DNA from: Siniperca chuatsi
Taxonomy: Eukaryota; Chordata; Actinopteri; Centrarchiformes; Sinipercidae
Length of the DNA stretch: 64,000 nucleotides
Assembly (NCBI RefSeq): GCF_020085105.1
Contig: NC_058065.1
Span: 1,466,810-1,530,809, forward strand
Direction of reading: 5' to 3'
A model generated the notes under the pieces. That model did not search any database and had not been told where the DNA came from. It worked only from the letters and a program-made list of their open reading frames with translations. A program made the position numbers and the translations under genes. Below are positions 1 through 64,000 of this stretch, one piece after another. Each line of letters opens with the position of its first letter. Within the stretch, counting starts at the first letter, position 1.

Positions 1-76
1 TGTGGTTTTACGTCTCAGCTGCACTCGCACAAAAACACACACACACCTCTCCGTCTGCAGCGATGTTATGAGGCTC

Positions 77-138
<62 letters not shown>

Positions 139-233
139 ATCGCCCAGCCGGAGGACTGATAAGGCACGTCGCCTCGTTTCCCGGGGAAGTCATAATCCAG
201 CAGAGAGAGAAAACGTATCAGCGCTGCTCGATG

Positions 234-282
<49 letters not shown>

Positions 283-298
283 CCGTCTGACAGGCTGC

Positions 299-330
<32 letters not shown>

Positions 331-480
331 CAGAGTGATTGATGGCTGTTAGGGAGCTGGGATTTCAATAACGGCTCTTATCTCCAGACTATTGAAGGAC
401 AGCTGTATGTGCGTGCGTGTGTGTGTGTGTGTGTCATGCTCATCCATCAAACCACACACACACACACACACACCTGGATC
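1..480. repeat. CA/TG microsatellite cluster
   Basis: Several dinucleotide tracts sit close together: (TG)n at 81-135, (AC)n at about 235-281, and shorter CA or TG runs at 300-330, 415-434 and 455-473. Both strands stay open across the tracts only because the repeats encode CV or HT strings, so no protein is inferred. Confidence 0.95.
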
Positions 481-1020
481 TGCAGATTTGAGGCCAAAAT
501 TTCCTGTAAAAACTGTTAATTTCACGTTTTTTAAATGTGCATTTTTAATTTGCGTCAGTATCGACAAACAGCAGCTTGTGTATCGAACCGTCGCACCGAG
601 GGTCAAACACACGACTGGTGTCACTTCAACAATGTAATCAATAACTTTACTGTCACTCACGATTAGTTCCTGATTTGAACGTGTGTGAGATATTTCACAG
701 GTTACATTTACGGAAAATGAAGGGAGTTTAAGACGTTTGAGGTATTTTTCTAAAGGATGTTAACGCAGCGTCTTCGGCCTCGTTAACAGACAGATTTCCC
801 GGCGTTCAGCGGTTAAATAAACAGCGTTTAGTGCCGTTTTTCCCGGCAGGGCTCATTAAAGTTTCATCTCATAAAATATAAATCAGAAGATAATTACAGC
901 CCGGATCAGCTTCAGCGTCCGGCAGCTGGATCATCAATAAAATGACTAAGAAACTATGAATCTCTGAGTCAGAATTATTATAGGACTCGTCATTAAAGCT
1001 GCAAGAAAAGACCTTAAGCT
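481..1020. other. Non-coding stretch, nothing recognised
   Basis: Mixed-composition sequence between the microsatellites and the GC-rich minisatellite. I see no motif, splice-bounded frame or known repeat. Confidence 0.5.
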
Positions 1021-1028
1021 GTGTTTAA

Positions 1029-1342
1029 ACTCGCGCGAGAGCGGCGCAGCATGGCGCGAGAGCGGCGCAGCATGGCGCGAGAGCGGCGCAGCATGGCGCA
1101 GCATGGCGCGAGAGCGGCGCAGCATGGCGCGAGAGCGGCGCAGCATGGCGCGAGAGCGGCGCAGCATGGCGCGAGAGCGGCGCAGCATGGCGCAGCATGG
1201 CGCGAGAGCGGCGCAGCATGGCGCAGCATGGCGCAGCATGGCGCGAGAGCGGCGCAGCATGGCGCAGCATGGCGCAGCATGGCGCGAGAGCGGCGCAGCA
1301 TGGCGCGAGAGCGGCGCAGCATGGCGCGAGAGCGACGCAGCA
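1029..1342. repeat. GC-rich two-module minisatellite
   Basis: A tandem array built from two nested units: a 21-bp unit (GCGCGAGAGCGGCGCAGCAT plus G) and its 10-bp subunit GCGCAGCATG. The units are interspersed, giving a higher-order pattern of single, double and triple short units between long ones. All three frames on both strands stay open because the array carries no stop codon, so the Arg/Ala-rich reading frames here are composition artefacts. The array is CpG-dense, and GCGC sites recur in every unit. Confidence 0.95.
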
Positions 1343-2880
1343 CGCACAGCGGCGTGTTGCTCGTTGCGTCATTCTCCAAAAACCGCCAGGGCGCTGTAAA
1401 AACAAAATATTGCGTGAATAAGCAAGAAGACAACGGGCGTTACCAGAAGAACGTGCTACCTTCGGACGTTTCTGTGCTGAAATGAAAAGGCGCGCGACCG
1501 AGCGACAACTTGCGGAGCGTTTGCGCTCGACGCGAAAGACGCAATGACGTCGATCTCGCGCCTGAACCTAGCTTTAAAGCTACACCGTGGAGTTTTCTTG
1601 TAAGCAAGTTTCTGTTTACATTCGGCGTCTCTCACCAAAACACGTCGTACGCACGAAGATTATCAATTCTCTCGCGTTTAAATTTTTTCTCTGACGTCCG
1701 AATAAGAACCACTCAAGAAGTTTGGCTTCAAGGATCAGAACGTTAACGCCTTAATCCGAATCAATTTAGAGTTTTAATATAACGCTGAACTAAAATAAAA
1801 TATATAACTAAAACAAACTTAACGCAAAATTAATATCCCCGTCACCGTAACCATCATGGCTGCCAATTTACTGAGATTTGTTTTGATGTTCAGAGTCTGC
1901 AGTTCACCTGAAAGGTGTGACATCACCTCTGATCTCTGTGACGTCACATGACCTCCTCTCATATTAACCATCGACAGCTTTAAAAACACGATTCTTTAGC
2001 GTCTAACGTCGTGTCAAACAGTTCCCTCTGTATTTCTTAAATACTGATTTTTTTTAATGAAGTTTGGTTACGTTCGGAAACACTGAGGGAGGTCTGGAAA
2101 CCACTGGACACAGTTTTTAATGTTAGGGCGTGACATCATAATGATGTAAACTGTCCTTTTAACATCTCTGGTTCTGTTGGACCAACCTGAGGAGTCGGGG
2201 CCCCCCGAGGGGCCACATGGCCAACCTGAGGGGTCCAGAGATGATTGAAAAAGACAGACGAGCGAGAAATCGTATATCGTATCGGTATCGCGATATAAAA
2301 ATGACAAACTGTGGAGATGTCGTCCATATCGCCACGTTCACTGAAAATACAACGAAAGCTGCAATAAAAGTCGTAAAAACCGTCAAACAGAAATACTGCA
2401 TCCTGAAATATTATGATATAATCAATATTTGAGTTACTTTAGAATCATTGCGTGCTGATAACTCGTGCTGTTTCATATATAAAGGAGTTCACTGACTGTA
2501 CCAGACTCCCATTGGAATATTATATATATTACAGCATTACCAGAGAAGCTTTACAGCCACGCGCTGAAATATTATTGACTTTGGATTTTATCAGTTTATA
2601 GGAATATTATTCCATAGCGGACACAGTAAAGTTCACAAATGTCAATACTAGAGAAATATTATTAATTGATTGTAGGATTATTGTGAGAGTTATAAATATA
2701 GAAACTGCAATAAATGTCATGAAAAGTCTAATAATGCAGTGATGTTAATAATAAAATAATTAAACTCACCTTCTTCTGCGGAGGGAAGTCCAGTTTTTTA
2801 ATGGTTCAGTGTTATTATTTTAGATTTAAAATCCATCCGGTGAAAACAAGAGGAATCAAAAGTATTTAAAGCTTCTCCTC
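1343..2880. other. Gene-poor stretch
   Basis: No supported gene. A short direct repeat, CCAACCTGAGG followed by GTC, occurs at about 2182-2200 and 2220-2237 and flanks a small G/C palindrome. From about 2400 the sequence becomes AT-rich with many ATT/TAT stretches. Confidence 0.5.
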
Positions 2881-3660
2881 GCGTGCTAAAGTAAATAAAT
2901 CCATCCTCATTGATCTGCCGCGTGGACAGGGGGGGGGGTGGCGTGGACGCGCACGTGCACACCCACAACACACACACACTGCAAAATAAATAAAAAATAA
3001 AGGTGTTTATGAATTGCTCCTGGTGTGAGACACGCAGAGCACGCAAGCGCACAGGTCAGAAGCAAGGAGCCCGGAGCTGAGCAGAACTCCGTTGGAAAAA
3101 CATCAAATTTAAGAACAACAGCAATAAATGAAAGCTGTGAGCGGGCACACACACCTGGACACGCACGCACATTCGCGCGCGCGTGTGCACGCGCCGTCCG
3201 GTACCGGGCTGAACTCTCAGTGTGTGTGTCTGTGTGTGTGTGTGTGCGTGTGTGTGTTCCCTCCGTGAAGTCCCGACAGGAAGCAGCCGCGGGATCAAAT
3301 CCAGAAAAATTCAGCCCGAAAATGAAAAACAAATTTTTTTAAAATAATCCTCCAAGAGCGGAAATATTCCTCAGGGTGTCGCGCGCGCAGCTCGCGGATT
3401 ATTCCACATGTCTTTTCTTTCTTTCCGGTCCCGTCGTCCGTCCGTCCGTCTGTCTGCTGGTTTTACCCTCCTCTTCCTCCTCTTCCTCCACACGGATACA
3501 GCCTCCCTCTCTTCCTCTCCTCCTCCTCCTCCTCCTCCTCCTCCACGTCTCTCTCTGCCGCGCTCGCGCTCCGACGCGTCAAGTCACGCAAAAAACGAAC
3601 CGCCACACTTCCGCTGCGCGCCTTCAGAATAAAAGACGGAGCTCATTTTAATCACTTTAT
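2881..3660. other. GC-rich, promoter-like block with simple repeats
   Basis: CpG-richer than its surroundings. It holds a G-run (about 2930-2938), an alternating CG/TG stretch (3165-3195), a (TG)n tract (about 3219-3258), and a long pyrimidine tract ending in (CTC)n at about 3470-3545. It could be a CpG-island promoter, but no adjacent first exon can be assigned. Confidence 0.4.
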
Positions 3661-3734
3661 ATTCTTCTTCATCCATAATAACATATCAGTTTATTAGTTG
3701 ATTATATTTTGTGTTAATAATCGTAATCTGCAAA

Positions 3735-3890
3735 GTAACTAAAGTTATAAACGTAGTGGAGTAAAAGTATAAGTAGCATAAAATGGAAATAAATAATAAA
3801 AAAAGTACAAGTAGCATAAAATGGAAATACACTCAAGTAAAGTACCTTAAATTTGTATTTAAGTCGCCTATAGTACTTCAGTATACTTTT
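3735..3890. repeat. Dispersed 'AGTAAAAGTA' type repeat
   Basis: Contains two close copies of a motif around TAAGTAGCATAAAATGGAAA followed by ACTCAAGTAAAGTACCTTAAA. From family knowledge, this resembles the short interspersed sequences rich in AGTAAAAGTA that are widespread in percomorph fish. Related pieces occur at 8500-8600 and 37560-37760. Confidence 0.5.
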
Positions 3891-4045
3891 TTTTTTAACT
3901 TATACCCCTTTTCAGTTTGTTAATTAATTAAACGACTGTCGCTGGCGAGCTAACGGCTAACATGCTAGCACTCGCCACAATAACTCCCGGAGCTTCTTTC
4001 TCTGTTCTGAGCCGTTTCCTCCTCCACATAGCTGACATTTTGTCT

Positions 4046-4470
4046 CAGGGTTGTACATAATTTCAATATACAGTTTAAGTGAGCGGATTCTCCAAGCTAA
4101 CGATCTCGCTAATCGTGAGTTAGCTTGGTTGCTAATAGGACAATGAGTGTCCACAGTGTGTTAAAAGCTGTATTAGTACGATGTCGTGCCTCCTAACTGT
4201 TGTGTTTATACTCTGACAGAGGAGCTGGATGTTAGCTAACATGCTAAGCTACAATAGCCTCCTCCATCTTGTACATAATTTCAATATACAGTTTAAGTGA
4301 AGGGATTCTCAAGGCTAACGATCTCGCTAATTGTGAGTTAGCTTGGTTGCTAATAAGACAATAAGTGCGATGTCGTGCCTCCTAACTGTTGTGGGGCAGT
4401 TTATACTCTGACACAGGAGCTGGATGTTAGCTAACATGCTAAGCTACAATAGCCTCCTCCATCTTGGAGT
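4046..4470. repeat. Tandem duplication of a ~210-bp unit
   Basis: Two adjacent direct copies (about 4046-4267 and 4268-4470). Both begin with TTGTACATAATTTCAATATA and end with CTACAATAGCCTCCTCCATC. The first copy has an extra stretch of about 25 bases after GACAATGAGTG; the second has GGGGCAG inserted. High identity suggests a recent tandem duplication. No coding potential is seen. Confidence 0.9.
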
Positions 4471-5329
4471 CCGCGGCCCCCCCTTCGCTCGAAGGTCAGC
4501 TCTGTCAAGACGGCTTGTTATTGGTGAATTCACCAAAGTTGAACTCGCCACAAAATATTTGCGGGTATTTATTTACTTTACTTTATTTTATTCAAAGTGA
4601 GGTTTTATATTTTAAATGTTTTATTTATTTTAGCATGGGATAATAAAATTAAAGTCACAAAGAAAAAAGAATGAAAATAAATGAAAAGACGTCCAAATCT
4701 AATCTCAATATTACTATTAAAATATTACTCAATATTACTATTAAAAATAACAGAAATTTGCAAATTCCTGTAAAAACAAAACTTCTTGCCAAAAGTTTTA
4801 AATGCGGTACTTTTATTTTGAAATCAGCATTGCATTCATTATGGTGCTATTCAGGATAAACAATGCCGACTTCACACAGCTCCGTGTATCGATACTTTCA
4901 TTTCCTTTAACAATTCCTTATTGTTGGAATTGAAACTGGACAGATGTGAACTTCTGAGAGCAGATTGGCGCTGAAGTTATTTTACTTTATTTTTTATTTA
5001 TACACCAAAAAGTAAAGAGATTCGTCTTCCTCTCAGTTTGGGAAAAAAAAAACAACACACACACACACACACACAAAACAATTCATCAATACATAACCAA
5101 TCAAAAAGCATCAGATCAGTATATTTATTATTATTATTTAATATTAGTTTTTTAGAGTGATTCTGAGAGCAGTTAAATTATATCTCTATGTTATTATTGT
5201 TATTTACGTCATATATGTTCAATTTGTGCTGATCAATAACCTAAAACAGAGGCAAAATAAAGTACATGAAGCCCCCCCACACACACACACACACTCAGTC
5301 CTCAGTGCGTTACACCACAGCGCCTCCTA
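4471..5329. other. AT-rich non-coding stretch
   Basis: Nothing recognised apart from short (CA)n tracts near 5055-5074 and 5276-5294. Confidence 0.5.
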
Positions 5330-6139
5330 GTGGAGCCACACAGTACTGCAATCCTCCACAGCACTACTGTCTGTAAATACTACAACTGCTCCTGCACAAA
5401 AACATTATGCAAACCGCTGAAAGTACGACTGCGGCAGGTCCAGCCGAGCGCCAGCTCCGCCACGACTAACACTACTGCACGGACTGCGGTCGTACTGCGC
5501 CGATCTATCGCAGCTGATCGTCATCCGATTGATCACAATAGATCCAAAATAACTGGATTTACATCACCTCTGCTTTATCACAACTACTGCTAGTACTCGT
5601 GTACTGAAGACTTGGATCAAGATCCCCTATACGGACCTGCAGGCACTGGACCGAACCGGATCTGGACTCGCTTGCGCTCGTGTATCAATCATTGCCCTTT
5701 CCGCCCTGTTGGGCCACTTGAAAAGCTCGGGGAGCTGAACTGTACACGCATTACGTATAATCGCCGTACGCATTTCCACATTCTGTGTTTCCGTTTGCGT
5801 GCGGCGTTGTAATGGTTTGTGAAGTACCGTCTGCAGCTGCTATCAATAACTACAACCGTATCTTACGCTACCATGACGACAAGTACCCCTGCTCCTTCCG
5901 CGAGTACAGCTACTACTGCCAGTACTACACCGAGTCCTGTTGATATCACATATATTACTACTACTGCTATTACTGCTACTTTATACTACAACAACAACTA
6001 ACTACTACTATTCTAATTAAAATGACAAATACTGCCACTGGCACTAGTTACTGCAACAATACCCAAAGTACCACTACTGCTACAGTTGCTATATTACTGC
6101 TACAATTACAGTGAGCGCTACTGCTGCTACTGCTATTAT

Positions 6140-6215
6140 AATAAATAAATAATAATAATAATAAAACTTTATTTATAGAGCACTTATCAAAACAAAGTAC
6201 AAGAATTGAACACAT
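6140..6215 (-). mobile_element. LINE 3' tail remnant
   Basis: The sequence from AATAATAATAATAAAACTTT through GAGCACTTATCAAAACAAAG is the reverse complement of the 3' terminus of the LINE at 34.69-36.02 kb (about 35937-36005). This is a 5'-truncated insertion of the same family, in minus orientation. Confidence 0.75.
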
Positions 6216-7149
6216 GCCTGCGTCTATTCACAGTTACTACCTCATCTCACACTACTACTTAAAAATACTTCAACTACGGCTACTATTCTAATTAAAGTAC
6301 GACAAATACTACTACTGCCATTGAAAGTGCTGTTACTTTACTGCAAATACTACTACTTCTTCCACTTCTTCAGTTTCCAGCAAATGTTACTGATAATAAA
6401 CAATAAGTCAGTGCGTTGTCCTCCTAAGTGACACAAACGATTATTTATTAATCTGTTTGCACACTACGTTACGGGGACCGACGTCCCCACGAGGCCACTG
6501 CACAGTCAGCTCAAGCTTTGGTTTTTTGGTTAACTCTCGACTCACTGGTCTAATGTTAAACAACCAGTGTGAAACTCTGGCCAGCTCTGCAGCCAGACAG
6601 GAAACGCGCAGCATGAGACTGTGGTCAGCTCTCTACTTCCTGTTTTCAGTCTTCTTCCTGGCACATCACACGCCTTTTCAAAACGACGACAGAGGGCAAC
6701 AAACTTTAAATTAAATTACTGCTTTGAAAAAAAAAGTGTGATTGTGTTAGAATCTACATGTTTACTTGAATAATTTCAAACTAACACTATTACTACTCCA
6801 ATTAAAACTATCACAAATGTGCTCACACTGCTACTACAAATACTATTACTACTGTTTCTATTGTACAAGTACTGCTTCTGCTACTGTGTCTATAACTCCT
6901 TTAAGTGCTGCTACTGTTGTACTACTACTACTAATTATTCCAACAATACTGCCATTGCTTCTGTTAGTACTTCTACTATTAATGCTACTATTGATAGTAT
7001 GAGAAATACTACTGCCATTAATACAACAACTACTACTACTATTGCTGCTGCAATCTCTGCAAGTGCTACTGCTTCTATCACTATATATTGATACTACAAC
7101 TAATATTACAGCTGCTATAACGTCCACCACCATTACTGCTACAACTATA

Positions 7150-7225
7150 ATAACAATAATAATAAAATAATAATAATAATGATATATTTTATTTGTATGG
7201 CGCTTTAAAGAGTACTCAAAGGCAC
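7150..7225 (-). mobile_element. Possible second LINE/SINE 3' tail
   Basis: An (AAT)n tract followed by TTTATTTGTATGGCGCTTTA resembles the reverse complement of a LINE/SINE 3' end with a trinucleotide tail. It is more diverged than the copy at 6140. Confidence 0.45.
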
Positions 7226-7420
7226 TACTACCAAAGCGACATACAAATTACTACTATTGCTAATACTATACCAATTAAAACTCAATCACATATACGACTA
7301 CTAGCGCACTACTGCTATTAATACTGCTATGTCATACTACCAATTCAATGCTACTACGACTATTTGCACGTAATTTAACTTAGCTGTATTATAGTGTTTT
7401 ATATTTTGATTTGCACATCT

Positions 7421-8754
7421 CTTATTTCTTACTAGAAATAATTGTCTCGTTGCGGACTTATTTTATTATTATTTCTATTTCTACATCTATCTTTTAATCT
7501 GTTTACACACTCGCCACATGATCAGTTGGTTTTTGGTTAAGAATAGGGAACTAGTAGTGGTTATGGTTAATATAATGGTGAGTCTCAGGGAATTCGTGTC
7601 CTTCTAAGACAAAGACAAGTTTGCGTGTGGGTGTTAGACATCGTGGATGTCATATGACGGTCAGTCCATCTGCCGTGCAGACAAAACAAACTTAGTTTCA
7701 CTCTACTCAGATTTCTGGGGAATTTATTTAAAATTTTCCAGTGTCCAGTTCCGTGTTGATGTCTCTTGACTTTTGACCGCTGTGGTAAAACACTGACATG
7801 AGTCTTGTTGCCACATGATGATGATCATGATGTCATTGAGAAATTAGCTGATTCACACCGTGTGGCAACAGCCAAAAGGTACTTTTAAACATTTAAACCT
7901 CAAATAAACTTAAACTGAAGCAATTCATAATTACAAACACATGAACAATTAATATAAAATGACAAATAGTTAATTTGCTGCTAACTTTGACCTACTTAGG
8001 TACACAAATGTCTATGTTCATCATCACCTTAGGTTTCTATCAGACTGAAGTGTGAAGTCTAAAATGAGGATGTGGCTTCACAGTTTTTCATTAGCATGAA
8101 TTTCAGTTGAGCTGTGGTTAAAAAGCTCCCTGAAAGTCTCCATAACTAAAAATAACCACATTATATTTACTCTGATACTGAAGTTACTTTACTTCTACAA
8201 CCACTATTAATGCCACTGTCAGGTGATTATACACAAATGAAACCATACTCTGCCAACTGTCAAGTTACTTACAAGTACAGCAAAAAACAAACTTTTTTCT
8301 TTGTCCAGGAGAGGTGTCCTCTTTTCAAGACATGGGCCCATAAAAGTAAATAGGTAACCTAGACGCAAAGAGTACGTTTACTCAAGTATTTAAAGGTCCA
8401 GTGTGGAGGATTTAGTGGCATCTAGCAGTGAAATTGCAGTTTCTGCAGCTGCTCCTAAATGTTCCACACTGGAGCTTTAAGTACAATTTCGAGGTAGTTG
8501 TACTTTGAGTATTTGCATGTTATGCATTGCACTACATTTTGTAGGCAAATATTGTACTTTTTACTCCACTACATTTATTTAATAACTTTAGTTGCGTTGC
8601 AGATTTATATTATTCAAACAAAATATCAATCACTTAATAAATTCTGATATATTATTATAGGTTAAGCTACCCAGCAGTATATAGAGTAGTTAGCAGCTTT
8701 AACAGCTGCAACATTAAAGTGGTCAGAGCGTTGCTTTTCCAGTTAAAAGGTTGG
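7421..8754. other. Non-coding stretch with dispersed repeats
   Basis: No gene. From about 8391 the sequence TTAAAGGTCCAGTGTGGAGG, and at 8548-8600 the sequence TACTTTTTACTCCACTACAT, match short interspersed sequences that I recall as common in percomorph genomes (family knowledge, not searched). Confidence 0.5.
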
Positions 8755-9075
8755 TGTTGGATGTCAGGCCGAGGACAAATTCAGACACTGCCGAGTAATG
8801 AAAACATTCATACATTACAGGTAAAAAATTGACTACGGTCTTGAAGGTCTGAAGTTGCCAACTAGCAGCACTTACAGGAAGCATTTCACAGTAACTCTGA
8901 ATCTTAAACAGACAGATCTGAGGTCGTCTTAAAGTTTAGTAAGACTCAAAAGTTTTCCCTTTTAATGGTCTTCTCATCCACAAATAAATCACATTTTGAG
9001 CTGTGATATCTTGGTAGAAATGACTTCTTGATTATCTCTAGCACTCTGCTGAAGTATGTTACTAGTTCCCAGGGT
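8755..9075. repeat. Diverged duplicate block, copy 1
   Basis: Shares colinear motifs with 10905-11235: CAGGCCgaGGACAA, GCAGCACTTACAGGAA, CGTCTTAAAGTTTAG, TTTTAATGGTCTTCTCA and CACATTTTGAGCT. The two blocks lie about 2.15 kb apart in direct orientation and are strongly diverged. Confidence 0.7.
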
Positions 9076-10904
9076 GCACTGCTGTTTTCACAGCCCTTTC
9101 AGGTGCCTATGTTTCAGGACGTTCTTGTTTTTCTTCTGGTTGGGACCATTAAAGAGTTAAGAACGTAAGATGTTTACATTCAACAGTCTCTTGAGGTTTT
9201 GTGATGTGTGATGGAGCGATGACACACGACGCCACAAGAGGCCTCATGCACGTCAACAGAAACTTCGTAAGAACCACTAAAAAGTTGATGTACGAATGAG
9301 GTGGATTTAAAATATTACATGAGAGTGTGTTACAGTGCAATCAGTAAAATGACAGATAGTCATTTATCTGTTTTGAAAGGTTTCAACTCAATAAGAAATT
9401 AGCATACAGCTGTGGTGTCAGCTCTGACACAAAAAACAGGAAGTTCTTAACGCTTTACCAAAAGCAACCTGGCATTGGACTTTTTACTTTTAACAGTATT
9501 TTTACACTGTAGTATTGCTCCTTTTACTTCAGAATACTTCTTCCACCACTGAAAATTATAGAAACAAATGCTCAGAGTTGGCTGCTGCGGTGCTGTAGGG
9601 GTGCACGAGAAATAAATATATGGTAAGATTAAAGTCGAGTTTTCCATGTTTTCAATGAGTTTCTGTTTGCTCAAACCAAACAAAATTGTGCGAATCATAT
9701 GTTATGCCGAAGCAATACTCTGGAAGGAACATGGGAACAATTCGCGTGTAGCTTTTTGACGGGGCAGTCTGAGGATGAGGAATCTTTCAACTTGTTGTGT
9801 ACATGTCTTTCTTACAAATGTGACCAAACTGTTGAGATGTCATTTACATCTTGCAGAGATCACACCAAAACCTACACTTGTGGTTTGGAAGATCTGTTGA
9901 CGCCGGCAAACATGCAACTTCAGTTCGGAGAAAAGAAAGCATGAACACAAGGTCGAAAAGGTTGTAAGTGGACTAGTTCTTTCTGGAGCTTTTAACCACA
10001 TTTATTATCTCTGGAACAGTCAAAACCTCCAGAAAAATCTAGATAGAGGCTGAGATTTGTTTTTAAACTACTGTTTCCACAGCCCAACACTGATGCTCAA
10101 ACAAACATTTAGACTTTAAACAGCAACACCTCATTGTGGTTATTCACACATACGTTGTTCAGGAACTTGTACTTTTTACATCTGAAACCTTTCGTAATCA
10201 CAGAAGAAAACTGTGAGAATGATGACTTGCTGCAGTTTAAACACACATAACTTTATTTTAAAATCTAGTGGAGATCCCAAAGTTTCCAATGATACCACAT
10301 CAAGCTGAATTTTGAGGGAAATCTGTCTAAAATCAAGCAGCAAACTGTAGAATATTTGATGCAATGGTGCAGCCATAAACAACATGCAGTCTTGGGTGTG
10401 AATATTTCACTCAGTGTGGAAACATCTTACAGCAGCTGGAACAAGACGAGCGCCTATGAGATAATGTTACTTAAAGGTTACATTTGAATTGAGAGGTTAA
10501 TTTGGTCTTCATGCCCCCACCATCTGACCACAGAGCTGTTGGTTTCATAAACCTCTCCTCCCACAGTGCAGCTCAACAGCAGAAAAATTTGTTCTATCCA
10601 AAATAGAAACCAGCATAAATTGCGTTTAAAATATTTAAGGAACTGAGATACAGTACATACCAGTCAAAATGAGAACTTTATTGTACTGTACACACAGTCA
10701 GTGGAGTAAAACTCAAAAGTAATCAAAAGCTAACATGAAGGCAAAGAGCTGAGAGGAGTCCTACAAAGTCCTGTTAATCCTTTAAACACCACACCTGCTG
10801 TATTTAGTTACATTTCGGCTTGTTATTTGGGAAAGTTAAGGATGTTTAGTTTAATAATTGCGATTAATGATTTTTGTGAAATCAGGCCCAAGCCGTGGTC
10901 ACAA
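9076..10904. other. No recognised gene
   Basis: The longest plus-strand frame starting at an ATG here (9699-9944, 81 codons) has scattered Cys residues but no domain that I recognise and no clear flanking splice sites. Confidence 0.4.
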
Positions 10905-11235
10905 TGTTACATTACCAGTTGAAAAGCTGAAGTTGAAGGTCAGGCCACGGACAACTTTAGACACTTGAGTACATGGGAGGTCCAAAATGTTGCCAACTAA
11001 GCAGCACTTACAGGAAATATTTTATGGCAACTGTGACTCATTGTAGACTCAGATCTGAGGCCGTCTTAAAGTTTAGCACAAGGATAAATGTGTAACTGAA
11101 ACGTTTTCTTAACCTTTTAATGGTCTTCTCAACTGTTTGGTAGAGCACATTTTGAGCTCTGGTATCTCGGTGAAACATTTATTGTACTCAACCTGGTAGA
11201 ACACTTGTAGCACTCCTCTTTAGCATGTTAAAATG
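10905..11235. repeat. Diverged duplicate block, copy 2
   Basis: Counterpart of 8755-9075, with the same order of shared motifs. Together they indicate an old tandem duplication with a period of about 2.15 kb. Confidence 0.7.
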
Positions 11236-11329
11236 CAAAAATGCATTGTTTGTACAACATTTTCAGGGGCCTTTGACATTTCTGCAACAGCTTTCAAACT
11301 GAAATTTCACAGACAGCAGGAGAATCAAT

Positions 11330-11985
11330 GCCTTTAGTTTTTTTGTCTTAACTGCAGGCCTTCAAAAGGTCTTAAAAAGCTTGAATTTAGTTTCCTCCAA
11401 ACAAAAAAAGCCTTAAAAAAGGTATTAATGTGTGGGATCTGCAGGTCATCAAAAGTCTTTAAAAGTACTGAGCTTCCTACAGAAAGTCCTTAGAAGGTAT
11501 TAAAACGTCTTAAATGTAATGAACAAAGGTGTTACATCTTGTCTCTTGCAGTAGGCTGTAACGTTAGCTAGAAAATGTTTCTGTATGTGACTGCAGGCTG
11601 TCAGGAGACGTTACACCTCTAAACTAACAGAGCGATTGTTGGAGTTTCAGTCAAACACTATCACTGCAGCAGCTAGTAAGCTCATCATCTTATAATGTAC
11701 AAGTCAGGATTTTAACAAAAACTTCAATGATTAAATGAATCAATGATTAAATTAATTCAAGTTCATACTTATTAATAACCGGTTAGACTGTGAAACAGGC
11801 ATTGCATTGCATTCTATGTGGTATTAAAAAGCTCTTAAAAAGTCTTACATTTAACTTGGTGAACCTGCAGAAACCCTGTAATGTTTGTTCTGGATGTGAA
11901 GCAAATTTTCATCTTGCTTTTTCAACAAGTTCGAAGAACAACAAAAAAGGTTGTTGTCACCGCGATGGTTAAGGTTTGGTGAAAA
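11330..11985. repeat. AAAAGTCTTAAA-rich segment and first copy of a duplicated block
   Basis: Repeated imperfect AAAAGTCTTAAA motifs span 11350-11520. The following block at about 11862-11975 (GAACCTGCAG, GTTTGTTCTGGATGTGAAGC, CACCGCGATGGTTAAGGTTT) is repeated with small indels at 12589-12708. Confidence 0.65.
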
Positions 11986-11999
11986 TGGGCTCTTATCAG

Positions 12000-12400
12000 A
12001 AACTTTTTCTTCCTTCATGGTGAGATAAGTGTTCTTCACTTCCTATTTCACGAGGTGATACGCGGTGCATGTCACGTCTGGTAATCTAAACGCCAAATTC
12101 CAAATTTCATCAGACGCTCAACAACCGGAAGTTAAGGCTGCTCCCTCCCAGATATTCAGGTGATCCATGACAGGGATACTTAGAGTTGTGGGAGTACTTC
12201 TTAAATATTTATGACGAGAAAACAGGAAGTGAAGCTCTGAACGCTTCAACCCTCCCTCAAAACCACAAGAGGCCGACCAGATGTCAGACACACTGCTCAG
12301 ACCACAAGACGCCTGTCTCCTCTGGGTTTGTTGTTTGTTGTCTATAAAAGTCAGATACCAGAACTTCTGCAATACCTTTCAAACTAAAGTCTGACAGACA
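12000..12400. repeat. Remnant 5' flank of a third Ig-receptor unit
   Basis: The sequence from GTTCTTCACTTCCTATTT through CATCAGACGCTCAACAACCG to CACAAGAGGCCGACCAGATG is colinear with 16805-17110, the region just upstream (minus strand) of Ig receptor copy 1. A shorter piece of the same flank lies at 22570-22680 upstream of copy 2. No Ig exon is found on the gene-proximal side of this flank (below 12.0 kb), so the matching gene was deleted or never included in the duplication. Confidence 0.75.
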
Positions 12401-12965
12401 GCAGACAGCAACACCTTTAGTTTTAAGTTTGGACCTTAAAACCGCCAGTCTGCACTCTGATATCCTGTCTTAATGTATGAGATCTGCAGGTCATCAAAAG
12501 TCTTTAAAAGTCCTTAGAAGGTAATAAAAAGTCTTAAATGAATTGAACAAAGGTGTTACATCTTGTCTCTTGGCTGCTGGTGAACTTGGTGAACCTGCAG
12601 AATGTTTGTTCTGGATGTGAAGCAAATTTGCGTCTTGATTTATTCACATGAATTCAACAAGTTCGAAGAACAACAAAATAGGTCGTAGGCACCGCGATGG
12701 TTAAGGTTTGCACAAGTTCAGGCAACTAAAACTACTTTGTTAAGATTAGCCACAATTTGTGCCTCTCTTTCCAGAGTCTTAAAAATCTTGAAGAAAATCA
12801 ATCAAAAATGATTCTGTCCACTGAATTATAATAAACGCTTTTAAGCTGTTTCCCAAGTTACGACTCTGTTTCTTATTCAGGTAGCCGGTGTCTTTGTTTT
12901 GGGAAACAAGTTAAAAATCTTTATTATAATTCAACGGACAGAATATATTTTCATCCATCCAGATG
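12401..12965. other. Non-coding; second copy of duplicated block
   Basis: Holds the 12589-12708 duplicate of 11862-11975 and further AAAAGTCTTAAA motifs at about 12495-12540. No gene is seen. Confidence 0.55.
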
Positions 12966-13093
12966 TCCAACAGATTGTTGCTCTGAGGTAGTGGAGCACA
13001 AGTCCCCTCACTTCTCGAATCAGTCTAAATGTCAAATATACATAAAGCTGTTGAGTGGACAAGAGTCCAGGTACAGTCCATGTGTCCAGGTGT

Positions 13094-16000
13094 TCAGTAA
13101 CCGTCCAGGTGTCTCAGGTGTCGCTGTCGAGGCAGCGTGGATCGAGGAAGCTCTGGTGAGAGGCAGCTGGCTGGGGGGGCTCTGAAGGTGGGGAGCTGGA
13201 TCTCCTTGTACACACAGCAGGAGTGCTGAGAACGGTACAAAGTACAGTAAAGTATACAGCACACGAGTAGTTCCACTGATAGCGCTGTTAGCAGTAGTAG
13301 AAGAAGAAAAGGTGAAGTACAAGATTACGTGATAGAGTCTTGCAGCAATCGCAGTAATAACTCTAGATGTAGTAGAGGTTGTAGAATTGATAGTAACAGG
13401 AGGAGTAATTGTAACAAATATAGAAGTAGAACCAGTAATTAGCATCTGCTATAAACACTATCATACTTGCATCGGATAGCTGTTTTCAGTTTGTCTATGT
13501 ATACTGCATCTGCCCCTATCAAATAAACCATAATTAAATAAATAGTAGCAACAGTAACAGCAATTGTATTAGAGTAGCATTATTAGTAGGAAATAGCAGT
13601 ATTGGCAGTAATAGGGATAATAGTAGCAGTAACTAGTAGAAGCATTAGAGTATATAGATAAATAGCAGCGGCTTGTTTACCTGGACTGTCTCCAGCGTCT
13701 CTGGGTTCTCACAGGTGAAAGGTGAAGGCTCATTCACCTGGGAGCTGCAGTCCTTCCTCTTCAAACACGGAGATGTAAAAACGAACCCTGCCAACAGAGC
13801 GTCAGGTGAGTCAAACTAATACAATTTCACCCTGAGCTTCATACGAGAAATGTTTAAAATCTTCGGTCAAACACTCGTCTTAGACAGTTACATTTCGGAA
13901 CAAACTACTCAATGCGAAAGCACGAAACTATGTCTTTGGTTTGCAAGAAGCAACAGAAACACAACGAGTTACCTGGTCCAGTAAGTCAAGAAGACGAGTT
14001 TTAGCTAACATCTTGAATTTTAAACATTTTGTGATTGCAGTGCACTTCCGTAAAAGCCAATCTTGTTTTAAGCTCAACATTAATGCAATTCTGAGTGATA
14101 GTTAATAATGTAATTATCTATTAAAATGACCAATAATAAGATTTAAAGAATGTTCTCTAATGTTAAACATTATTACTTTCTACAACACTTCTGTACCAGC
14201 AGCACAAAAACACGAGACATGCAGAACATGCAGAAGCTCTTGGCATTTATAGTGCAGTGACCACAAAGTCTACTGGGGTTCAAAACGAATAACAGACTCA
14301 CCTATTACTACTAAGAGGAGGACGTTCAGGGCGAGTGAGCCGTATGTGACTAGGGGTGCTGACAAGATGTCTGGGTGGTTTGCTTTAGAGTCGTTGGTGG
14401 ACGGCGGGATAGGGACGTCTGGAAAAATAAAAGTGACAAAAATGAACCAAGAAACTGAGGAGAGCTGCTGACGGATCAAATGGCTGCAGAAAAGCACAAG
14501 AAAATCGATTCTTGTAACTTTTAAGTGTCTTTACACTCACACACGTATTTACAGCAGCAAACTGAGGTCGACAGTAAAATGCGGTTTGCCATTAGCATGG
14601 CAAGGCATTTTGAGTAAAGGTCTCAGTCTGCTTCAAACTATGTACTTGTCAGATTGTCTAACAGCGAATGAAACCTCCTTTAAGACAGCAAACAATTTCT
14701 GCAACTTTCCTAAACAGACCATCTGACAATCACGCCAACTTTTAATAGTCCGACATTTTGGGTAATCCTCTTCTTCTCTTTCTCTCTGAGAGTCAGATGT
14801 TCAGATTAATAACACTAAATATGAAGCTACAGCCAGCAGCTGGTTAGCTTAGCTTAGCATAAAGACTGAAAACAGGGGGGGAAAGCTAGACTGGCTCTGT
14901 GCGCAGGTAACAAAACATCTTGTTTGTTTAATCCGTACAAAAACCGAATTGTAAGAACAACATGTTGCAGAGTTACGGGGTTATATGTGCAGGACTATTT
15001 CTTTCCTGGAGCAGTGACTTTGTCAAGTTGCAGCTGGTTGACTGGCAGTGACGAGAAGACTTAAGGAAGTCACCCCGCCCAGCCAAGGAATAGTCCGGCA
15101 CAAATATAACATGTTAGTCAGTGGGCTTTAGAGTTCCTGGTAGGTGGATTTTGCGCAGAGTACTTTGACTTTTTGGCTGGATGATCCAAAAAGCAGTTTG
15201 TTGAAGCAGGAGGTTCTAACTGCAGGCTTTTCAAATGTGGCCATTCAGAGCAGGGGCCTGTTTCCTGAAGAAACCTATTGCTGTTTACCACTTGAGGTAA
15301 TTTACCCTCTCTCAGGACGGTCATTTGTGACGGTCAAAGCGTCCAAAGCGTCCAATGCTGGGAAGCGGCGCGACCCGTCGCTTCCAAAAACGCCCCTGTG
15401 GACACGTACCATTAGGCTGTGGGTGTGCTAAGCTAACGTGTTAAAAAATATAGTAACTATATAACTGATAGACAGAGAGGGGCAGAGGTGGAGGAAGCAC
15501 TCGGATCCTTTACTACAGTAAAAGTTATAATACACACTTTAAAAATACTCTGCTGCAGTGAAAGTTCAATTGTTCGGTTTGTAAAACTCGTGAAAACAGT
15601 GAGAAATGCCGTCACGTCGACCCAGAGTCCGACCCAGAGTGTCCGACCGACAGTCCAAAGCTCGACGTTATTAACAAACATTACAGTTATTACAGTCATT
15701 CAGAGGAAAAGCAGCAAATCTGCACATCTGAGGAGCTGCAGCCAGGAAGTGTTTACAGACGCTGTATGCGGAGGCAGCCAGGACAAGGATACGACGTCAA
15801 TGTGGCCATTCAAGGGGCCCATTTCCGGAAATACAAGCCACAATTATTATAAATGATTTCCTCTTGCCTAATTTTGACACTTTTCACTAATCAAAAATAA
15901 AGCCATACTTGCAACATGTTTTGGATGACACTTCACAAAACCTTGTTTATTTAAAGTAAACTGAAGTGGGAAGGTTGTCGAATATTAATAGAAGTCAGAC

Positions 16001-16728
16001 GCTGTTGAAACAGAACTAGGGCATTTCCTGTTGCATTAAAGATAAAGCCATACTCTCAACCATGCTTGAGCCTGCAAGATCTGAAATATGTGACCAGCAA
16101 CCATTTGTGATCTGCGTGATAGCAGTACCTGAAACAGATGAACACTTGTTTGGATGACACTTCATACGACATTGTCTGTCAAGTAAACTTAACCTGTGGA
16201 AGATTCTTACATCCAATAACAACCAAATATCCAACCTTTCTATTGATTCTATAATTAATAAACAAAATGTCACAATGCACACGTGACAGAACAGACTTCA
16301 GCTCTAAACTTAAGACTAATAGAAGGGAGGAATTAAAAAGTCTACAACAAGCATTTGTTAAAAAGCTGGTCCTTACCTGAGACGAGGCGGATGCCGTCTT
16401 TAAACTTGTTGTTGTCTGGCGTCTTTGAACAGAAGTAAAGCCTGAAATCCTCTGCTGTGATGTTTGTGATCACCAGTCTGTTTCCCATGGCTATATATTT
16501 GGTCATCACAGGGTAAACGAAATACTTGTTGTCAGTGGGATTCGTACTAAAGGTGCGGACGATGCATCCTATGAACTGGCTGTGGATCTCCATGAACCAG
16601 AAGATGTTTGAAATGTTCAAAGAGCAGTTTAAGGTGACGTTTTGACCCAGCTCCGCCTTGACCTGAGTCGGGTTCTCGGCCTCAGCACACCCCAGAAACA
16701 CCGGGAGGATCATCCAAAGCAGATCCAT
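13094..16728 (-). CDS. Single-V-domain Ig membrane receptor, copy 1
   Basis: Hand-built model of four exons on the minus strand: 16728-16377, 14418-14302, 13787-13681 and 13225-13094, giving 708 nt (235 aa). Exon 1 encodes a signal peptide (MDLLWMILPVFLGCAEA) and one V-type Ig domain with Cys in VTLNCS and YFCSK, plus an extra Cys in FIGC. Exon 2 encodes a stalk and the start of the TM helix. Exon 3 completes the helix (LLLVVIGFVFTS) and starts a Lys/Arg-rich tail. No charged residue lies in the helix, so no ITAM-adaptor pairing is expected. Intron phases are 1, 1 and 0. The expected acceptor of exon 4 is lost; the nearest upstream AG adds five in-frame residues, giving CVYKEIQL in the tail. 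I do not recognise the exact family; it is probably an uncharacterised fish immune receptor. Membrane location is inferred. Confidence 0.8.
13240..13670. repeat. Degenerate GTA/AGTAGC tract beside exon 4 of copy 1
   Basis: Imperfect AGTAGTAGC-type repeats. One unit of the 22-bp motif that is amplified in unit B is present around 13626-13650 (AGCAGTAACTAGTAGAAGCA). Confidence 0.75.
14780..15110. repeat. Dispersed percomorph repeat (GCTTAGCTTAGCATAAAGAC)
   Basis: The core GGTTAGCTTAGCTTAGCATA followed by AAGACTGAAAACAGGGGG and CTGGCTCTGTGCGCAGGTAA is, from memory, a very common interspersed repeat of percomorph fish. It lies in intron 1 of Ig copy 1 and is duplicated with it at 19935-20265. 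Confidence 0.6.
15111..16376. other. Remainder of intron 1 of Ig copy 1
   Basis: No exon recognised. It contains the dispersed motif GGTGGAGGAAGCACTCGGATCC at about 15487. It aligns with 20270-22144 of unit B except for inserted or replaced blocks. Confidence 0.6.
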
Positions 16729-17110
16729 GATCAGGTGCAGCACCAACAGTCTGAAACCCGGCGCTGCTCGGATCTGATACTGCTTCTCCCGTCACGCTGA
16801 GCAAAGTGCTCTTCACTTCCTATTTAAGGTGACTGTGTTGTATGTAAGATCTGATGATCTAAAACGCAAATACCAAGTTTCATCAGACGCTCAACAACCG
16901 GAAATTAAATTGCAGATGTTCAGGTTATACTTAGAGCTGTAGGAGCACTTTACTTCTTAAATATTTATGATGAGAAAACAGGAAGTGAAGCTCTGAACGC
17001 TTCAACCCTCCCTCAACACCACAAGAGGCCGACCAGATGTCAGACCCACTGCTCAGACCACAAGACGCCCGTCTCCTCTGGGTTTGTATAACTTCTGCAG
17101 CACCTTTCAA

Positions 17111-17970
17111 ACTGAGGCCTCTGTGGCTACAATGTAATGCAAATACATGAGGGGGTTAAAGAAAGATGTTGGCAATGCTTAAAGGAAACCAACGTTGACA
17201 GCTGGTCGACAGCAGTAAGACGGACAGCACTTTTATTTAAAACTCTTTGGAAAAAAATAGAAATTGACAGTATACTGTATATCCACATATTTGTATTTAG
17301 GAGGAAAGAAAACAAAAAACAGAATAACAATTTGATGCGATGCTGACTTTTTGTATATTTATTGTTACAATAACCTAACTGCACACAACACGCCTCAGTT
17401 TTCCACTGATCTGAGTCCATTTTAAGAACCTGAAAACTAGTTAGAGAAAATCTGACAAAAAGGTATAAGTAATCAAACAAAAAACAGTATTATAATGAAG
17501 TACAGTAGCGCTGCAGAGACGCCTCGGCCTACAGATGTTGTTCTCCAGATGTAAGACAACATGTTTGTTTGGTACAGACCAAACAAATGTCACATCATCA
17601 TGATTTTAACAAGTTTTTTTCAGTGAAAATTAAAATTGTGATACAAAAATGATCATTCCCACTACTGATGAATCATATCGTACTATCTCTCAAAATAATC
17701 GCAATATGATTTTTTTTTTAACATATCATGCAGCCCTACACATAACCCAAGGTTCTTCATAAATTAAAAAAAGTACGATGACATTATTATCATAAACTCT
17801 AGGTCAACCAGCTTCACAATGACTAACGTCAACAGCTCTTCCATCAGTCAGGAAATACCAAAACTGTCAGACGTAAGAAAGCTTCGTGTGAACGGTTTGT
17901 TGCTCTGAGGTAGTGGAGCAGACGTCCTCTCACTTCTCGAATCGTCTTTCTAGCTGTCCAATACAAATAC
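17111..17970. other. Spacer between Ig copies
   Basis: Part of the upstream region of copy 1. The first part (to about 17110) matches 12.1-12.4 kb and the last part (about 17890-17945) matches 12970-13025. No gene is seen between them. Confidence 0.6.
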
Positions 17971-18048
17971 TACAGGTGAGTGGACCAGTGCCCAGATTCA
18001 GTCCAGGTGTTCAGTAACCGTCCAGAAACCGTCCAGGTGTCCCAGGTG

Positions 18049-21000
18049 TCAGTGTCCAGGCAATGTGGCTCGAGGAAGCTGAGCCTTGGAGTAAATACAG
18101 TGTAGAGAAGGACCAGCAGGTTGGGGGGCTCTGTAGCTGACGGGGAGCTGGATCTCGTCATACTGGAACACAAAACGGGAGTACTGAGTGCAGTACAAAG
18201 AACAGTACAGGAGTAGTACTACTGACAGTACTGTTAACAGTAGTACACAAACAAAAGGTGGACTTCGTACAATAATAATAATAATAATAGGTGTAATGCT
18301 GCAGTAGTGTCTGTTGTAGCAGCAGTAGTCGCACAGGTAGCAGCATTAGCATTAGCAGCAGAAACATAAGTAGTGTTAGTAGCATTATTAGTAGTAGTGT
18401 TAGCAATTGTTGTACTGTAGTAGCAGTATTAGCAGTGGTAGTGACAGTAGTAGCAATGGTAGCAGTAGCATTAGCAATAACTAGTAGAAGCATTAGCAGT
18501 AACTAGTAGAAGCATTAGCAGTAACTAGTAGTAGCATTAGCAGTAACTAGTAGTAGCATTAGCAGTAACTAGTAGAAGCATTAGCAGTAACTAGTAGTAG
18601 CATTAGCAGTAACTAGTAGAAGCATTAGCAGTAACTAGTAGAAGCATTAGCAGTAACTAGTAGTAGCATTAGCAGTAACTAGTAGAAGCATTAGCAGTAA
18701 CTAGTAGTAGCATTAGCAGTAACTAGTAGAAGCATTAGCAGTAACTAGTAGAAGCATTAGCAGTAACTAGTAGTAGCAGTATAGAGACATCAGTAAAGTC
18801 ACAATATAAATAGCAGCGGCTTGTTTACCTGGACGGTCTCCAGCGTCTCTGGGTTCTCACAGGTGAAAGGTGAAGGCTCATTCACCTGGGAGCTGCAGTC
18901 CTTCCTCTTCAAACACAGAGATGTAAAAATAAACCCTGCCAACAGACCGTCGGGTGAGTCAAACTAATACTAATACAGTTTTAGCTAACGTCTTGAATTT
19001 TTAAAATTTTGTGAATGCAGTGCACTTCCGAAAAAGCCAGTCTTGTTTTAAACATTAATGCAATTCTGAGTGATAGTACTAATAATCTAATATTATCTAT
19101 TAAAATGACCAATGATAAGATTTAAAGAAGGTTTTTCTATGGGTTTCAGAAACAGAAAGGTTGGAGAATTCGTTATATCCATGTAGGAGATTTATTAACG
19201 AACTGTTGGATTGATTTACTGTTGTGATGCATGATCCAGTAATTAGACAATAGTTCAATTTACATTTATGTTTTTAAAAACATTATTACTTTCTACAACA
19301 GTTCACTTCTGTACCAGCAGCACAAAAACACGAGACATGCAGAACATGCAGAAGCTCTTGGCATTTATAGTGCAGTGACCACAAAGTCTACTGGGGTTCA
19401 AAACGAATAACAGACTCACCTATTACTACTAAGAGGAGGACGGCGTTCAGGGCGAGCGAGCCGTATGTGACTAGGGGTGCTGACAAGATGTCTGGGTGGT
19501 TTGCTTTAGAGTCGTTGGTGGACGGCGGGATAGGGACGTCTGGAAAAATAAAAGTGACAAAAATGAACCAAGAAACTGAGGAGAGCTGCTGACGGATCAA
19601 AAATCCAACACCTGATCGGATCAAATGGCTGCAGAAAAGCACAAGAAAATCGATTCTTGTAACTTTTAAGTGTCTTTACACTCACACACGTATTTACAGC
19701 AGCAAACTGATGTCGACAGTAAAATGTGGTTTTCGATTACCATGGCAAGGCATTTTGAGTAAAGGTCTCAGTCTGCTTCAAACTATGTACTTGTCAGATT
19801 GTCTAACAGCGAATGAAACCTCCTTTAAGACAGCAAACAATTTCTGCAACTTTCCTAAACAGCTGACAATCTGACAATCACGCCAACTTTTAATAGTCCG
19901 ACATTTTGGGTAATCCTCTTCTTCTCTTTCTCTCTGAGAGTCAGATGTTCAGATTAATAACACTAAATATGAAGCTACAGCCAGCAGCTGGTTAGCTTAG
20001 CTTAGCATAAAGACTGAAAACAGGGGGGGAAAGCTAGACTGGCTCTGTGCGCAGGTAACAAAACATCTTGTTTGTTTAATCCGTACAAAAACCGAATTGT
20101 AAGAACAACATGTTGCAGAGTTACGGGGTTATATGTGCAGGACTATTTCTTTCCTGGAGCAGTGACTTTGTCAAGTTGCAGCTGGTTGACTGGCAGTGAC
20201 GAGAAGACTTAAGGAAGTCACCCCGCCCAGCCAAGGAATAGTCCGGCACAAATATAACATGTTAGTCAGTGGGCTTTAGAGTTCCTGGTAGGTGGATTTT
20301 GCACAGAGTACTTTGACTTTTTGGCTGGATGATCCAAAAAGCAGTTTGTTGAAGCAGGAGGTTCTAACTGCAGGCTTTTCAAATGTGGCCATTCAGAGCA
20401 GGGGCCTGTTTCCTGAAGAAACCTATTGCTGTTTACCACTTGAGGTAATTTACTCTCTCTAAGGACGGTCATTTGTGACGGTCAAAGCGTCCAATGCTGG
20501 GAAGCGGCGCGACCCGTCGCTTCCAAAAACGCCCCTGTGGACACGTACCATTAGGCTGTGGGTGTGCTAAGCTAACGTGTTAAAAAAATATAGTAACTAT
20601 ATAACTGATAGACAGAGAGGGGCAGAGGTGGAGGAAGTACTCGGATCCTTTACTACAGTAAAAGCACTGACACACACTCTGTGAAACCCTCTGCTGCAGT
20701 GAGAAGTGTGCGAGTGTGATCAGGAAACAGCCCTTAAAGCATTAAAGCAGTGCAGCGTCCCTGTGGCTGCTGTGCTGTTATATATTCTATCATCAGGTTA
20801 TTATTCCTCGTGCATTAATGGAAAGCAGGATGTTGCTGCTGCAGCTGGTGGAGCTGGAGCTCATGTTGAACCGGTTTGTATCGGACTGCAGCTGATGATG
20901 CTTTTCATTCTGGATCCATCTGCCGATTCTTTTCTCCGTCGATCCATCGATCGATCGGTTTGGAAAACTTCGTGAAAACAGTGAGAAAGCGCCGCCACGA

Positions 21001-22496
21001 CGACCCAGAGCCCAAAGCGGCGCCTTCAGCGCGTGTCGTCGTGTCCGACCGACAGTCCAAAGCTCGGCGTTATTAACAAACATTCACAGTTATTACAGTC
21101 GTTCAGAGGAAAAGCAGCAAATCTGCACATCTGAGGAGCTGCAGCCAGGAAGTGATTTACAGACGATGTATGCGGAGGCAGCAAGGACAAGGATACGACG
21201 TCAATGTGGCCATTCAAGGGGCCCATTTCTGGAAATACAAGCCAAGCTTTACAGAATTATTATAAATGATTTCCTCTTGCCTAATTTTGACAATTTAAAG
21301 CCATACTTGCAACATGTTTTGGATGACACTTCACAAAACCTTGTTTAAAGTAAACTGAAGTGGGAAGGTTGTAGAATATTAACAGAAGTCAGACGCTGTT
21401 GAAACAGAACTAGGGCATTTCCTGTTGCATTAAAGATAAAGCCATACTCTCAACCTGTGCTTGAGCATGCAAGATCTGAAATATGTGACCAGCAACCATT
21501 TGTGATCTGCGTGATAGCAGTACCTGAAACAGATGAACACTTGTTTGGATGACACTTCATACGACATTGTCTGTCAAGTAAACTTAACCCTTAAAGTTAG
21601 ATTGTCTGTTTCGAAAGTTGTAAGCGTACTGAGGCCTTACTTATGAAGGTATTATTGGAGCAAAACTGAGCACCTGTAACAGTGAAATCTGTAGCTGTAG
21701 AAAATAGTCACACGTGTGTGTCAGTAAATTTGAAGGTCAAACTTTTTGTATTTTGCACCATATTCACTGCAGCAACTGTAGCAAAACTGTGAGCGTATGA
21801 GTTTCTTAATTTGTGATTGGTAACACAGGATTTGTGCACCTGCAGTGAAGAATTTGCAACTCATAAAGCATTTTTCTCCGACTTCAAATTTACTGACACA
21901 AGCGTGAATCTTCTCTACAGCTACAGATTCCACCTGTAATGTACCTGTACCTGTATGTTCCCCGTGGAAGATTCTTACATCCAATAACAACCAAATATCC
22001 AACCTTTCTATTGATTCTATAATTAATAAACAAAATGTCACAATGCACACGTGACAGAACAGACTTCAGCTCTGAACTTAAGACTAATAGAAGGGAGGAA
22101 TTAAAAAGTCTACAACAAGCATTTGTTAAAAAGCTGGTCCTTACCTGAGACGAGGCGGATGCCGTCTTTAAACGTGTTGTTGTTTAACGTCTTTGAACAG
22201 AAGTAAAGCCTGAAATCCTCTGCTGTGATGTTTGTGATCACAAGTCTGTTTCCCACGGCTATATATTTGGTCATCGCAGGGTAAACAAAATACCGGTTTT
22301 CAGCGGGATTCTCACTAAAGGTGCGGACGATGCATCCTATGAACTGGCTGTGGATCTCCATGAACCAGAAGATGTCTAAAGTATTCAAAGAGCAGTTTAA
22401 GGTGACGTTGTGACCCAGCTCCCCCTTGACCTGAGTCGGGTTCTCGGCCTCAGCACACCCCAGAAACACCGGGAGGATCATCCAAAGCAGATCCAT
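18049..22496 (-). CDS. Single-V-domain Ig membrane receptor with ITIM-like tail, copy 2
   Basis: Four exons on the minus strand: 22496-22145, 19539-19420, 18935-18829 and 18162-18049, totalling 693 nt (230 aa). All introns start GT and end AG, with phases 1, 1 and 0. Domain order is signal peptide, one V-type Ig domain, short stalk, uncharged TM helix, basic juxtamembrane segment and tail. Exon 2 carries one extra codon (Ala) relative to copy 1. Exon 3 ends in GTC CAG and exon 4 opens with TAT, so the junction creates VQYDEI, which fits the ITIM consensus (I/V/L/S)xYxx(I/V/L). Two further tail tyrosines follow (SYRAPQ and CIYSKAQL). From ITIM family knowledge, this predicts recruitment of SH2-domain phosphatases; the ligand is unknown. 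Confidence 0.83.
18180..18465. repeat. Degenerate GTA-rich tract in unit B
   Basis: Imperfect AGTAGTAGCA repeats and (AAT)n at about 18269-18288, leading into the regular 22-bp minisatellite. Leu- or Thr-rich reading frames here are artefacts. Confidence 0.75.
18466..18775. repeat. 22-bp minisatellite in intron 3 of Ig copy 2
   Basis: Fourteen consecutive units of AGCAGTAACTAGTAGWAGCA plus TT. Units differ almost only at one A/T position. Read left to right the variant order is A A T T A T A A T A T A A T. Unit A has a single copy at the same place, so the array expanded after the gene duplication. Confidence 0.95.
19935..20265. repeat. Dispersed percomorph repeat, duplicate in unit B
   Basis: Near-identical partner of 14780-15110, carried along by the segmental duplication. 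Confidence 0.6.
20270..22144. other. Remainder of intron 1 of Ig copy 2
   Basis: No exon. Relative to unit A it has a different block at about 20665-21000 (with GATCGATC-type motifs) and an extra block at about 21590-21960. Confidence 0.6.
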
Positions 22497-22680
22497 GATC
22501 AGGTGCAGCACCAACAGTCTGAAACCCGGCGCTGCTCGGATCTGATACTGCTTCTCCCGTCACGCTGAGCAAAGTGCTCTTCACTTCCTATTTAAGGTGA
22601 CTGTGTTGTATGTAAGATCTGATGATCTAAACCGCAAATACCAAGTTTCATCAGACGCTCAACAACCGGAAGTGAAACTT

Positions 22681-25620
22681 GTTCACCAGCAGCTCACCCT
22701 CTGCATCAGGAAGCTGTGGCAAAGATTGGGTTAATAAAACAGGTGTTTTCAGGTCAAATTCTTGGAGGTTGTTACTTTAAATAAAATCTGAAAACACCAA
22801 AAACAGCTGTATACAGATTTTCTTGAATATTTATACCAGTGCAAGAAAGCAAAGACGACAAAGTAGTGATAGTTTTGTAATTATACTCGTGGTAGCACCA
22901 GTAACAAAAAGTGTAGCAGCTGTAGTAGCAGCAGTAACCGAGTACTACGAGTAGTTAAGTATTAGTGTCGTTAAAGATAGCATAGACTTAATAATAGTGT
23001 GGGTAGCAACAGTAGTAGTAATAATGGTAGGAGCAAAAGTATTAGAAGTAGTTGAGGTAGCCACTTTAAGCTGCAGAGGTAGCAGTAAACAACAGTAGTA
23101 TAGAAATAGCATTATAATAACAGTCGAAGTAGCAGCAGCATCAATAGGAGGAACAGAAAGTTACAGCTGTAGCAGTGCTAACAGTAAGTATACGAACAGC
23201 AGAGCCAGAAGAAGCACCAGTCGTAGTAACTTTAACAGCAGTAGACGCAGCAGAGAACTAACTTTAATACTATCAGTTAGTTATAATAGTAGTACCAGTA
23301 AAATGGCATTACAGTCATAGGTTTGGTAGACGTAGGACTAGTGACAAAAGGAGTAGTTACAGTACTAAAAGTAGCAGTATGTGTAATAACAGCAGTTATG
23401 GAACTAGCAGTAGCAGTACTGCAGCTAAAGTAGTAGCAGTTACAGTATTACTGTAGTAGTAGTGTAGTAGTACTCGCACAGATATTTACATAAGCAATAA
23501 TAGTAACAACAGGGGTAACAGTATCTTGGTGGTGGTACTGGTAGAAACAGTATTGCAGTAATACCAGCTGTAGTGTCAGTTGGAGTAATAGCAGTTACAG
23601 TATCAGTACTAATAGTTTAATTTCATTACAGACTGATAAAGTTAGTCACTGAACATCAGAGCTGTGGATCATCCTCACCGTTACATGATGTGATGACGTG
23701 GCTCCACCTTGTGGTACAAAGTCGTTACAGCAGAAAAAAAAAAACTCAAAACATTTCTTAGCTTTAACATTTATTTCAGAATAAAACAAACTTCAGCCTG
23801 CAGATAAAATATTAACTCACACCAGTAAAATAACTTCAACACCACGCCTGGAGACTTTGTCACTTCTCTGGGACAAACTACAAATACATTTCCTATATTT
23901 CACATGATGCAACTGGGACCAAACAGCAGCATCATTTCAGTCACACAACTTCTAGTCCAGATAACGTTAGCAGTTAGCTTCACATTGCTGCTTGTAGTGG
24001 CTATGTTTTCATGACAACCATCTAATTAGCACATTGTGATCTGGGCCCATATTAATCCAAGCAACTTTCAGGTGATTAATAACATGCATGTTTTGAGAAG
24101 GCATCTGCCATAGTGTTCGTTATGTAAAAATAGCCTGGATTATATAAATAATGTACTGGGGTCATCCACAGAACTCTTAGATTTAAGAGCATTTATCAGT
24201 TGTACGAAACTCGCCAAACTGACTTTATTCTTACGTTTGCAAGTAAAACTTCTTCCACTTAAGTCAGTTTGATGAATTTGGACTGCGATCACAATGCAGA
24301 ACGGAGATTAACAGCAGGCGTAAATGCACAGAGCAGACGTTACTGTCCACATAACGGACACAGATCAGAGGTTAATAGCACGTTTAAATGGAGTACAGTG
24401 TAGCTACAATCAGTTTATAAGGTGCTTGAAGCTGTTTTCCTTCATGAAGATGACAAAACGGATGGACATTTTCTATTTAGCTTCACAATCAGATGGAAAT
24501 GTTATAACTTACTGCTTAAATCAAGCTGTAATGTTTTAAATATATATGACACATGCTGCTGTTAGCAGAGTAGTAGCTGCCTATAAGTACACTTAAAAGC
24601 TTTAATGTCAAAAATAACAAAACTTGACCTTCACAACTACATAAGAACATGGAATGATTATTATAACAATCGATTACTTGTTGATGTAATTTATCCAATA
24701 AAAATACTTTGACCTTGTGTGTTCAGAAATAATAATAATGAAAATGTTCTACGATGATATGTAAGAGAGATAAGCAGCTAAAAAAAAAGTGCAATGTTTG
24801 ATATTTATATTGGATACATTTCTTCTACAATTAATCGTTCATTATAATTTTTAGAAACACGTTAATTAAATTGTTGTATTTAGATGTTCTGATGTAGATA
24901 TTTATGTTTGGAATGACGTATTGATTCTGTTTAATTTGACATCACGTCTTGGAAATACGTTTTAACACTCTATTTTATCTATTTTAACTATTTTTGGTTT
25001 GTTTCGCAGATTAATAAATAAGTAAAACGATAAACATTATCCTGACTAACTTCTCGTTATTCACAATAACTGTTACATGTCAGCTTTCAAACAAAGTTTT
25101 TAACTCTTCTTTAGGAACTTCACTTCAGCTGCAAATAATCAAAATATATAAATAATAAAATCTTTTGCATCAGATAAATAATTAACAGGCTGTAACATAC
25201 TTCAGACTTTAAGTGAAGAGTTCTGCTCCAAAACTGAATCGTCTGCATAGAAACAACACAACAGTGTGATGTCAGCAGCTCTTTGACCAATCAGCAACTA
25301 GATAAACTGTCCAAAACTGAACTGCAGCATTAATGGCTTTAAATGTATATACATTATCGGTGAGAGCTCCCCCGGTGGACATTCAGGGTAATTTCTCCCT
25401 GTTCTCTATTTATTATTTCACTCATTTGCTTCTTTTGTTTTTCAACCATTAAAAGGACCACACCAGTAAATCCTGCGTGCTTTACAACGTGCATTACTGA
25501 CAACCATTTCCCAACTCGTGCAATTTACTTCATTATCAGAATCAACTCGCAGAGACTTGAAACGTCCTCAACACGGCTGACGCATCATAACGAAGCACAC
25601 GGCCTGGTTTTCATTAGACT
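22681..25620. other. Gene-free stretch with degenerate GTA repeats
   Basis: 22860-23640 is a degenerate GTAGTA/GCAGTA tract, like those beside the Ig genes. From 23640 to 25620 the sequence is AT-rich with no recognisable exon. Confidence 0.6.
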
Positions 25621-25623
25621 TAC

Positions 25624-25915
25624 TTAAAGCTACGGTAGGTAATTTATTTCAGAAGCATTTTTTGTTCGTTGAAATTCAATAAATCAAATGCTGACACAAA
25701 AATCTGAGGCTGTCGCAAGACTATAATAAGCATGCCCAGTATGAAATGATTGGCTAGCCTACCTGCACTCATTGCGCATGAAAATGTGTTTTGGAGGAGT
25801 GGCTTTGCAGGGAGGCCTGAAGGGAGGGGGTGGGATTTTTTCGGTTGGATACTTTCAAAATCTAGCTGTCTCTTGCTAGCTTCTCTGATTGTTACCTACC
25901 CTAGCTTTAGTTTAA
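25624..25915. mobile_element. MITE-like element with terminal inverted repeats
   Basis: The left end TTAAAGCTACGGTAGGTAA (25624-25642) is repeated inverted at the right end as TTACCTACCCTAGCTTTA (25892-25909), with one or two mismatches. Length is about 290 bp and there is no coding capacity. TTAA occurs at both outer ends, which could be a target-site duplication of the TTAA type. The superfamily is not assignable by eye. Confidence 0.7.
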
Positions 25916-26295
25916 GAGTTTCTAATGGTGTTGAAATGGCGTGAGTGACCTGTGAATCCTTCCTGGTGGTGTATTCAGGTGCTGAAGTGAAGGTCTGACA
26001 ACATAGTAGAAAAGGTTTCAGTCGTAGTCGTCTGGACAGTGTTTTCAGAATCAAGATGTTTCGGCTCCCATCCTGAAGTCATTCTCAATTGTGAAAATGG
26101 TCTGAGCACTCTGGTGGTTTAAGCTACTCTGTGTTGCTTAAGCCCCGCCCTCAGGGAGGAGTCTACCTGAGTATCTGTTGATTAGCTAGTTTCACCTGAA
26201 ACTGACCCTTCTTTTGTTACCATGATGGCCCAGTAATCAGTAATCAGGCCTATTGTTTTCTGGCTGCACCTCCCTCATCACTGTTAAGTACCTGA

Positions 26296-26722
26296 TTAGC
26301 ATGTGATTGGCTTGACCACGGTGTTAACACACTGTGGTAAGCGTTGCAGATTGAATCTCAGACCACCATTTCTGTTCAAAGAGGTTTTCTTTTTCACAAA
26401 AATGGCTTCCTTGACTCGTCTTTCAAACCAACTCTTCTCTCTACTTAGAATCTTCACCTCGCTGTCTTCAAATGTGCGGTTTGTAGCTTTTAGATGCAAG
26501 CGCCTGCGGCGCTCTACAATCCGAGTCAGCGTGTCGTCTGTGCTGATGAAGTCTTTTGTGAAGTGGCTGTTTAGTCTCGCCTATGTACCGTTCTTTGCAG
26601 TTTTCCTCACTGCATTGAATACATTGCAATAAATTGCAATAAATTGAATAAACTACATAGCAATGTAGTTTATTCAATTCAATGCAGTGAGGAAAACTGC
26701 AAAGAAGCGGTACACAGGTCAA
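26296..26722 (-). pseudogene. Penelope-like element GIY-YIG endonuclease fragment, left arm
   Basis: The minus strand encodes CKERYIGETKQPLHKRLHQH and, after a frameshift, FEDSEVKILSREKSWFERRV, then VKEAIF and SLNRNGGLRFNLQ. This order matches, from family knowledge, the C-terminal GIY-YIG endonuclease domain of fish Penelope-like retroelements. The reverse transcriptase upstream is absent, so the copy is 5' truncated. The frame break falls between RRHADSD and FEDSEV. The element cannot be active. Confidence 0.85.
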
Positions 26723-26990
26723 ACAGCCACTTCACAAAAGACTTCATCAGCACAGACGACACGCTGACTCGGGGACAGAGCGTGGCGCTTGCATCTAAAA
26801 GCTACAAACCGCACATTTGAAGACAGCGAGGTGAAGATTCAAGTAGAGAGAAGAGTTGGTTTGAAAGAGGAGTCAAAGAAGCCATTTTTGTGAAAAAGAA
26901 AACCCTCTTTGAACAGAAATGGTGGTCTGAGATTCAATCTGCCCAAAGTTTACCACAGTGTATTAACACCGTGGTCAAGCCAATCACATG
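26678..26990 (+). pseudogene. Penelope-like element GIY-YIG fragment, right arm
   Basis: Plus-strand counterpart of the left-arm fragment. CATTTGAAGACAGCGAGGTG and GTTTGAAAGAGGAGTCAAAG correspond to FEDSEV and FERGVK. It is 5' truncated and frame-disrupted. Two copies joined 5' end to 5' end form the palindrome, an arrangement known for Penelope-like elements. Confidence 0.8.
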
Positions 26991-27287
26991 CTAATCAGGT
27001 ACTTAACAGTGATGAGGAGGTGCAGCCAGAAAACAACAGGCCTGATTACTGATTACTGGGCCATCATGAAACTAAGAAGGTCAGTTTCAGGTGAAACTAG
27101 GCAGGGTAAACAACAGACACTCAGGTAGACTCCTTCCTGAGGGCGGGGCTTAAGCAACACAGAGTAGCTTAAACTTCTGAGTTCTCAGACCATTTTCACA
27201 ATTGAGAATGACTTCCGGATGGGAGCCAAAACATCTTGATTCTGAAAACAGCGTCCAGACGACTACGACTGAAACCTTTTCTACGAT

Positions 27288-28885
27288 GGAACGCTCCTGG
27301 ACAAATGAGGGACGACACGTCTGACAACAGAGCTTCATTCAGCTGCCCCATAGCATTGAATTCATAAACTCTGGTGTTTGGAAACTAATTATTATTTTTC
27401 AGCCAGTTTAAGCGACAGAACCTTCCTGAGAAGTATATGGCTGCATGCTTTAAAAGTTATGTAGACATGCAAAACCACTGAACGGGCCTTTAAATGCTTC
27501 AGGAACAGCTGACTGTAATGTTTCATGTCACAGAGCAGTAAAACGTTCAATCAGTATGTAACACCAGCTTAGGTGCACCTAAGATAGATAGATAGATAGT
27601 ATACTACAAACTCCAAAATGATCCTACAGTTGAATCAACACATCTCTAAAACAAACGTAACATTATAACTTTCCTGACAGAGGATTTATTGCATGCCTTA
27701 GTTTTAGCTAGCTGTTCTTAATAAGTGTTTTTCATAATCAAAATATTACATAAAGGTATCATGTTTATCTTCATTTCTGAAGTATCTGACCTCTGAAGTA
27801 TCTGTGGTGTCTTTTGCAGACACATTTTTACTTGTAGTGAATCTGTACAGTCAGACATCGAGCAGTTGTCCCCATTAAATGTGTTTTGTCTCTGAAGCTC
27901 AAATATATAGAAGGTAAAGAAAGTAGGATTTTATATAAAGTGTATTATGAGGCAGGAAATGCATCTTTGACCTTGAGGACTGAGGGCACTAAAATTGTGG
28001 CTGTATGAACTATTTGTTTATTATTCAATACAAATAACTTAAATCTAAATGTTTTAAAAAAAGCAGGCGCTTTGTTGCTTTTCGCAGAACTGTAGAAATA
28101 ACAATACTGGCAAGAGGAGGGCTGAATAATACATCTATAACTTTATAGGTTGTGTGGTAATTAATTTGAAGTCATTAATTAATTTATTTTTGTCATTTCC
28201 TCCTATGAGAATTCAACGGTGCAACATTAAACTAAACGTAGATTAATTTTTAAAGGAGAGCTGAGACTTTAAGGTTGTTTCATTCGTGAAATTGAAGCAA
28301 ATGTTTTTCCATTTGAGCAGTTTTAGGACAGAACTCTTTTTGTTTCCACACACTTCTTAAGTGCTAACATCTGCTTAGTTAATATAAGAAAGTAACAAAG
28401 ACAGAGGAACAGAAAGCAGAATAATGTGGAGGGAGTTTGGTGTTACCACAGCACCACCTGCTGGTCCAGGAGGAGGAGTTGCTGCTACAACACGTTTACC
28501 TGCAACATGAACACAAACACATGATCCTGGATGAGCTGAGACTCTTTACTTGCACCGTTGAGATGTTGTAATGTAATGCAACCAAACCAGTACACGAGAG
28601 ACTGAGACTTTATACTGTTCCGTAGCTGTTTCCTCCATTTCATTTGTGCATTGCATTGTGGGAGAATCGTGCCCATTAAGTCTGAGCACTTCCTGCTTTG
28701 ACTACAAAACTAAAAACCTGTTTGGAGTCGGTGTGTAGTCTGAGTTTGACCAGCAGGTGGCAGCGTTACAGCACAGAGACACACTGACACACCGGAGGAA
28801 GTTCACGAGAAGATGGATTCAACATCAATCACATTTACATACGTCAGAGTTTAATGATTATATCGGCTAAACTGTTCGTGCCAAC
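27288..28885. other. Non-coding stretch
   Basis: A short (GATA)n tract lies at 27583-27598. No splice-bounded frame is recognised, although exons of the V-set gene downstream of 29018 would be expected on this side. Confidence 0.5.
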
Positions 28886-29017
28886 TCCCTCATGCAGTGC
28901 GGATATTGTGACACGTCCTGCATCTCGTTTTTGCCCTGATACGTTTGTATGCTGCCACCTGCTGGTCACTCCTGGCACCGTTACAAACCTCTGAAATCAT
29001 CCAGGAGTTGTACAAAC

Positions 29018-29344
29018 CTGAGACGCTGAGCGAGACTCTCTGCTCAAAGTCCACAGACCGGATGTGACATTCGTACGTGCCGCTGTCCGACTGCTGGACG
29101 TTCTTCACGGTGATGGAGAAGTTTCCCTTCTTGTACAGCTCCTGGAAACTGGACACTCGATTTTTGAATTTCGCGCCCTGTGCCGAAATGTCTGGTGCAT
29201 TATCTTTAATGTCCAGTACGTTGCTGTTGTCTTTGTCCCTCCAGAAGACGGAGAAAGGGTCTTTCAGAGCGCTGACGTCGCTGTAGAAGCAGGGCAGCAG
29301 GACGGTGTCTCCGATAAAACCCACAACATTAACCTGGCAGGTCA
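29018..29344 (-). CDS. B7/butyrophilin-like Ig V-set exon
   Basis: A 327-nt exon (109 codons) with a CAG acceptor just above 29344 and a GTTTGTA donor at 29017. It is phase 1 at both ends, as is typical of V-set exons. The protein runs VTCQVNVVGFIGDTVLLPC, then FSVFWRDKD, then GNFSITVKNVQQSDSGTYEC, with the two canonical Cys residues, the Trp after the first Cys (VFW) and the DSGTYEC signature. It ends in the G strand (RVSLSVSG). Resemblance is to the first domain of B7-family, butyrophilin-like and CD276/VTCN1-like fish proteins, which act at the cell surface in T-cell co-regulation. C-type domain, TM and tail exons are not found between 27.3 and 29.0 kb, so the locus is either a fragment or has exons that I could not see. 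Confidence 0.75.
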
Positions 29345-31147
29345 CTGGGAGACAACAGAAATGGTTTCTGGTATTTAAAATTCAAACACTCGAGAAATTT
29401 GTGGAAAACATTTTCCTAACACAACAGGACAAACGCATGTTTTCAATAAACTTGTGGCAACTTGTTTTATACGTTTTACAGGAAAAGATATTCGTCGATG
29501 GCTCTCGATATTCAGTCATCGATAACGCCAACCGAGGGCGGGTGAAGTGACGCTGACGTTACTCGAGTTGACGAAAACTCTGGGTTAATATCCGAGATAT
29601 CGACAAATAGGAGCTTTCGCTTTTCGCTGACACCAAACCCGCCTTCGTCTCGTCGCGTGATAAGTGATCGTGTATTCCCAAAGACTACCGCGGCAGGCCC
29701 AGCTGGCCTGCTGGCGCCTCATGTCACGTCTCCTCGCTGCTCAGGTGACCCAGAAATGAATGCGGGCCAACCATCACGAAGGACGCCTTTACTGGAAATC
29801 TGTTGTCCACCGGACGCAGCTGCTTCGTGTTCCAGTTTATCTAACAAGCGGAGGCAAGAGCGGCCTGTGTTACAGCAGCTCCTCATAAAGTCTAACTAGT
29901 TTCAACGACATAATAAAGTAATTCCGTTGCTAGGAAACAACGGAGGCTCAGGAGTTGTGTGGACTTTGTATTTTAGACGTTAAATTTGGAGTAAATGAGT
30001 CACAGAGTTGCATAAATCAGCGGTTCCTCGTGTGAGCTCCCAGCAGACAGTCCCAAGCAGGAAGCGCTCTGCTGAAACGGGAATCCGACAGAGGACACCG
30101 TCACTGTAACGCTGCCTGGACCGGCCAGCACTGGTTCATTTTACTTGCCTGCTATTTCTGTTACTACATTCATTTGCATTTGTTTAAAATGTGTCATTAC
30201 CAAAAACTTAAAGAAAGGTTTTAAACAGCTGCTGAAGACGTCTGGCCCACCTACAGTTCCTGGCTTTTCAAATGTGGCCGAGCTGAATATGTAACTGAAT
30301 GGGTGCAGACTGTTGTTTGTTTTTTTCTAAGTGCAGCAGTTTCACTTCCTGCGTGCACCATATCAGGGCTGCAGTTGGCACACCGGCAGCACAGCCAGGG
30401 GGGGGACTACTTCTCAGAAAGCAAGTGCAGGGCAACGATGGCGACGGCAGAGCTTTGGACTGAGAAACGGCGTGATGTCTGGACGCAGCAGCAGGTAAGA
30501 ATGACCTGAGGACTAAACGTGGCTAAACAAACGTTAGGTTGTTGTTCTTGCGCTGCCGTGCCAAACTAACATTTGACAAAGAAACTTAAGGGCATTAAAA
30601 AAACAGCTGACTCTACCTCAAGGTGAATCTTTGCGACTCACATCGCTCTGCCTCTGCAGACGGAGACGTACCTGTTAAAATCTTTTCTGAGAACTTTAAA
30701 AGTTCAGCTGCCTTCGAGCTCTGAGAAAAGGTGGAAATGTAAACAGATGCATAACTCCCGTCTGCCGATGAAGATTATGCGATATGATCAAAAGCTCCAG
30801 AGCAGCTTCTGAATGGACCCTGAGGATTGGTTTGTTGACATATTTTCTGTTTTGTGTTGTTGCTGCTTGTCTCGCTGAGGACGCTGATAAAAAAAAAAAA
30901 GACATTTTCGACCTAAATGAAGCTTCTCTGGTTCAATAAAACATTAATATACTATATATTATATATATTTACTACACCTGTTACATTGAGGTGTTTCTTC
31001 TTTCCTTCAGTAAAACTATAATTATTCAAAATGTCTTATTTCCGTTTGTTTAGTCCGCACAGCGTCGCACGACGGACGGGAACGCTGCTGGAGAGTTTTC
31101 ACTTGACCTGACCCCGGGTCCTTTCTGAACCACAACTCTGAGTATTT
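29345..31147. other. Mostly non-coding; intron of the V-set gene if the leader exon is real
   Basis: No repeat is recognised until the LINE tail at 31148. One plus-strand first-exon candidate lies at 30438-30494 and is listed separately. Confidence 0.4.
30438..30494 (+). CDS. Candidate short first coding exon (unrecognised)
   Basis: An ATG in good context (ACGATGG) opens 19 codons (MATAELWTEKRRDVWTQQQ) that end exactly at a strong donor, CAG|GTAAGA. No partner exon can be identified downstream on this strand, and I do not recognise the peptide. It may be a chance arrangement. Confidence 0.25.
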
Positions 31148-31850
31148 TCAGAATCAGAATCAGAAACACTTTATTGATCCTGAGGGGAAACTCTCTCGTT
31201 ACAGCAGCTCACTGTCACGTCAGCGCACACAGGAACAGAAGCACTGAGCAAAAAATATAATACAGGTCAGATACATTAAGTACACAGTGGGTATAAAGTC
31301 TAAAATTAAATAAGTGTAAAGTACAAAGTGGGTTTAGAGGTTGATAAGTATGTACGGTGTAATAATATAAGTAATAAGTAATAGTGTACTGTGAAGTTAA
31401 GTGTAGCTTATTAAGAGTATTGTGATCAATAAATAGGGAATTTTAAACTGATTTAGAGGCTGACAGGTTGGTAAATATGTATAGGTATCAATCAATGTAA
31501 TAAAATAAGTAATAGTGCGTGAGCTGTCAGGTTAAGTGCAGCTTATTGAGATTATTATGAGACGGTGGATGTTACACAGCAGTAACAGAAGTATCAATAA
31601 ATATTAATAAATTAAACTGAAAACACAGAATATTGCACAATATCTCAAGTATTGCAGAGATGTTAATGATCAGTGTCCAGTTTAGTGACTTCGGGTCATA
31701 CAGACTGACACTTAGAGGGAGGAGTTAAAGAGTCTGATGGCCACAGGCAGGAAGGACTTCCTGTGGCGCTCTGTGGTGCATTGTGGGGGAGCGTTTGTCT
31801 CCACTGTGGTCAGACTGAACAGGTCCAGACTTGTCCGTCCTCAGTATGTT
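31148..31850 (-). mobile_element. LINE 3' end, minus orientation
   Basis: Starts with the tail (TCAGAATCAGAATCAGAAAC, then TTTATTGATCCTGAGGGGAA) and runs into the C-terminal coding part (rc of CACAGGCAGGAAGGACTTCC). The same family in plus orientation lies at 40190-40575 and 54690-55100. A fragment of its tail lies at 51450-51497. Confidence 0.8.
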
Positions 31851-31977
31851 CAGCTGGACTCACCTGCTGTCTGTGATCTGAAGAGCCTGTTAACTCCAGC
31901 TGGTTATATTAATTAATAACATCTGTTTGTTTTAGCGCGTGTGTACACATTATTCTATATATTAAAGGTAAACTCAC

Positions 31978-32027
31978 CTGTTTTCATCCTGTACACCAAG
32001 AACAGCCACAGCAGGAACTCTCCGAAC
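31978..32027 (-). CDS. Candidate leader exon of the V-set gene
   Basis: A 50-nt exon bounded by CCGCAG (acceptor) and GTGAGTT (donor). It encodes a hydrophobic stretch, FGEFLLWLFLVYRMKT, and leaves phase 1, so it joins the 29344-29018 exon in frame as MKT-VTCQVNV. It resembles a signal-peptide core. Its own start codon would be in a further upstream exon (phase 2) that I could not place. Confidence 0.45.
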
Positions 32028-32256
32028 CTGCGGAGACACAAGACAAGTTAATCATTCACTCAAAAACAGGACGGACGTCCTCACATCAAACAGTACATTC
32101 AAAAACTGTTTCAAGTTACGTTTTTAAAGCTAAAATGTTCAGGTTTGGGTTCTTTAATGTGAATATTTGCTGCTTTTCTTTGTCTTCTGTGATGTAAAAT
32201 GAAACATCTTTGGGTTTTGGACTGTTGGTCACGAGACTGCTTGAGCTGCGGGAAAC

Positions 32257-32345
32257 TGTGAAATAACAGAGAGCAACTGAAGACTGTCTGACTGTCAGGA
32301 ACCACAAAGGAAGTTCTGCAAAACCAGTTTCTGCAAATGAGGACA
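32257..32345 (+). repeat. Relic copy of the 33.5-kb short block
   Basis: AGAGCAACTGAAGACTGTCT, then GACTGTCAGGAACCACAAAG and GAAGTTCTGC, is colinear with 33525-33590 (AGAGCAAGTGAAGACGGCCA and following), about 1.25 kb away in direct orientation. It lacks the 15-bp repeat expansion. Confidence 0.7.
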
Positions 32346-32739
32346 GCGAAATATAAAAAATAATCAACTTGACATTCAAAGGAATAAACAGGAAACTAAG
32401 TGCAGACAAAGCTCACGACTCCTGACCTCGATCGATGAGTTTGATCACTCGGACGGGTGTTTGTGTGACTGTTTCATCATCCTCACGTTCAGCCTGCGAG
32501 AGGCCACGTTTCCTTCTGTGACCTTCGGCACACAGCTAACTTCACTTTCTGGCGTCTGCACGTCACCAGCTGCTCTGTGGATTAATGTTTAACCCGGAGG
32601 CAAAGCAAGCTGACCCGACCGCCCCCCGATGTGGCCGTTAACACCACGTCCGGTTGTTGTTCAACAACATATTAATCCCAACGTCACTTTCTGGACGTTA
32701 CGTATTTAAATGACTTTGCACAGTTCCCTAAACTAACGT

Positions 32740-33260
32740 ACGCACACCGGACCCGCCCTCACCTGCTCAGCCGGTCTCTCTTTTACTTTTCCTCCCCGTT
32801 TGTTACGAGAGCAGCGTGGCTCCTTTGAGGAAAACGGCGGTGAGTGCGAGAGAGCGACTGCACTCAGAGCAGGTGGAGGCAGGTGTTGCCTATCGCAGCG
32901 GAGGGACAGGTGAGCAGTGAAGCCGTCTTAGTGGCGGTAAGCGTACGGCGCGGGGGGTTACGGTTAGCGCGTGAATAAACGCCGCAGACGTTCCCGTGTC
33001 TCGCTTCCCAGCGGCTGGTGAGAGTGAAGGCGTTAGCCCCGACGTTAGCCCTTTGAAACTGTTACCATGGTAGACGGCTCAGTGGACGACGGCATCGTCC
33101 GTCGGCCCAACCCTGGTTCTTAACTCGTATTTTAATCCCCTGAAGCGACTCGGCCAGGACCTGGACTGCGTCAGACTGCGCTGCTGATTATAACGCACCG
33201 TTTCCAGCATTTCTTGGTTTGAACTACGTCGTTGAGACAGATTTATCGCTCTCTTTACAA
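32740..33260. promoter_or_regulatory. GC-rich, CpG-bearing bidirectional promoter-like region
   Basis: CpG-rich compared with the flanks. It contains a good plus-strand donor (GGGACAG|GTGAGC at about 32910) and a good minus-strand donor (rc of CTCACCTGCTCAGCC at about 32757-32771). Two divergent non-coding first exons are plausible, the minus-strand one serving the V-set gene. This is inferred from composition and splice-like motifs only. Confidence 0.35.
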
Positions 33261-33487
33261 CACCGGGGTGCGTAATGAGATTCTGTTTCGTAGTTCCCTT
33301 TATGTCGCGCTGCGTTCGATATGCGATAATGTTTGTTGCTTTGCATCTGTGACTCGCTGCGTGCTTCTTCTGACTCCTTTGCTTTATTGACGAAGATTAA
33401 ACGTGAGTTCAGTTTCTGTCACCTGTAAGTAAAACTGGACTTTGGGCCAGCAGATGTCTGGAGAAACCCTAAACGCTGAACCCTGAT

Positions 33488-33679
33488 TTGTCGTTGTCTT
33501 CTGCTATAACTGTGATACAACACAGAGCAAGTGAAGACGGCCAGACTGTCAGGATCCGCAGAGGAAGTTCTGCTGAACCAGGTTCCGCTGAACCAGGTTC
33601 TGCTGAACCAGGATCTGCTGAACCAGGTTCTGCTGAACCAGGTTCTGCGGACGAGGAAACCGAAAAGCAGCAGAAATGA
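33488..33679 (+). repeat. 15-bp minisatellite in an open frame
   Basis: Six tandem units of GTTCTGCTGAACCAG (with small variants) at about 33570-33650 keep one plus-strand frame open as repeated AEPGS pentapeptides, followed by ADEETEKQQK and a stop. A possible acceptor (ACACAG) precedes AGCAAGTGAAG at about 33526. It could be the last exon of an unknown gene or only a short tandem repeat; the related block at 32257 lacks the expansion. Confidence 0.5.
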
Positions 33680-34449
33680 AAGCCTTTAAGACCACGTACG
33701 GTTGTGGATGTGAAAGTCCAACAACATATTCACATCACAATGTCACGTTGTAGACCTTTGAAGTTACATAATGAACTAACTTCAGCTTTGTTCCTTAAAT
33801 TAGCCTAAAATGACATTTCGCAGTTTTGCCCTTCACAGGGCGTTTGCGTAGGTTCATTTGAATTTAAAATAATAATAAAACAGTAACAACACGCCCTTTA
33901 AAATATATAAATCACACTGTCACGTTTTTTGGGGGATTTAAAGTTATATCTTTAAGCCACTTAAGGTCGAAACGGCTCTTTAAAAAGTCGCCAAACTTAA
34001 TGGCGAACTTATCAAATCCTCACTTCCGTTAGCTTGCTAGCTAACACACAAACAAAGGCTAACTGCTAGCTAGCCAGCTAGCTCAGTTAGCCTTCAGCTC
34101 CAGCGATAGTGGACTTTATGTCGGCAGGAGGAGGTGAACTGACCTCGTCAAACCTCCCATGTTGGTTTAAAAGTCCTCCACAGGCCCGAATTTGAGGAAC
34201 GATTTTATTTCACTTCACCTTCCTGAAGTTTAGGCGACACGTCGTTACGTCGTTACGTCGCCGCTTCCGTTCTCTACGTCAGACGCAAGCGTAAAGGACG
34301 ATGTGAAAAGCCTTGTTTTATTCCACGCTGTCCCAGTTTGTGTCGCTGATGCTCCCCTTTCCTTACAAAGTCCCCCCAGACTGAGTCCCAGATTACACTT
34401 GATGTCCCAACATGACGGTTTACTTCCTGTTTCAAAGCCGTCTCACAGC
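33680..34449. other. Non-coding; GCTAGC-rich patch
   Basis: CTAGCTAGC-type short repeats occur at about 34028-34090. Nothing else is recognised. Confidence 0.5.
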
Positions 34450-34499
34450 CAGGAACAAACTCTGGAGGACAAATACTGAATCCTTCATCTGTCGATGTG

Positions 34500-34687
34500 G
34501 TCTACAGATGGCGTTTGCCCCGGGGTGCTAAAAGCCTGTCCCCCCAGCTATGTGGACTCCTTCAGCATGTCTCCAACCTGAGCCTGAGTCTCCAAAGGGT
34601 CCCTGTTCTGTGGAAGACATCTCGCCTCGTTCCTGTGCCGAAGACGCCGCGTCCCGGTGGCTCCAAGGACTGCAGGTCCACTTTGTG
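34500..34687 (+). mobile_element. Jockey-like LINE reverse transcriptase, 5' fragment
   Basis: Encodes LCGLLQHVSNLSLSLQRVPV, then LWKTSRLVPVPKTPRPGGSK, the N-terminal part of the RT domain of a widespread fish jockey-like LINE. It breaks off at SKDCRST, where SKDYRPVALTS is expected. The continuation (YRPVALTSHIMKT) resumes at about 36027, so the 34690-36023 element interrupts it. Confidence 0.82.
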
Positions 34688-34689
34688 GC

Positions 34690-36023
34690 CATGAAAGAGT
34701 TATTAGGCCTTTATAACAGGATGGTGAAGGACATGTCTCTGATGCAAGACCATGCCATTTCTCTGCACTTATCTCTGCCCATCAGCACAACCCCAGATTC
34801 CTGTTTAAGACTGTGGATCAGTTAGTTAACCCAGCCTCTCCTTGTGCCCCTGCTGAGTGTGATGCTGATTGTGAAAAGTTTCTTTTGCACTTTGCTGGAA
34901 AGGTGGAGTTAATAAGATCTGGTATCACCCCCAATCCTGCCTTTTTAGATGTGGATCACCTCCTCAGGGATTCTTTGAGCAGTTTTTCTGCTGTTACTCT
35001 GCCTGAACTCGCAGACATCATGTCTCTTATGAGAGTGTCCTCCAGCCCTCTGGACAAAATCCCAACTAGGTTTCTATTGGAAGTTATGGATTGTATTTTA
35101 CTTACCCTTTTACTAATTATTTTTAACAGCTTGCTGTCTACTGGCTGCGTCTCTGATTTCTGGGCCCCAACACATCACTAAACAAATACTGCCATCTACT
35201 GGTAACCTGTCACAACACATCAAGCCTGTTGCAGGAAGTCTTGGTGTCCTGTTTGACAGCAGTTTATGTTTTGAGCAACGTGTCACTGAGCTCGTCCAAT
35301 CGTGTTTCTATCACCTCAGAAACAACAATCCGATCTATTTTAAATCTTAGTGATGCAGAAACTGTTGAACATGCTTTTATCTCCTCACGCCTCGATTACT
35401 GTAACAGCTGTTCACTCGTCTTAATCTAAAAACTCTGACAGACTGCAGACTGTACAGGACTCAGCTGCTCGGCTGTAAACCAGGACCAGGTGCGACCACA
35501 TCACACCTGGTTCAGCCTCTTTACATCGGCTCCCTGTTGGTTTCAGGATCGACTTTAAGATCTTGTTGATTACTTTTAAGGCTCTTCATGGCCCCAGACT
35601 GTATTTTAGACCTTGTAATCCCTTATGAACCTTCACGCAGTCTGAGATCTTCGGGCAGGGGTCTCCTGTCTGTTCCTGAGTCCAGGATGGAAACTAAGGG
35701 GGACGGAGCTTTTGCCATCAGGGCCCCGAGGATCTGGATCAACCTGCCCGAAGACATCAGGCTGTCTGAGTCAGAGTCTTCGTTTAAGTCTCGTCTCAAA
35801 ACACATTTTTATCTGAAAGCAGATCCTGATTTTACCTGAACTGGCTGTTTATTTTATTGCTTTTATGTATTTTACATATTTATTTCTTTATATTTCATCA
35901 TCATTCACTGTGGTATTTTATTTCTCTTGTTGTGAAGCACTTTGTACTTTGTTTTGATAAGTGCTCTATAAATAAAGTTTTATTATATTATTATTATTAA
36001 TATTATTATTATTATTATAATAA
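34690..36023 (+). mobile_element. L2/CR1-type LINE 3' half nested in another LINE
   Basis: Broken coding pieces in plus orientation: an RT N-terminal part (SSFSAVTLPELADIMSLMRV, SSSPLDKIPTRFLLEVMD), a mid RT piece ([27 protein letters not shown]) and the C-terminal end (LRSSGRGLLSVPESR, GAFAIRAPRIWINLPEDIR, SFKSRLKTHFYL). The 3' UTR ends in GTGCTCTATAAATAAAGTTT with a (TTA)n tail. Several stops and frameshifts are present and the central RT is deleted, so it is inactive. Confidence 0.82.
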
Positions 36024-36235
36024 TTACAGACCGGTGGCACTGACCTCCCACATAATGAAGACTGGGGATGTTTTATGAGTCTGTGCTATCCTGTGTGCTG
36101 TTGCATGCTGGGGCAGCAGGTTAAGGGGAAGTGGATGCCCCCCTCACGTCCTGGATTGTTGACTACCTGACTGGCAGACCACAGCACATGTGACTGCAGC
36201 ACTGTGTGTCGGACAGCAACACTGGGGCATTGTAG
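36024..36235 (+). mobile_element. Jockey-like LINE reverse transcriptase, 3' fragment
   Basis: Encodes YRPVALTSHIMKT and then, after an internal deletion, SWIVDYLTGRPQH and a region resembling CVSDxxxNTGA. This is the second part of the RT split by the nested element. Confidence 0.78.
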
Positions 36236-36400
36236 AGGACTACAAGTTCTTCCACACCAACCTAAGAAAAACCCATTTCTTTATGGACAACGGCGTCCAC
36301 AGACTTTTGGCCACATACTGTATCTTTCAGCTGAATCAGTCAGTGGTCCTGACCTGAGAAAGACAACAAACACACTCACAGTAACATTCTGCTTTTATTG

Positions 36401-36500
36401 NNNNNNNNNNNNNNNNNNNNNNNNNNNNNNNNNNNNNNNNNNNNNNNNNNNNNNNNNNNNNNNNNNNNNNNNNNNNNNNNNNNNNNNNNNNNNNNNNNNN
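36401..36500. other. Assembly gap (100 N)
   Basis: Exactly 100 undetermined bases, the usual placeholder for a gap of unknown size. Reading frames running through it are meaningless. The missing sequence may hold the rest of the NLR fragment at 36.6-36.9 kb. Confidence 0.99.
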
Positions 36501-36615
36501 AACTGGTCAGACTGGACTTAATGAGGACAAACATCAGCAGTGAGCAACATGAGGAGGGAAATATGAACATTTTAGGTCAGACTGTCCAACACTTTTAATG
36601 CTGACAACTACTTAC

Positions 36616-36945
36616 TGTCTGGCAGAGAAATGTCCTCGTTTAAAATTAATATAAAAATCCTTTGAGTGGTCACTCCTGAAGGACACACAGCTGGGCTCAG
36701 GTTCAGGTTCAGGTCCAGCAGAGTCTGGTCTCTGCTGCTCTGGCCTTGAACACAACACACACAGAGCTTTGAGTGTGAATAATGATGGTGCAGTGATCTG
36801 AGTGCTGAGCTCTGACATGGAGAAGAGTCATGGACAGTTAGAGATCCTCATCTCACCTCTGAGCTCTGGTCTGGCTGCCATGTTCCCCACACAGACTGGT
36901 TTTAGAGGGAGGGGCTCCCTCCTCTCTGTCCTCACACTGATTCAT
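36616..36945 (-). pseudogene. NLRC3-like gene, exons 1-2 only (truncated duplicate)
   Basis: Exon 1 (36945-36857, 89 nt) encodes [20 protein letters not shown] and continues EHGSQTRAQ, a standard first exon of fish NLRC3-like proteins, ending at a GTGAG donor in phase 2. Exon 2 (36744-36616, 129 nt) encodes [11 protein letters not shown], an acidic Pro/Glu run and the peptide repeat SCVSFRSDHSKDFYINFK, with a GTAAGT donor in phase 2. No FISNA, NACHT or LRR exon follows before the gap and the LINEs. Unlike the 60.8-kb copy, exon 1 here is intact. It is either a partial segmental duplicate or a gene broken by the assembly gap. Confidence 0.8.
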
Positions 36946-37559
36946 GCTGCTGAACTCACATCCACATCAGCTCACACACACTTTGATCTGGAGAGGAAAC
37001 ACAAATCCTTCATCTGCACATCAGCTGAAATCCTCCTTTCCATCATTTCTCCTGTAAGAAGATCAGCTGCTCCTCCAGTGATTGGCTGTTACTTTCTGTT
37101 TCATATCAGTGTCAGCTGAATGCAGTCAGACAGCAGTGAGGCAGAGGAAGCTGCCATCAGCTGCTGGACTTCTACTATCAGGCCACTAGATGGCGTCATG
37201 AAGCTGCAGTGAAGTGCAGATTTACCTTCACTGACACACAGAGGGGCTGAGATGGGCTGATGTGGTCTGACAGAACCTACAGAGTCCCTGTAGAAAAGGA
37301 CTCGATGCAACAAGCTACAGCTGATTATTTCCCACCAAAAACTGAGATTAACATTACATCATTTCCCCATCATTGGAAACAAACACATCATTTATAAAAA
37401 CATTATTTAGATAACAAAAGAAACAATATTGAGCTCCAAGGACTCTAATTCTAGGCCTTAATCCCAGCTTCAGATGGAGACAGTGTGCAGCTGGTTCTCT
37501 TCTAATGAATGAATTCAAATGAAGTGCCGAGTACAGTTCAACTTATCTGAAGAACAAGA

Positions 37560-37770
37560 AGCTGCACTGAAGTAAAAGTACCAATACAACAGTGTGCAAA
37601 TCCTCCAGTACAAGTAAAAGTCCTGCATTCAAAATCCTGCTTCAGTAAAAGTACACAAGTATTATCAGCTTCATGCAGTTAAAGTATCAGCAGGAAAAGT
37701 CCTCATTCTGCAGTCAAATGTCCCCTGTGACTGTCAGTAAAGTACAAGTACCTCCAAACTACCCCATAGC
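37560..37770. repeat. Dispersed AGTAAAAGT repeat
   Basis: AAGTAAAAGTCCTGCATTCA, CAGTAAAAGTACACAAGTAT and similar motifs match a very common percomorph dispersed sequence (family knowledge). It is absent at this place in the 61-kb duplicate. Confidence 0.55.
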
Positions 37771-37933
37771 GAGTTTGTGCTTATTTCTCCATCTACCTTT
37801 TATATGGTTTTAACTAAGCTGATCTCCACCAAACACAGACACAACATGGTGGAGATTTGTAACATTAATGGCGGCTGTTTGACCTCCTTCGTCCCGAGTT
37901 TCCAGTTAAACTCAGAGCTGTGAGTTTGGAGAA

Positions 37934-38134
37934 ATGAAGCGTCGAGCGGCAGCTTTCTGCTGTTTCTGTGGAACTACGCTGCCGACAGCTTGTGTTAACG
38001 AGACAAACACTTCAGACGGGTTACATTACCTTCAGCTGCAGCTTCAGAGGAGAAAACTATCTGCGACACGAGGTTCAGAGAAAGTGAAAGTAAACTTTGA
38101 ACAGGAAACACCCAGAGAGGCACGTGACTGTTAA
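37934..38134 (+). CDS. Small Cys-containing ORF, copy 1 (truncated)
   Basis: Begins MKRRAAAFCCFCGTTLPTAC and runs 66 codons; not recognised. It is almost identical to the frame at 61850, but stops at TGT TAA because about 275 bp are inserted after GAGGCACGTGAC. The CCFCGT...TAC spacing could form a small zinc site (speculation). It is transcribed away from the NLR exon 1 on the other strand, about 1 kb apart. Confidence 0.4.
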   Translation: MKRRAAAFCCFCGTTLPTACVNETNTSDGLHYLQLQLQRRKLSATRGSEKVKVNFEQETPREARDC

Positions 38135-38420
38135 ACATTAACTATATCTGTTAATAAGTTGTTCACTTGTAGTTACTTGGGTGTTGGTTACTATGGTAAC
38201 TTAGTCAGTCAGTTTAAATCTGGTTTAATCAAAGAAAAGTGAAACAGTCCTTTTCTTCAATGTAGATTTTTCCTAAAGAGACTAAAAGCAGTGATTTCTG
38301 CTGCAGTCTGACTCTTTGAACTCAACACGTTAAACTTCATACGACAAACTGGAGTTTTGTGTGAGTTCACGTTGTTAGGCGAGTAGGGAAGCTTCCCAGC
38401 ATGCAGCAGAGAGGCGCGTG
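38131..38420. mobile_element. ~275-bp insertion flanked by a 14-bp direct repeat
   Basis: Compared with the 62-kb duplicate, this copy has extra sequence bounded by GAGAGGCACGTGAC and GAGAGGCGCGTGAC, which look like a target-site duplication. The right part of the insert (GGAAGCTTCCCAGCATGCAG with upstream GAGTTCACGTTGTTAGGCGA) recurs at 39756-39802. Element type is unknown. Confidence 0.6.
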
Positions 38421-38702
38421 ACCGTGACTCACAGCCAAAACACAAGCAAAGTAAGAAAAACATCTTTATCAGTTCGACAACACATGAGCAGCATTTATAC
38501 AGTCAGTAACCCTGCAGCACCAAAACATCCACTTCTAGATTCAGTTTTTCAGCATGTACATGTCATCGGGCACTGCAAGATACCCACTGTCAGATTAAGT
38601 CACAGTTTGTCTCAAGGTTTCAAAAAGATTTCAACAGCCTCTGTCATCAAGGTTCCCAAATCTCTTCTGTCAGGATTTCAAAAAAAGTACAGAAAGTCTT
38701 AT

Positions 38703-38836
38703 TTATTATTAAGGGAAAACAAAATCCAAACCTACATGGCCCTGTGTGAAATAGTGATTGACCCCTAAACCTAATAACTGGTTGGGCCACCCTTAGCAGC
38801 AACAACTGCAATCAAGCGGCCCACTCATCCTTATTA
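38703..38836. mobile_element. Detached Tc1-type fragment
   Basis: About 134 bp (TTATTATTAAGGGAAAAC to CCACTCATCCTTATTA) almost identical to 39132-39266, the inner terminal-repeat part plus the 3' coding end of the Tc1-like element. A second truncated copy in direct orientation. Confidence 0.8.
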
Positions 38837-38987
38837 CTCTGGGTGAGACCAAGAGCGTTATTTTTGTTTTGAAATCATGCAACTTATCATTTCATGTTTT
38901 GTTTTGTTTTTTACTGATTCAGTCACATCTCCAACATGTTTAGAGTAAAACAGCAAGGATTTTAACGTGCTGAGTAGATATTATATA

Positions 38988-39705
38988 TACAGTGGTGTGA
39001 AAAAGTGTTTGCCTCCTTCCTGATTTCTTATTTTTTGCATGTTTGTCACAGTTTCAGATGATCAAACAAATTTAAATATTAGTCAAAGATAACACAAGTA
39101 AACACAAAATTCAGTTTTTAAATGAAGGTTGTTATTATTAAGGGAAAACTAAATCCAAACCTACATGGCCCTGTGTGAAATAGTGATTGACCCCTAAACC
39201 TAATAACTGGTTGGGCCACCCTTAGCAGCAACAACTGCAATCAAGCGGCCCACTCATCCTTATTATGGTTCCATTTATCACAGCGAGTCTTCCAGGTCCT
39301 GAAGCAGCAAAACAGCCCCAGACCATCACACTACCACCATATTTTACTGTTGGTATGATGTTCTTTTTCTGAAATGGATAATGGATGATGGCTCTCACTG
39401 TGGTTCGCTGGAGTCCCAAAGCTTTAGAAATGGCTTTATAACCTTTTCCAGACTGATAGATCTCAATTACTTTCTTCCTCATTTGTTCCTGAATTTCTTT
39501 GGATCTCGGCACAATGTCTAGCTTTTGAAGATCTTTTGGTCTACTTCACTTTGTCAGGCAGGTCCTATTTAAGTGATTCCTTGATTGCGAACAGGTGTGG
39601 CAGTAATCAGGCCTGGGTGTGGCTAGAGAAATTGAACTGTGATAAACCACAGTTAAGTTATGTTTTAACAGGTGGGGCAATCACTTATTCACACAGGGCC
39701 ATGTA
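38988..39705 (-). mobile_element. Internally deleted Tc1-like transposon
   Basis: The left terminal repeat begins TACAGTGGTGTGAAAAAGTG. The transposase lies on the minus strand (39512-39222). Its N-terminal helix-turn-helix is present (MPRSKEIQEQMRKKVIEIYQ, then SGKGYKAISKALGLQRTTVR) and then jumps directly to GGSVMVWGCFAASGPGRL. The second HTH and most of the DDE catalytic region are deleted. The right end keeps only the inner part of the terminal repeat (TTCACACAGGGCCATGTA). Non-autonomous and probably dead. Confidence 0.88.
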
Positions 39706-40189
39706 TCCTGAGCTTCATGTATTAGCTTCATATTAGACAACATACTGTCGTTCAGTGCGAGTTCACATTGTCAGGCGAACAGGGGAGCTTCCCAGCATGC
39801 AGCAGGAGAAACAGCCTCGTGCATTTAACTGTAATCTGATGTGTGTTGCTGTATTGTTGCTGCTCTGACTGCGTTTTGCTTCTGCAACGTGCTGCACAAG
39901 TCGTGTGTCTTTTATCAGCACGATGCGACTCTTCCAACATGTTTGAAAGAACTTCCTGTCATTCATCGGATCAGCTCAGACACAATCAGATCTGCTGCTG
40001 AACACAGATGATTATTCTTTCTAATGCTCGGACGGATTATATTTAGAGTCAGGTCACAGCTTTAGTTCAGATTGTAGTTGCAGATGGACAGTCGTTTGTT
40101 TGGGTGTTCATCACGTTCAGCTCCTTGTAGCTTATGGTGTTCATCTTGTAGCCAAGCATCTCTAGGATCACTATTTCTAAATGTGTGTG
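39706..40189. other. Non-coding
   Basis: Contains the second copy (39756-39802) of the AGCTTCCCAGCATGCAGCAG block from the 38.4-kb insertion. Otherwise nothing recognised. Confidence 0.5.
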
Positions 40190-40575
40190 TATATATACTC
40201 AATACACTCCTCCCTCTAGCGTCACTGCAATACTTGACATAGTGTGAAGTATTCTCTGTTTAATATTCTCTGTTTATTCATACTTATATTACTGCTGTGC
40301 AATATGCACTGTCTAATAATCTGGTTAATCTGCTACACTTAAATTGACTGTACTCATTATTGCACTATTACTTATATTATCACATTGTATTATTATTTTA
40401 CCGTACATACTTATCAACCACTTTTGTACTTACACTTATTTTAGCTTTTATACTCATATCCTTAGCTGTATTATAGCGTATTATATATTGATTAGCTCAG
40501 TACTTCTGTTCCTGTGTGCACTGACGTGACAGTGAGCTGTTGTAACGAAAGAGTTTCCCCTCGGGGATCAATAAC
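40190..40575 (+). mobile_element. LINE 3' UTR fragment
   Basis: From GCGTCACTGCAATACTTGAC to GAGTTTCCCCTCGGGGATCA, the same 3' end as at 54690-55100 and (inverted) at 31148. Confidence 0.75.
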
Positions 40576-40589
40576 TAACTCGACATCTC

Positions 40590-41060
40590 CTCTCTGCTTC
40601 TGTCGCTCTCAGCAGGTATTTCTGCCTCCGGAGCTGCAGAGTCTGGATCTGTGCTCCTGCTCGACAGCTGCCGCTACAGTTCGCCTTTGAACCTTTCTGT
40701 CTTCACTTTCTTCACTTCGCTGTATGTGTGTGTGTGGCCTTCTCCTCCATGCTAAAACTGCCAGCTAATTTAAGGTCCAGTATAATCACCTGAAAATAAG
40801 AATCGTTGTTTTATTTTATCTAAAGAGGGAGCGGGTCCACTTCGCTGGAGGCCGCCATGTTTGTCCAGCAGCCCAGAACGGATGTTGTGTTGTCTCATTT
40901 TCTGGTCAGCAGTGTTTGTGTGTTGTGTTATACATTTAAACAAACACTAATTCTGTGCTTTCTGTCCTTGTCAGCTGGTATTTCTTCCTCTGGAGCTCTG
41001 CACCACCCAATCACCTTCACACCAGAACCTTCTCTTTGTCAGCATTTGTAGATTTTCTCA
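40590..41060. repeat. Two related short blocks upstream of the kynu pseudogene
   Basis: GGTATTTCTGCCTCCGGAGC (40615-40634) is repeated as GGTATTTCTTCCTCTGGAGC (40977-40996) about 360 bp away. The sequence between them includes GGAGGCCGCCATGTTTGTCC, a motif that I recall as frequent in fish introns. Confidence 0.45.
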
Positions 41061-41101
41061 GAGTTTCAAGATGATGTAACCTACCTCCTCACTACTTTCA
41101 G

Positions 41102-42436
41102 AATTAGTAGCCCAGTCTCACAGTCAGGGACCCGTTCATCGGCTCAACTCCGAGAGAGATTTGAAGCAAGTGGTGCCCAAAATTGCAGATTTGCCTCCTT
41201 GTGAGTGCATCAATGTGCTATTTGGATATCAATGTTCAATATCTGAGAAAAGCAGCTCAGTCATTTAATCATATGGAAATGATTTGCTTCACTTCCTCTT
41301 TGATGTTTCTGTAGCTGATCTCTCGCCGGTCGATGGTGCCAAAGAATGCATCTGCCTTGTGGGAAACTCAAAATGGCCGGGAAGTACCTGGAAGAGGAGC
41401 TGGACAAGTGGGCCAAAATGTATGTATTGTTGGTAAGAGACTGTATTCACTACATGTTTTTATCTGCTACGGGTTTACCAGTCTAATGCGTTTCCTCTCA
41501 GCCTGTAGAGCTGGAACATGTGGCTGTGGACCTTTATTACACCAGGATGGTGTCTTGAAATGTCTTGCACTAAACAGCAGCACAGTTATGTAACGCGCAA
41601 CAACACAGACGTGACACTAACCCATATACCCATTTCCTACTTACAGGAAATGATGCAATATGTAGAATGTCAATCAAACAGCGCTGCATACAAAGCAGTT
41701 GAACTCTTCAACTCTAAAAAATATCCGTTAAATGATCATATAATGAGCAATAAAACATGAAATGGACTTTAATCACATAACAAAACATGCCTTTGCTCCT
41801 CAGGGAGACCATTAACTGCCTTTTTTTACTGGAGCTATACTCGAATGTATCTGTGCAAACAGAGATCTCTCGGCACAAAGTCCTTCCAGAGGACGAGGCC
41901 TTTCCCTCTGACCATGTGAGTAAATCTACAAATGTTGACTTGTTGAAGGTTTCACACGCTGACACCGAGAGAGAGACTCTGAGAACAGAGGACTTCCTGG
42001 AGGGGATCGAGAAGGAGGGCGACTCCATCGCTGTGGTGATGTTCAGGATTACACGGGCCAGCTGTTCAACATGGCCGCCATCACTGAGGAAGGTAACATC
42101 AACAATTATCCAGTAATACATATTATTCTTTAATGAGCCGTTCTGCATAATGAGGTACTTTTTGGTACTAGTATAATTTCATATGCAAATATGTTTGTGC
42201 TTTTACTTGAGAGTATTTCTACACTGAGTACTTCTTCCACCACTGTTGTTCATTTACATGTAAACACACTGTTTTCTTTGTGCCATGTTTCAATAACATT
42301 TCAAATTTCAGTCCCATCTACTCTCACATGAAAACTCTTAAAGTAGTAATAGTGACAGTAAATAAACAGCATAACTAATAATCCTGTCTGTCTTTTCTGA
42401 CAGGGCTGTTACGTGGCCTATAGGACCTGCTTTCAT
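41102..42436 (+). pseudogene. kynu: Kynureninase pseudogene, unprocessed and multi-exon
   Basis: Five exon relics in the correct order, with splice sites still visible. 41102-41200: LRERFE and, one base out of frame, VPKIADLPP. 41315-41419: DLSPVDGAKECICLVGNS then GKYLEEELDKWAK, with about 14 nt (the LGLQP codons) missing between. Up to 41915: RHKVLPEDEAFPSDH. About 41950-42092: ETLRTEDFLEGIEKEGDSIA, VVMF, then after a small deletion YTGQLFNMAAITEE. 42404-42436: GCYVAYRT. Kynureninase is a PLP enzyme of tryptophan degradation; the order and wording fit its N-terminal third to half. Missing exons, at least three frame breaks and loss of the PLP-lysine half show a dead partial gene duplicate, not a retrocopy. 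Confidence 0.85.
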
Positions 42437-42780
42437 GTAAGTTTCTTCTGTTGTCACTGTCTCCTCCAGGGTGGTGGGGACACAAGCTGAAGACTTGCCT
42501 GGCAAATCAGCTTAGTTTACTGGTCATGTTAGGTTAGCTAAAATAATTGTATTTTCTGATATCATTGTGCAAACTGTAAAAAGTTGTTGTAACTTTTTTA
42601 ACATTTTCATTATGTGCAAAAAAATCTTATGATTCAATGCCTATTTCAAAAACCCAATATAAAGCTTACAAATGTAGTTTTTACTTTTAAAAATTACACA
42701 ATATTCTTTCCCTATTCTTTCCTCCATCCTATAACCCCCTGCTTCCACCTCACCAAGGCCCCAGGGGGGACACAGCCCCC
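42437..42780. other. Non-coding spacer
   Basis: Nothing recognised. It ends at CCCCTGCTTCCACCTCACCA, which recurs at 47423-47445 (CCCCTGCTTCTACCTCTCCA) in front of another type-B module of the array. Confidence 0.5.
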
Positions 42781-44560
42781 CCATTCCCTCCCTCCCTTCA
42801 CAAATGTCACTGATGCTCCGGGTACTGGCAACGGCAGGATTCAAACCAGGCACCGCTGGCGCCTTAACCCTTATGGTCACGGCTGAACCCTCCACGCCAC
42901 CGAGCCCCCTTCGCGTCAGAACCTTTTCTCCGGGCGCTTTTATCTCTTCGCTTTGGGTTTTGGACTTCAAAATTGACTGAGCCTCGATAAGGATCGAACC
43001 CACAACCTCAAGGGTACCGCGCAGTCCTCTATCACTCTGAGCTACTGGACCGGACAGGTGGCCTTGGTTTCTTGGCGCTTTTCACTCTTTACTTTCAACA
43101 TTAGCTTTCAAAACTTAATGCGTCAAATGAGGATCGAACCAAGATCCTCGAGACTTCCAGACAGCCGTTTACTTACGCCCGTGGACGAACCAACCACGCC
43201 ACCGAGTCCCCATCGCATCAGAACCTTTTCTCCGGGCGCTTTTATCTCTTCACTTTGAGCTTTGGAGTTTAAAAATTGACTGAGTCTCAATCCAACAACC
43301 TCAGAGCCTCCAAGCAGTCCTCTATCACCCCGAGCTACTGGACCAGACAAGTGGGTTTGGTTTCTTGGCGCTTTTCACTCTTTACTTTCAACATCGGCTT
43401 TCAAAAATTTACTCCACCCAATGAGGATCAAACCCAGATCCTCAAGACCGCCGAGCAGGTCTCTATCATCCAGAGCTACCTGATGAGACACGTGAACTTG
43501 GTTTCTTGGCGCTTTTCAGTCTTTCCTTTAAGGGTCAGCTTTCAAAACACACGAATCAAGGATCTAACCCATAATTCAAACTCTTTCGAAGAGTGCTCTG
43601 ACACCCTGATTCAATGGGCCAGAGACAACAGAAGAATCATTTTTAAAAGCTTTTCAGTCTTTCAGAGTCACTGAGTTTCCTGGGGATCGAACCGATGTCC
43701 TCCAAACACTACAGGAAGTATCTAACAACCTGAGCCACAGGGCCTCAGATACTGAGCTCATCACTTTGTAAGCTTTTCAGTCTTTCCTCTGAGTTTTGGA
43801 CTTGAAAAAGTCACTGAGTTACCCGGGATCAAATATAAAATATATAATTTATGAGCACAAAATGTTTAGTTTTTTTAAATAAAAGCACCTGTGGCGTCCA
43901 TAAACGTACAGGAGGTGCCACATCATGAGGATTGAACCCAAATCGTCAGAACCCCTAGTCTGTCTTCTTCCACCCTGAGGTATTTGATCTGAGACAACTC
44001 GCTCCTCTTTCTTAGAGCTTTTCACTTTTTCCTTTGGACATAAGACTTCAAAATTCACAGGTTAGCGTGAGGACCGAACCCACGTCCTCAAAATACCTGA
44101 CGTAGGATCTAACAACCTGAGCCACTGGACACAGATACTGAGCTCATCACTTTGAAAGCTTTTCAGTCTTTCCTCTGAGTTTCGGACTTTAAAAGTGTTT
44201 GAGTCGCTCGGGGATCAAACCACAACCTCGAACTACTGCTGAGCCTTCGAACACGTTGAGTCACCATGTCTGCCCTCTTCTGTCTAAGCTTTGGGTGTTG
44301 GACTTCTAAAGTAAAGGAATCATCTGGGTATCGAACCCATGTCCTCAAAACACCCAAAAAGTCATCTAGCAGGTTGAACCACTGGGGCAAAGAGACCGAG
44401 CTCTTCATCTATAAAGCTCTTCTGGGTGTTGGATGTCACAGTTCATAAGATTACCCGAGGATCAAACCTACAACCTAGAACTCTTTAAGGGAGTCCACTA
44501 ACGCTTCAAGCTACTGAACAAGACACAATGAAAGTCTCATTTTTAAAGCTTTTCAGGCAG
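42781..44560 (-). repeat. Tandem array of tRNA-like (Pol III) modules, block 1
   Basis: About twelve modules, all transcribed from the minus strand, at 110-160-bp spacing. Each has an A-box-like start (e.g. TAGCTCAGAGTG, rc of 43033-43044) and about 35-40 nt later a B box (GGTTCGATCC, rc of 42991-43000, 43131-43140, 43684-43693; variants at 43434, 43561, 43932, 44071, 44213, 44328, 44459). In most modules a run of four or more T follows the B box by 12-30 nt (e.g. rc of 42969-42972 and 43110-43113), a Pol III terminator. Two module types are seen: A (GTCCAGTAGCTC...) and B (GGGGCTCGGTGGCGTGG...), alternating near the left end. Spacers share GGCGCTTTTCACTCTTTACT. Stem pairing of a real tRNA is poor. 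Confidence 0.8.
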
Positions 44561-46254
44561 ATTTCCATGAAATTGTGAACAAGTGAGCCCCTGACATCTC
44601 CTGTAGCGCCACCATGAGGTTGATATTTTTGGCTTTTAGTGAAATGTGGTTCAGACATTCATGTTCCCTTCAGGATGAATTGTAGTCCTTTTGTTGTTAA
44701 TTGGTTGAATATCATCCGGGGTAATGTCGGATATGTTGGATAACGTTTGTCGATCAAACCGACAACGAGTTGGTCAGACAGCGTTAATGTCACCAGCTCC
44801 TCCTCCTCCTGAATTATCTCTCTGTAAGAAGTTCGGCTTGTTTGTCGAACTCTCTGTTAAACTAAAAGTCTGAACCCTCAACTTTCCAGTCTGAAGTCAG
44901 CAGTGCAACTGTTGGATTTCAGCGACTTCAGTCAGGATTTCAAACTCTGCTGGTTGCAAAAAGAAGTCCATGAGAAAATGAGCCTACCTCTCAATTGATT
45001 TATTACCTCAGTAAACAGTTTCCTAATGAGTTTATGGTCTCAGAAGTCTTCTTCAATACAGCATGATGTTCATGTTTGAAAGTTATGGTCCCATTTAGAG
45101 TGGCTACGTCCACTCCTTTCATACAGTCTGTGGTCAGGATGCTAACACGATCACAGTGACTACAATACTGACTGTGTTGTCATGTTCGCCATCTTAGCGT
45201 AGGGTGTGTTAGCATGCTGACATTTGCTAATCAGCGTTAAACTTCATCCTGAGGGGGACGTGAATGCCGGTATCAAAGTTCCTTCAGTAGATATGGAGAC
45301 CCTGCTGAGAAGATCGCAAAAGAGAGAAAGAAAGCAGGGAATTAAGCCAGTGACCTTTAGCATCTCAAACAGATACCTGCAGTGTCGTCTCAACTCATAG
45401 AAGTTTTCCACCATCTTGTACAAACTCTGGTTCTCTATTAAAGCTCCCTTTGTATCTCACTGAGCTACACTGCTGGTGTTATTGTGTTTGTTTGTGGTTT
45501 TATTTCAGCTTTTGACACAAGAATATGAGAAGTAAAGAGCACTGGGACTTGAACCACCAATCTTACAATACTTTTATTATTTCCCTTATTGTTGCTTGAG
45601 CTGTCCCACTGTACCTGTATTCCTCTACAGGAAATGCAAAGATGTTTACATTTTCCCAGAAACATAAAATCATACATTTAATACATAGTTTTCTATTAAT
45701 TTGTGTGTTTTCATAGTATTTCTGCTACAAAGAAGAAGGCACGCAGAATCACATTCACTGTTGTATATTTGGGATTACTTAAAGTTCACATTTAATTAAA
45801 AAAAGATATATGTACACAAAATGTATGTAATATATGTACAAAAAAAGGTATAGAGACACAAAGTAAAGCAGCTTACAAGCAAAGGATGTTGGCAGTGAAG
45901 AACAACCACATCATTTAGTATGTAAAAGTGACCACATGCAGCTGCATCGCAATCCAGCAATGAATATTTTCATCAATATGTCTATAAAATGTCAGAAAAT
46001 AGTTATAATATAAAATAAATTCAAAATCCTTTCATCTGTCCAACAGTCAAAAACCCAAAGATCTTCAGTTTACTGTCGTATATGACAAAAAACAACACAT
46101 AAAATCTTTACTTTTAAGAAGCTGGAACCAGCAGATGTTTGCCATTTTTGCTAAAACGATTAAGCGATTATTACGAGTTTAATCAACTTATATCTGGAGC
46201 TCTTATTAATATTATATATGTGTAATGAAGCATAGCAGATATGGTACATTAGCT
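44561..46254. other. Interruption in the tRNA-like array
   Basis: Mostly unique sequence. One probable decayed module lies at 45330-45400 and another around 45457-45560 (CTGAGCTACACTGCTGG and GGGACTTGAACCACC). The 45425-45720 stretch is duplicated at 47028-47235. Confidence 0.5.
45425..45720. repeat. Duplicated block inside the array, copy 1
   Basis: TGTATCTCACTGAGCTACAC through GGACTTGAACCACCAATCTT, and AACATAAAATCATACATTTA, recur in order at 47050-47160 and 47188-47235. Copy 2 lacks about 75 bp in the middle. Confidence 0.85.
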
Positions 46255-48075
46255 TTCAAAATTTACTGGATCAAAGGAGGATTGAACCCAGATCCTTGAG
46301 ACAGCCTTCTACCACTTTGAGCTTTTGCCTGCAGATGAACCGACCACGCCACCGAGCCCCCTTTGCGTTATGAGTTCCTCTCCGGGCGCTTTTATCTGTT
46401 CACTTTGGGTTTTGGACTTCAAAATTGACTGAGCCTCGATAAGGATCAAACCCACAACTGCAAAGGAACCGAGCAGTCTTCTATCACCCCGAGATACTGG
46501 ACCAGACAGGTGAACTTGCTTTCTTGGCGCTTTTTACTTTCAAAATTTACTGCGTCAAATGAGGATCGATCCCAGATCCTCAAGACAGTCTTCGACTACT
46601 TTGAACTTAGGCCTGCAGATGAAACAACCACACCACCGAGTCCCCTTCGCATTACAACCTTTTCTCCGGGCGCTTTTATCTCTTCTCTTTGGGTTTTGGA
46701 CTTCAAAATTGACTGAGCCTCAACTGGCAACGACCTCAAGGGTACCGAGCAGTCTTCTATCACCCCGAGCTACTGGACCAGACAGGTGGCCAGTCTTCTT
46801 CCACCCTGAGGTATTTGATCTGAGGCACTTCTCTATTTTAGAGATTTTCAGAGATTCAGAGATTAGCGTGAGGACCAAACCCACGGCCTCATGATACCTG
46901 ATGTCGGATCTAACAACCTTAGCCACTGGACCTGAGACGTTGAAATAGTCTTTTTGAAAGCTTTTCAATCTTTCCTCTGAGTTTCAGACTTTAAAAGTCA
47001 TTGAGTCGCTCGAGGATCAAACTGCAAACTCTATTAAAGCTCCTTTTGTATCTCACTGAGCTACACTGCTGGTGTTATTGTGTTTGTTTGTGGTTTTATT
47101 TCAGCTTTTGACACAAGAATATGAGAAGTAAAGAGCACTGGGACTTGAACCACCAATCTTATGCACAGATGTTTACATTTTCTCAGAAACATAAAATCAT
47201 ACATTTAATACATAGTTTTCTATTAATTTGTGTGTGCTGCATCTGCCTGAACATCAAGATCTTGATTGAACCCACATCCTCGGAAGTCCTCATCAGTCTT
47301 CTAACACCCTGAGCTATTTGATCTGAAATACGTCACCTTTTTGTTCTAAATTCATACATAATACCAATATCATCAGAAAACATCACATAGTAAACTTAGT
47401 CATGATACTCTTCCTTTCCATAACCCCCTGCTTCTACCTCTCCAAAAGGCAGGGGGAGACACGGACAGGATTCAAACCCAGATGCTGCATCTCCACTGAT
47501 GTCTAACGGCTGCAGAGAACTCCGCCACACCACCTTCGCGTTATGGCTTCTTCTCCGGGCGCTTTTATCTCTTCGCTTTGGGTTTTGGACTTCAAAATTG
47601 ACTGAGTCTTGATAAGGATCGATCCAATAACCGCAAAGACCCCACCCAGTCCTCTATCACCCTGCGCTACTGGACAAGACAGGTGTCCTTGCTTTCTTGG
47701 GGCTTTTCACTTTTTCCTTTGGACTTCAGCTTTCAAAACACAGTGAATGGCCAGAGTCTCGAACCCATGACCTCAAAACTTCCAAGAAGTCCTACCATGC
47801 TGAGCTACTATGCTGGGTCTATTGGACCAGATTAGTGAACCTTATTTCTTCACGCATTTCACTGTTTTCCTTTGAAAAGCAGTTTTCAAAACACATTTCA
47901 TCCAATGAGGTTCGCATCCAGATTTTCAAACAACACATGACAGAAGGAACAAGTCAATGCATTTCCACCATTTAATGATCAGAGCGGCCATCTTTAAAGG
48001 ACTGACCAAGCAGTCCTCTATCACCCTGAGCTACTGGACCAGACAGGTGGACTTGGTTTCTTGGCGCTTTTCACT
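46255..48075 (-). repeat. Tandem array of tRNA-like modules, block 2
   Basis: At least twelve more modules in the same orientation as block 1. B boxes or variants in reverse complement lie at about 46275, 46442, 46563, 46873, 47015, 47145, 47261, 47467, 47617 and 47755; A-box reverse complements include CCCCGAGCTACTGGACC near 46763 and CCTGAGCTACTGGACC near 48026. The strict B-A-B-A alternation is clearest at 46255-46795. The block ends where the LINE at 48095 begins, within the spacer GACTTCAGCTTTT. Confidence 0.8.
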
Positions 48076-48094
48076 CTTTACTTTGGACTTCAGC

Positions 48095-49064
48095 TTTTTT
48101 ATTTATTTTTATTTTTTTGTGCGCATGCGCCAGCCCGCATGCTGCCTATTGCTGTAGCTCTGTCTTGTCGTCTTACTTTTTCAAACTTTTAGCTTTCCTT
48201 TTTCTTCCAAACTTGAGTAACTTGTGGGTAAGTATAATTTAAACTACGCTCTTTACGAAAATGAGAGTAGAAAGTGTTTTAGTACTTTTTTTTGCCATGG
48301 AACTTCTCCTCCTGCTACTCGGTCAGGGCACTGCTGAAGCCAAGCAGCATTGGGTCTGGTTAACAACAGATGGTGTAACCCTGGTCCCGTTACTATCAAG
48401 CAGAGTATCTGTAGCCCGGACATTGAACTGTTAGCTGTGGGACTCCGGCCATATTATCTGCCACATGAATTCTCACATGCCATTGTTGTGGCTGTTTACA
48501 TCCCCCCCTCTGCTAACCCGGCATCGGCGTGCAACGCCATTCACACCGCCATAGCACAACTCCAGACTCAACACCCGAGTGCACTCATATTAATCTCGGG
48601 TGACTTCAAGCATGTCAATGTTTCAACAACACTGACTAATTTCACCCAGTGTGTGAATTGTCCTACTAGAGAGGAGAGGACACTGGACCTGCTGTATGCT
48701 AACATTAAGGACGCATACAACTTTTCCCCCCTCCCCCCACGGCCTATGAGACACTGCAGGAATGTTTTGAGATGACAAACTGGGATGCACTCTGTGAGCC
48801 TCATGAAGAGGACATTGACGGGCTCACTGAGTGCATCACTGGCTACGTTAACTTCTGTGTGGACTGCAATGTCCCAACTAAGATGGTCCATTGTTATCCA
48901 AATAAACCGTGGGTTACAAAGGACATCAAGGGCATCCTGAATGCCAAGAGGAGGGCCTTTACTGATGGTAATAGGGAGGAGGTGAGGGCAATCCAGGCCG
49001 ACCTGAAGGTGAAGCTCAGGGAGGCTAAGGAGAAGTACAGGAGGAAGCTGGAGTGGAAACTCCA
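48095..49064 (+). mobile_element. Jockey-like LINE, 5' UTR and endonuclease domain
   Basis: The 5' UTR (TGCGCATGCGCCAGCCCGCA...) is followed by coding pieces. 48350-48770 encodes an apurinic-type endonuclease part: NNRWCNPGPVTIKQSICSPD, ELLAVGLRPYYLPHEFSHAI, VAVYIPPSANPA, LILISGDFKHVN, EERTLDLLYANIKDAYNF. The catalytic-type GDFNH is changed to GDFKH. After a deletion that removes the SDH motif region and a stop, 48772-49064 encodes the linker before RT (WDALCEPHEEDIDGLTECI, KPWVTKDIKGILNAKRRAFT). It ends abruptly at a (GT)n tract. Same family as the RT pieces at 34.5 and 36.0 kb. Confidence 0.85.
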
Positions 49065-49334
49065 GTGTGTGTGTGTGTGTGTGACGCTCTGATTGTTCAC
49101 CTGAACAAAAAACGTGTCTAAAACAAGAAAGTACTAATGAATGATAAAAACGTGTGTAAATGTTTGTGTTTGTGCAGTAGGGGGTCACTCAGGGTCACAG
49201 TGTGTGTGTGCTGCAGAAGTGATGAGTCAGTCCAGATGAGTTCAGTTTTATTTCATGTTGTGTAATGTTTTGTACCGTGTGGTGCATTCAGTGTCTCAGT
49301 GTTTCCCTGACTGAACCCCGAGCTGTGTGTGTAG

Positions 49335-49400
<66 letters not shown>

Positions 49401-49430
49401 TTATACTTACAGGTAAACCCAGCCTCAGTG

Positions 49431-49461
<31 letters not shown>

Positions 49462-49498
49462 AGAGGTGTGTGCTTATACTTACAGGTAAACCCAACCT

Positions 49499-49534
<36 letters not shown>

Positions 49535-49620
49535 CGCTCTGATTGTTCACCTGAACAAAAAACGTGTCTAAAACAAGAAAGTACTAATGAATGATAAAAA
49601 CGAGTAAATAAATATTACAT
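49065..49620. repeat. TG microsatellites with a duplicated 85-bp block
   Basis: (TG)n tracts lie at 49065-49083, 49337-49398, 49427-49460 and 49501-49532. The block GACGCTCTGATTGTTCACCT through TACTAATGAATGATAAAAAC occurs at 49082-49152 and again at 49532-49602. GCTTATACTTACAGGTAAAC is also doubled (49399 and 49473), so the tracts have been duplicated repeatedly. Confidence 0.9.
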
Positions 49621-50529
49621 ACGCATCCTTCATCTCAGACAGAAGCGAAAGCAGAGGAACATTTTTACGTAGGTCTGTGGGTAACGTCGATTTTGCGCCA
49701 CCCTGTGGTCATAGCAGGTACTCCACGGTCTCATACAGATCCAAGACTGCCACTGAAAAAGTTAATGTCTCATGTTTTGATGACATGATCATTTTTTCTC
49801 ACAAAAAGGGACTTTTATGGCTACAAGGGCTGTTAGCTGGTTAATGTAACTTCAGTGAACACGTTAGCTTACTGCAGTAGCTGATCAGAGGACAAGCAGA
49901 CCTCGGAAGTAAACCTGGAAGCTAGAAAACTTTTTTGGAGCAGTTCTCATTTGAATGAAAAGCCATTGAGAGATTTTTTTGTCTGCATTTAGATGAAGAA
50001 AGTTCAGACACATCCATGCATCCATTTTCTGCCGCTTATCCCGGGCCGGGTCGTGGTGGCAGCAGGCTGAGCGAGGACGTCCCCGGCAGATGAGATGTAT
50101 AATCTCTCTAGTGCGTTCTGGGCCAACCCCCAGGGTCTCCTGCCGAGCTCCCTTCCGGATGTAAGTTATTGGTTTGATTCCCTTACAGAGAGAATCTGTG
50201 GGACTGCAGTCGCTTGGTGGCAGAGGAAGGTAAATTTGGGTGTCGTCTGCATAATAATGATAACTGATGTTATTATTTTATCTAACATGCCCTAATGGAA
50301 GCATGTAAATGTTAAATAGAAGAGGACCCAGGATTGAGTCTTGGGGAACTCCGCTCAGATGCATAATTACTAGTTGTCCAGAAGATATGACTCGAACCAG
50401 TCGACTGCCTGAATCAGTTTCTAAGATCTTTAAAGAGTAATTTTTTATTTTTTCGTCATACTATAAATTGATTCATTCTGATCTGTGTGTGACTGGGTTG
50501 TTAGGAAGTTATTACATAAGCATTAGTTT
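49621..50529. repeat. Dispersed fish repeats
   Basis: 50010-50190 (CATCCATTTTCTGCCGCTTA, CCCGGGCCGGGTCG, then TTCTGGGCCAACCCCCAGGG) and 50230-50420 (GTCGTCTGCATAATAATGAT ... GGAACTCCGC) resemble two interspersed repeats that I recall as common in teleosts. No gene is seen. Confidence 0.55.
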
Positions 50530-50739
50530 TTGTGTCAAGAAGATTATTCTTTAATAATTCAAAGTTTTTGTTTTCAGCATTATAATCAGCATAAAATCAA
50601 ACTAGAATGTAAAGTTGAGACAGTTGCTGTCTTAGCGTTTTTGTTTAATAATGAAAAAATGTTAGAAATTGTCCAACAAGCCTGTCTTCGCTTCGGAGGT
50701 CACATGCCTGAAATTACCCTCATCGACATTCATATTTTC

Positions 50740-50976
50740 TTAGATCAGTGTTGATGAAGGCATCCTGGACTTGCCTGATAAGACCTCAGAGACGATGGTT
50801 CCCCTGGCAACGCCATGTGTCCCTGTGACACTGTGAGGCTTCAGCAACTTCTCTGTGAATCTTATCGAACCAGAGTTCATATAAACAGCTGCAGCAGCTT
50901 TTCTAACCAACTCCTCGTGAGTCACTGTTGACTTTTTACTGTGTTTACACAACCTCTGTGGAAATAATGCAAATAA
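50740..50976 (-). CDS. Unrecognised open frame
   Basis: The minus-strand frame reads THEELVRKAAAAVYMNSGSI, RFTEKLLKPHSVTGTHGVAR and GTIVSEVLSGKSRMPSSTLI before a stop at about 50740. Composition is protein-like and non-repetitive. A weak acceptor (AACACAG at about 50940) precedes it, and the 5' extension runs into a CA repeat. No domain is recognised. It could be a terminal exon of an unknown gene or a repeat-derived frame. Confidence 0.3.
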   Translation of the reverse strand, partial: LFALFPQRLCKHSKKSTVTHEELVRKAAAAVYMNSGSIRFTEKLLKPHSVTGTHGVARGTIVSEVLSGKSRMPSSTLI

Positions 50977-51114
50977 CACAATTACACTGCACGTGTGTGT
51001 GTGTGTGTGTGCTGACAGGCCCATGTTCAGGATACATGATCATCATGTGTGCAGACTTTCTGTACTTTTGGCTCTCTGTTCAGAGGGTTGTACTTCCGCA
51101 CCAAGTGGACTGAT

Positions 51115-51600
51115 TGTGACCAATATAAGAAAACGACTATGCAAGTAAGTGAGGTTGTGGGTTCGATCCTCAGGTGATTCCTGTCTAAACCTAAGACTCG
51201 CAAACTTTTAGGTATTGAGGCCATGTTATCGTTGATGAAGTGTGTTTTGAAAGCTGCTGTTTAAAGGAAAGAGTGAAACACGTGAAGAAAGAAAGGTCTG
51301 GTCCAATAGCTCAGCATGGTCGAGGACTGCTTGGAAGTTTTGAGGCCATGGGTTCGATACTCTGGTGATTCACTTCGTTTTGAAAGCTGAAGTCCAAGAA
51401 AAGAGTGAAAAGCTCACCTGTCTGGTCCAGTATCTCGGGGTGATAGAGGACGAAAGAGTTTCCCCTCTGGGATCAATAAAGTGTTTCTGATTCTGATAAA
51501 AGCGCCTGGAGAACAGGTTCAAATGCGAAGGGGGCTCGGTGGCCTGGTGGGGTTCTCTGGTTCGAATCCTGTATCGGGTAGGCGGGGGCTGTGAGATAAC
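51115..51600 (+). repeat. tRNA-like modules in opposite orientation, with a LINE tail inserted
   Basis: Four modules on the plus strand: a B box at 51156-51166 (GGGTTCGATCC); a complete type-A module at 51300-51365 (GTCCAATAGCTCAGCATGGT ... GGGTTCGATAC); a second type-A start at 51420-51450; and a type-B module at 51527-51575 (GGGGGCTCGGTGGCCTGGTG ... GGTTCGAATCC). The second A module is cut by a LINE 3' tail at 51452-51497 (GAGTTTCCCCTCTGGGATCA). Inverted relative to the main array. Confidence 0.8.
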
Positions 51601-52140
51601 CACGAGCGGCTGAAGTTTTACTGAAACGTTAAGAAGAAATTGTTTTTGAAATGTTGAAAACAGTTTTGTAAATTGGATGGGTTTCAATAGCCACTAATGT
51701 AAAAGCAATAAATGTCATAGTAAGAATAAATATAAAGACACGAAATAAATAAATACAAAAACAAAATTACAGAAATAAATACTAGACGTTTTCAGAGAGA
51801 AGATTAATGGTCATATTTAACAATCTTTTCTTCTTCGTGAGCTTCAGGAATGAAAGGAAAGTGAAAATAATTGACCAAATACAATAACAGTCTTTAGGAT
51901 CAGCTCATTTTTCATGATGATGCCAAATGTGACTTCTTCCTTTTTAAATGTCGTTAATCCAAGAAAACAACCGTGAGCATGAAAATGTTGGGCTTTATTT
52001 ACAGCTGTTAGATGGAGAAGCTTTAAAAATCACTTTGAGTTCATTGATGAATTTATGACAATAACCTGAAAGATTTCTGTAGCTGTGATCCTGTACAGAC
52101 TCAACTGATGTGTTTCTCTAACAGGAGGAGACTCTCCCTC
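51601..52140. other. 3' flank of the NLR gene
   Basis: AT-rich, with no gene. AAATAAA/AATAAA-type motifs on the minus strand (rc of TTTATT near 51992) could serve as polyadenylation signal for the NLR gene ending at 52141. Confidence 0.45.
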
Positions 52141-52709
52141 CTACAGAGAACACAGAGACACTGAGGAACCAGACCTGGACCAGGACCAGATTGCAAAGCC
52201 AGGATAAAGAGGTTCAGTGAATGTGGTGTTGAAGGTGTGGAGGTGGATCAGTGTGTCAGAGGAGACTCTGTAGAAGGACAGAGTGCCAGCAGGACAGTCC
52301 ACATACACTGCTACTCTGTCAGAGACAGAGGAGGAGGAGGAGGAGGAAGAGGAGGAGGAGGAGATGGATGTTACTCTCTTATTGTGACAGATGGAGTAAC
52401 CATCATCATCAGAGCAGCTCAGACTCCAGGACTGATCATTCCATCCAAACAAACAGTCTCCACTGCGTCCTCTCCTGCTGATTCCTCTGTAACTCACTGA
52501 TATAAATACCCTTCCTCTCCACTCGACCTCCCAGTAACAGCGACCAGTCAGACCATTTCTACACAGCAGCTGAGACCATGGATGATTCAGAAATATTTTG
52601 ATCCTTGAATAAAAACTCTTTAATGTGTCATATATCGCCTTCCTGTTGTCGTCAGACAGTTGGATCTCTCTGTTCGCTGTGTTTGTGTCGAGTGTGAGTT
52701 CACAGGAAT
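52141..52709 (-). CDS. Last exon: PRY-SPRY (B30.2) domain
   Basis: 569 nt, open throughout, stop TAG at 52143-52141. It starts after CCATCAG in phase 1 and reads [20 protein letters not shown] (PRY), then [44 protein letters not shown] (SPRY core) and [20 protein letters not shown]. The PRY stretch [19 protein letters not shown] differs from the usual fish version. A run of about 12 Ser lies in the loop after NKRVTSI, encoded by an imperfect TCC repeat. This exon is the putative recognition surface. Confidence 0.9.
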
Positions 52710-55700
52710 CTGATGGAGAGAACGAGACACAACACAGCTGCAGTTATTAATCTGTCATCTGTTTGATGACGACATCAGAGACGTGAATGAGTGATGTCAC
52801 AGTTTGAAGATGGCTGAATGTGTGCTGCTTTGTTTTCATGAATCAAAGTAAAAACACACTTACACTTCCTCAGACCTGGTCTCAGCCATCGGACTCCACC
52901 GGGCTCCACCCTGAAAGGAGGAGGGGGGTCAGACCAGCACGTCCTCTTTCAGCATGCAGACATGGACATTACATTACTCTCATACACATCTGCACAATCT
53001 GTGCCTCCGGCCTGCTTCTCCCTGCCCCCTGCTCCTCCCTCCCCCCCCTGCTCCTCTTCACCTCTGCCTCTCTCCTCAGACACTGAGAGTGACCCACAGG
53101 ATGTTGTTGTGTGTGAAAGAGGAGGACGACATCTGTTCACACACAAAAACCTCTTTTGGATCGTCCCGTCTCCATTAAGAGTCCCACTTCAACAGCCCTC
53201 CTTGGTTCCAGACCTCTGCCATAAACCAGGTGACAGAGACTCCCAGACTGTTTCCCTCCAAACCCTCACAAGTGTCAGAAATCCTCTTTCTGACAGAAAC
53301 AGCATCGTTTCATGTGCTGGATGTTTTGTGCATGTTCATGTTACTGTGGTTTGGTGCTGAACTGATATCTGTGATGTATATTACAGCAGGAATAATTCCT
53401 GTCAGGATCACGTCTGTCTCACTGTGCTGCACACGTCATGTTCGACGTCACTCAAAGCAGAAATAATGACAGTTTGGGGAAAACTCCTCTCAGATTTAAA
53501 TCTGCTGTGACAAACATGATGTGTCCAGATGTGAGTACAGGAACATCTGTAAAAACAGGTGGAACTTCAGTGTTGGAGCCAAGACTCCCCTGGTCGCCAC
53601 CACCTCAACCCAAAACTAGAATTGGTTTGGACGTCCTTTGTCCTCTCGTCCTCTCGTCCTCTCTTCTCTCGTGACTCTTGGCTTCGTGCTGCCTTTCCTC
53701 CTGAACTGAACTGAAGAACTGCAGATGGAGGACTGAAACAGCAAAGACTTGCTGGAACTTCGCCGTGTTGGCCTCTCGGCCGGTCTGCCAAACGAACCGG
53801 GCCTCCCGACACTAAACCATCTACAGCAGAGACCCAGAGTCTGTCTCTCCTCTCCTGTGTGAGCCCGACTCCTTCAGCTCAGCCCTCCACCTTCTCCACC
53901 TGGGATCACCAACACCACCTCAACAACCTGCGCTGCATCCAGCAGCAACATCTGGTCCAAGACTTGGCCTGCATGAACGCTGAACGCTGCTTAAAGAGCA
54001 ACTACATTTCTACTGAACCTTTCCTGGAAATGACCGTTTGAAGAGTTGATGCAGGATTTGACGTTTCACAGACAGAAGGGCAAAGATTCAGAAGAAACAG
54101 TCGCCGCTCTTTTCCAACATGGCGTCACATTACGTAACATAAGGGACTGCCATCATGTAGGAGGGCGAAACCTTAGAAACAGCTCTCAGTGTGATGCAGT
54201 CCTGTACAACCCAACACTATGAGCTTAGTCAAATGTGCACTATGTGATATCATTCTCTATTATTTGCTTATATTTCTGAACCACATGCAATTTCATGTTC
54301 AATTTGTCATTCATCTGGTATCTCAATAAACATTCCTGGATTGTCAGATATCTCTGGTTAAGTACTGACTGGACTCCTGCAGCGGGCCAGTTCATCCTTC
54401 ATCTCATCACGCCTGGATTACTGTAACAGCCTTTTTACTTGCGAAACCAAAAATCTATTGATCGACTCCAGACTGGACAGAACTTACACTGGCTCCCAGT
54501 ATGTTTCAGAATAGATTATAAGACTTCACTGATTACTTTTAAATCCGGTCGGCTGAGTCAGTGATCTCTTTTAAGTCCCTTCTTAAAACATATGTATTTC
54601 GGAGAGCCTTTCCTGATTTTACTAGTTTTCATTTTCTTTAAACTGTCTTTTTTTTAAAAACAGATGGTTTTATGACTTGTGTGCGAAAGACTCATCCGAC
54701 CTAAAATGCGCCACAGGAAGTCATTCCTGCCTGTGGTCATCAAAGTCTTTAACTCCTCCTCTAAGTGTCAGTCTGTATGAACTTAAGTCGATAAACTGGA
54801 CATTGATCATTAATATCACTGCAATACTTGAAATAATTGTGCAATATTCTCTGTTTTCAGTTTAATTTATTGATATTACTCATACTTCTATCCACCATAA
54901 TAATCTTAATAAGCTACACTTAACTTGACAGTACATGCACTATTACTTATTACTTGTATTATTACATTGTATTTTTATACTGTACATACTTATACTTATC
55001 ATCAACCAGTAATCCACTTTGCACTTTACACTTACAAGTACTTAATTGCTGTAACAAAAAGAGTTTCCCCTCAGGGATGAATAAAGTATTTCTGATTCTG
55101 ATTCTGATATCATGTTTGTTCCTGGAGATGTTCTCCTTGGAGTCCTCCTACACAAATATCTCCATTTCACATTCAACCAGTGTTTCTGTTCTGAGCAAAG
55201 GAAAAAGGCTTCCTACATGTGTGATTGTTCATATAACTCTCATATCCACCTTTAACCAAAAAGACAGAGAAAATGATCTTCCTCCTCTTTCAGACTGTCT
55301 GTGGCTGCAGTAGGCCACTTCATACCTGAGAGTGTCCAGTCTCCAGTGTGGATCCTCCAGTCCAGCAGACAGCAGCTTCACTCCTGAGTCTCCTAGATGA
55401 TTGTAGCTCAGGTCCAGCTCTCTCAGATGGGAGGGGTTGGAGCTCAGAGCTGAGGCCAGAGAAGCACAGCCTTCCTCTGTGATCAGACAGCCTGACAGCC
55501 TGCAAACACACAAAACAACACACATGGCAGATCATCTGAGGGTCCTGCTGCGTCTGTCAGATACAAGAGGACACTCTCCAAATGAATTAATAAATAAATA
55601 CAGTGACTGAATCAGGGATTCAGTAGTAACCATGACATTATGATCTAAATGTTATTCTACAGCCATGCTAGCAGCTCTGTGAAATTAAGTGGAGCTTGAA

Positions 55701-58700
55701 ATTTAGAGAAATAACTTAAATTATAAGACAAACTTTGACTTAGTCTGACCTGAGAGTTTCCAGTTTACAATGTGGACTCTCCAGTCCAGCTGTCAGCAGC
55801 TTCACTCCTGAATCCTGCAGGTCGTTGTTACTCAGGTCCAGCTCTCTCAGACTAGAGGACTGGGAGCTGAGAAACGAGGACAGAGCTTCATAGCTTCTCT
55901 TTGAGAGGTTACAGCCACTCAGTCTGGAGAGGAAATAGTGAAGACGATGACAAATAACATTTGTATTAAAATGCTGAGTCTGGTCTTTTGGTGATACAGT
56001 ATATATAATATATTCTCAGCACGTTAAAATCCTTGCTGTTTTACTCTGAACACGTTGGAGAAGTGACTGAATCAGTAAAAACATGAAATGATAATATTAT
56101 ATAATAAATTCGAAACAAAAATAACGTTCTCTGTCTCACTCAGAAGTCATATTTCATGCTGTACAATACATAAACCTCAATTAGTACAAAATTCATTGGA
56201 AAACTCAAAGACTTTCTGTACTGTGAAATTTGAAATCCTGACAGAAGAGATTCAGGAACCGTGATGAAATGCAGCTTAGAGAAATCATTTTAAAACATTG
56301 AGACAGACTGTGACTTAATCTGACCTGAGAGTTTCCAGTTTACAATGTGAACTCTCCAGTCCAGCTGTCAGCAGCTTCACTCCTGAATCCTGCAGGTCGT
56401 TGTTACTCAGGTCCAGCTCTCTCAGACTAGAGGACTGGGGGCCGAGAACTGAGGACAGTGCTTCACAGCTTCTCTTTGAGAGGTTACAGCCACTCAGTCT
56501 GGAGAGACAACAGTAAGTAAACGAGTAAGTAGTTTTTAATTTCTTTCTCCTGTTCATGAATAAATCCCACTATGTATCTACTTACAGAGCTTTGTTGGAG
56601 GCTTTGACCACTGGCAGCAGCCTCAGAAGAGCCTCCTCTGAAGCTGAGTATTTCTTCAGGTCAAACACATCCAGATCTTTTTCTGATGACAGTAAGATGA
56701 AGACCAGAGCTGACCACTGAGCAGGAGACAGTTTATCTGTGGAGAGACTTCCTGAACTCAGGGACTGTTGGATCTCCTCCACTAGAGAACGATCATTCAG
56801 TTCATTCAGACAGTGGAACAGATTGATGCTTTTCTCTGCAGAGGGAATCTCTTCGATCTTCTTCTTGATGTACTCGACTGTTTCCGGACTGGTCTGTGAG
56901 CGACTTCCTTTCCGTGTCAGCAGGCCTCGTAGGAGAGTCTGATTGGTCTGCAGTGAGAGTCCCAGGAGGAAGCGGAGAAACAAGTCCAAGTGTCCATTTG
57001 GACTTTTTAAGGCCTGGTCCACAGCACACTGGTACAAGTGTGTCACTGCAGATTCAAGGTAGGTTGATTGTTCTTCTGACAGCAGATTGACACCAGAGTT
57101 GATGAAGGTCAGATGGACATGAAGAGCAGCCAGAAACTCCTGAATGCTCAGATGGACGAAGCAGAACACCTCGTTCTGATACAGCCCTCTCTCCTCTCTA
57201 AAGATCTGTGTGAACACTCCTGAGCACACTGAGGCTGCTCTGATATCGATGCCACACTCTGTCAGGTCTGATTCATAGAAGATCAGGTTGCCTTCCTGCA
57301 GCTGCTCTAAAGCCAGTTTTCCCAGAGACACAATCATCTTCCTGCTCTTTTAATTCAAGTGTGGATCTGTCTCAGCTCCTCCATCATACTTGATGCTCTT
57401 CAGTTTGGACTGAACCACCAGGAAGTGGATGTACATCTCAGTTAGGGTCTTGGGCAGCTCTCCTCCCTCTCTGGTCTTCAACACCTCCTCCAGAACTGTA
57501 GCAGTGATCCAGCAGAAGACCGGGATGTGGCACATGATGTGGAGGCTTCGTGATGTTTTGATGTGGGAGATGATGCTGCTGGCCTGCTCCTCATCTCTGA
57601 ATCTCTTCCTGAAGTACTCCTCCTTCTGTGGGTCGGTAAACCCTCTGACCTCTGTCACCATGTCAACACACTCCGAAGGGATCTGATTGGCTGCTGCAGG
57701 TCGTGTGGTTATCCAGAGGCGAGCAGAGGGAAGCAGGTTCCCCCTGATGAGGTTTGTCAGCAGCACATCTACTGAGGTGGACGTTGTAGCATCAGTCAGG
57801 ATCTCATTGTTGTGGAAGTCCAGAGGAAGTCGACACTCATCCAGACCGTCAAAAATGAACAAAACCTGGAACTCTTCAAACCTGCAGATTCCTGCTTCTT
57901 TGGTTTCAGTAAAGAAGTGATGAACAAGTTCCACCAAGCTGTATTTTTCTTTTTCAGCACATTCAGCTCTCTGAAAGTGAATGGAAATGTGAACTGTATG
58001 TCCTGGTTGGCTTTGTCTTCAGCCCAGTCCAGAGTGAACTTCTGTGTTAAGACTGTTTTCCCAATGCCAGCCACTCCCTTTGTCATCACCGTTCTGATTA
58101 TTTCATCTCTTCCAGGTGAGGGTTTAAAGATGTCTTCTTGTCTGATTGTTGTTTCTGGTCTGTCTGGTTTCCTGGATGCTGTTTCAATCTGTCTGACCTC
58201 ATGTTCATCATTGACCTCTGCAGTCCCTCCCTCTGTGATGTAGAGCTCTGTGTAGATCTGGTTCAGAAGGGTTGGGTTTCCTGCTTTAGCGATTCCCTCA
58301 AACACACACTGGAACTTCTGCTTCAGGTTAGATTTAAGTTTACGTTGCCAAACTCCAGAATGACTTCCTGAATAAACACACAAAAAATCAGATCAATAAT
58401 ATTTCCCTCCATCTCTTGAGACATCAGTAAATGTCCCGTTTATCCAGCATGTTAAATCTTTAAAGAAATCCTCTTACTGATCTGCAGACAGTCAGCCAGC
58501 TCCTCCTGCTTCATTCTCCTCAGGAAGTGCAGTGTGATCTTCAGAAATGCCTCTCTGCTGCTCCTCCTCTGCTCTTCCTCCTTACCGTCCAACACCTCCT
58601 CATCCTCCCTCTGACTCTCTAAGCATTCTGGGTAATCTGATCCCAGAACCTTCTGCATTTTCTTCAGCTCGTTCTTCACAAAAGTGACAATGTTCTCCTC

Positions 58701-60822
58701 CAGCAGCTGGAACAGAATATTATATGAATGAAACAATCAAACTAAAATCATGGAACCAAACATCAGATCCATGTTGGACAGACTGACAATCCACTGGTCT
58801 GAAAAGTGCAGCGTGGAGATTATTGTGACCAGAATAGATGTAAAAGTAGTTGTTGTACATGTACAGACCATAAATATGGAGTCCAGGTGTGTTTGATGCT
58901 GCTGGGCAGACTGACCACTGGGAACCTCTGAGCTCTCCTGGTCGACTCTGTGGAGGAATCATGAAGAATTAGCTCACATTATGTCCGTCCACACAGAGAC
59001 AAACACGAGCTAAAGGTCCTTTGAATTAAAGTGTTGATTAAAACATTGAATCTGATGGTTTCCCCTGGCATTAAAGTGTTGGTCGTACTGCTGATCCCAC
59101 TGTGAATCAACAGTCCAGTCTGCATTTCTGTGCAGCTTTCAGTTTACTGCATTGGTTCACCAGCTTGTCTGGTTTAGTCCTTCCAGCTCTTATTGACCCC
59201 TATAATACTGTGGACAGCAACGCACAGCTCACACAAGCTAACTGGATGCTACCTGTCAGTGCAAATTGGTAGTGAGTCACAATAAACTGTGTGAAACATC
59301 AGGAACACCAAAGAGAAAACCGAATAGAATACTGGATCAAACCAAAGCTGAGGGTGATTTCACACTGAACTGTGTGTCAAATGAAAGCTAGAACAAACTT
59401 CTCAGGTGCAGGTGTTGTTCATAGAAGTTGGTATGGCTGTTTCTTTTACACTTGTTTACACACATGTTGTGTGTATTTGTTTCTGATCTGTTTCAAACCC
59501 ATCTCCCGATAGGAAATTGGATCTCTTTGAGCTTCTGCAGCCTGCAGTGATCCATAACAGCCGTCTCTGCATTGACAGACGGCAGAACAGGCTTAGTGGT
59601 CGTCCACCAATCAGAAGGTCAGTCAAAGTCAGTCTGTCGAAGTGTCTTTCGGCAAAACACTGAACCCTAAATTGCCCCAAGGCCTGTTCCGTCGGTGTGT
59701 GTGTGTGAATGATTAGTTAGGTTCTTCGGACTGATCTGTGATAGTACAGTATCGTACAATACAGTGATATTTTAAAGTTTTAACAGTTTACCTCTTGGCA
59801 GCAGAGGGCTGTCGTCCTTTAAAATCAATGATGCGACCCTTTGACTGGTCACTCTTGAAGGACACACAGCTGGGTCCAGGTCCATGTTCAGGTTCAGACT
59901 CAGGTCCAGGTCCAGCAGAGGCTGGCCTCCCATAGATCCTGTTTAACATGGATGGAAAATCACTTTTTAGTCTTCAGACACAGAAGCTGCTGGAGAAACT
60001 ATCCATCAGCAGCATCAATAAGAAAGCAGCTGTGTGTTTCCTCAGACTCTGATGGTTCATTCTGGGCTTTAGAGCAGCTGATCACAGTCCAGCTGTTATC
60101 ACTGACATGTTTCCATTTCTGTTGTCACATGACTGAAAACTAGAAAATGTTGATTGATGGAGGAACTCGAATCAGGGTTAGCCATCGTTAGCAGCTAGCA
60201 TCTGTTAGCCTCAATAAAATCACTGTTTTATTCTCCTGCAGTCATCAGACAACAGTCAGAACGTGTGTGTGGAGAAAATGTTAAACTGAAGTCAAGAGCT
60301 GAAAACTGGTTATACTGGTTATACTGGGCAGCTTTCACACGTGAGAATATAAATGTATGTGAAGAAGAACGATGCTGAAAATAAACAAACAGATTTAATA
60401 AAACTTCTCTGGATAATTAACAGTTAAAACATGAATCAGTGATATTTGAATGTTTTAACAGTTTACCTCTTTGCAGCAGAGGGCTGTCGTCCTTTAAAAT
60501 TAATGATGTGATCATTTGACCAGTCGCTCTTCAAGGACACACAGCTGGGCTCAGGTCCAGGTCCAGGTTCAGGTTCAGACTCAGGTCCAGGTCCAGCAGA
60601 GTCTGGTCTCTGCTGCTCTGGCCTTGAACACAACACACACAGAGCTTTGAGTGTGAATAATGATGGTGCAGTGATCTGAGTGCTGAGCTCTGACATGGAG
60701 AAGAGTCATGGACAGTTAGAGATCCTCATCTCACCTCTGAGCTCTGGTCTGGCTGCCATGTTCCCCACACAGACTGGTTTTAGAGGGAGGGCTCCCTCCT
60801 CTCTGTCCTCACACTGATTCAT
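52141..60822 (-). CDS. NLRC3-like NLR with C-terminal PRY-SPRY (B30.2), disrupted
   Basis: Eleven coding exons on the minus strand: 60822-60735, 60622-60467, 59938-59792, 58947-58869, 58706-58478, 58367-56586, three 174-nt LRR exons (56498-56325, 55923-55750, 55499-55326), 52910-52864 and 52709-52141. All junctions are GT/AG, and the phases agree from exon to exon once the frame breaks are allowed for. The product is a fish-type cytosolic NLR: N-terminal SCVS-type peptide repeats, FISNA, NACHT ATPase, LRRs, B30.2. NLRs of this class are thought to act in innate sensing or its regulation. Breaks: one base missing in a C-run of exon 1, one base missing in an A-run of the NACHT exon, and a TAA in the same exon. 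Two are homopolymer indels, so assembly error is a real alternative to pseudogenisation. Confidence 0.85.
52864..52910 (-). CDS. Short linker exon of the NLR
   Basis: 47 nt between TTTCAG and GTAAGTG. It reads [15 protein letters not shown] and enters in phase 2 and leaves in phase 1, so it joins LRR3 to the SPRY exon (completing a Tyr codon before SCELTL). This linker is typical of fish NLRC3-like genes. Confidence 0.85.
54357..54640 (+). mobile_element. L2/CR1-type LINE C-terminal fragment
   Basis: Reads [11 protein letters not shown] (ATCACGCCTGGATTACTGTA), [13 protein letters not shown], then [20 protein letters not shown]. Same type as the C-terminal coding part at 35.4-35.84 kb; strongly shortened. 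Confidence 0.75.
54690..55100 (+). mobile_element. LINE 3' end
   Basis: From the coding end (CCACAGGAAGTCATTCCTGC) through the UTR to GAGTTTCCCCTCAGGGATGA and the TTTCTGATTCTGATTCTGAT tail. Matches 40190-40575 and the inverted copy at 31148-31850. Confidence 0.8.
55326..55499 (-). CDS. NLR LRR exon 3
   Basis: 174 nt, phase 2 at both ends. Reads [40 protein letters not shown], the ribonuclease-inhibitor type LRR. Donor GTATG, acceptor TTTGCAG. Confidence 0.9.
55750..55923 (-). CDS. NLR LRR exon 2
   Basis: 174 nt. Reads [40 protein letters not shown]. Nearly identical to LRR exon 1, pointing to recent exon duplication. Confidence 0.92.
56325..56498 (-). CDS. NLR LRR exon 1
   Basis: 174 nt. 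Reads [40 protein letters not shown]. It is preceded by CCAG and followed by GTCAGAT, a GT donor shared with LRR exon 2. Confidence 0.92.
56586..58367 (-). CDS. NLR large exon: FISNA, NACHT and helical domains (two frame breaks)
   Basis: 1782 nt. Starts [19 protein letters not shown] (FISNA), then [20 protein letters not shown], Walker [15 protein letters not shown] (about 58053-58080), Walker [17 protein letters not shown] (about 57832-57865), [13 protein letters not shown] and [14 protein letters not shown], then the winged and helical region to SNKAL. Frame break 1: in the A-run at 57943-57954 one base is missing (NVLK|KYSLVEL). Frame break 2: at about 57347-57355 an in-frame TAA follows ETDPHLN, where a PES-type sequence is expected. 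The length is one base short of a multiple consistent with the flanking phases, which confirms the one-base loss. Confidence 0.9.
58478..58706 (-). CDS. NLR exon 5: pre-FISNA helical segment
   Basis: 229 nt between CTGTTCCAG and GTAAGAG, phase 0 to 1. Reads [40 protein letters not shown], then [20 protein letters not shown] and ELADCLQ. This charged helical exon is standard in fish NLRC3-like genes, between the N-terminal repeats and FISNA. Confidence 0.9.
58869..58947 (-). CDS. NLR exon 4
   Basis: 79 nt. Reads [26 protein letters not shown]. Acceptor CCTCCACAG, donor ATG|GTCTGT, phase 2 to 0, joining in frame to LLEENI of the next exon. Confidence 0.82.
59792..59938 (-). CDS. NLR exon 3: N-terminal peptide repeat
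   Basis: 147 nt, phase 2 at both ends. Reads [50 protein letters not shown] second copy of the SCVS(F/L)KSD repeat seen in exon 2. The two exons are homologous and symmetric, so copy number can change without shifting the frame. Confidence 0.88.
60467..60622 (-). CDS. NLR exon 2: N-terminal peptide repeat
   Basis: 156 nt, phase 2 at both ends. Reads [52 protein letters not shown]. Preceded by TGTTCAAG and followed by GTAAACTG, as in exon 3. Confidence 0.88.
60735..60822 (-). CDS. NLR exon 1 with one-base deletion
   Basis: 88 nt from ATG at 60822. It begins [11 protein letters not shown] and then loses the family frame ([16 protein letters not shown] instead of [18 protein letters not shown]), because the C-run in GCCCTCCC has one base fewer than in the 36.9-kb copy (GCCCCTCCC). 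Donor GTGAG. The duplicate shows the intact state, 89 nt in phase 2. Confidence 0.85.
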
Positions 60823-61199
60823 GCTGCTGAACTCACATCCACATCAGCTCACACACACTTTGATCTGGAGAGGAAACACAAATCCTTCATCTGCACATCA
60901 GCTGAAATCCTCCTTTCCATCATTTCTCCTGTAAGAAGATCAGCTGCTCCTCCAGTGATTGGCTGTTACTTTCTGTTTCATATCAGTGTCAGCTGAATGC
61001 AGTCAGACAGCAGTGAGGCAGAGGAAGCTGCCATCAGCTGCTGGACTTCTACTATCAGGCCACTAGATGGCGTCATGAAGCTGCAGTGAAGTGCAGATTT
61101 ACCTTCACTGACACACAGAGGGGCTGAGATGGACTGATGTGGTCTGACAGAGTCCCTGTAGAAAAGGACTCGATGCAACAAGCTACAGCTGATTATTTC

Positions 61200-61849
61200 A
61201 CAGCTGAGATTAAGGCTCCAACATAATAAGCAACAAACTGTACTTCAGTGCAGTTCCTGAGTAAATGTACTTACTTTGTACCTCTGTTGAATAATATGAT
61301 CCTGAAGTAAATGCAGCCTCAGTAAAACGCTGACAGATCAAAGTGAATGAGTCTCTCTCATGTATTGATTGTTTAGCAGCTGGTGATCAGATCCGTATTT
61401 GGGGTAATGAGCATGTTGATGTGAAACATAAGAAGCGACACTGGTTCCAGCTCATTGGATGAAGAACCTGTTGATCCTTCAGATAGCTGGGAGACCCTCT
61501 GACTCCCAAACTGTCTGCACATCAGTCCTGTGGTGGAAATATACCGACACAAACAGCTGTTCTCCAGCGGCTGTCCGGCCGAGCGAGGCCGCATTTAGTG
61601 GCTCAGACAGCGGGAGAGCAGCGGCTCGTCTCCGCCTCCTCCACAGGCTGATTCAGGCAGGAAAAGCTGCCTTCAGCCATCAGTCAGTGGAGCTACACAG
61701 TAATAACGACTCTGTGTCCAGCTGCTGAGGATCCGCTGACTCTGCTGCTGCTCTTATTCCGCCGCTTACACTCCCAGACACCGACACAACATGGCGGAGA
61801 TTTGTAGTCCCGAGTTTCCAGTGAAACTCAGAGCTGTGAGTTTGGGGAA
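61200..61849. promoter_or_regulatory. Intergenic region between divergent NLR and small ORF
   Basis: The GC content rises at 61560-61760 (GCGGCTGTCCGGCCGAGCGA, AGCGGCTCGTCTCCGCCTCC), consistent with a promoter for the plus-strand frame. No TATA box is obvious. Confidence 0.35.
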
Positions 61850-62072
61850 ATGAAGCGTCGAGCGGCAGCTTTCTGCTGTTTCTGTGGAACTAAGCTGCCG
61901 ACAGCTTGTGTTAACGAGTCAAACACTTCAGACGGGTTACATTACCTTCAGCTGCAGCTTCAGAGGAGAAAACTATCTGCGACTCGACGGTCAGAGGAAG
62001 CGAAAGTAAACTTTGAACAGGAAACACCCAGAGAGGCGCGTGACCGTGACTCACAGCCAAAACACAAGCAAA
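61850..62072 (+). CDS. Small Cys-containing ORF, copy 2 (first exon?)
   Basis: Begins MKRRAAAFCCFCGTKLPTAC, then LHYLQLQLQRRKLSATRRSE and DRDSQPKHKQ, ending at a donor-like AAA|GTAAGA. Reading through instead gives 89 codons to a stop at 62119. Two Cys clusters (CCFC and TAC) lie near the N terminus. Differences from the copy at 37934 are mostly single substitutions that keep the frame (T/K, T/S, G/R, KV/EA). Function not recognised. Possibly the first coding exon of a gene continuing downstream, or a conserved promoter-associated frame. Confidence 0.45.
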
Positions 62073-62119
62073 GTAAGAAAAACATCTTCATCATTCGACA
62101 ACATTTAAACAGGAAATAA

Positions 62120-63120
62120 AAATAGAAACAGCACGCGTGAAAAAATAAAGATGCATGAAAACCAAATGTAGACAAGCTTTATTCTTGTTGATTGCACCGC
62201 TGATTAATTCAAAAGCACTGAGTGGTGTTACTTCCTGTTTGTTTAAATCAAATGCAAATAAAAGGCTCAAAGTGAACTGTTCTCATTCTGTACTGCAACA
62301 TCTCAGACGAACCTCTGCAGCTCTTTGACATTTAAGACAGATTTTATTCTTGAGTGGGAGTAAAAGTGAAGGATTTTTACTATATATCCATAAGTGTTGC
62401 AGTACCACCAACTGCTGGACTGTAACAGCTTCACAGTGGAAACCCATTGACGACGTTAGTCCCTTCTACAACCCAGACCCAGTTGGTGCAGCTCCTTCCC
62501 TCACTGTAACATCCAGATCCTCTCCAGAACCTGCAGCGTCCAGCACCATCTTAATCCCGTCCGACTTCCCCTTTTATTTCAGCAGCGCAATTTATAACCA
62601 TGGCAACGAATGCCAGAAATCGTTTCCTGTCCATGCAGACGCTCTGATTATTACAAAGTAATGGATGCATCTATATAAAACTAAATCAAACCGTATTTAA
62701 ATCAGTCATTGTACTTTTTCTAGTTGATTTAGCTACAACTCTCTTCTTGTTTTAACTTCACATTGAAGTTTCTTGTCATCAGCTTTAAAAAAATAAACGT
62801 TTGTTTTAACATAACTGCTTCTGTGGTAGTTACAGCGCTGTAAAGACGCAGTAGTTCATATAAAAAGTGGCTGGCCCCGACAGTTTACCACCACGTCATC
62901 TTTTTATTGATCGCTCCTTTTTTTTTTTTGAGGCGTTGTCGCCACCTGCTGGACTGGACCAGCTGGAACTGGTTAATGTTGTAGCAGTGGCTAAGTGGCT
63001 GTCGTACTATGACCAGATGTAAACAGGAAGAAGTTAAATAAAGTTGTGCGTGTGATGCATTATGAGACAACGGGCCCCCGGGCCCCCACCCGTCCTACAT
63101 AGGTCATCGCATAATGTACC
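62120..63120. other. Non-coding stretch
   Basis: No gene recognised. A T-run lies at 62919-62929 and a G/C palindrome (GGGCCCCCGGGCCCCC) at 63072-63087. Confidence 0.5.
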
Positions 63121-63164
63121 GTGAGACCTGTAGTGACAATTAAAAGAAGAAGTAATTTCTCAGC

Positions 63165-63442
63165 AATTGAGTTTCCAAATAAAAGCTGTTGACGGAGGCC
63201 CACGCGTGTTCTCGCTAGAGTTTCAAAATAAAAGCCCTTGTGACAGTTAGGTGAGGAAGTCATCGCATAAAGTCTGTACTGGAATTTCGAAATTAGTGAT
63301 GATTATGACGTCATCCTAAAATGTTGCACTGGAGTTTCAAAACAAAAGCAACAGCGACCGTTTTAACGGATGGTCCTCCCATTACTCCTGCAATGGTTTC
63401 AAAATAAAAGCTTCCTCAAACTCCGTTTTCAAGATAAAAGTT
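63165..63442. repeat. Dispersed-tandem GTTTCAAAATAAAAGC motifs
   Basis: Five imperfect copies at 63169-63186, 63218-63235, 63332-63349, 63396-63411 and 63424-63440, with spacing of 28-114 bp. Most carry AATAAA or ATAAAA on the plus strand. They lie just beyond the 3' end of the SETDB-type gene, which is on the opposite strand. Confidence 0.7.
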
Positions 63443-63546
63443 GCATAGACTCTGAAATGAAACCAACGAACACACAAGACAATCTAAATTTAGTCCATTT
63501 ATTTAGAAAAACTAAAAAAAGTACAGAATCTGCATTTTCAAACAGT

Positions 63547-63552
63547 TTTATT
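63547..63552 (-). terminator. Polyadenylation signal of the SETDB-type gene
   Basis: AATAAA on the minus strand (TTTATT on plus), 76 bp past the stop codon, is the only canonical signal close to the gene end. Confidence 0.65.
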
Positions 63553-63627
63553 ACAGCACAGTAGACGAAAATATATTTTTCCGTACAGTTTTATGGTCAG
63601 TGTGAATGTCTGAACCTGGTGGAGGGA

Positions 63628-63980
63628 TTACTGGGCTTCACCTTCAACCTCGCACATGTCACACACGGTTTCCTCGATGGTAAAATGCCCTTGGCAACAG
63701 TTGCTGCCGCAGAGACAGGGCACTTCCTGTTTCCTTTTTGCGTCGGCGGAGTAATTCCAGGTGAGCTCGGTGCCGGCCTTCACAGCCCTGACGGAGAAAA
63801 GACAAATCTGTCGTCAGCGAATTACAAACAATAACAACCATCATCATCATCAGCAGCAGCATCTGAGCTCCTTCTTCCTCCTCTTCCTCACCTGTTGGTG
63901 AAGAAGGCGATGACGGGGAAGCCGGGGTCGTGGGAGTCGGTGAAGACGTTCTGGGTGAACAGGTTTGGCTGGCAACCGTG
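63628..63980 (-). CDS. SETDB-type histone lysine methyltransferase, last two exons (partial)
   Basis: Exons 63980-63892 (89 nt) and 63787-63628 (160 nt, stop TAA at 63630-63628). The gene continues beyond the right edge. The peptide reads HGCQPNLFTQNVFTDSHD, PGFPVIAFFTNR, AVKAGTELTWNYSADAKRKQ, then post-SET Cys residues CLCGSNCC and a tail ending CDMCEVEGEAQ. QNVF and AFFTNR...GTELTWNY match the C-terminal SET half of the SETDB1/SETDB2 family (H3K9 methyltransferases, nuclear). FFTNR favours SETDB2-like, but a fish-specific paralogue is possible. The NHSC motif is HGC here (Ser to Gly), and the C-terminal tail after the post-SET is longer than in mammals. Confidence 0.82.
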
Positions 63981-64000
63981 CTGTAGCGAGCAGAGACAGG

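Follow-up and report, generated by a model that had tools for sequence, protein, structure and literature searches.

Tandem arrays of tRNA genes reportedly occur in Entamoeba and at human 1q23.3. The SINE-derived satellites of squamates (sSats) are tandem units of about 70–290 nt drawn from parts of tRNA-related SINEs, with limited homogeneity and a likely subtelomeric position (PMC10702118). On zebrafish chromosome 4, NLR-B30.2 genes are concentrated and interspersed with other multicopy sequence (PMC4852459). The window analysed here, a stretch of 64,000 nt from Siniperca chuatsi, carries an array that bears comparison with each of these systems. Like the tandem tRNA gene arrays of Entamoeba and human 1q23.3 and those on contigs C5, C10, C11, and C12, it repeats tRNA-related units along the DNA; unlike theirs, its units lack a tRNA fold, and none reaches the gathering score of a tRNA model. 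Tandem tRNA-related units and limited homogeneity are common to the sSats and the present array (PMC10702118), whereas no dispersed parent SINE was found here for these arrays, whose matches occupy one contig only and appear to have spread whole, many of them with segments of a gene cluster. The zebrafish clusters likewise concentrate NLR-B30.2 genes on one chromosome with multicopy sequence among them, zinc-finger genes standing in the place taken here by a tRNA-like array and a kynureninase pseudo-exon (PMC4852459). A search of titles and the openings of abstracts, with subscription papers mostly outside its reach, found no account of arrays like these next to NLR genes in fish.

We consider it probable, at roughly 70%, that the array is a local tandem repeat of tRNA origin, no longer maintained as a gene and carried passively by segmental duplication. 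Its unit of about 141 nt would comprise a tRNA-like head, bearing an A box and a B box, and a tail starting with a T-run. Long ago this unit would have been duplicated head to tail; once complete, with their fixed 3′ terminal piece, arrays would have been copied as wholes to other places on the same chromosome, segmental duplication taking many of them along with NLR exons and the kynureninase pseudo-exon, and the copied arrays would have been decaying since. Boxes and T-runs alike would then be remnants of a tRNA-like ancestor, either a SINE head or a tRNA gene. RNA polymerase III may read some modules, and nothing in the sequence indicates a use for any of their products. Such a single-chromosome repeat would record how a fish NLR cluster expanded and so could serve as a marker of how NLR genes were copied; it also cautions that A and B boxes lined up with T-runs may be no more than fossil promoters.

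Table 1. Features of the array and its surroundings (positions in the window).
Feature	Position	Strand	Evidence
Array 5′ block, 10 tRNA-like modules	46255..48042	-	nhmmer profile; box/T-run table
5′ block modules 1-5	48004-48042, 47732-47810, 47591-47678, 47264-47324, 46990-47064	-	nhmmer profile
5′ block modules 6-10	46853-46934, 46702-46781, 46539-46607, 46418-46505, 46255-46323	-	nhmmer profile
Array 3′ block, 11 tRNA-like modules	42966..44521	-	nhmmer profile; box/T-run table
3′ block modules 1-6	44443-44521, 44304-44386, 44188-44264, 44047-44130, 43922-43990, 43663-43744	-	nhmmer profile
3′ block modules 7-11	43541-43622, 43401-43486, 43269-43346, 43107-43171, 42966-43053	-	nhmmer profile
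Module-free interruption	44522..46254	.	Profile and sequence comparison
3′ terminal piece	42723..42930	-	14 full copies, all on C24
Kynureninase-like pseudo-exon stretch, 3′ flank	41781..42116	+	phmmer vs kynureninase chains, E 3.7e-8
PRY-SPRY (B30.2) exon, neighbouring NLR gene	52141..52743	-	Pfam SPRY 9e-12
NLR gene FISNA, NACHT, NOD2 winged-helix, HD2 stretches	56582..58392	-	Pfam (FISNA E 4.6e-37, NACHT 1.9e-20, NOD2_WH 2.7e-17, NLRC4_HD2 1.4e-34)
Three more modules, two of them fragments	51150..51474	+ (inverted)	nhmmer profile; box/T-run table

The first-pass annotation described about 24 modules in tandem. An array is indeed present, and its profile count is 21 tRNA-like modules on the minus strand at 42.97–48.04 kb, in two blocks 1.7 kb apart, plus three inverted modules at 51.15–51.47 kb (Table 1). 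Within the interruption, 45433–45565 is repeated at 47029–47161 (99%) and 45634–45708 at 47161–47235 (97%). The recurrence of both boxes on one strand is borne out: the B-box word GGTTCGATCC has 21 minus-strand matches with at most two mismatches in 42.7–48.15 kb, where 200 first-order Markov resamples of that interval average 1.5 and reach at most 6; the A-box word TAGCTCAGNGTG has 17, where the resamples average 0.8 and reach at most 5. Three of the 21 B-box words are exact, 11 carry one mismatch (with a CpG as the changed site in six), and seven carry two; a few lie outside module B boxes, including one at 44760 in the module-free stretch and those at 44114 and 46915, which belong to the D-loop part of modules. 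The common spacer word is equally real, the complement of GGCGCTTTTCACTCTTTACT having 11 minus-strand matches (at most four mismatches, three exact), all within the array; one further match lies outside it on the plus strand, and a single scan of viral contigs for the word gave none. Tandem Repeats Finder reported nothing in 42.7–48.15 kb.

Of the 21 window modules, 10 have their A and B boxes 44 nt apart and 14 have them 40–45 nt apart, distances like those in an intronless tRNA gene. Only 12 of 21 have a TTTT no more than 32 nt from the B box, and the type-2 Pol III set of A box (at most two mismatches), B box (at most one), and T-run in register is complete in only eight, the remaining 13 being without one or more. 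A B box had been said to recur every 110–160 bp; spacing within the window is irregular. Over the window and 20 other loci, 118 of 178 consecutive steps among 201 modules measure 100–170 nt (mode 141). In this larger set, 167 modules have a recognizable B core and 34 do not; TTTT follows within 45 nt of the core in 132 of the 167, against 27% of random 45-nt stretches, and starts 20 or 21 nt past it in 98 of those 132. A unit tail of about 65 nt is common to the modules.

Because their cloverleaf pairing equals that of shuffled controls (57.2% of cells against 56.6%, in 30 modules picked from 37 non-redundant ones), the modules are not tRNA genes, as the first-pass annotation had held. ARAGORN found no tRNA in the window; Rfam gave no match at gathering score there, nor did any tRNA attain that score in 19 of the 20 further loci (L027 left out); and permissive scans of three stretches returned tmRNA (E 0.5) and tRNA-Sec (E 8.3) and no tRNA. 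Acceptor and T-stem pairing had been called poor, which applies to the acceptor (48% of cells) and not to the T-arm (81%); the anticodon arm pairs in 39%. No conserved common fold was found in the 30 modules (-1.03 kcal/mol). Outside the modules, ARAGORN placed one tRNA-Ser in L027 and one in L028.

Array matches are confined to C24, at about 25 places between 0.15 and 5.4 Mb of this 19.1-Mb contig. All 56 matches of a DNA query from the array fall there (39 of 39 first-look candidates scored), as do all nine of an exact-pattern search, whose reversed-pattern control gave 0, and all 50 of a 3′-end query (32 of 32 candidates scored). A query from a diverged array placed 114 of 127 matches on C24 (40 of 1,992 candidates scored), and the 13 others all fall within query positions 676–827 (152 nt), which looks like a dispersed repeat inserted there. 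Matches on one of 65 contigs are not the copies dispersed across the genome that a SINE would leave, and arrays of 3 to 24 modules per sequence (window and 20 loci), with relatives across arrays, are not the long, homogenised head-to-tail arrays of a satellite. The nearest relative sits in a different array for 172 of 179 modules, at a median identity of 97.7%, compared with 88.0% for the best partner within the same array (median of 105), which argues that arrays were copied whole.

Many arrays lie among NLR genes, and several adjoin the kynureninase pseudo-exon. Nine other array loci have a DNA copy of the kynureninase stretch within about 3.2 kb; a further copy, at 2,032,850, has no array. 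In the window, the PRY-SPRY exon is on the array's strand, 4.1 kb 5′ of it; the order of the B30.2 flank is the same in L016 and L017, where the array begins about 1 kb beyond the B30.2 stretch. Relatedness and shared flanks show segmental duplication of the NLR-linked copies. Eight of 25 array clusters have no listed NACHT exon within 80 kb. The kynureninase-like frame, read from the letters, is broken near 42045.

Selection on the boxes was suggested by a comparison of 453 paired modules, where the difference was 0.066 in A boxes and 0.073 in B boxes, about half the 0.143 between boxes. A bias-corrected test, intended to keep the boxes from steering the choice of modules and drawing, with little power, on 54 sequences in 7 of 15 groups, found private changes equally common in A boxes (10/648), in B boxes (9/588), and between them (26/1674), with changes still fewer in the boxes when shared ones were included (16/648, 26/588, and 133/1674), and selection on the boxes was set aside. 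We attribute the fewer differences in boxes to profile picking and shared descent. TTTT had 0/198 private changes (p between 0.025 and 0.083, depending on the version of the test), and such changes were few (6/843) in the 16 nt following the B box. Of 15 pairs of copies, 11 differ in the array's 3′ end as much as in the homologous flank or more, and four differ less there, in a comparison from which flank bins of at least 25% difference were dropped, favouring a no-constraint reading. The idea that the array is kept to make many short RNAs is not supported by these comparisons of private changes and of the 3′ end with its flank; as far as the sequence test in 7 of 15 groups goes, the boxes decay at the neutral rate, which the first-pass annotation had named among the grounds for refutation. 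This lack of box-specific constraint supports decay of the arrays.

Other origins can be weighed on the same evidence. Tandem amplification of part of a tRNA-derived SINE into a satellite, as in squamates, is a reading we entertain tentatively: unit size, a tRNA-like head with a tail, modest homogeneity, and a location within 5.4 Mb of the start of C24 (19.1 Mb long) fit the sSats (PMC10702118). Three DNA queries found no dispersed parent SINE on other contigs, in a search that passes over very common words, so that a very abundant parent family could have been missed. It is rather doubtful that real tRNA genes in a tandem cluster decayed in place and were later copied with the region. Intact clustered tRNA genes do exist on C5, C10, C11, and C12 (63 of 37,045 candidates scored), the A-to-B distance is that of a tRNA, the cloverleaf register (57.2%) beats slid versions (37.5–49.7%), and the A-box stretch of the terminal 3′ head presumably resembles that of tRNA-Leu. 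Yet the tail of about 65 nt is part of the shared unit, the C10 tRNA genes stand about 1.2 kb from each other, and the anticodon arm is unrecognizable; identity of the consensus or a module string to one tRNA-Thr of the genome, in a comparison of Thr and Cys tRNAs only, reaches 0.84, barely above the best of 100 shuffled consensus strings (maximum 0.83, mean 0.71). A mobile element with several tRNA-like heads and a terminal piece, hopping within one chromosome, is unlikely: the common 3′ edge and the distant copies L024–L026 without shared flanks would suit it, whereas its 3′-end matches all lie on one contig, there is no common 5′ edge because other array pieces lie upstream, and target-site duplications are not definable.

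Two functional readings draw on the boxes themselves. A working Pol III gene array, with modules transcribed from internal boxes, ended by the T-run, and yielding short RNAs from the NLR region, is improbable. The register of boxes and T-run, the unchanged TTTT, the fewer shared changes in boxes, the CpG-rich last modules or terminal piece, and the likeness of L024, L025, and L026 at their 3′ ends accord with it; private changes as common in boxes as between them, an array end no slower than its flank in most pairs, complete sets in just eight window modules, and the lack of a conserved fold do not, nor do nine other contigs that carry NLR relatives at 80% identity or more and have no array match. 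A TFIIIC-binding boundary or insulator next to NLR genes strikes us as highly improbable. Seventeen array clusters have a listed NACHT exon no more than 22 kb away, and 14 of them share its strand; the placement in L016 and L017 is suggestive too. But joint duplication accounts for the common orientation, an array lies within 20 kb of just 14 of the 34 NACHT exons listed for C24, and private changes reveal no box constraint.

The preferred reading, of a repeat carried passively by duplication, meets a puzzle at the array's 3′ end. In the 3′ terminal piece, the last tRNA-like head is followed by an inverted repeat of a G-run and a C-run and then by a conserved end; the piece has a 3′ edge common to the window array and other copies, and the B box of its head is GGTTTGAATCC in the window and GGTTCGAATCC in the other 13 aligned copies. 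A coding role for the piece was rejected on account of non-triplet indels, and the RNA fold of one copy was not above shuffles (z 0.03). CpG observed/expected is 0.92 in the last two modules, 0.81 in the terminal piece, and 0.49 downstream; CpG transition ratios disagree between parts and are left out of the argument. The distant copies L024, L025, and L026 are alike over about 490 nt at 92–94% without shared flanks and are not simply explained by segmental duplication. It is conceivable, though unlikely, that this CpG-rich 3′ core of about 490 nt (the last two modules and the terminal head) is a C24-specific family of Pol III noncoding RNA genes in and around the NLR cluster, its distant copies kept alike though flanks were lost and the other modules being decayed debris; if transcribed, it would be a new short-RNA family in an immune region. 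Selection on the core of the NLR-linked copies was dropped because, despite a nine-copy profile in which divergence rises sharply at the core edge, pairwise profiles often find the next 300 nt unalignable and show the flank beyond to be at least as similar between copies as the core is.

The array, a row of tRNA-like modules (built around an A box and a B box) on the minus strand of the window at 42.97–48.04 kb, is best read, at a probability of about 0.7, as a decayed tRNA-derived tandem repeat that spread partly with segmental duplications of an NLR gene cluster. It resembles SINE-derived satellites (PMC10702118) and works like them. Unlike in those satellites, however, DNA queries retrieved no parent SINE in this genome, in a search that passes over very common words, so that a very abundant parent could escape it.

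Between 42.7 and 48.15 kb, the minus strand carries 21 B-box-like and 17 A-box-like words, compared with approximately 1.5 and 0.8 by resampling, which bears out the recurrence of boxes claimed in the first-pass annotation. Its tandem minus-strand row also stands, but not its count of ~24 on one strand: an iterated profile yields 21 modules there and three inverted ones at 51.15–51.47 kb. These 21 form two blocks, split by 1,733 module-free bases. TTTT, said to follow most modules, appears no more than 32 nt from the B box in 12 of them, and only eight combine good A and B boxes with a T-run. Across 201 modules from the window and 20 further loci, consecutive steps mostly measure 100–170 nt (118/178; mode, 141), and TTTT occurs within 45 nt of the B core in 132 of 167 modules with a recognisable core, versus 27% by chance.

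The same annotation held that these are not tRNAs, and we concur: within the window, ARAGORN called no tRNA genes, Rfam returned no matches at gathering score, and cloverleaf pairing over 30 aligned modules (57.2%) scarcely differs from that with shuffled letters (56.6%). Scanning the array at permissive settings turned up three weak matches, none to the tRNA family itself and one to tmRNA (E 0.5). The true register nonetheless outpairs slid versions (37.5–49.7%), which is what a tRNA register that has faded should show. Its further description of acceptor and T-stem pairing as poor holds for the acceptor arm but not for the T-arm, which alone pairs well (81%) in the same modules; RNAalifold assigns aligned modules −1.03 kcal/mol.

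In the genome searched (718.8 Mb, 65 contigs), the repeat was found on one chromosome only. Three queries matched exclusively C24, the 19.1-Mb contig on which the window occupies 1466810–1530809: a 601-nt array stretch (56 places, 0.15–5.36 Mb), a 22-letter A-box pattern (nine; reversed control, zero), and the array's 3′ end (50). A diverged array, L027, matched 127 places, 114 of them on C24 (best 40 of 1,992 candidates scored); the other 13 all fall within one 152-nt query part that looks like a dispersed repeat.

Among 179 sufficiently complete modules (22 of the 201 dropped), 172 have their nearest relative in another array (median identity 97.7%; best same-array partner, 88.0%, median of 105), and thus arrays were copied whole. 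The window's own NLR gene combines FISNA-NACHT and PRY-SPRY domains, which, from what is established about these domains, places the genome among fishes. From 28 representative places of the 56 matches, 25 array clusters were formed; with NACHT exons listed from the best 150 of 215 candidates scored, 17 clusters fall no farther than 22 kb from such an exon, 14 sharing its strand, and of the 34 exons listed on C24, 14 have an array at most 20 kb away. NLR relatives at ≥80% identity (same 150 of 215) occur on nine other contigs (C1, C3, C9, C11, C12, C14, C16, C21, and C52) where neither the 601-nt nor the 3′-end query matches; the array therefore does not invariably accompany the NLR gene. A kynureninase pseudo-exon (E 3.7e-8) sits in the window array's 3′ flank, and among the best 40 of 263 candidates its DNA lies within ~3.2 kb of nine other C24 array loci and once without an array, at C24:2,032,850. 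At two array loci, L016 and L017, a B30.2 flank comes next, in the window's order. Loci L027 and L028 have 4.3 kb in common at 96%, in opposite orientations.

Difference rates over 453 paired modules, chosen by likeness to the profile, are about half as high in the A box (0.066) and B box (0.073) as between them (0.143). Private changes, with groups taken by surroundings, are equal: A box 10/648, B box 9/588, between 26/1674, with 0/198 in TTTT and 6/843 in the 16 nt past the B box; power is low because eight of the 15 groups could not be anchored, leaving seven. Adding shared changes, the boxes still deviate less (16/648, 26/588, and 133/1674), which may reflect shared descent. Neutral decay of the boxes, named earlier as counting against short-RNA production, fits the private changes in these seven groups. 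Six copies whose flanks are homologous give 15 non-independent pairs; with flank bins differing by ≥25% dropped, the final ~420 nt of the array are more diverged than the flank in 11 pairs and less so in four (medians 4.3% vs. 2.9%). By sequence comparison, array end and boxes would thus show no slowing of change, which is not proof of neutrality.

In 14 copies the array closes with one common terminal piece, whose head bears a canonical B box in 13. Its A-box stretch presumably resembles tRNA-Leu; its sole tRNA-type match is tRNA-Sec (E 8.3). Non-triplet indels speak against a coding sequence. Pooled over the 14 copies, CpG observed/expected is 0.92 in the last two modules and 0.81 in the terminal piece; it falls to 0.49 downstream, and stands at 0.56 for the window as a whole. 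Three arrays 0.26–0.86 Mb apart (L024–L026) share 492–509 nt at 92–94% identity, while the single match listed among their flanks is 61 nt long and well away from the array. This likeness and the CpG-rich ends would be compatible with any of three processes: local transposition, gene conversion, or maintenance of a 3′ core (the last two modules plus the terminal head). That the core is a Pol III noncoding RNA gene family, kept alike in distant copies, is improbable. Because the array-end comparison weakened the core-versus-flank argument, the decayed-repeat reading is slightly less sure and a maintained core slightly likelier.

Positions of array-related and other features
Feature	Position	Remarks
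3′ terminal piece	window 42723–42930 (minus)	further tRNA-like head, then G-run/C-run inverted repeat, conserved end; 14 copies
Array 3′ end, ~490 nt	L024:4203–4678, L025, L026	C24 ~5.10, ~5.36, ~4.50 Mb
CpG-rich 3′ end	window 42723–43260	also 3′ ends of 13 other arrays
Near-copy of window 46246–53604	C24:1089–1097 kb (L021)	inverted order; main pieces 87.9–99.1% identity
tRNA-Ser (ARAGORN), near arrays	L027:4954–5028, L028:5051–5125	
mir-153 precursor, near array	L028:9071–9142	
Retrotransposon endonuclease-like fragment	window 48338–48775 (+)	weak Pfam match, E 0.015
Ig V-set domain stretches	window 16342–16791, 22110–22559, 28890–29381 (minus)	first two very similar
21-nt tandem repeat	window 1033–1342	several frames open
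22-nt tandem repeat	window 18417–18781	
Unreadable letters (X in translation)	window ~36400–36510	within 36171–36521
Row of equally scoring tRNA genes	C10:29588082–29619394	spacing mostly ~1.2 kb
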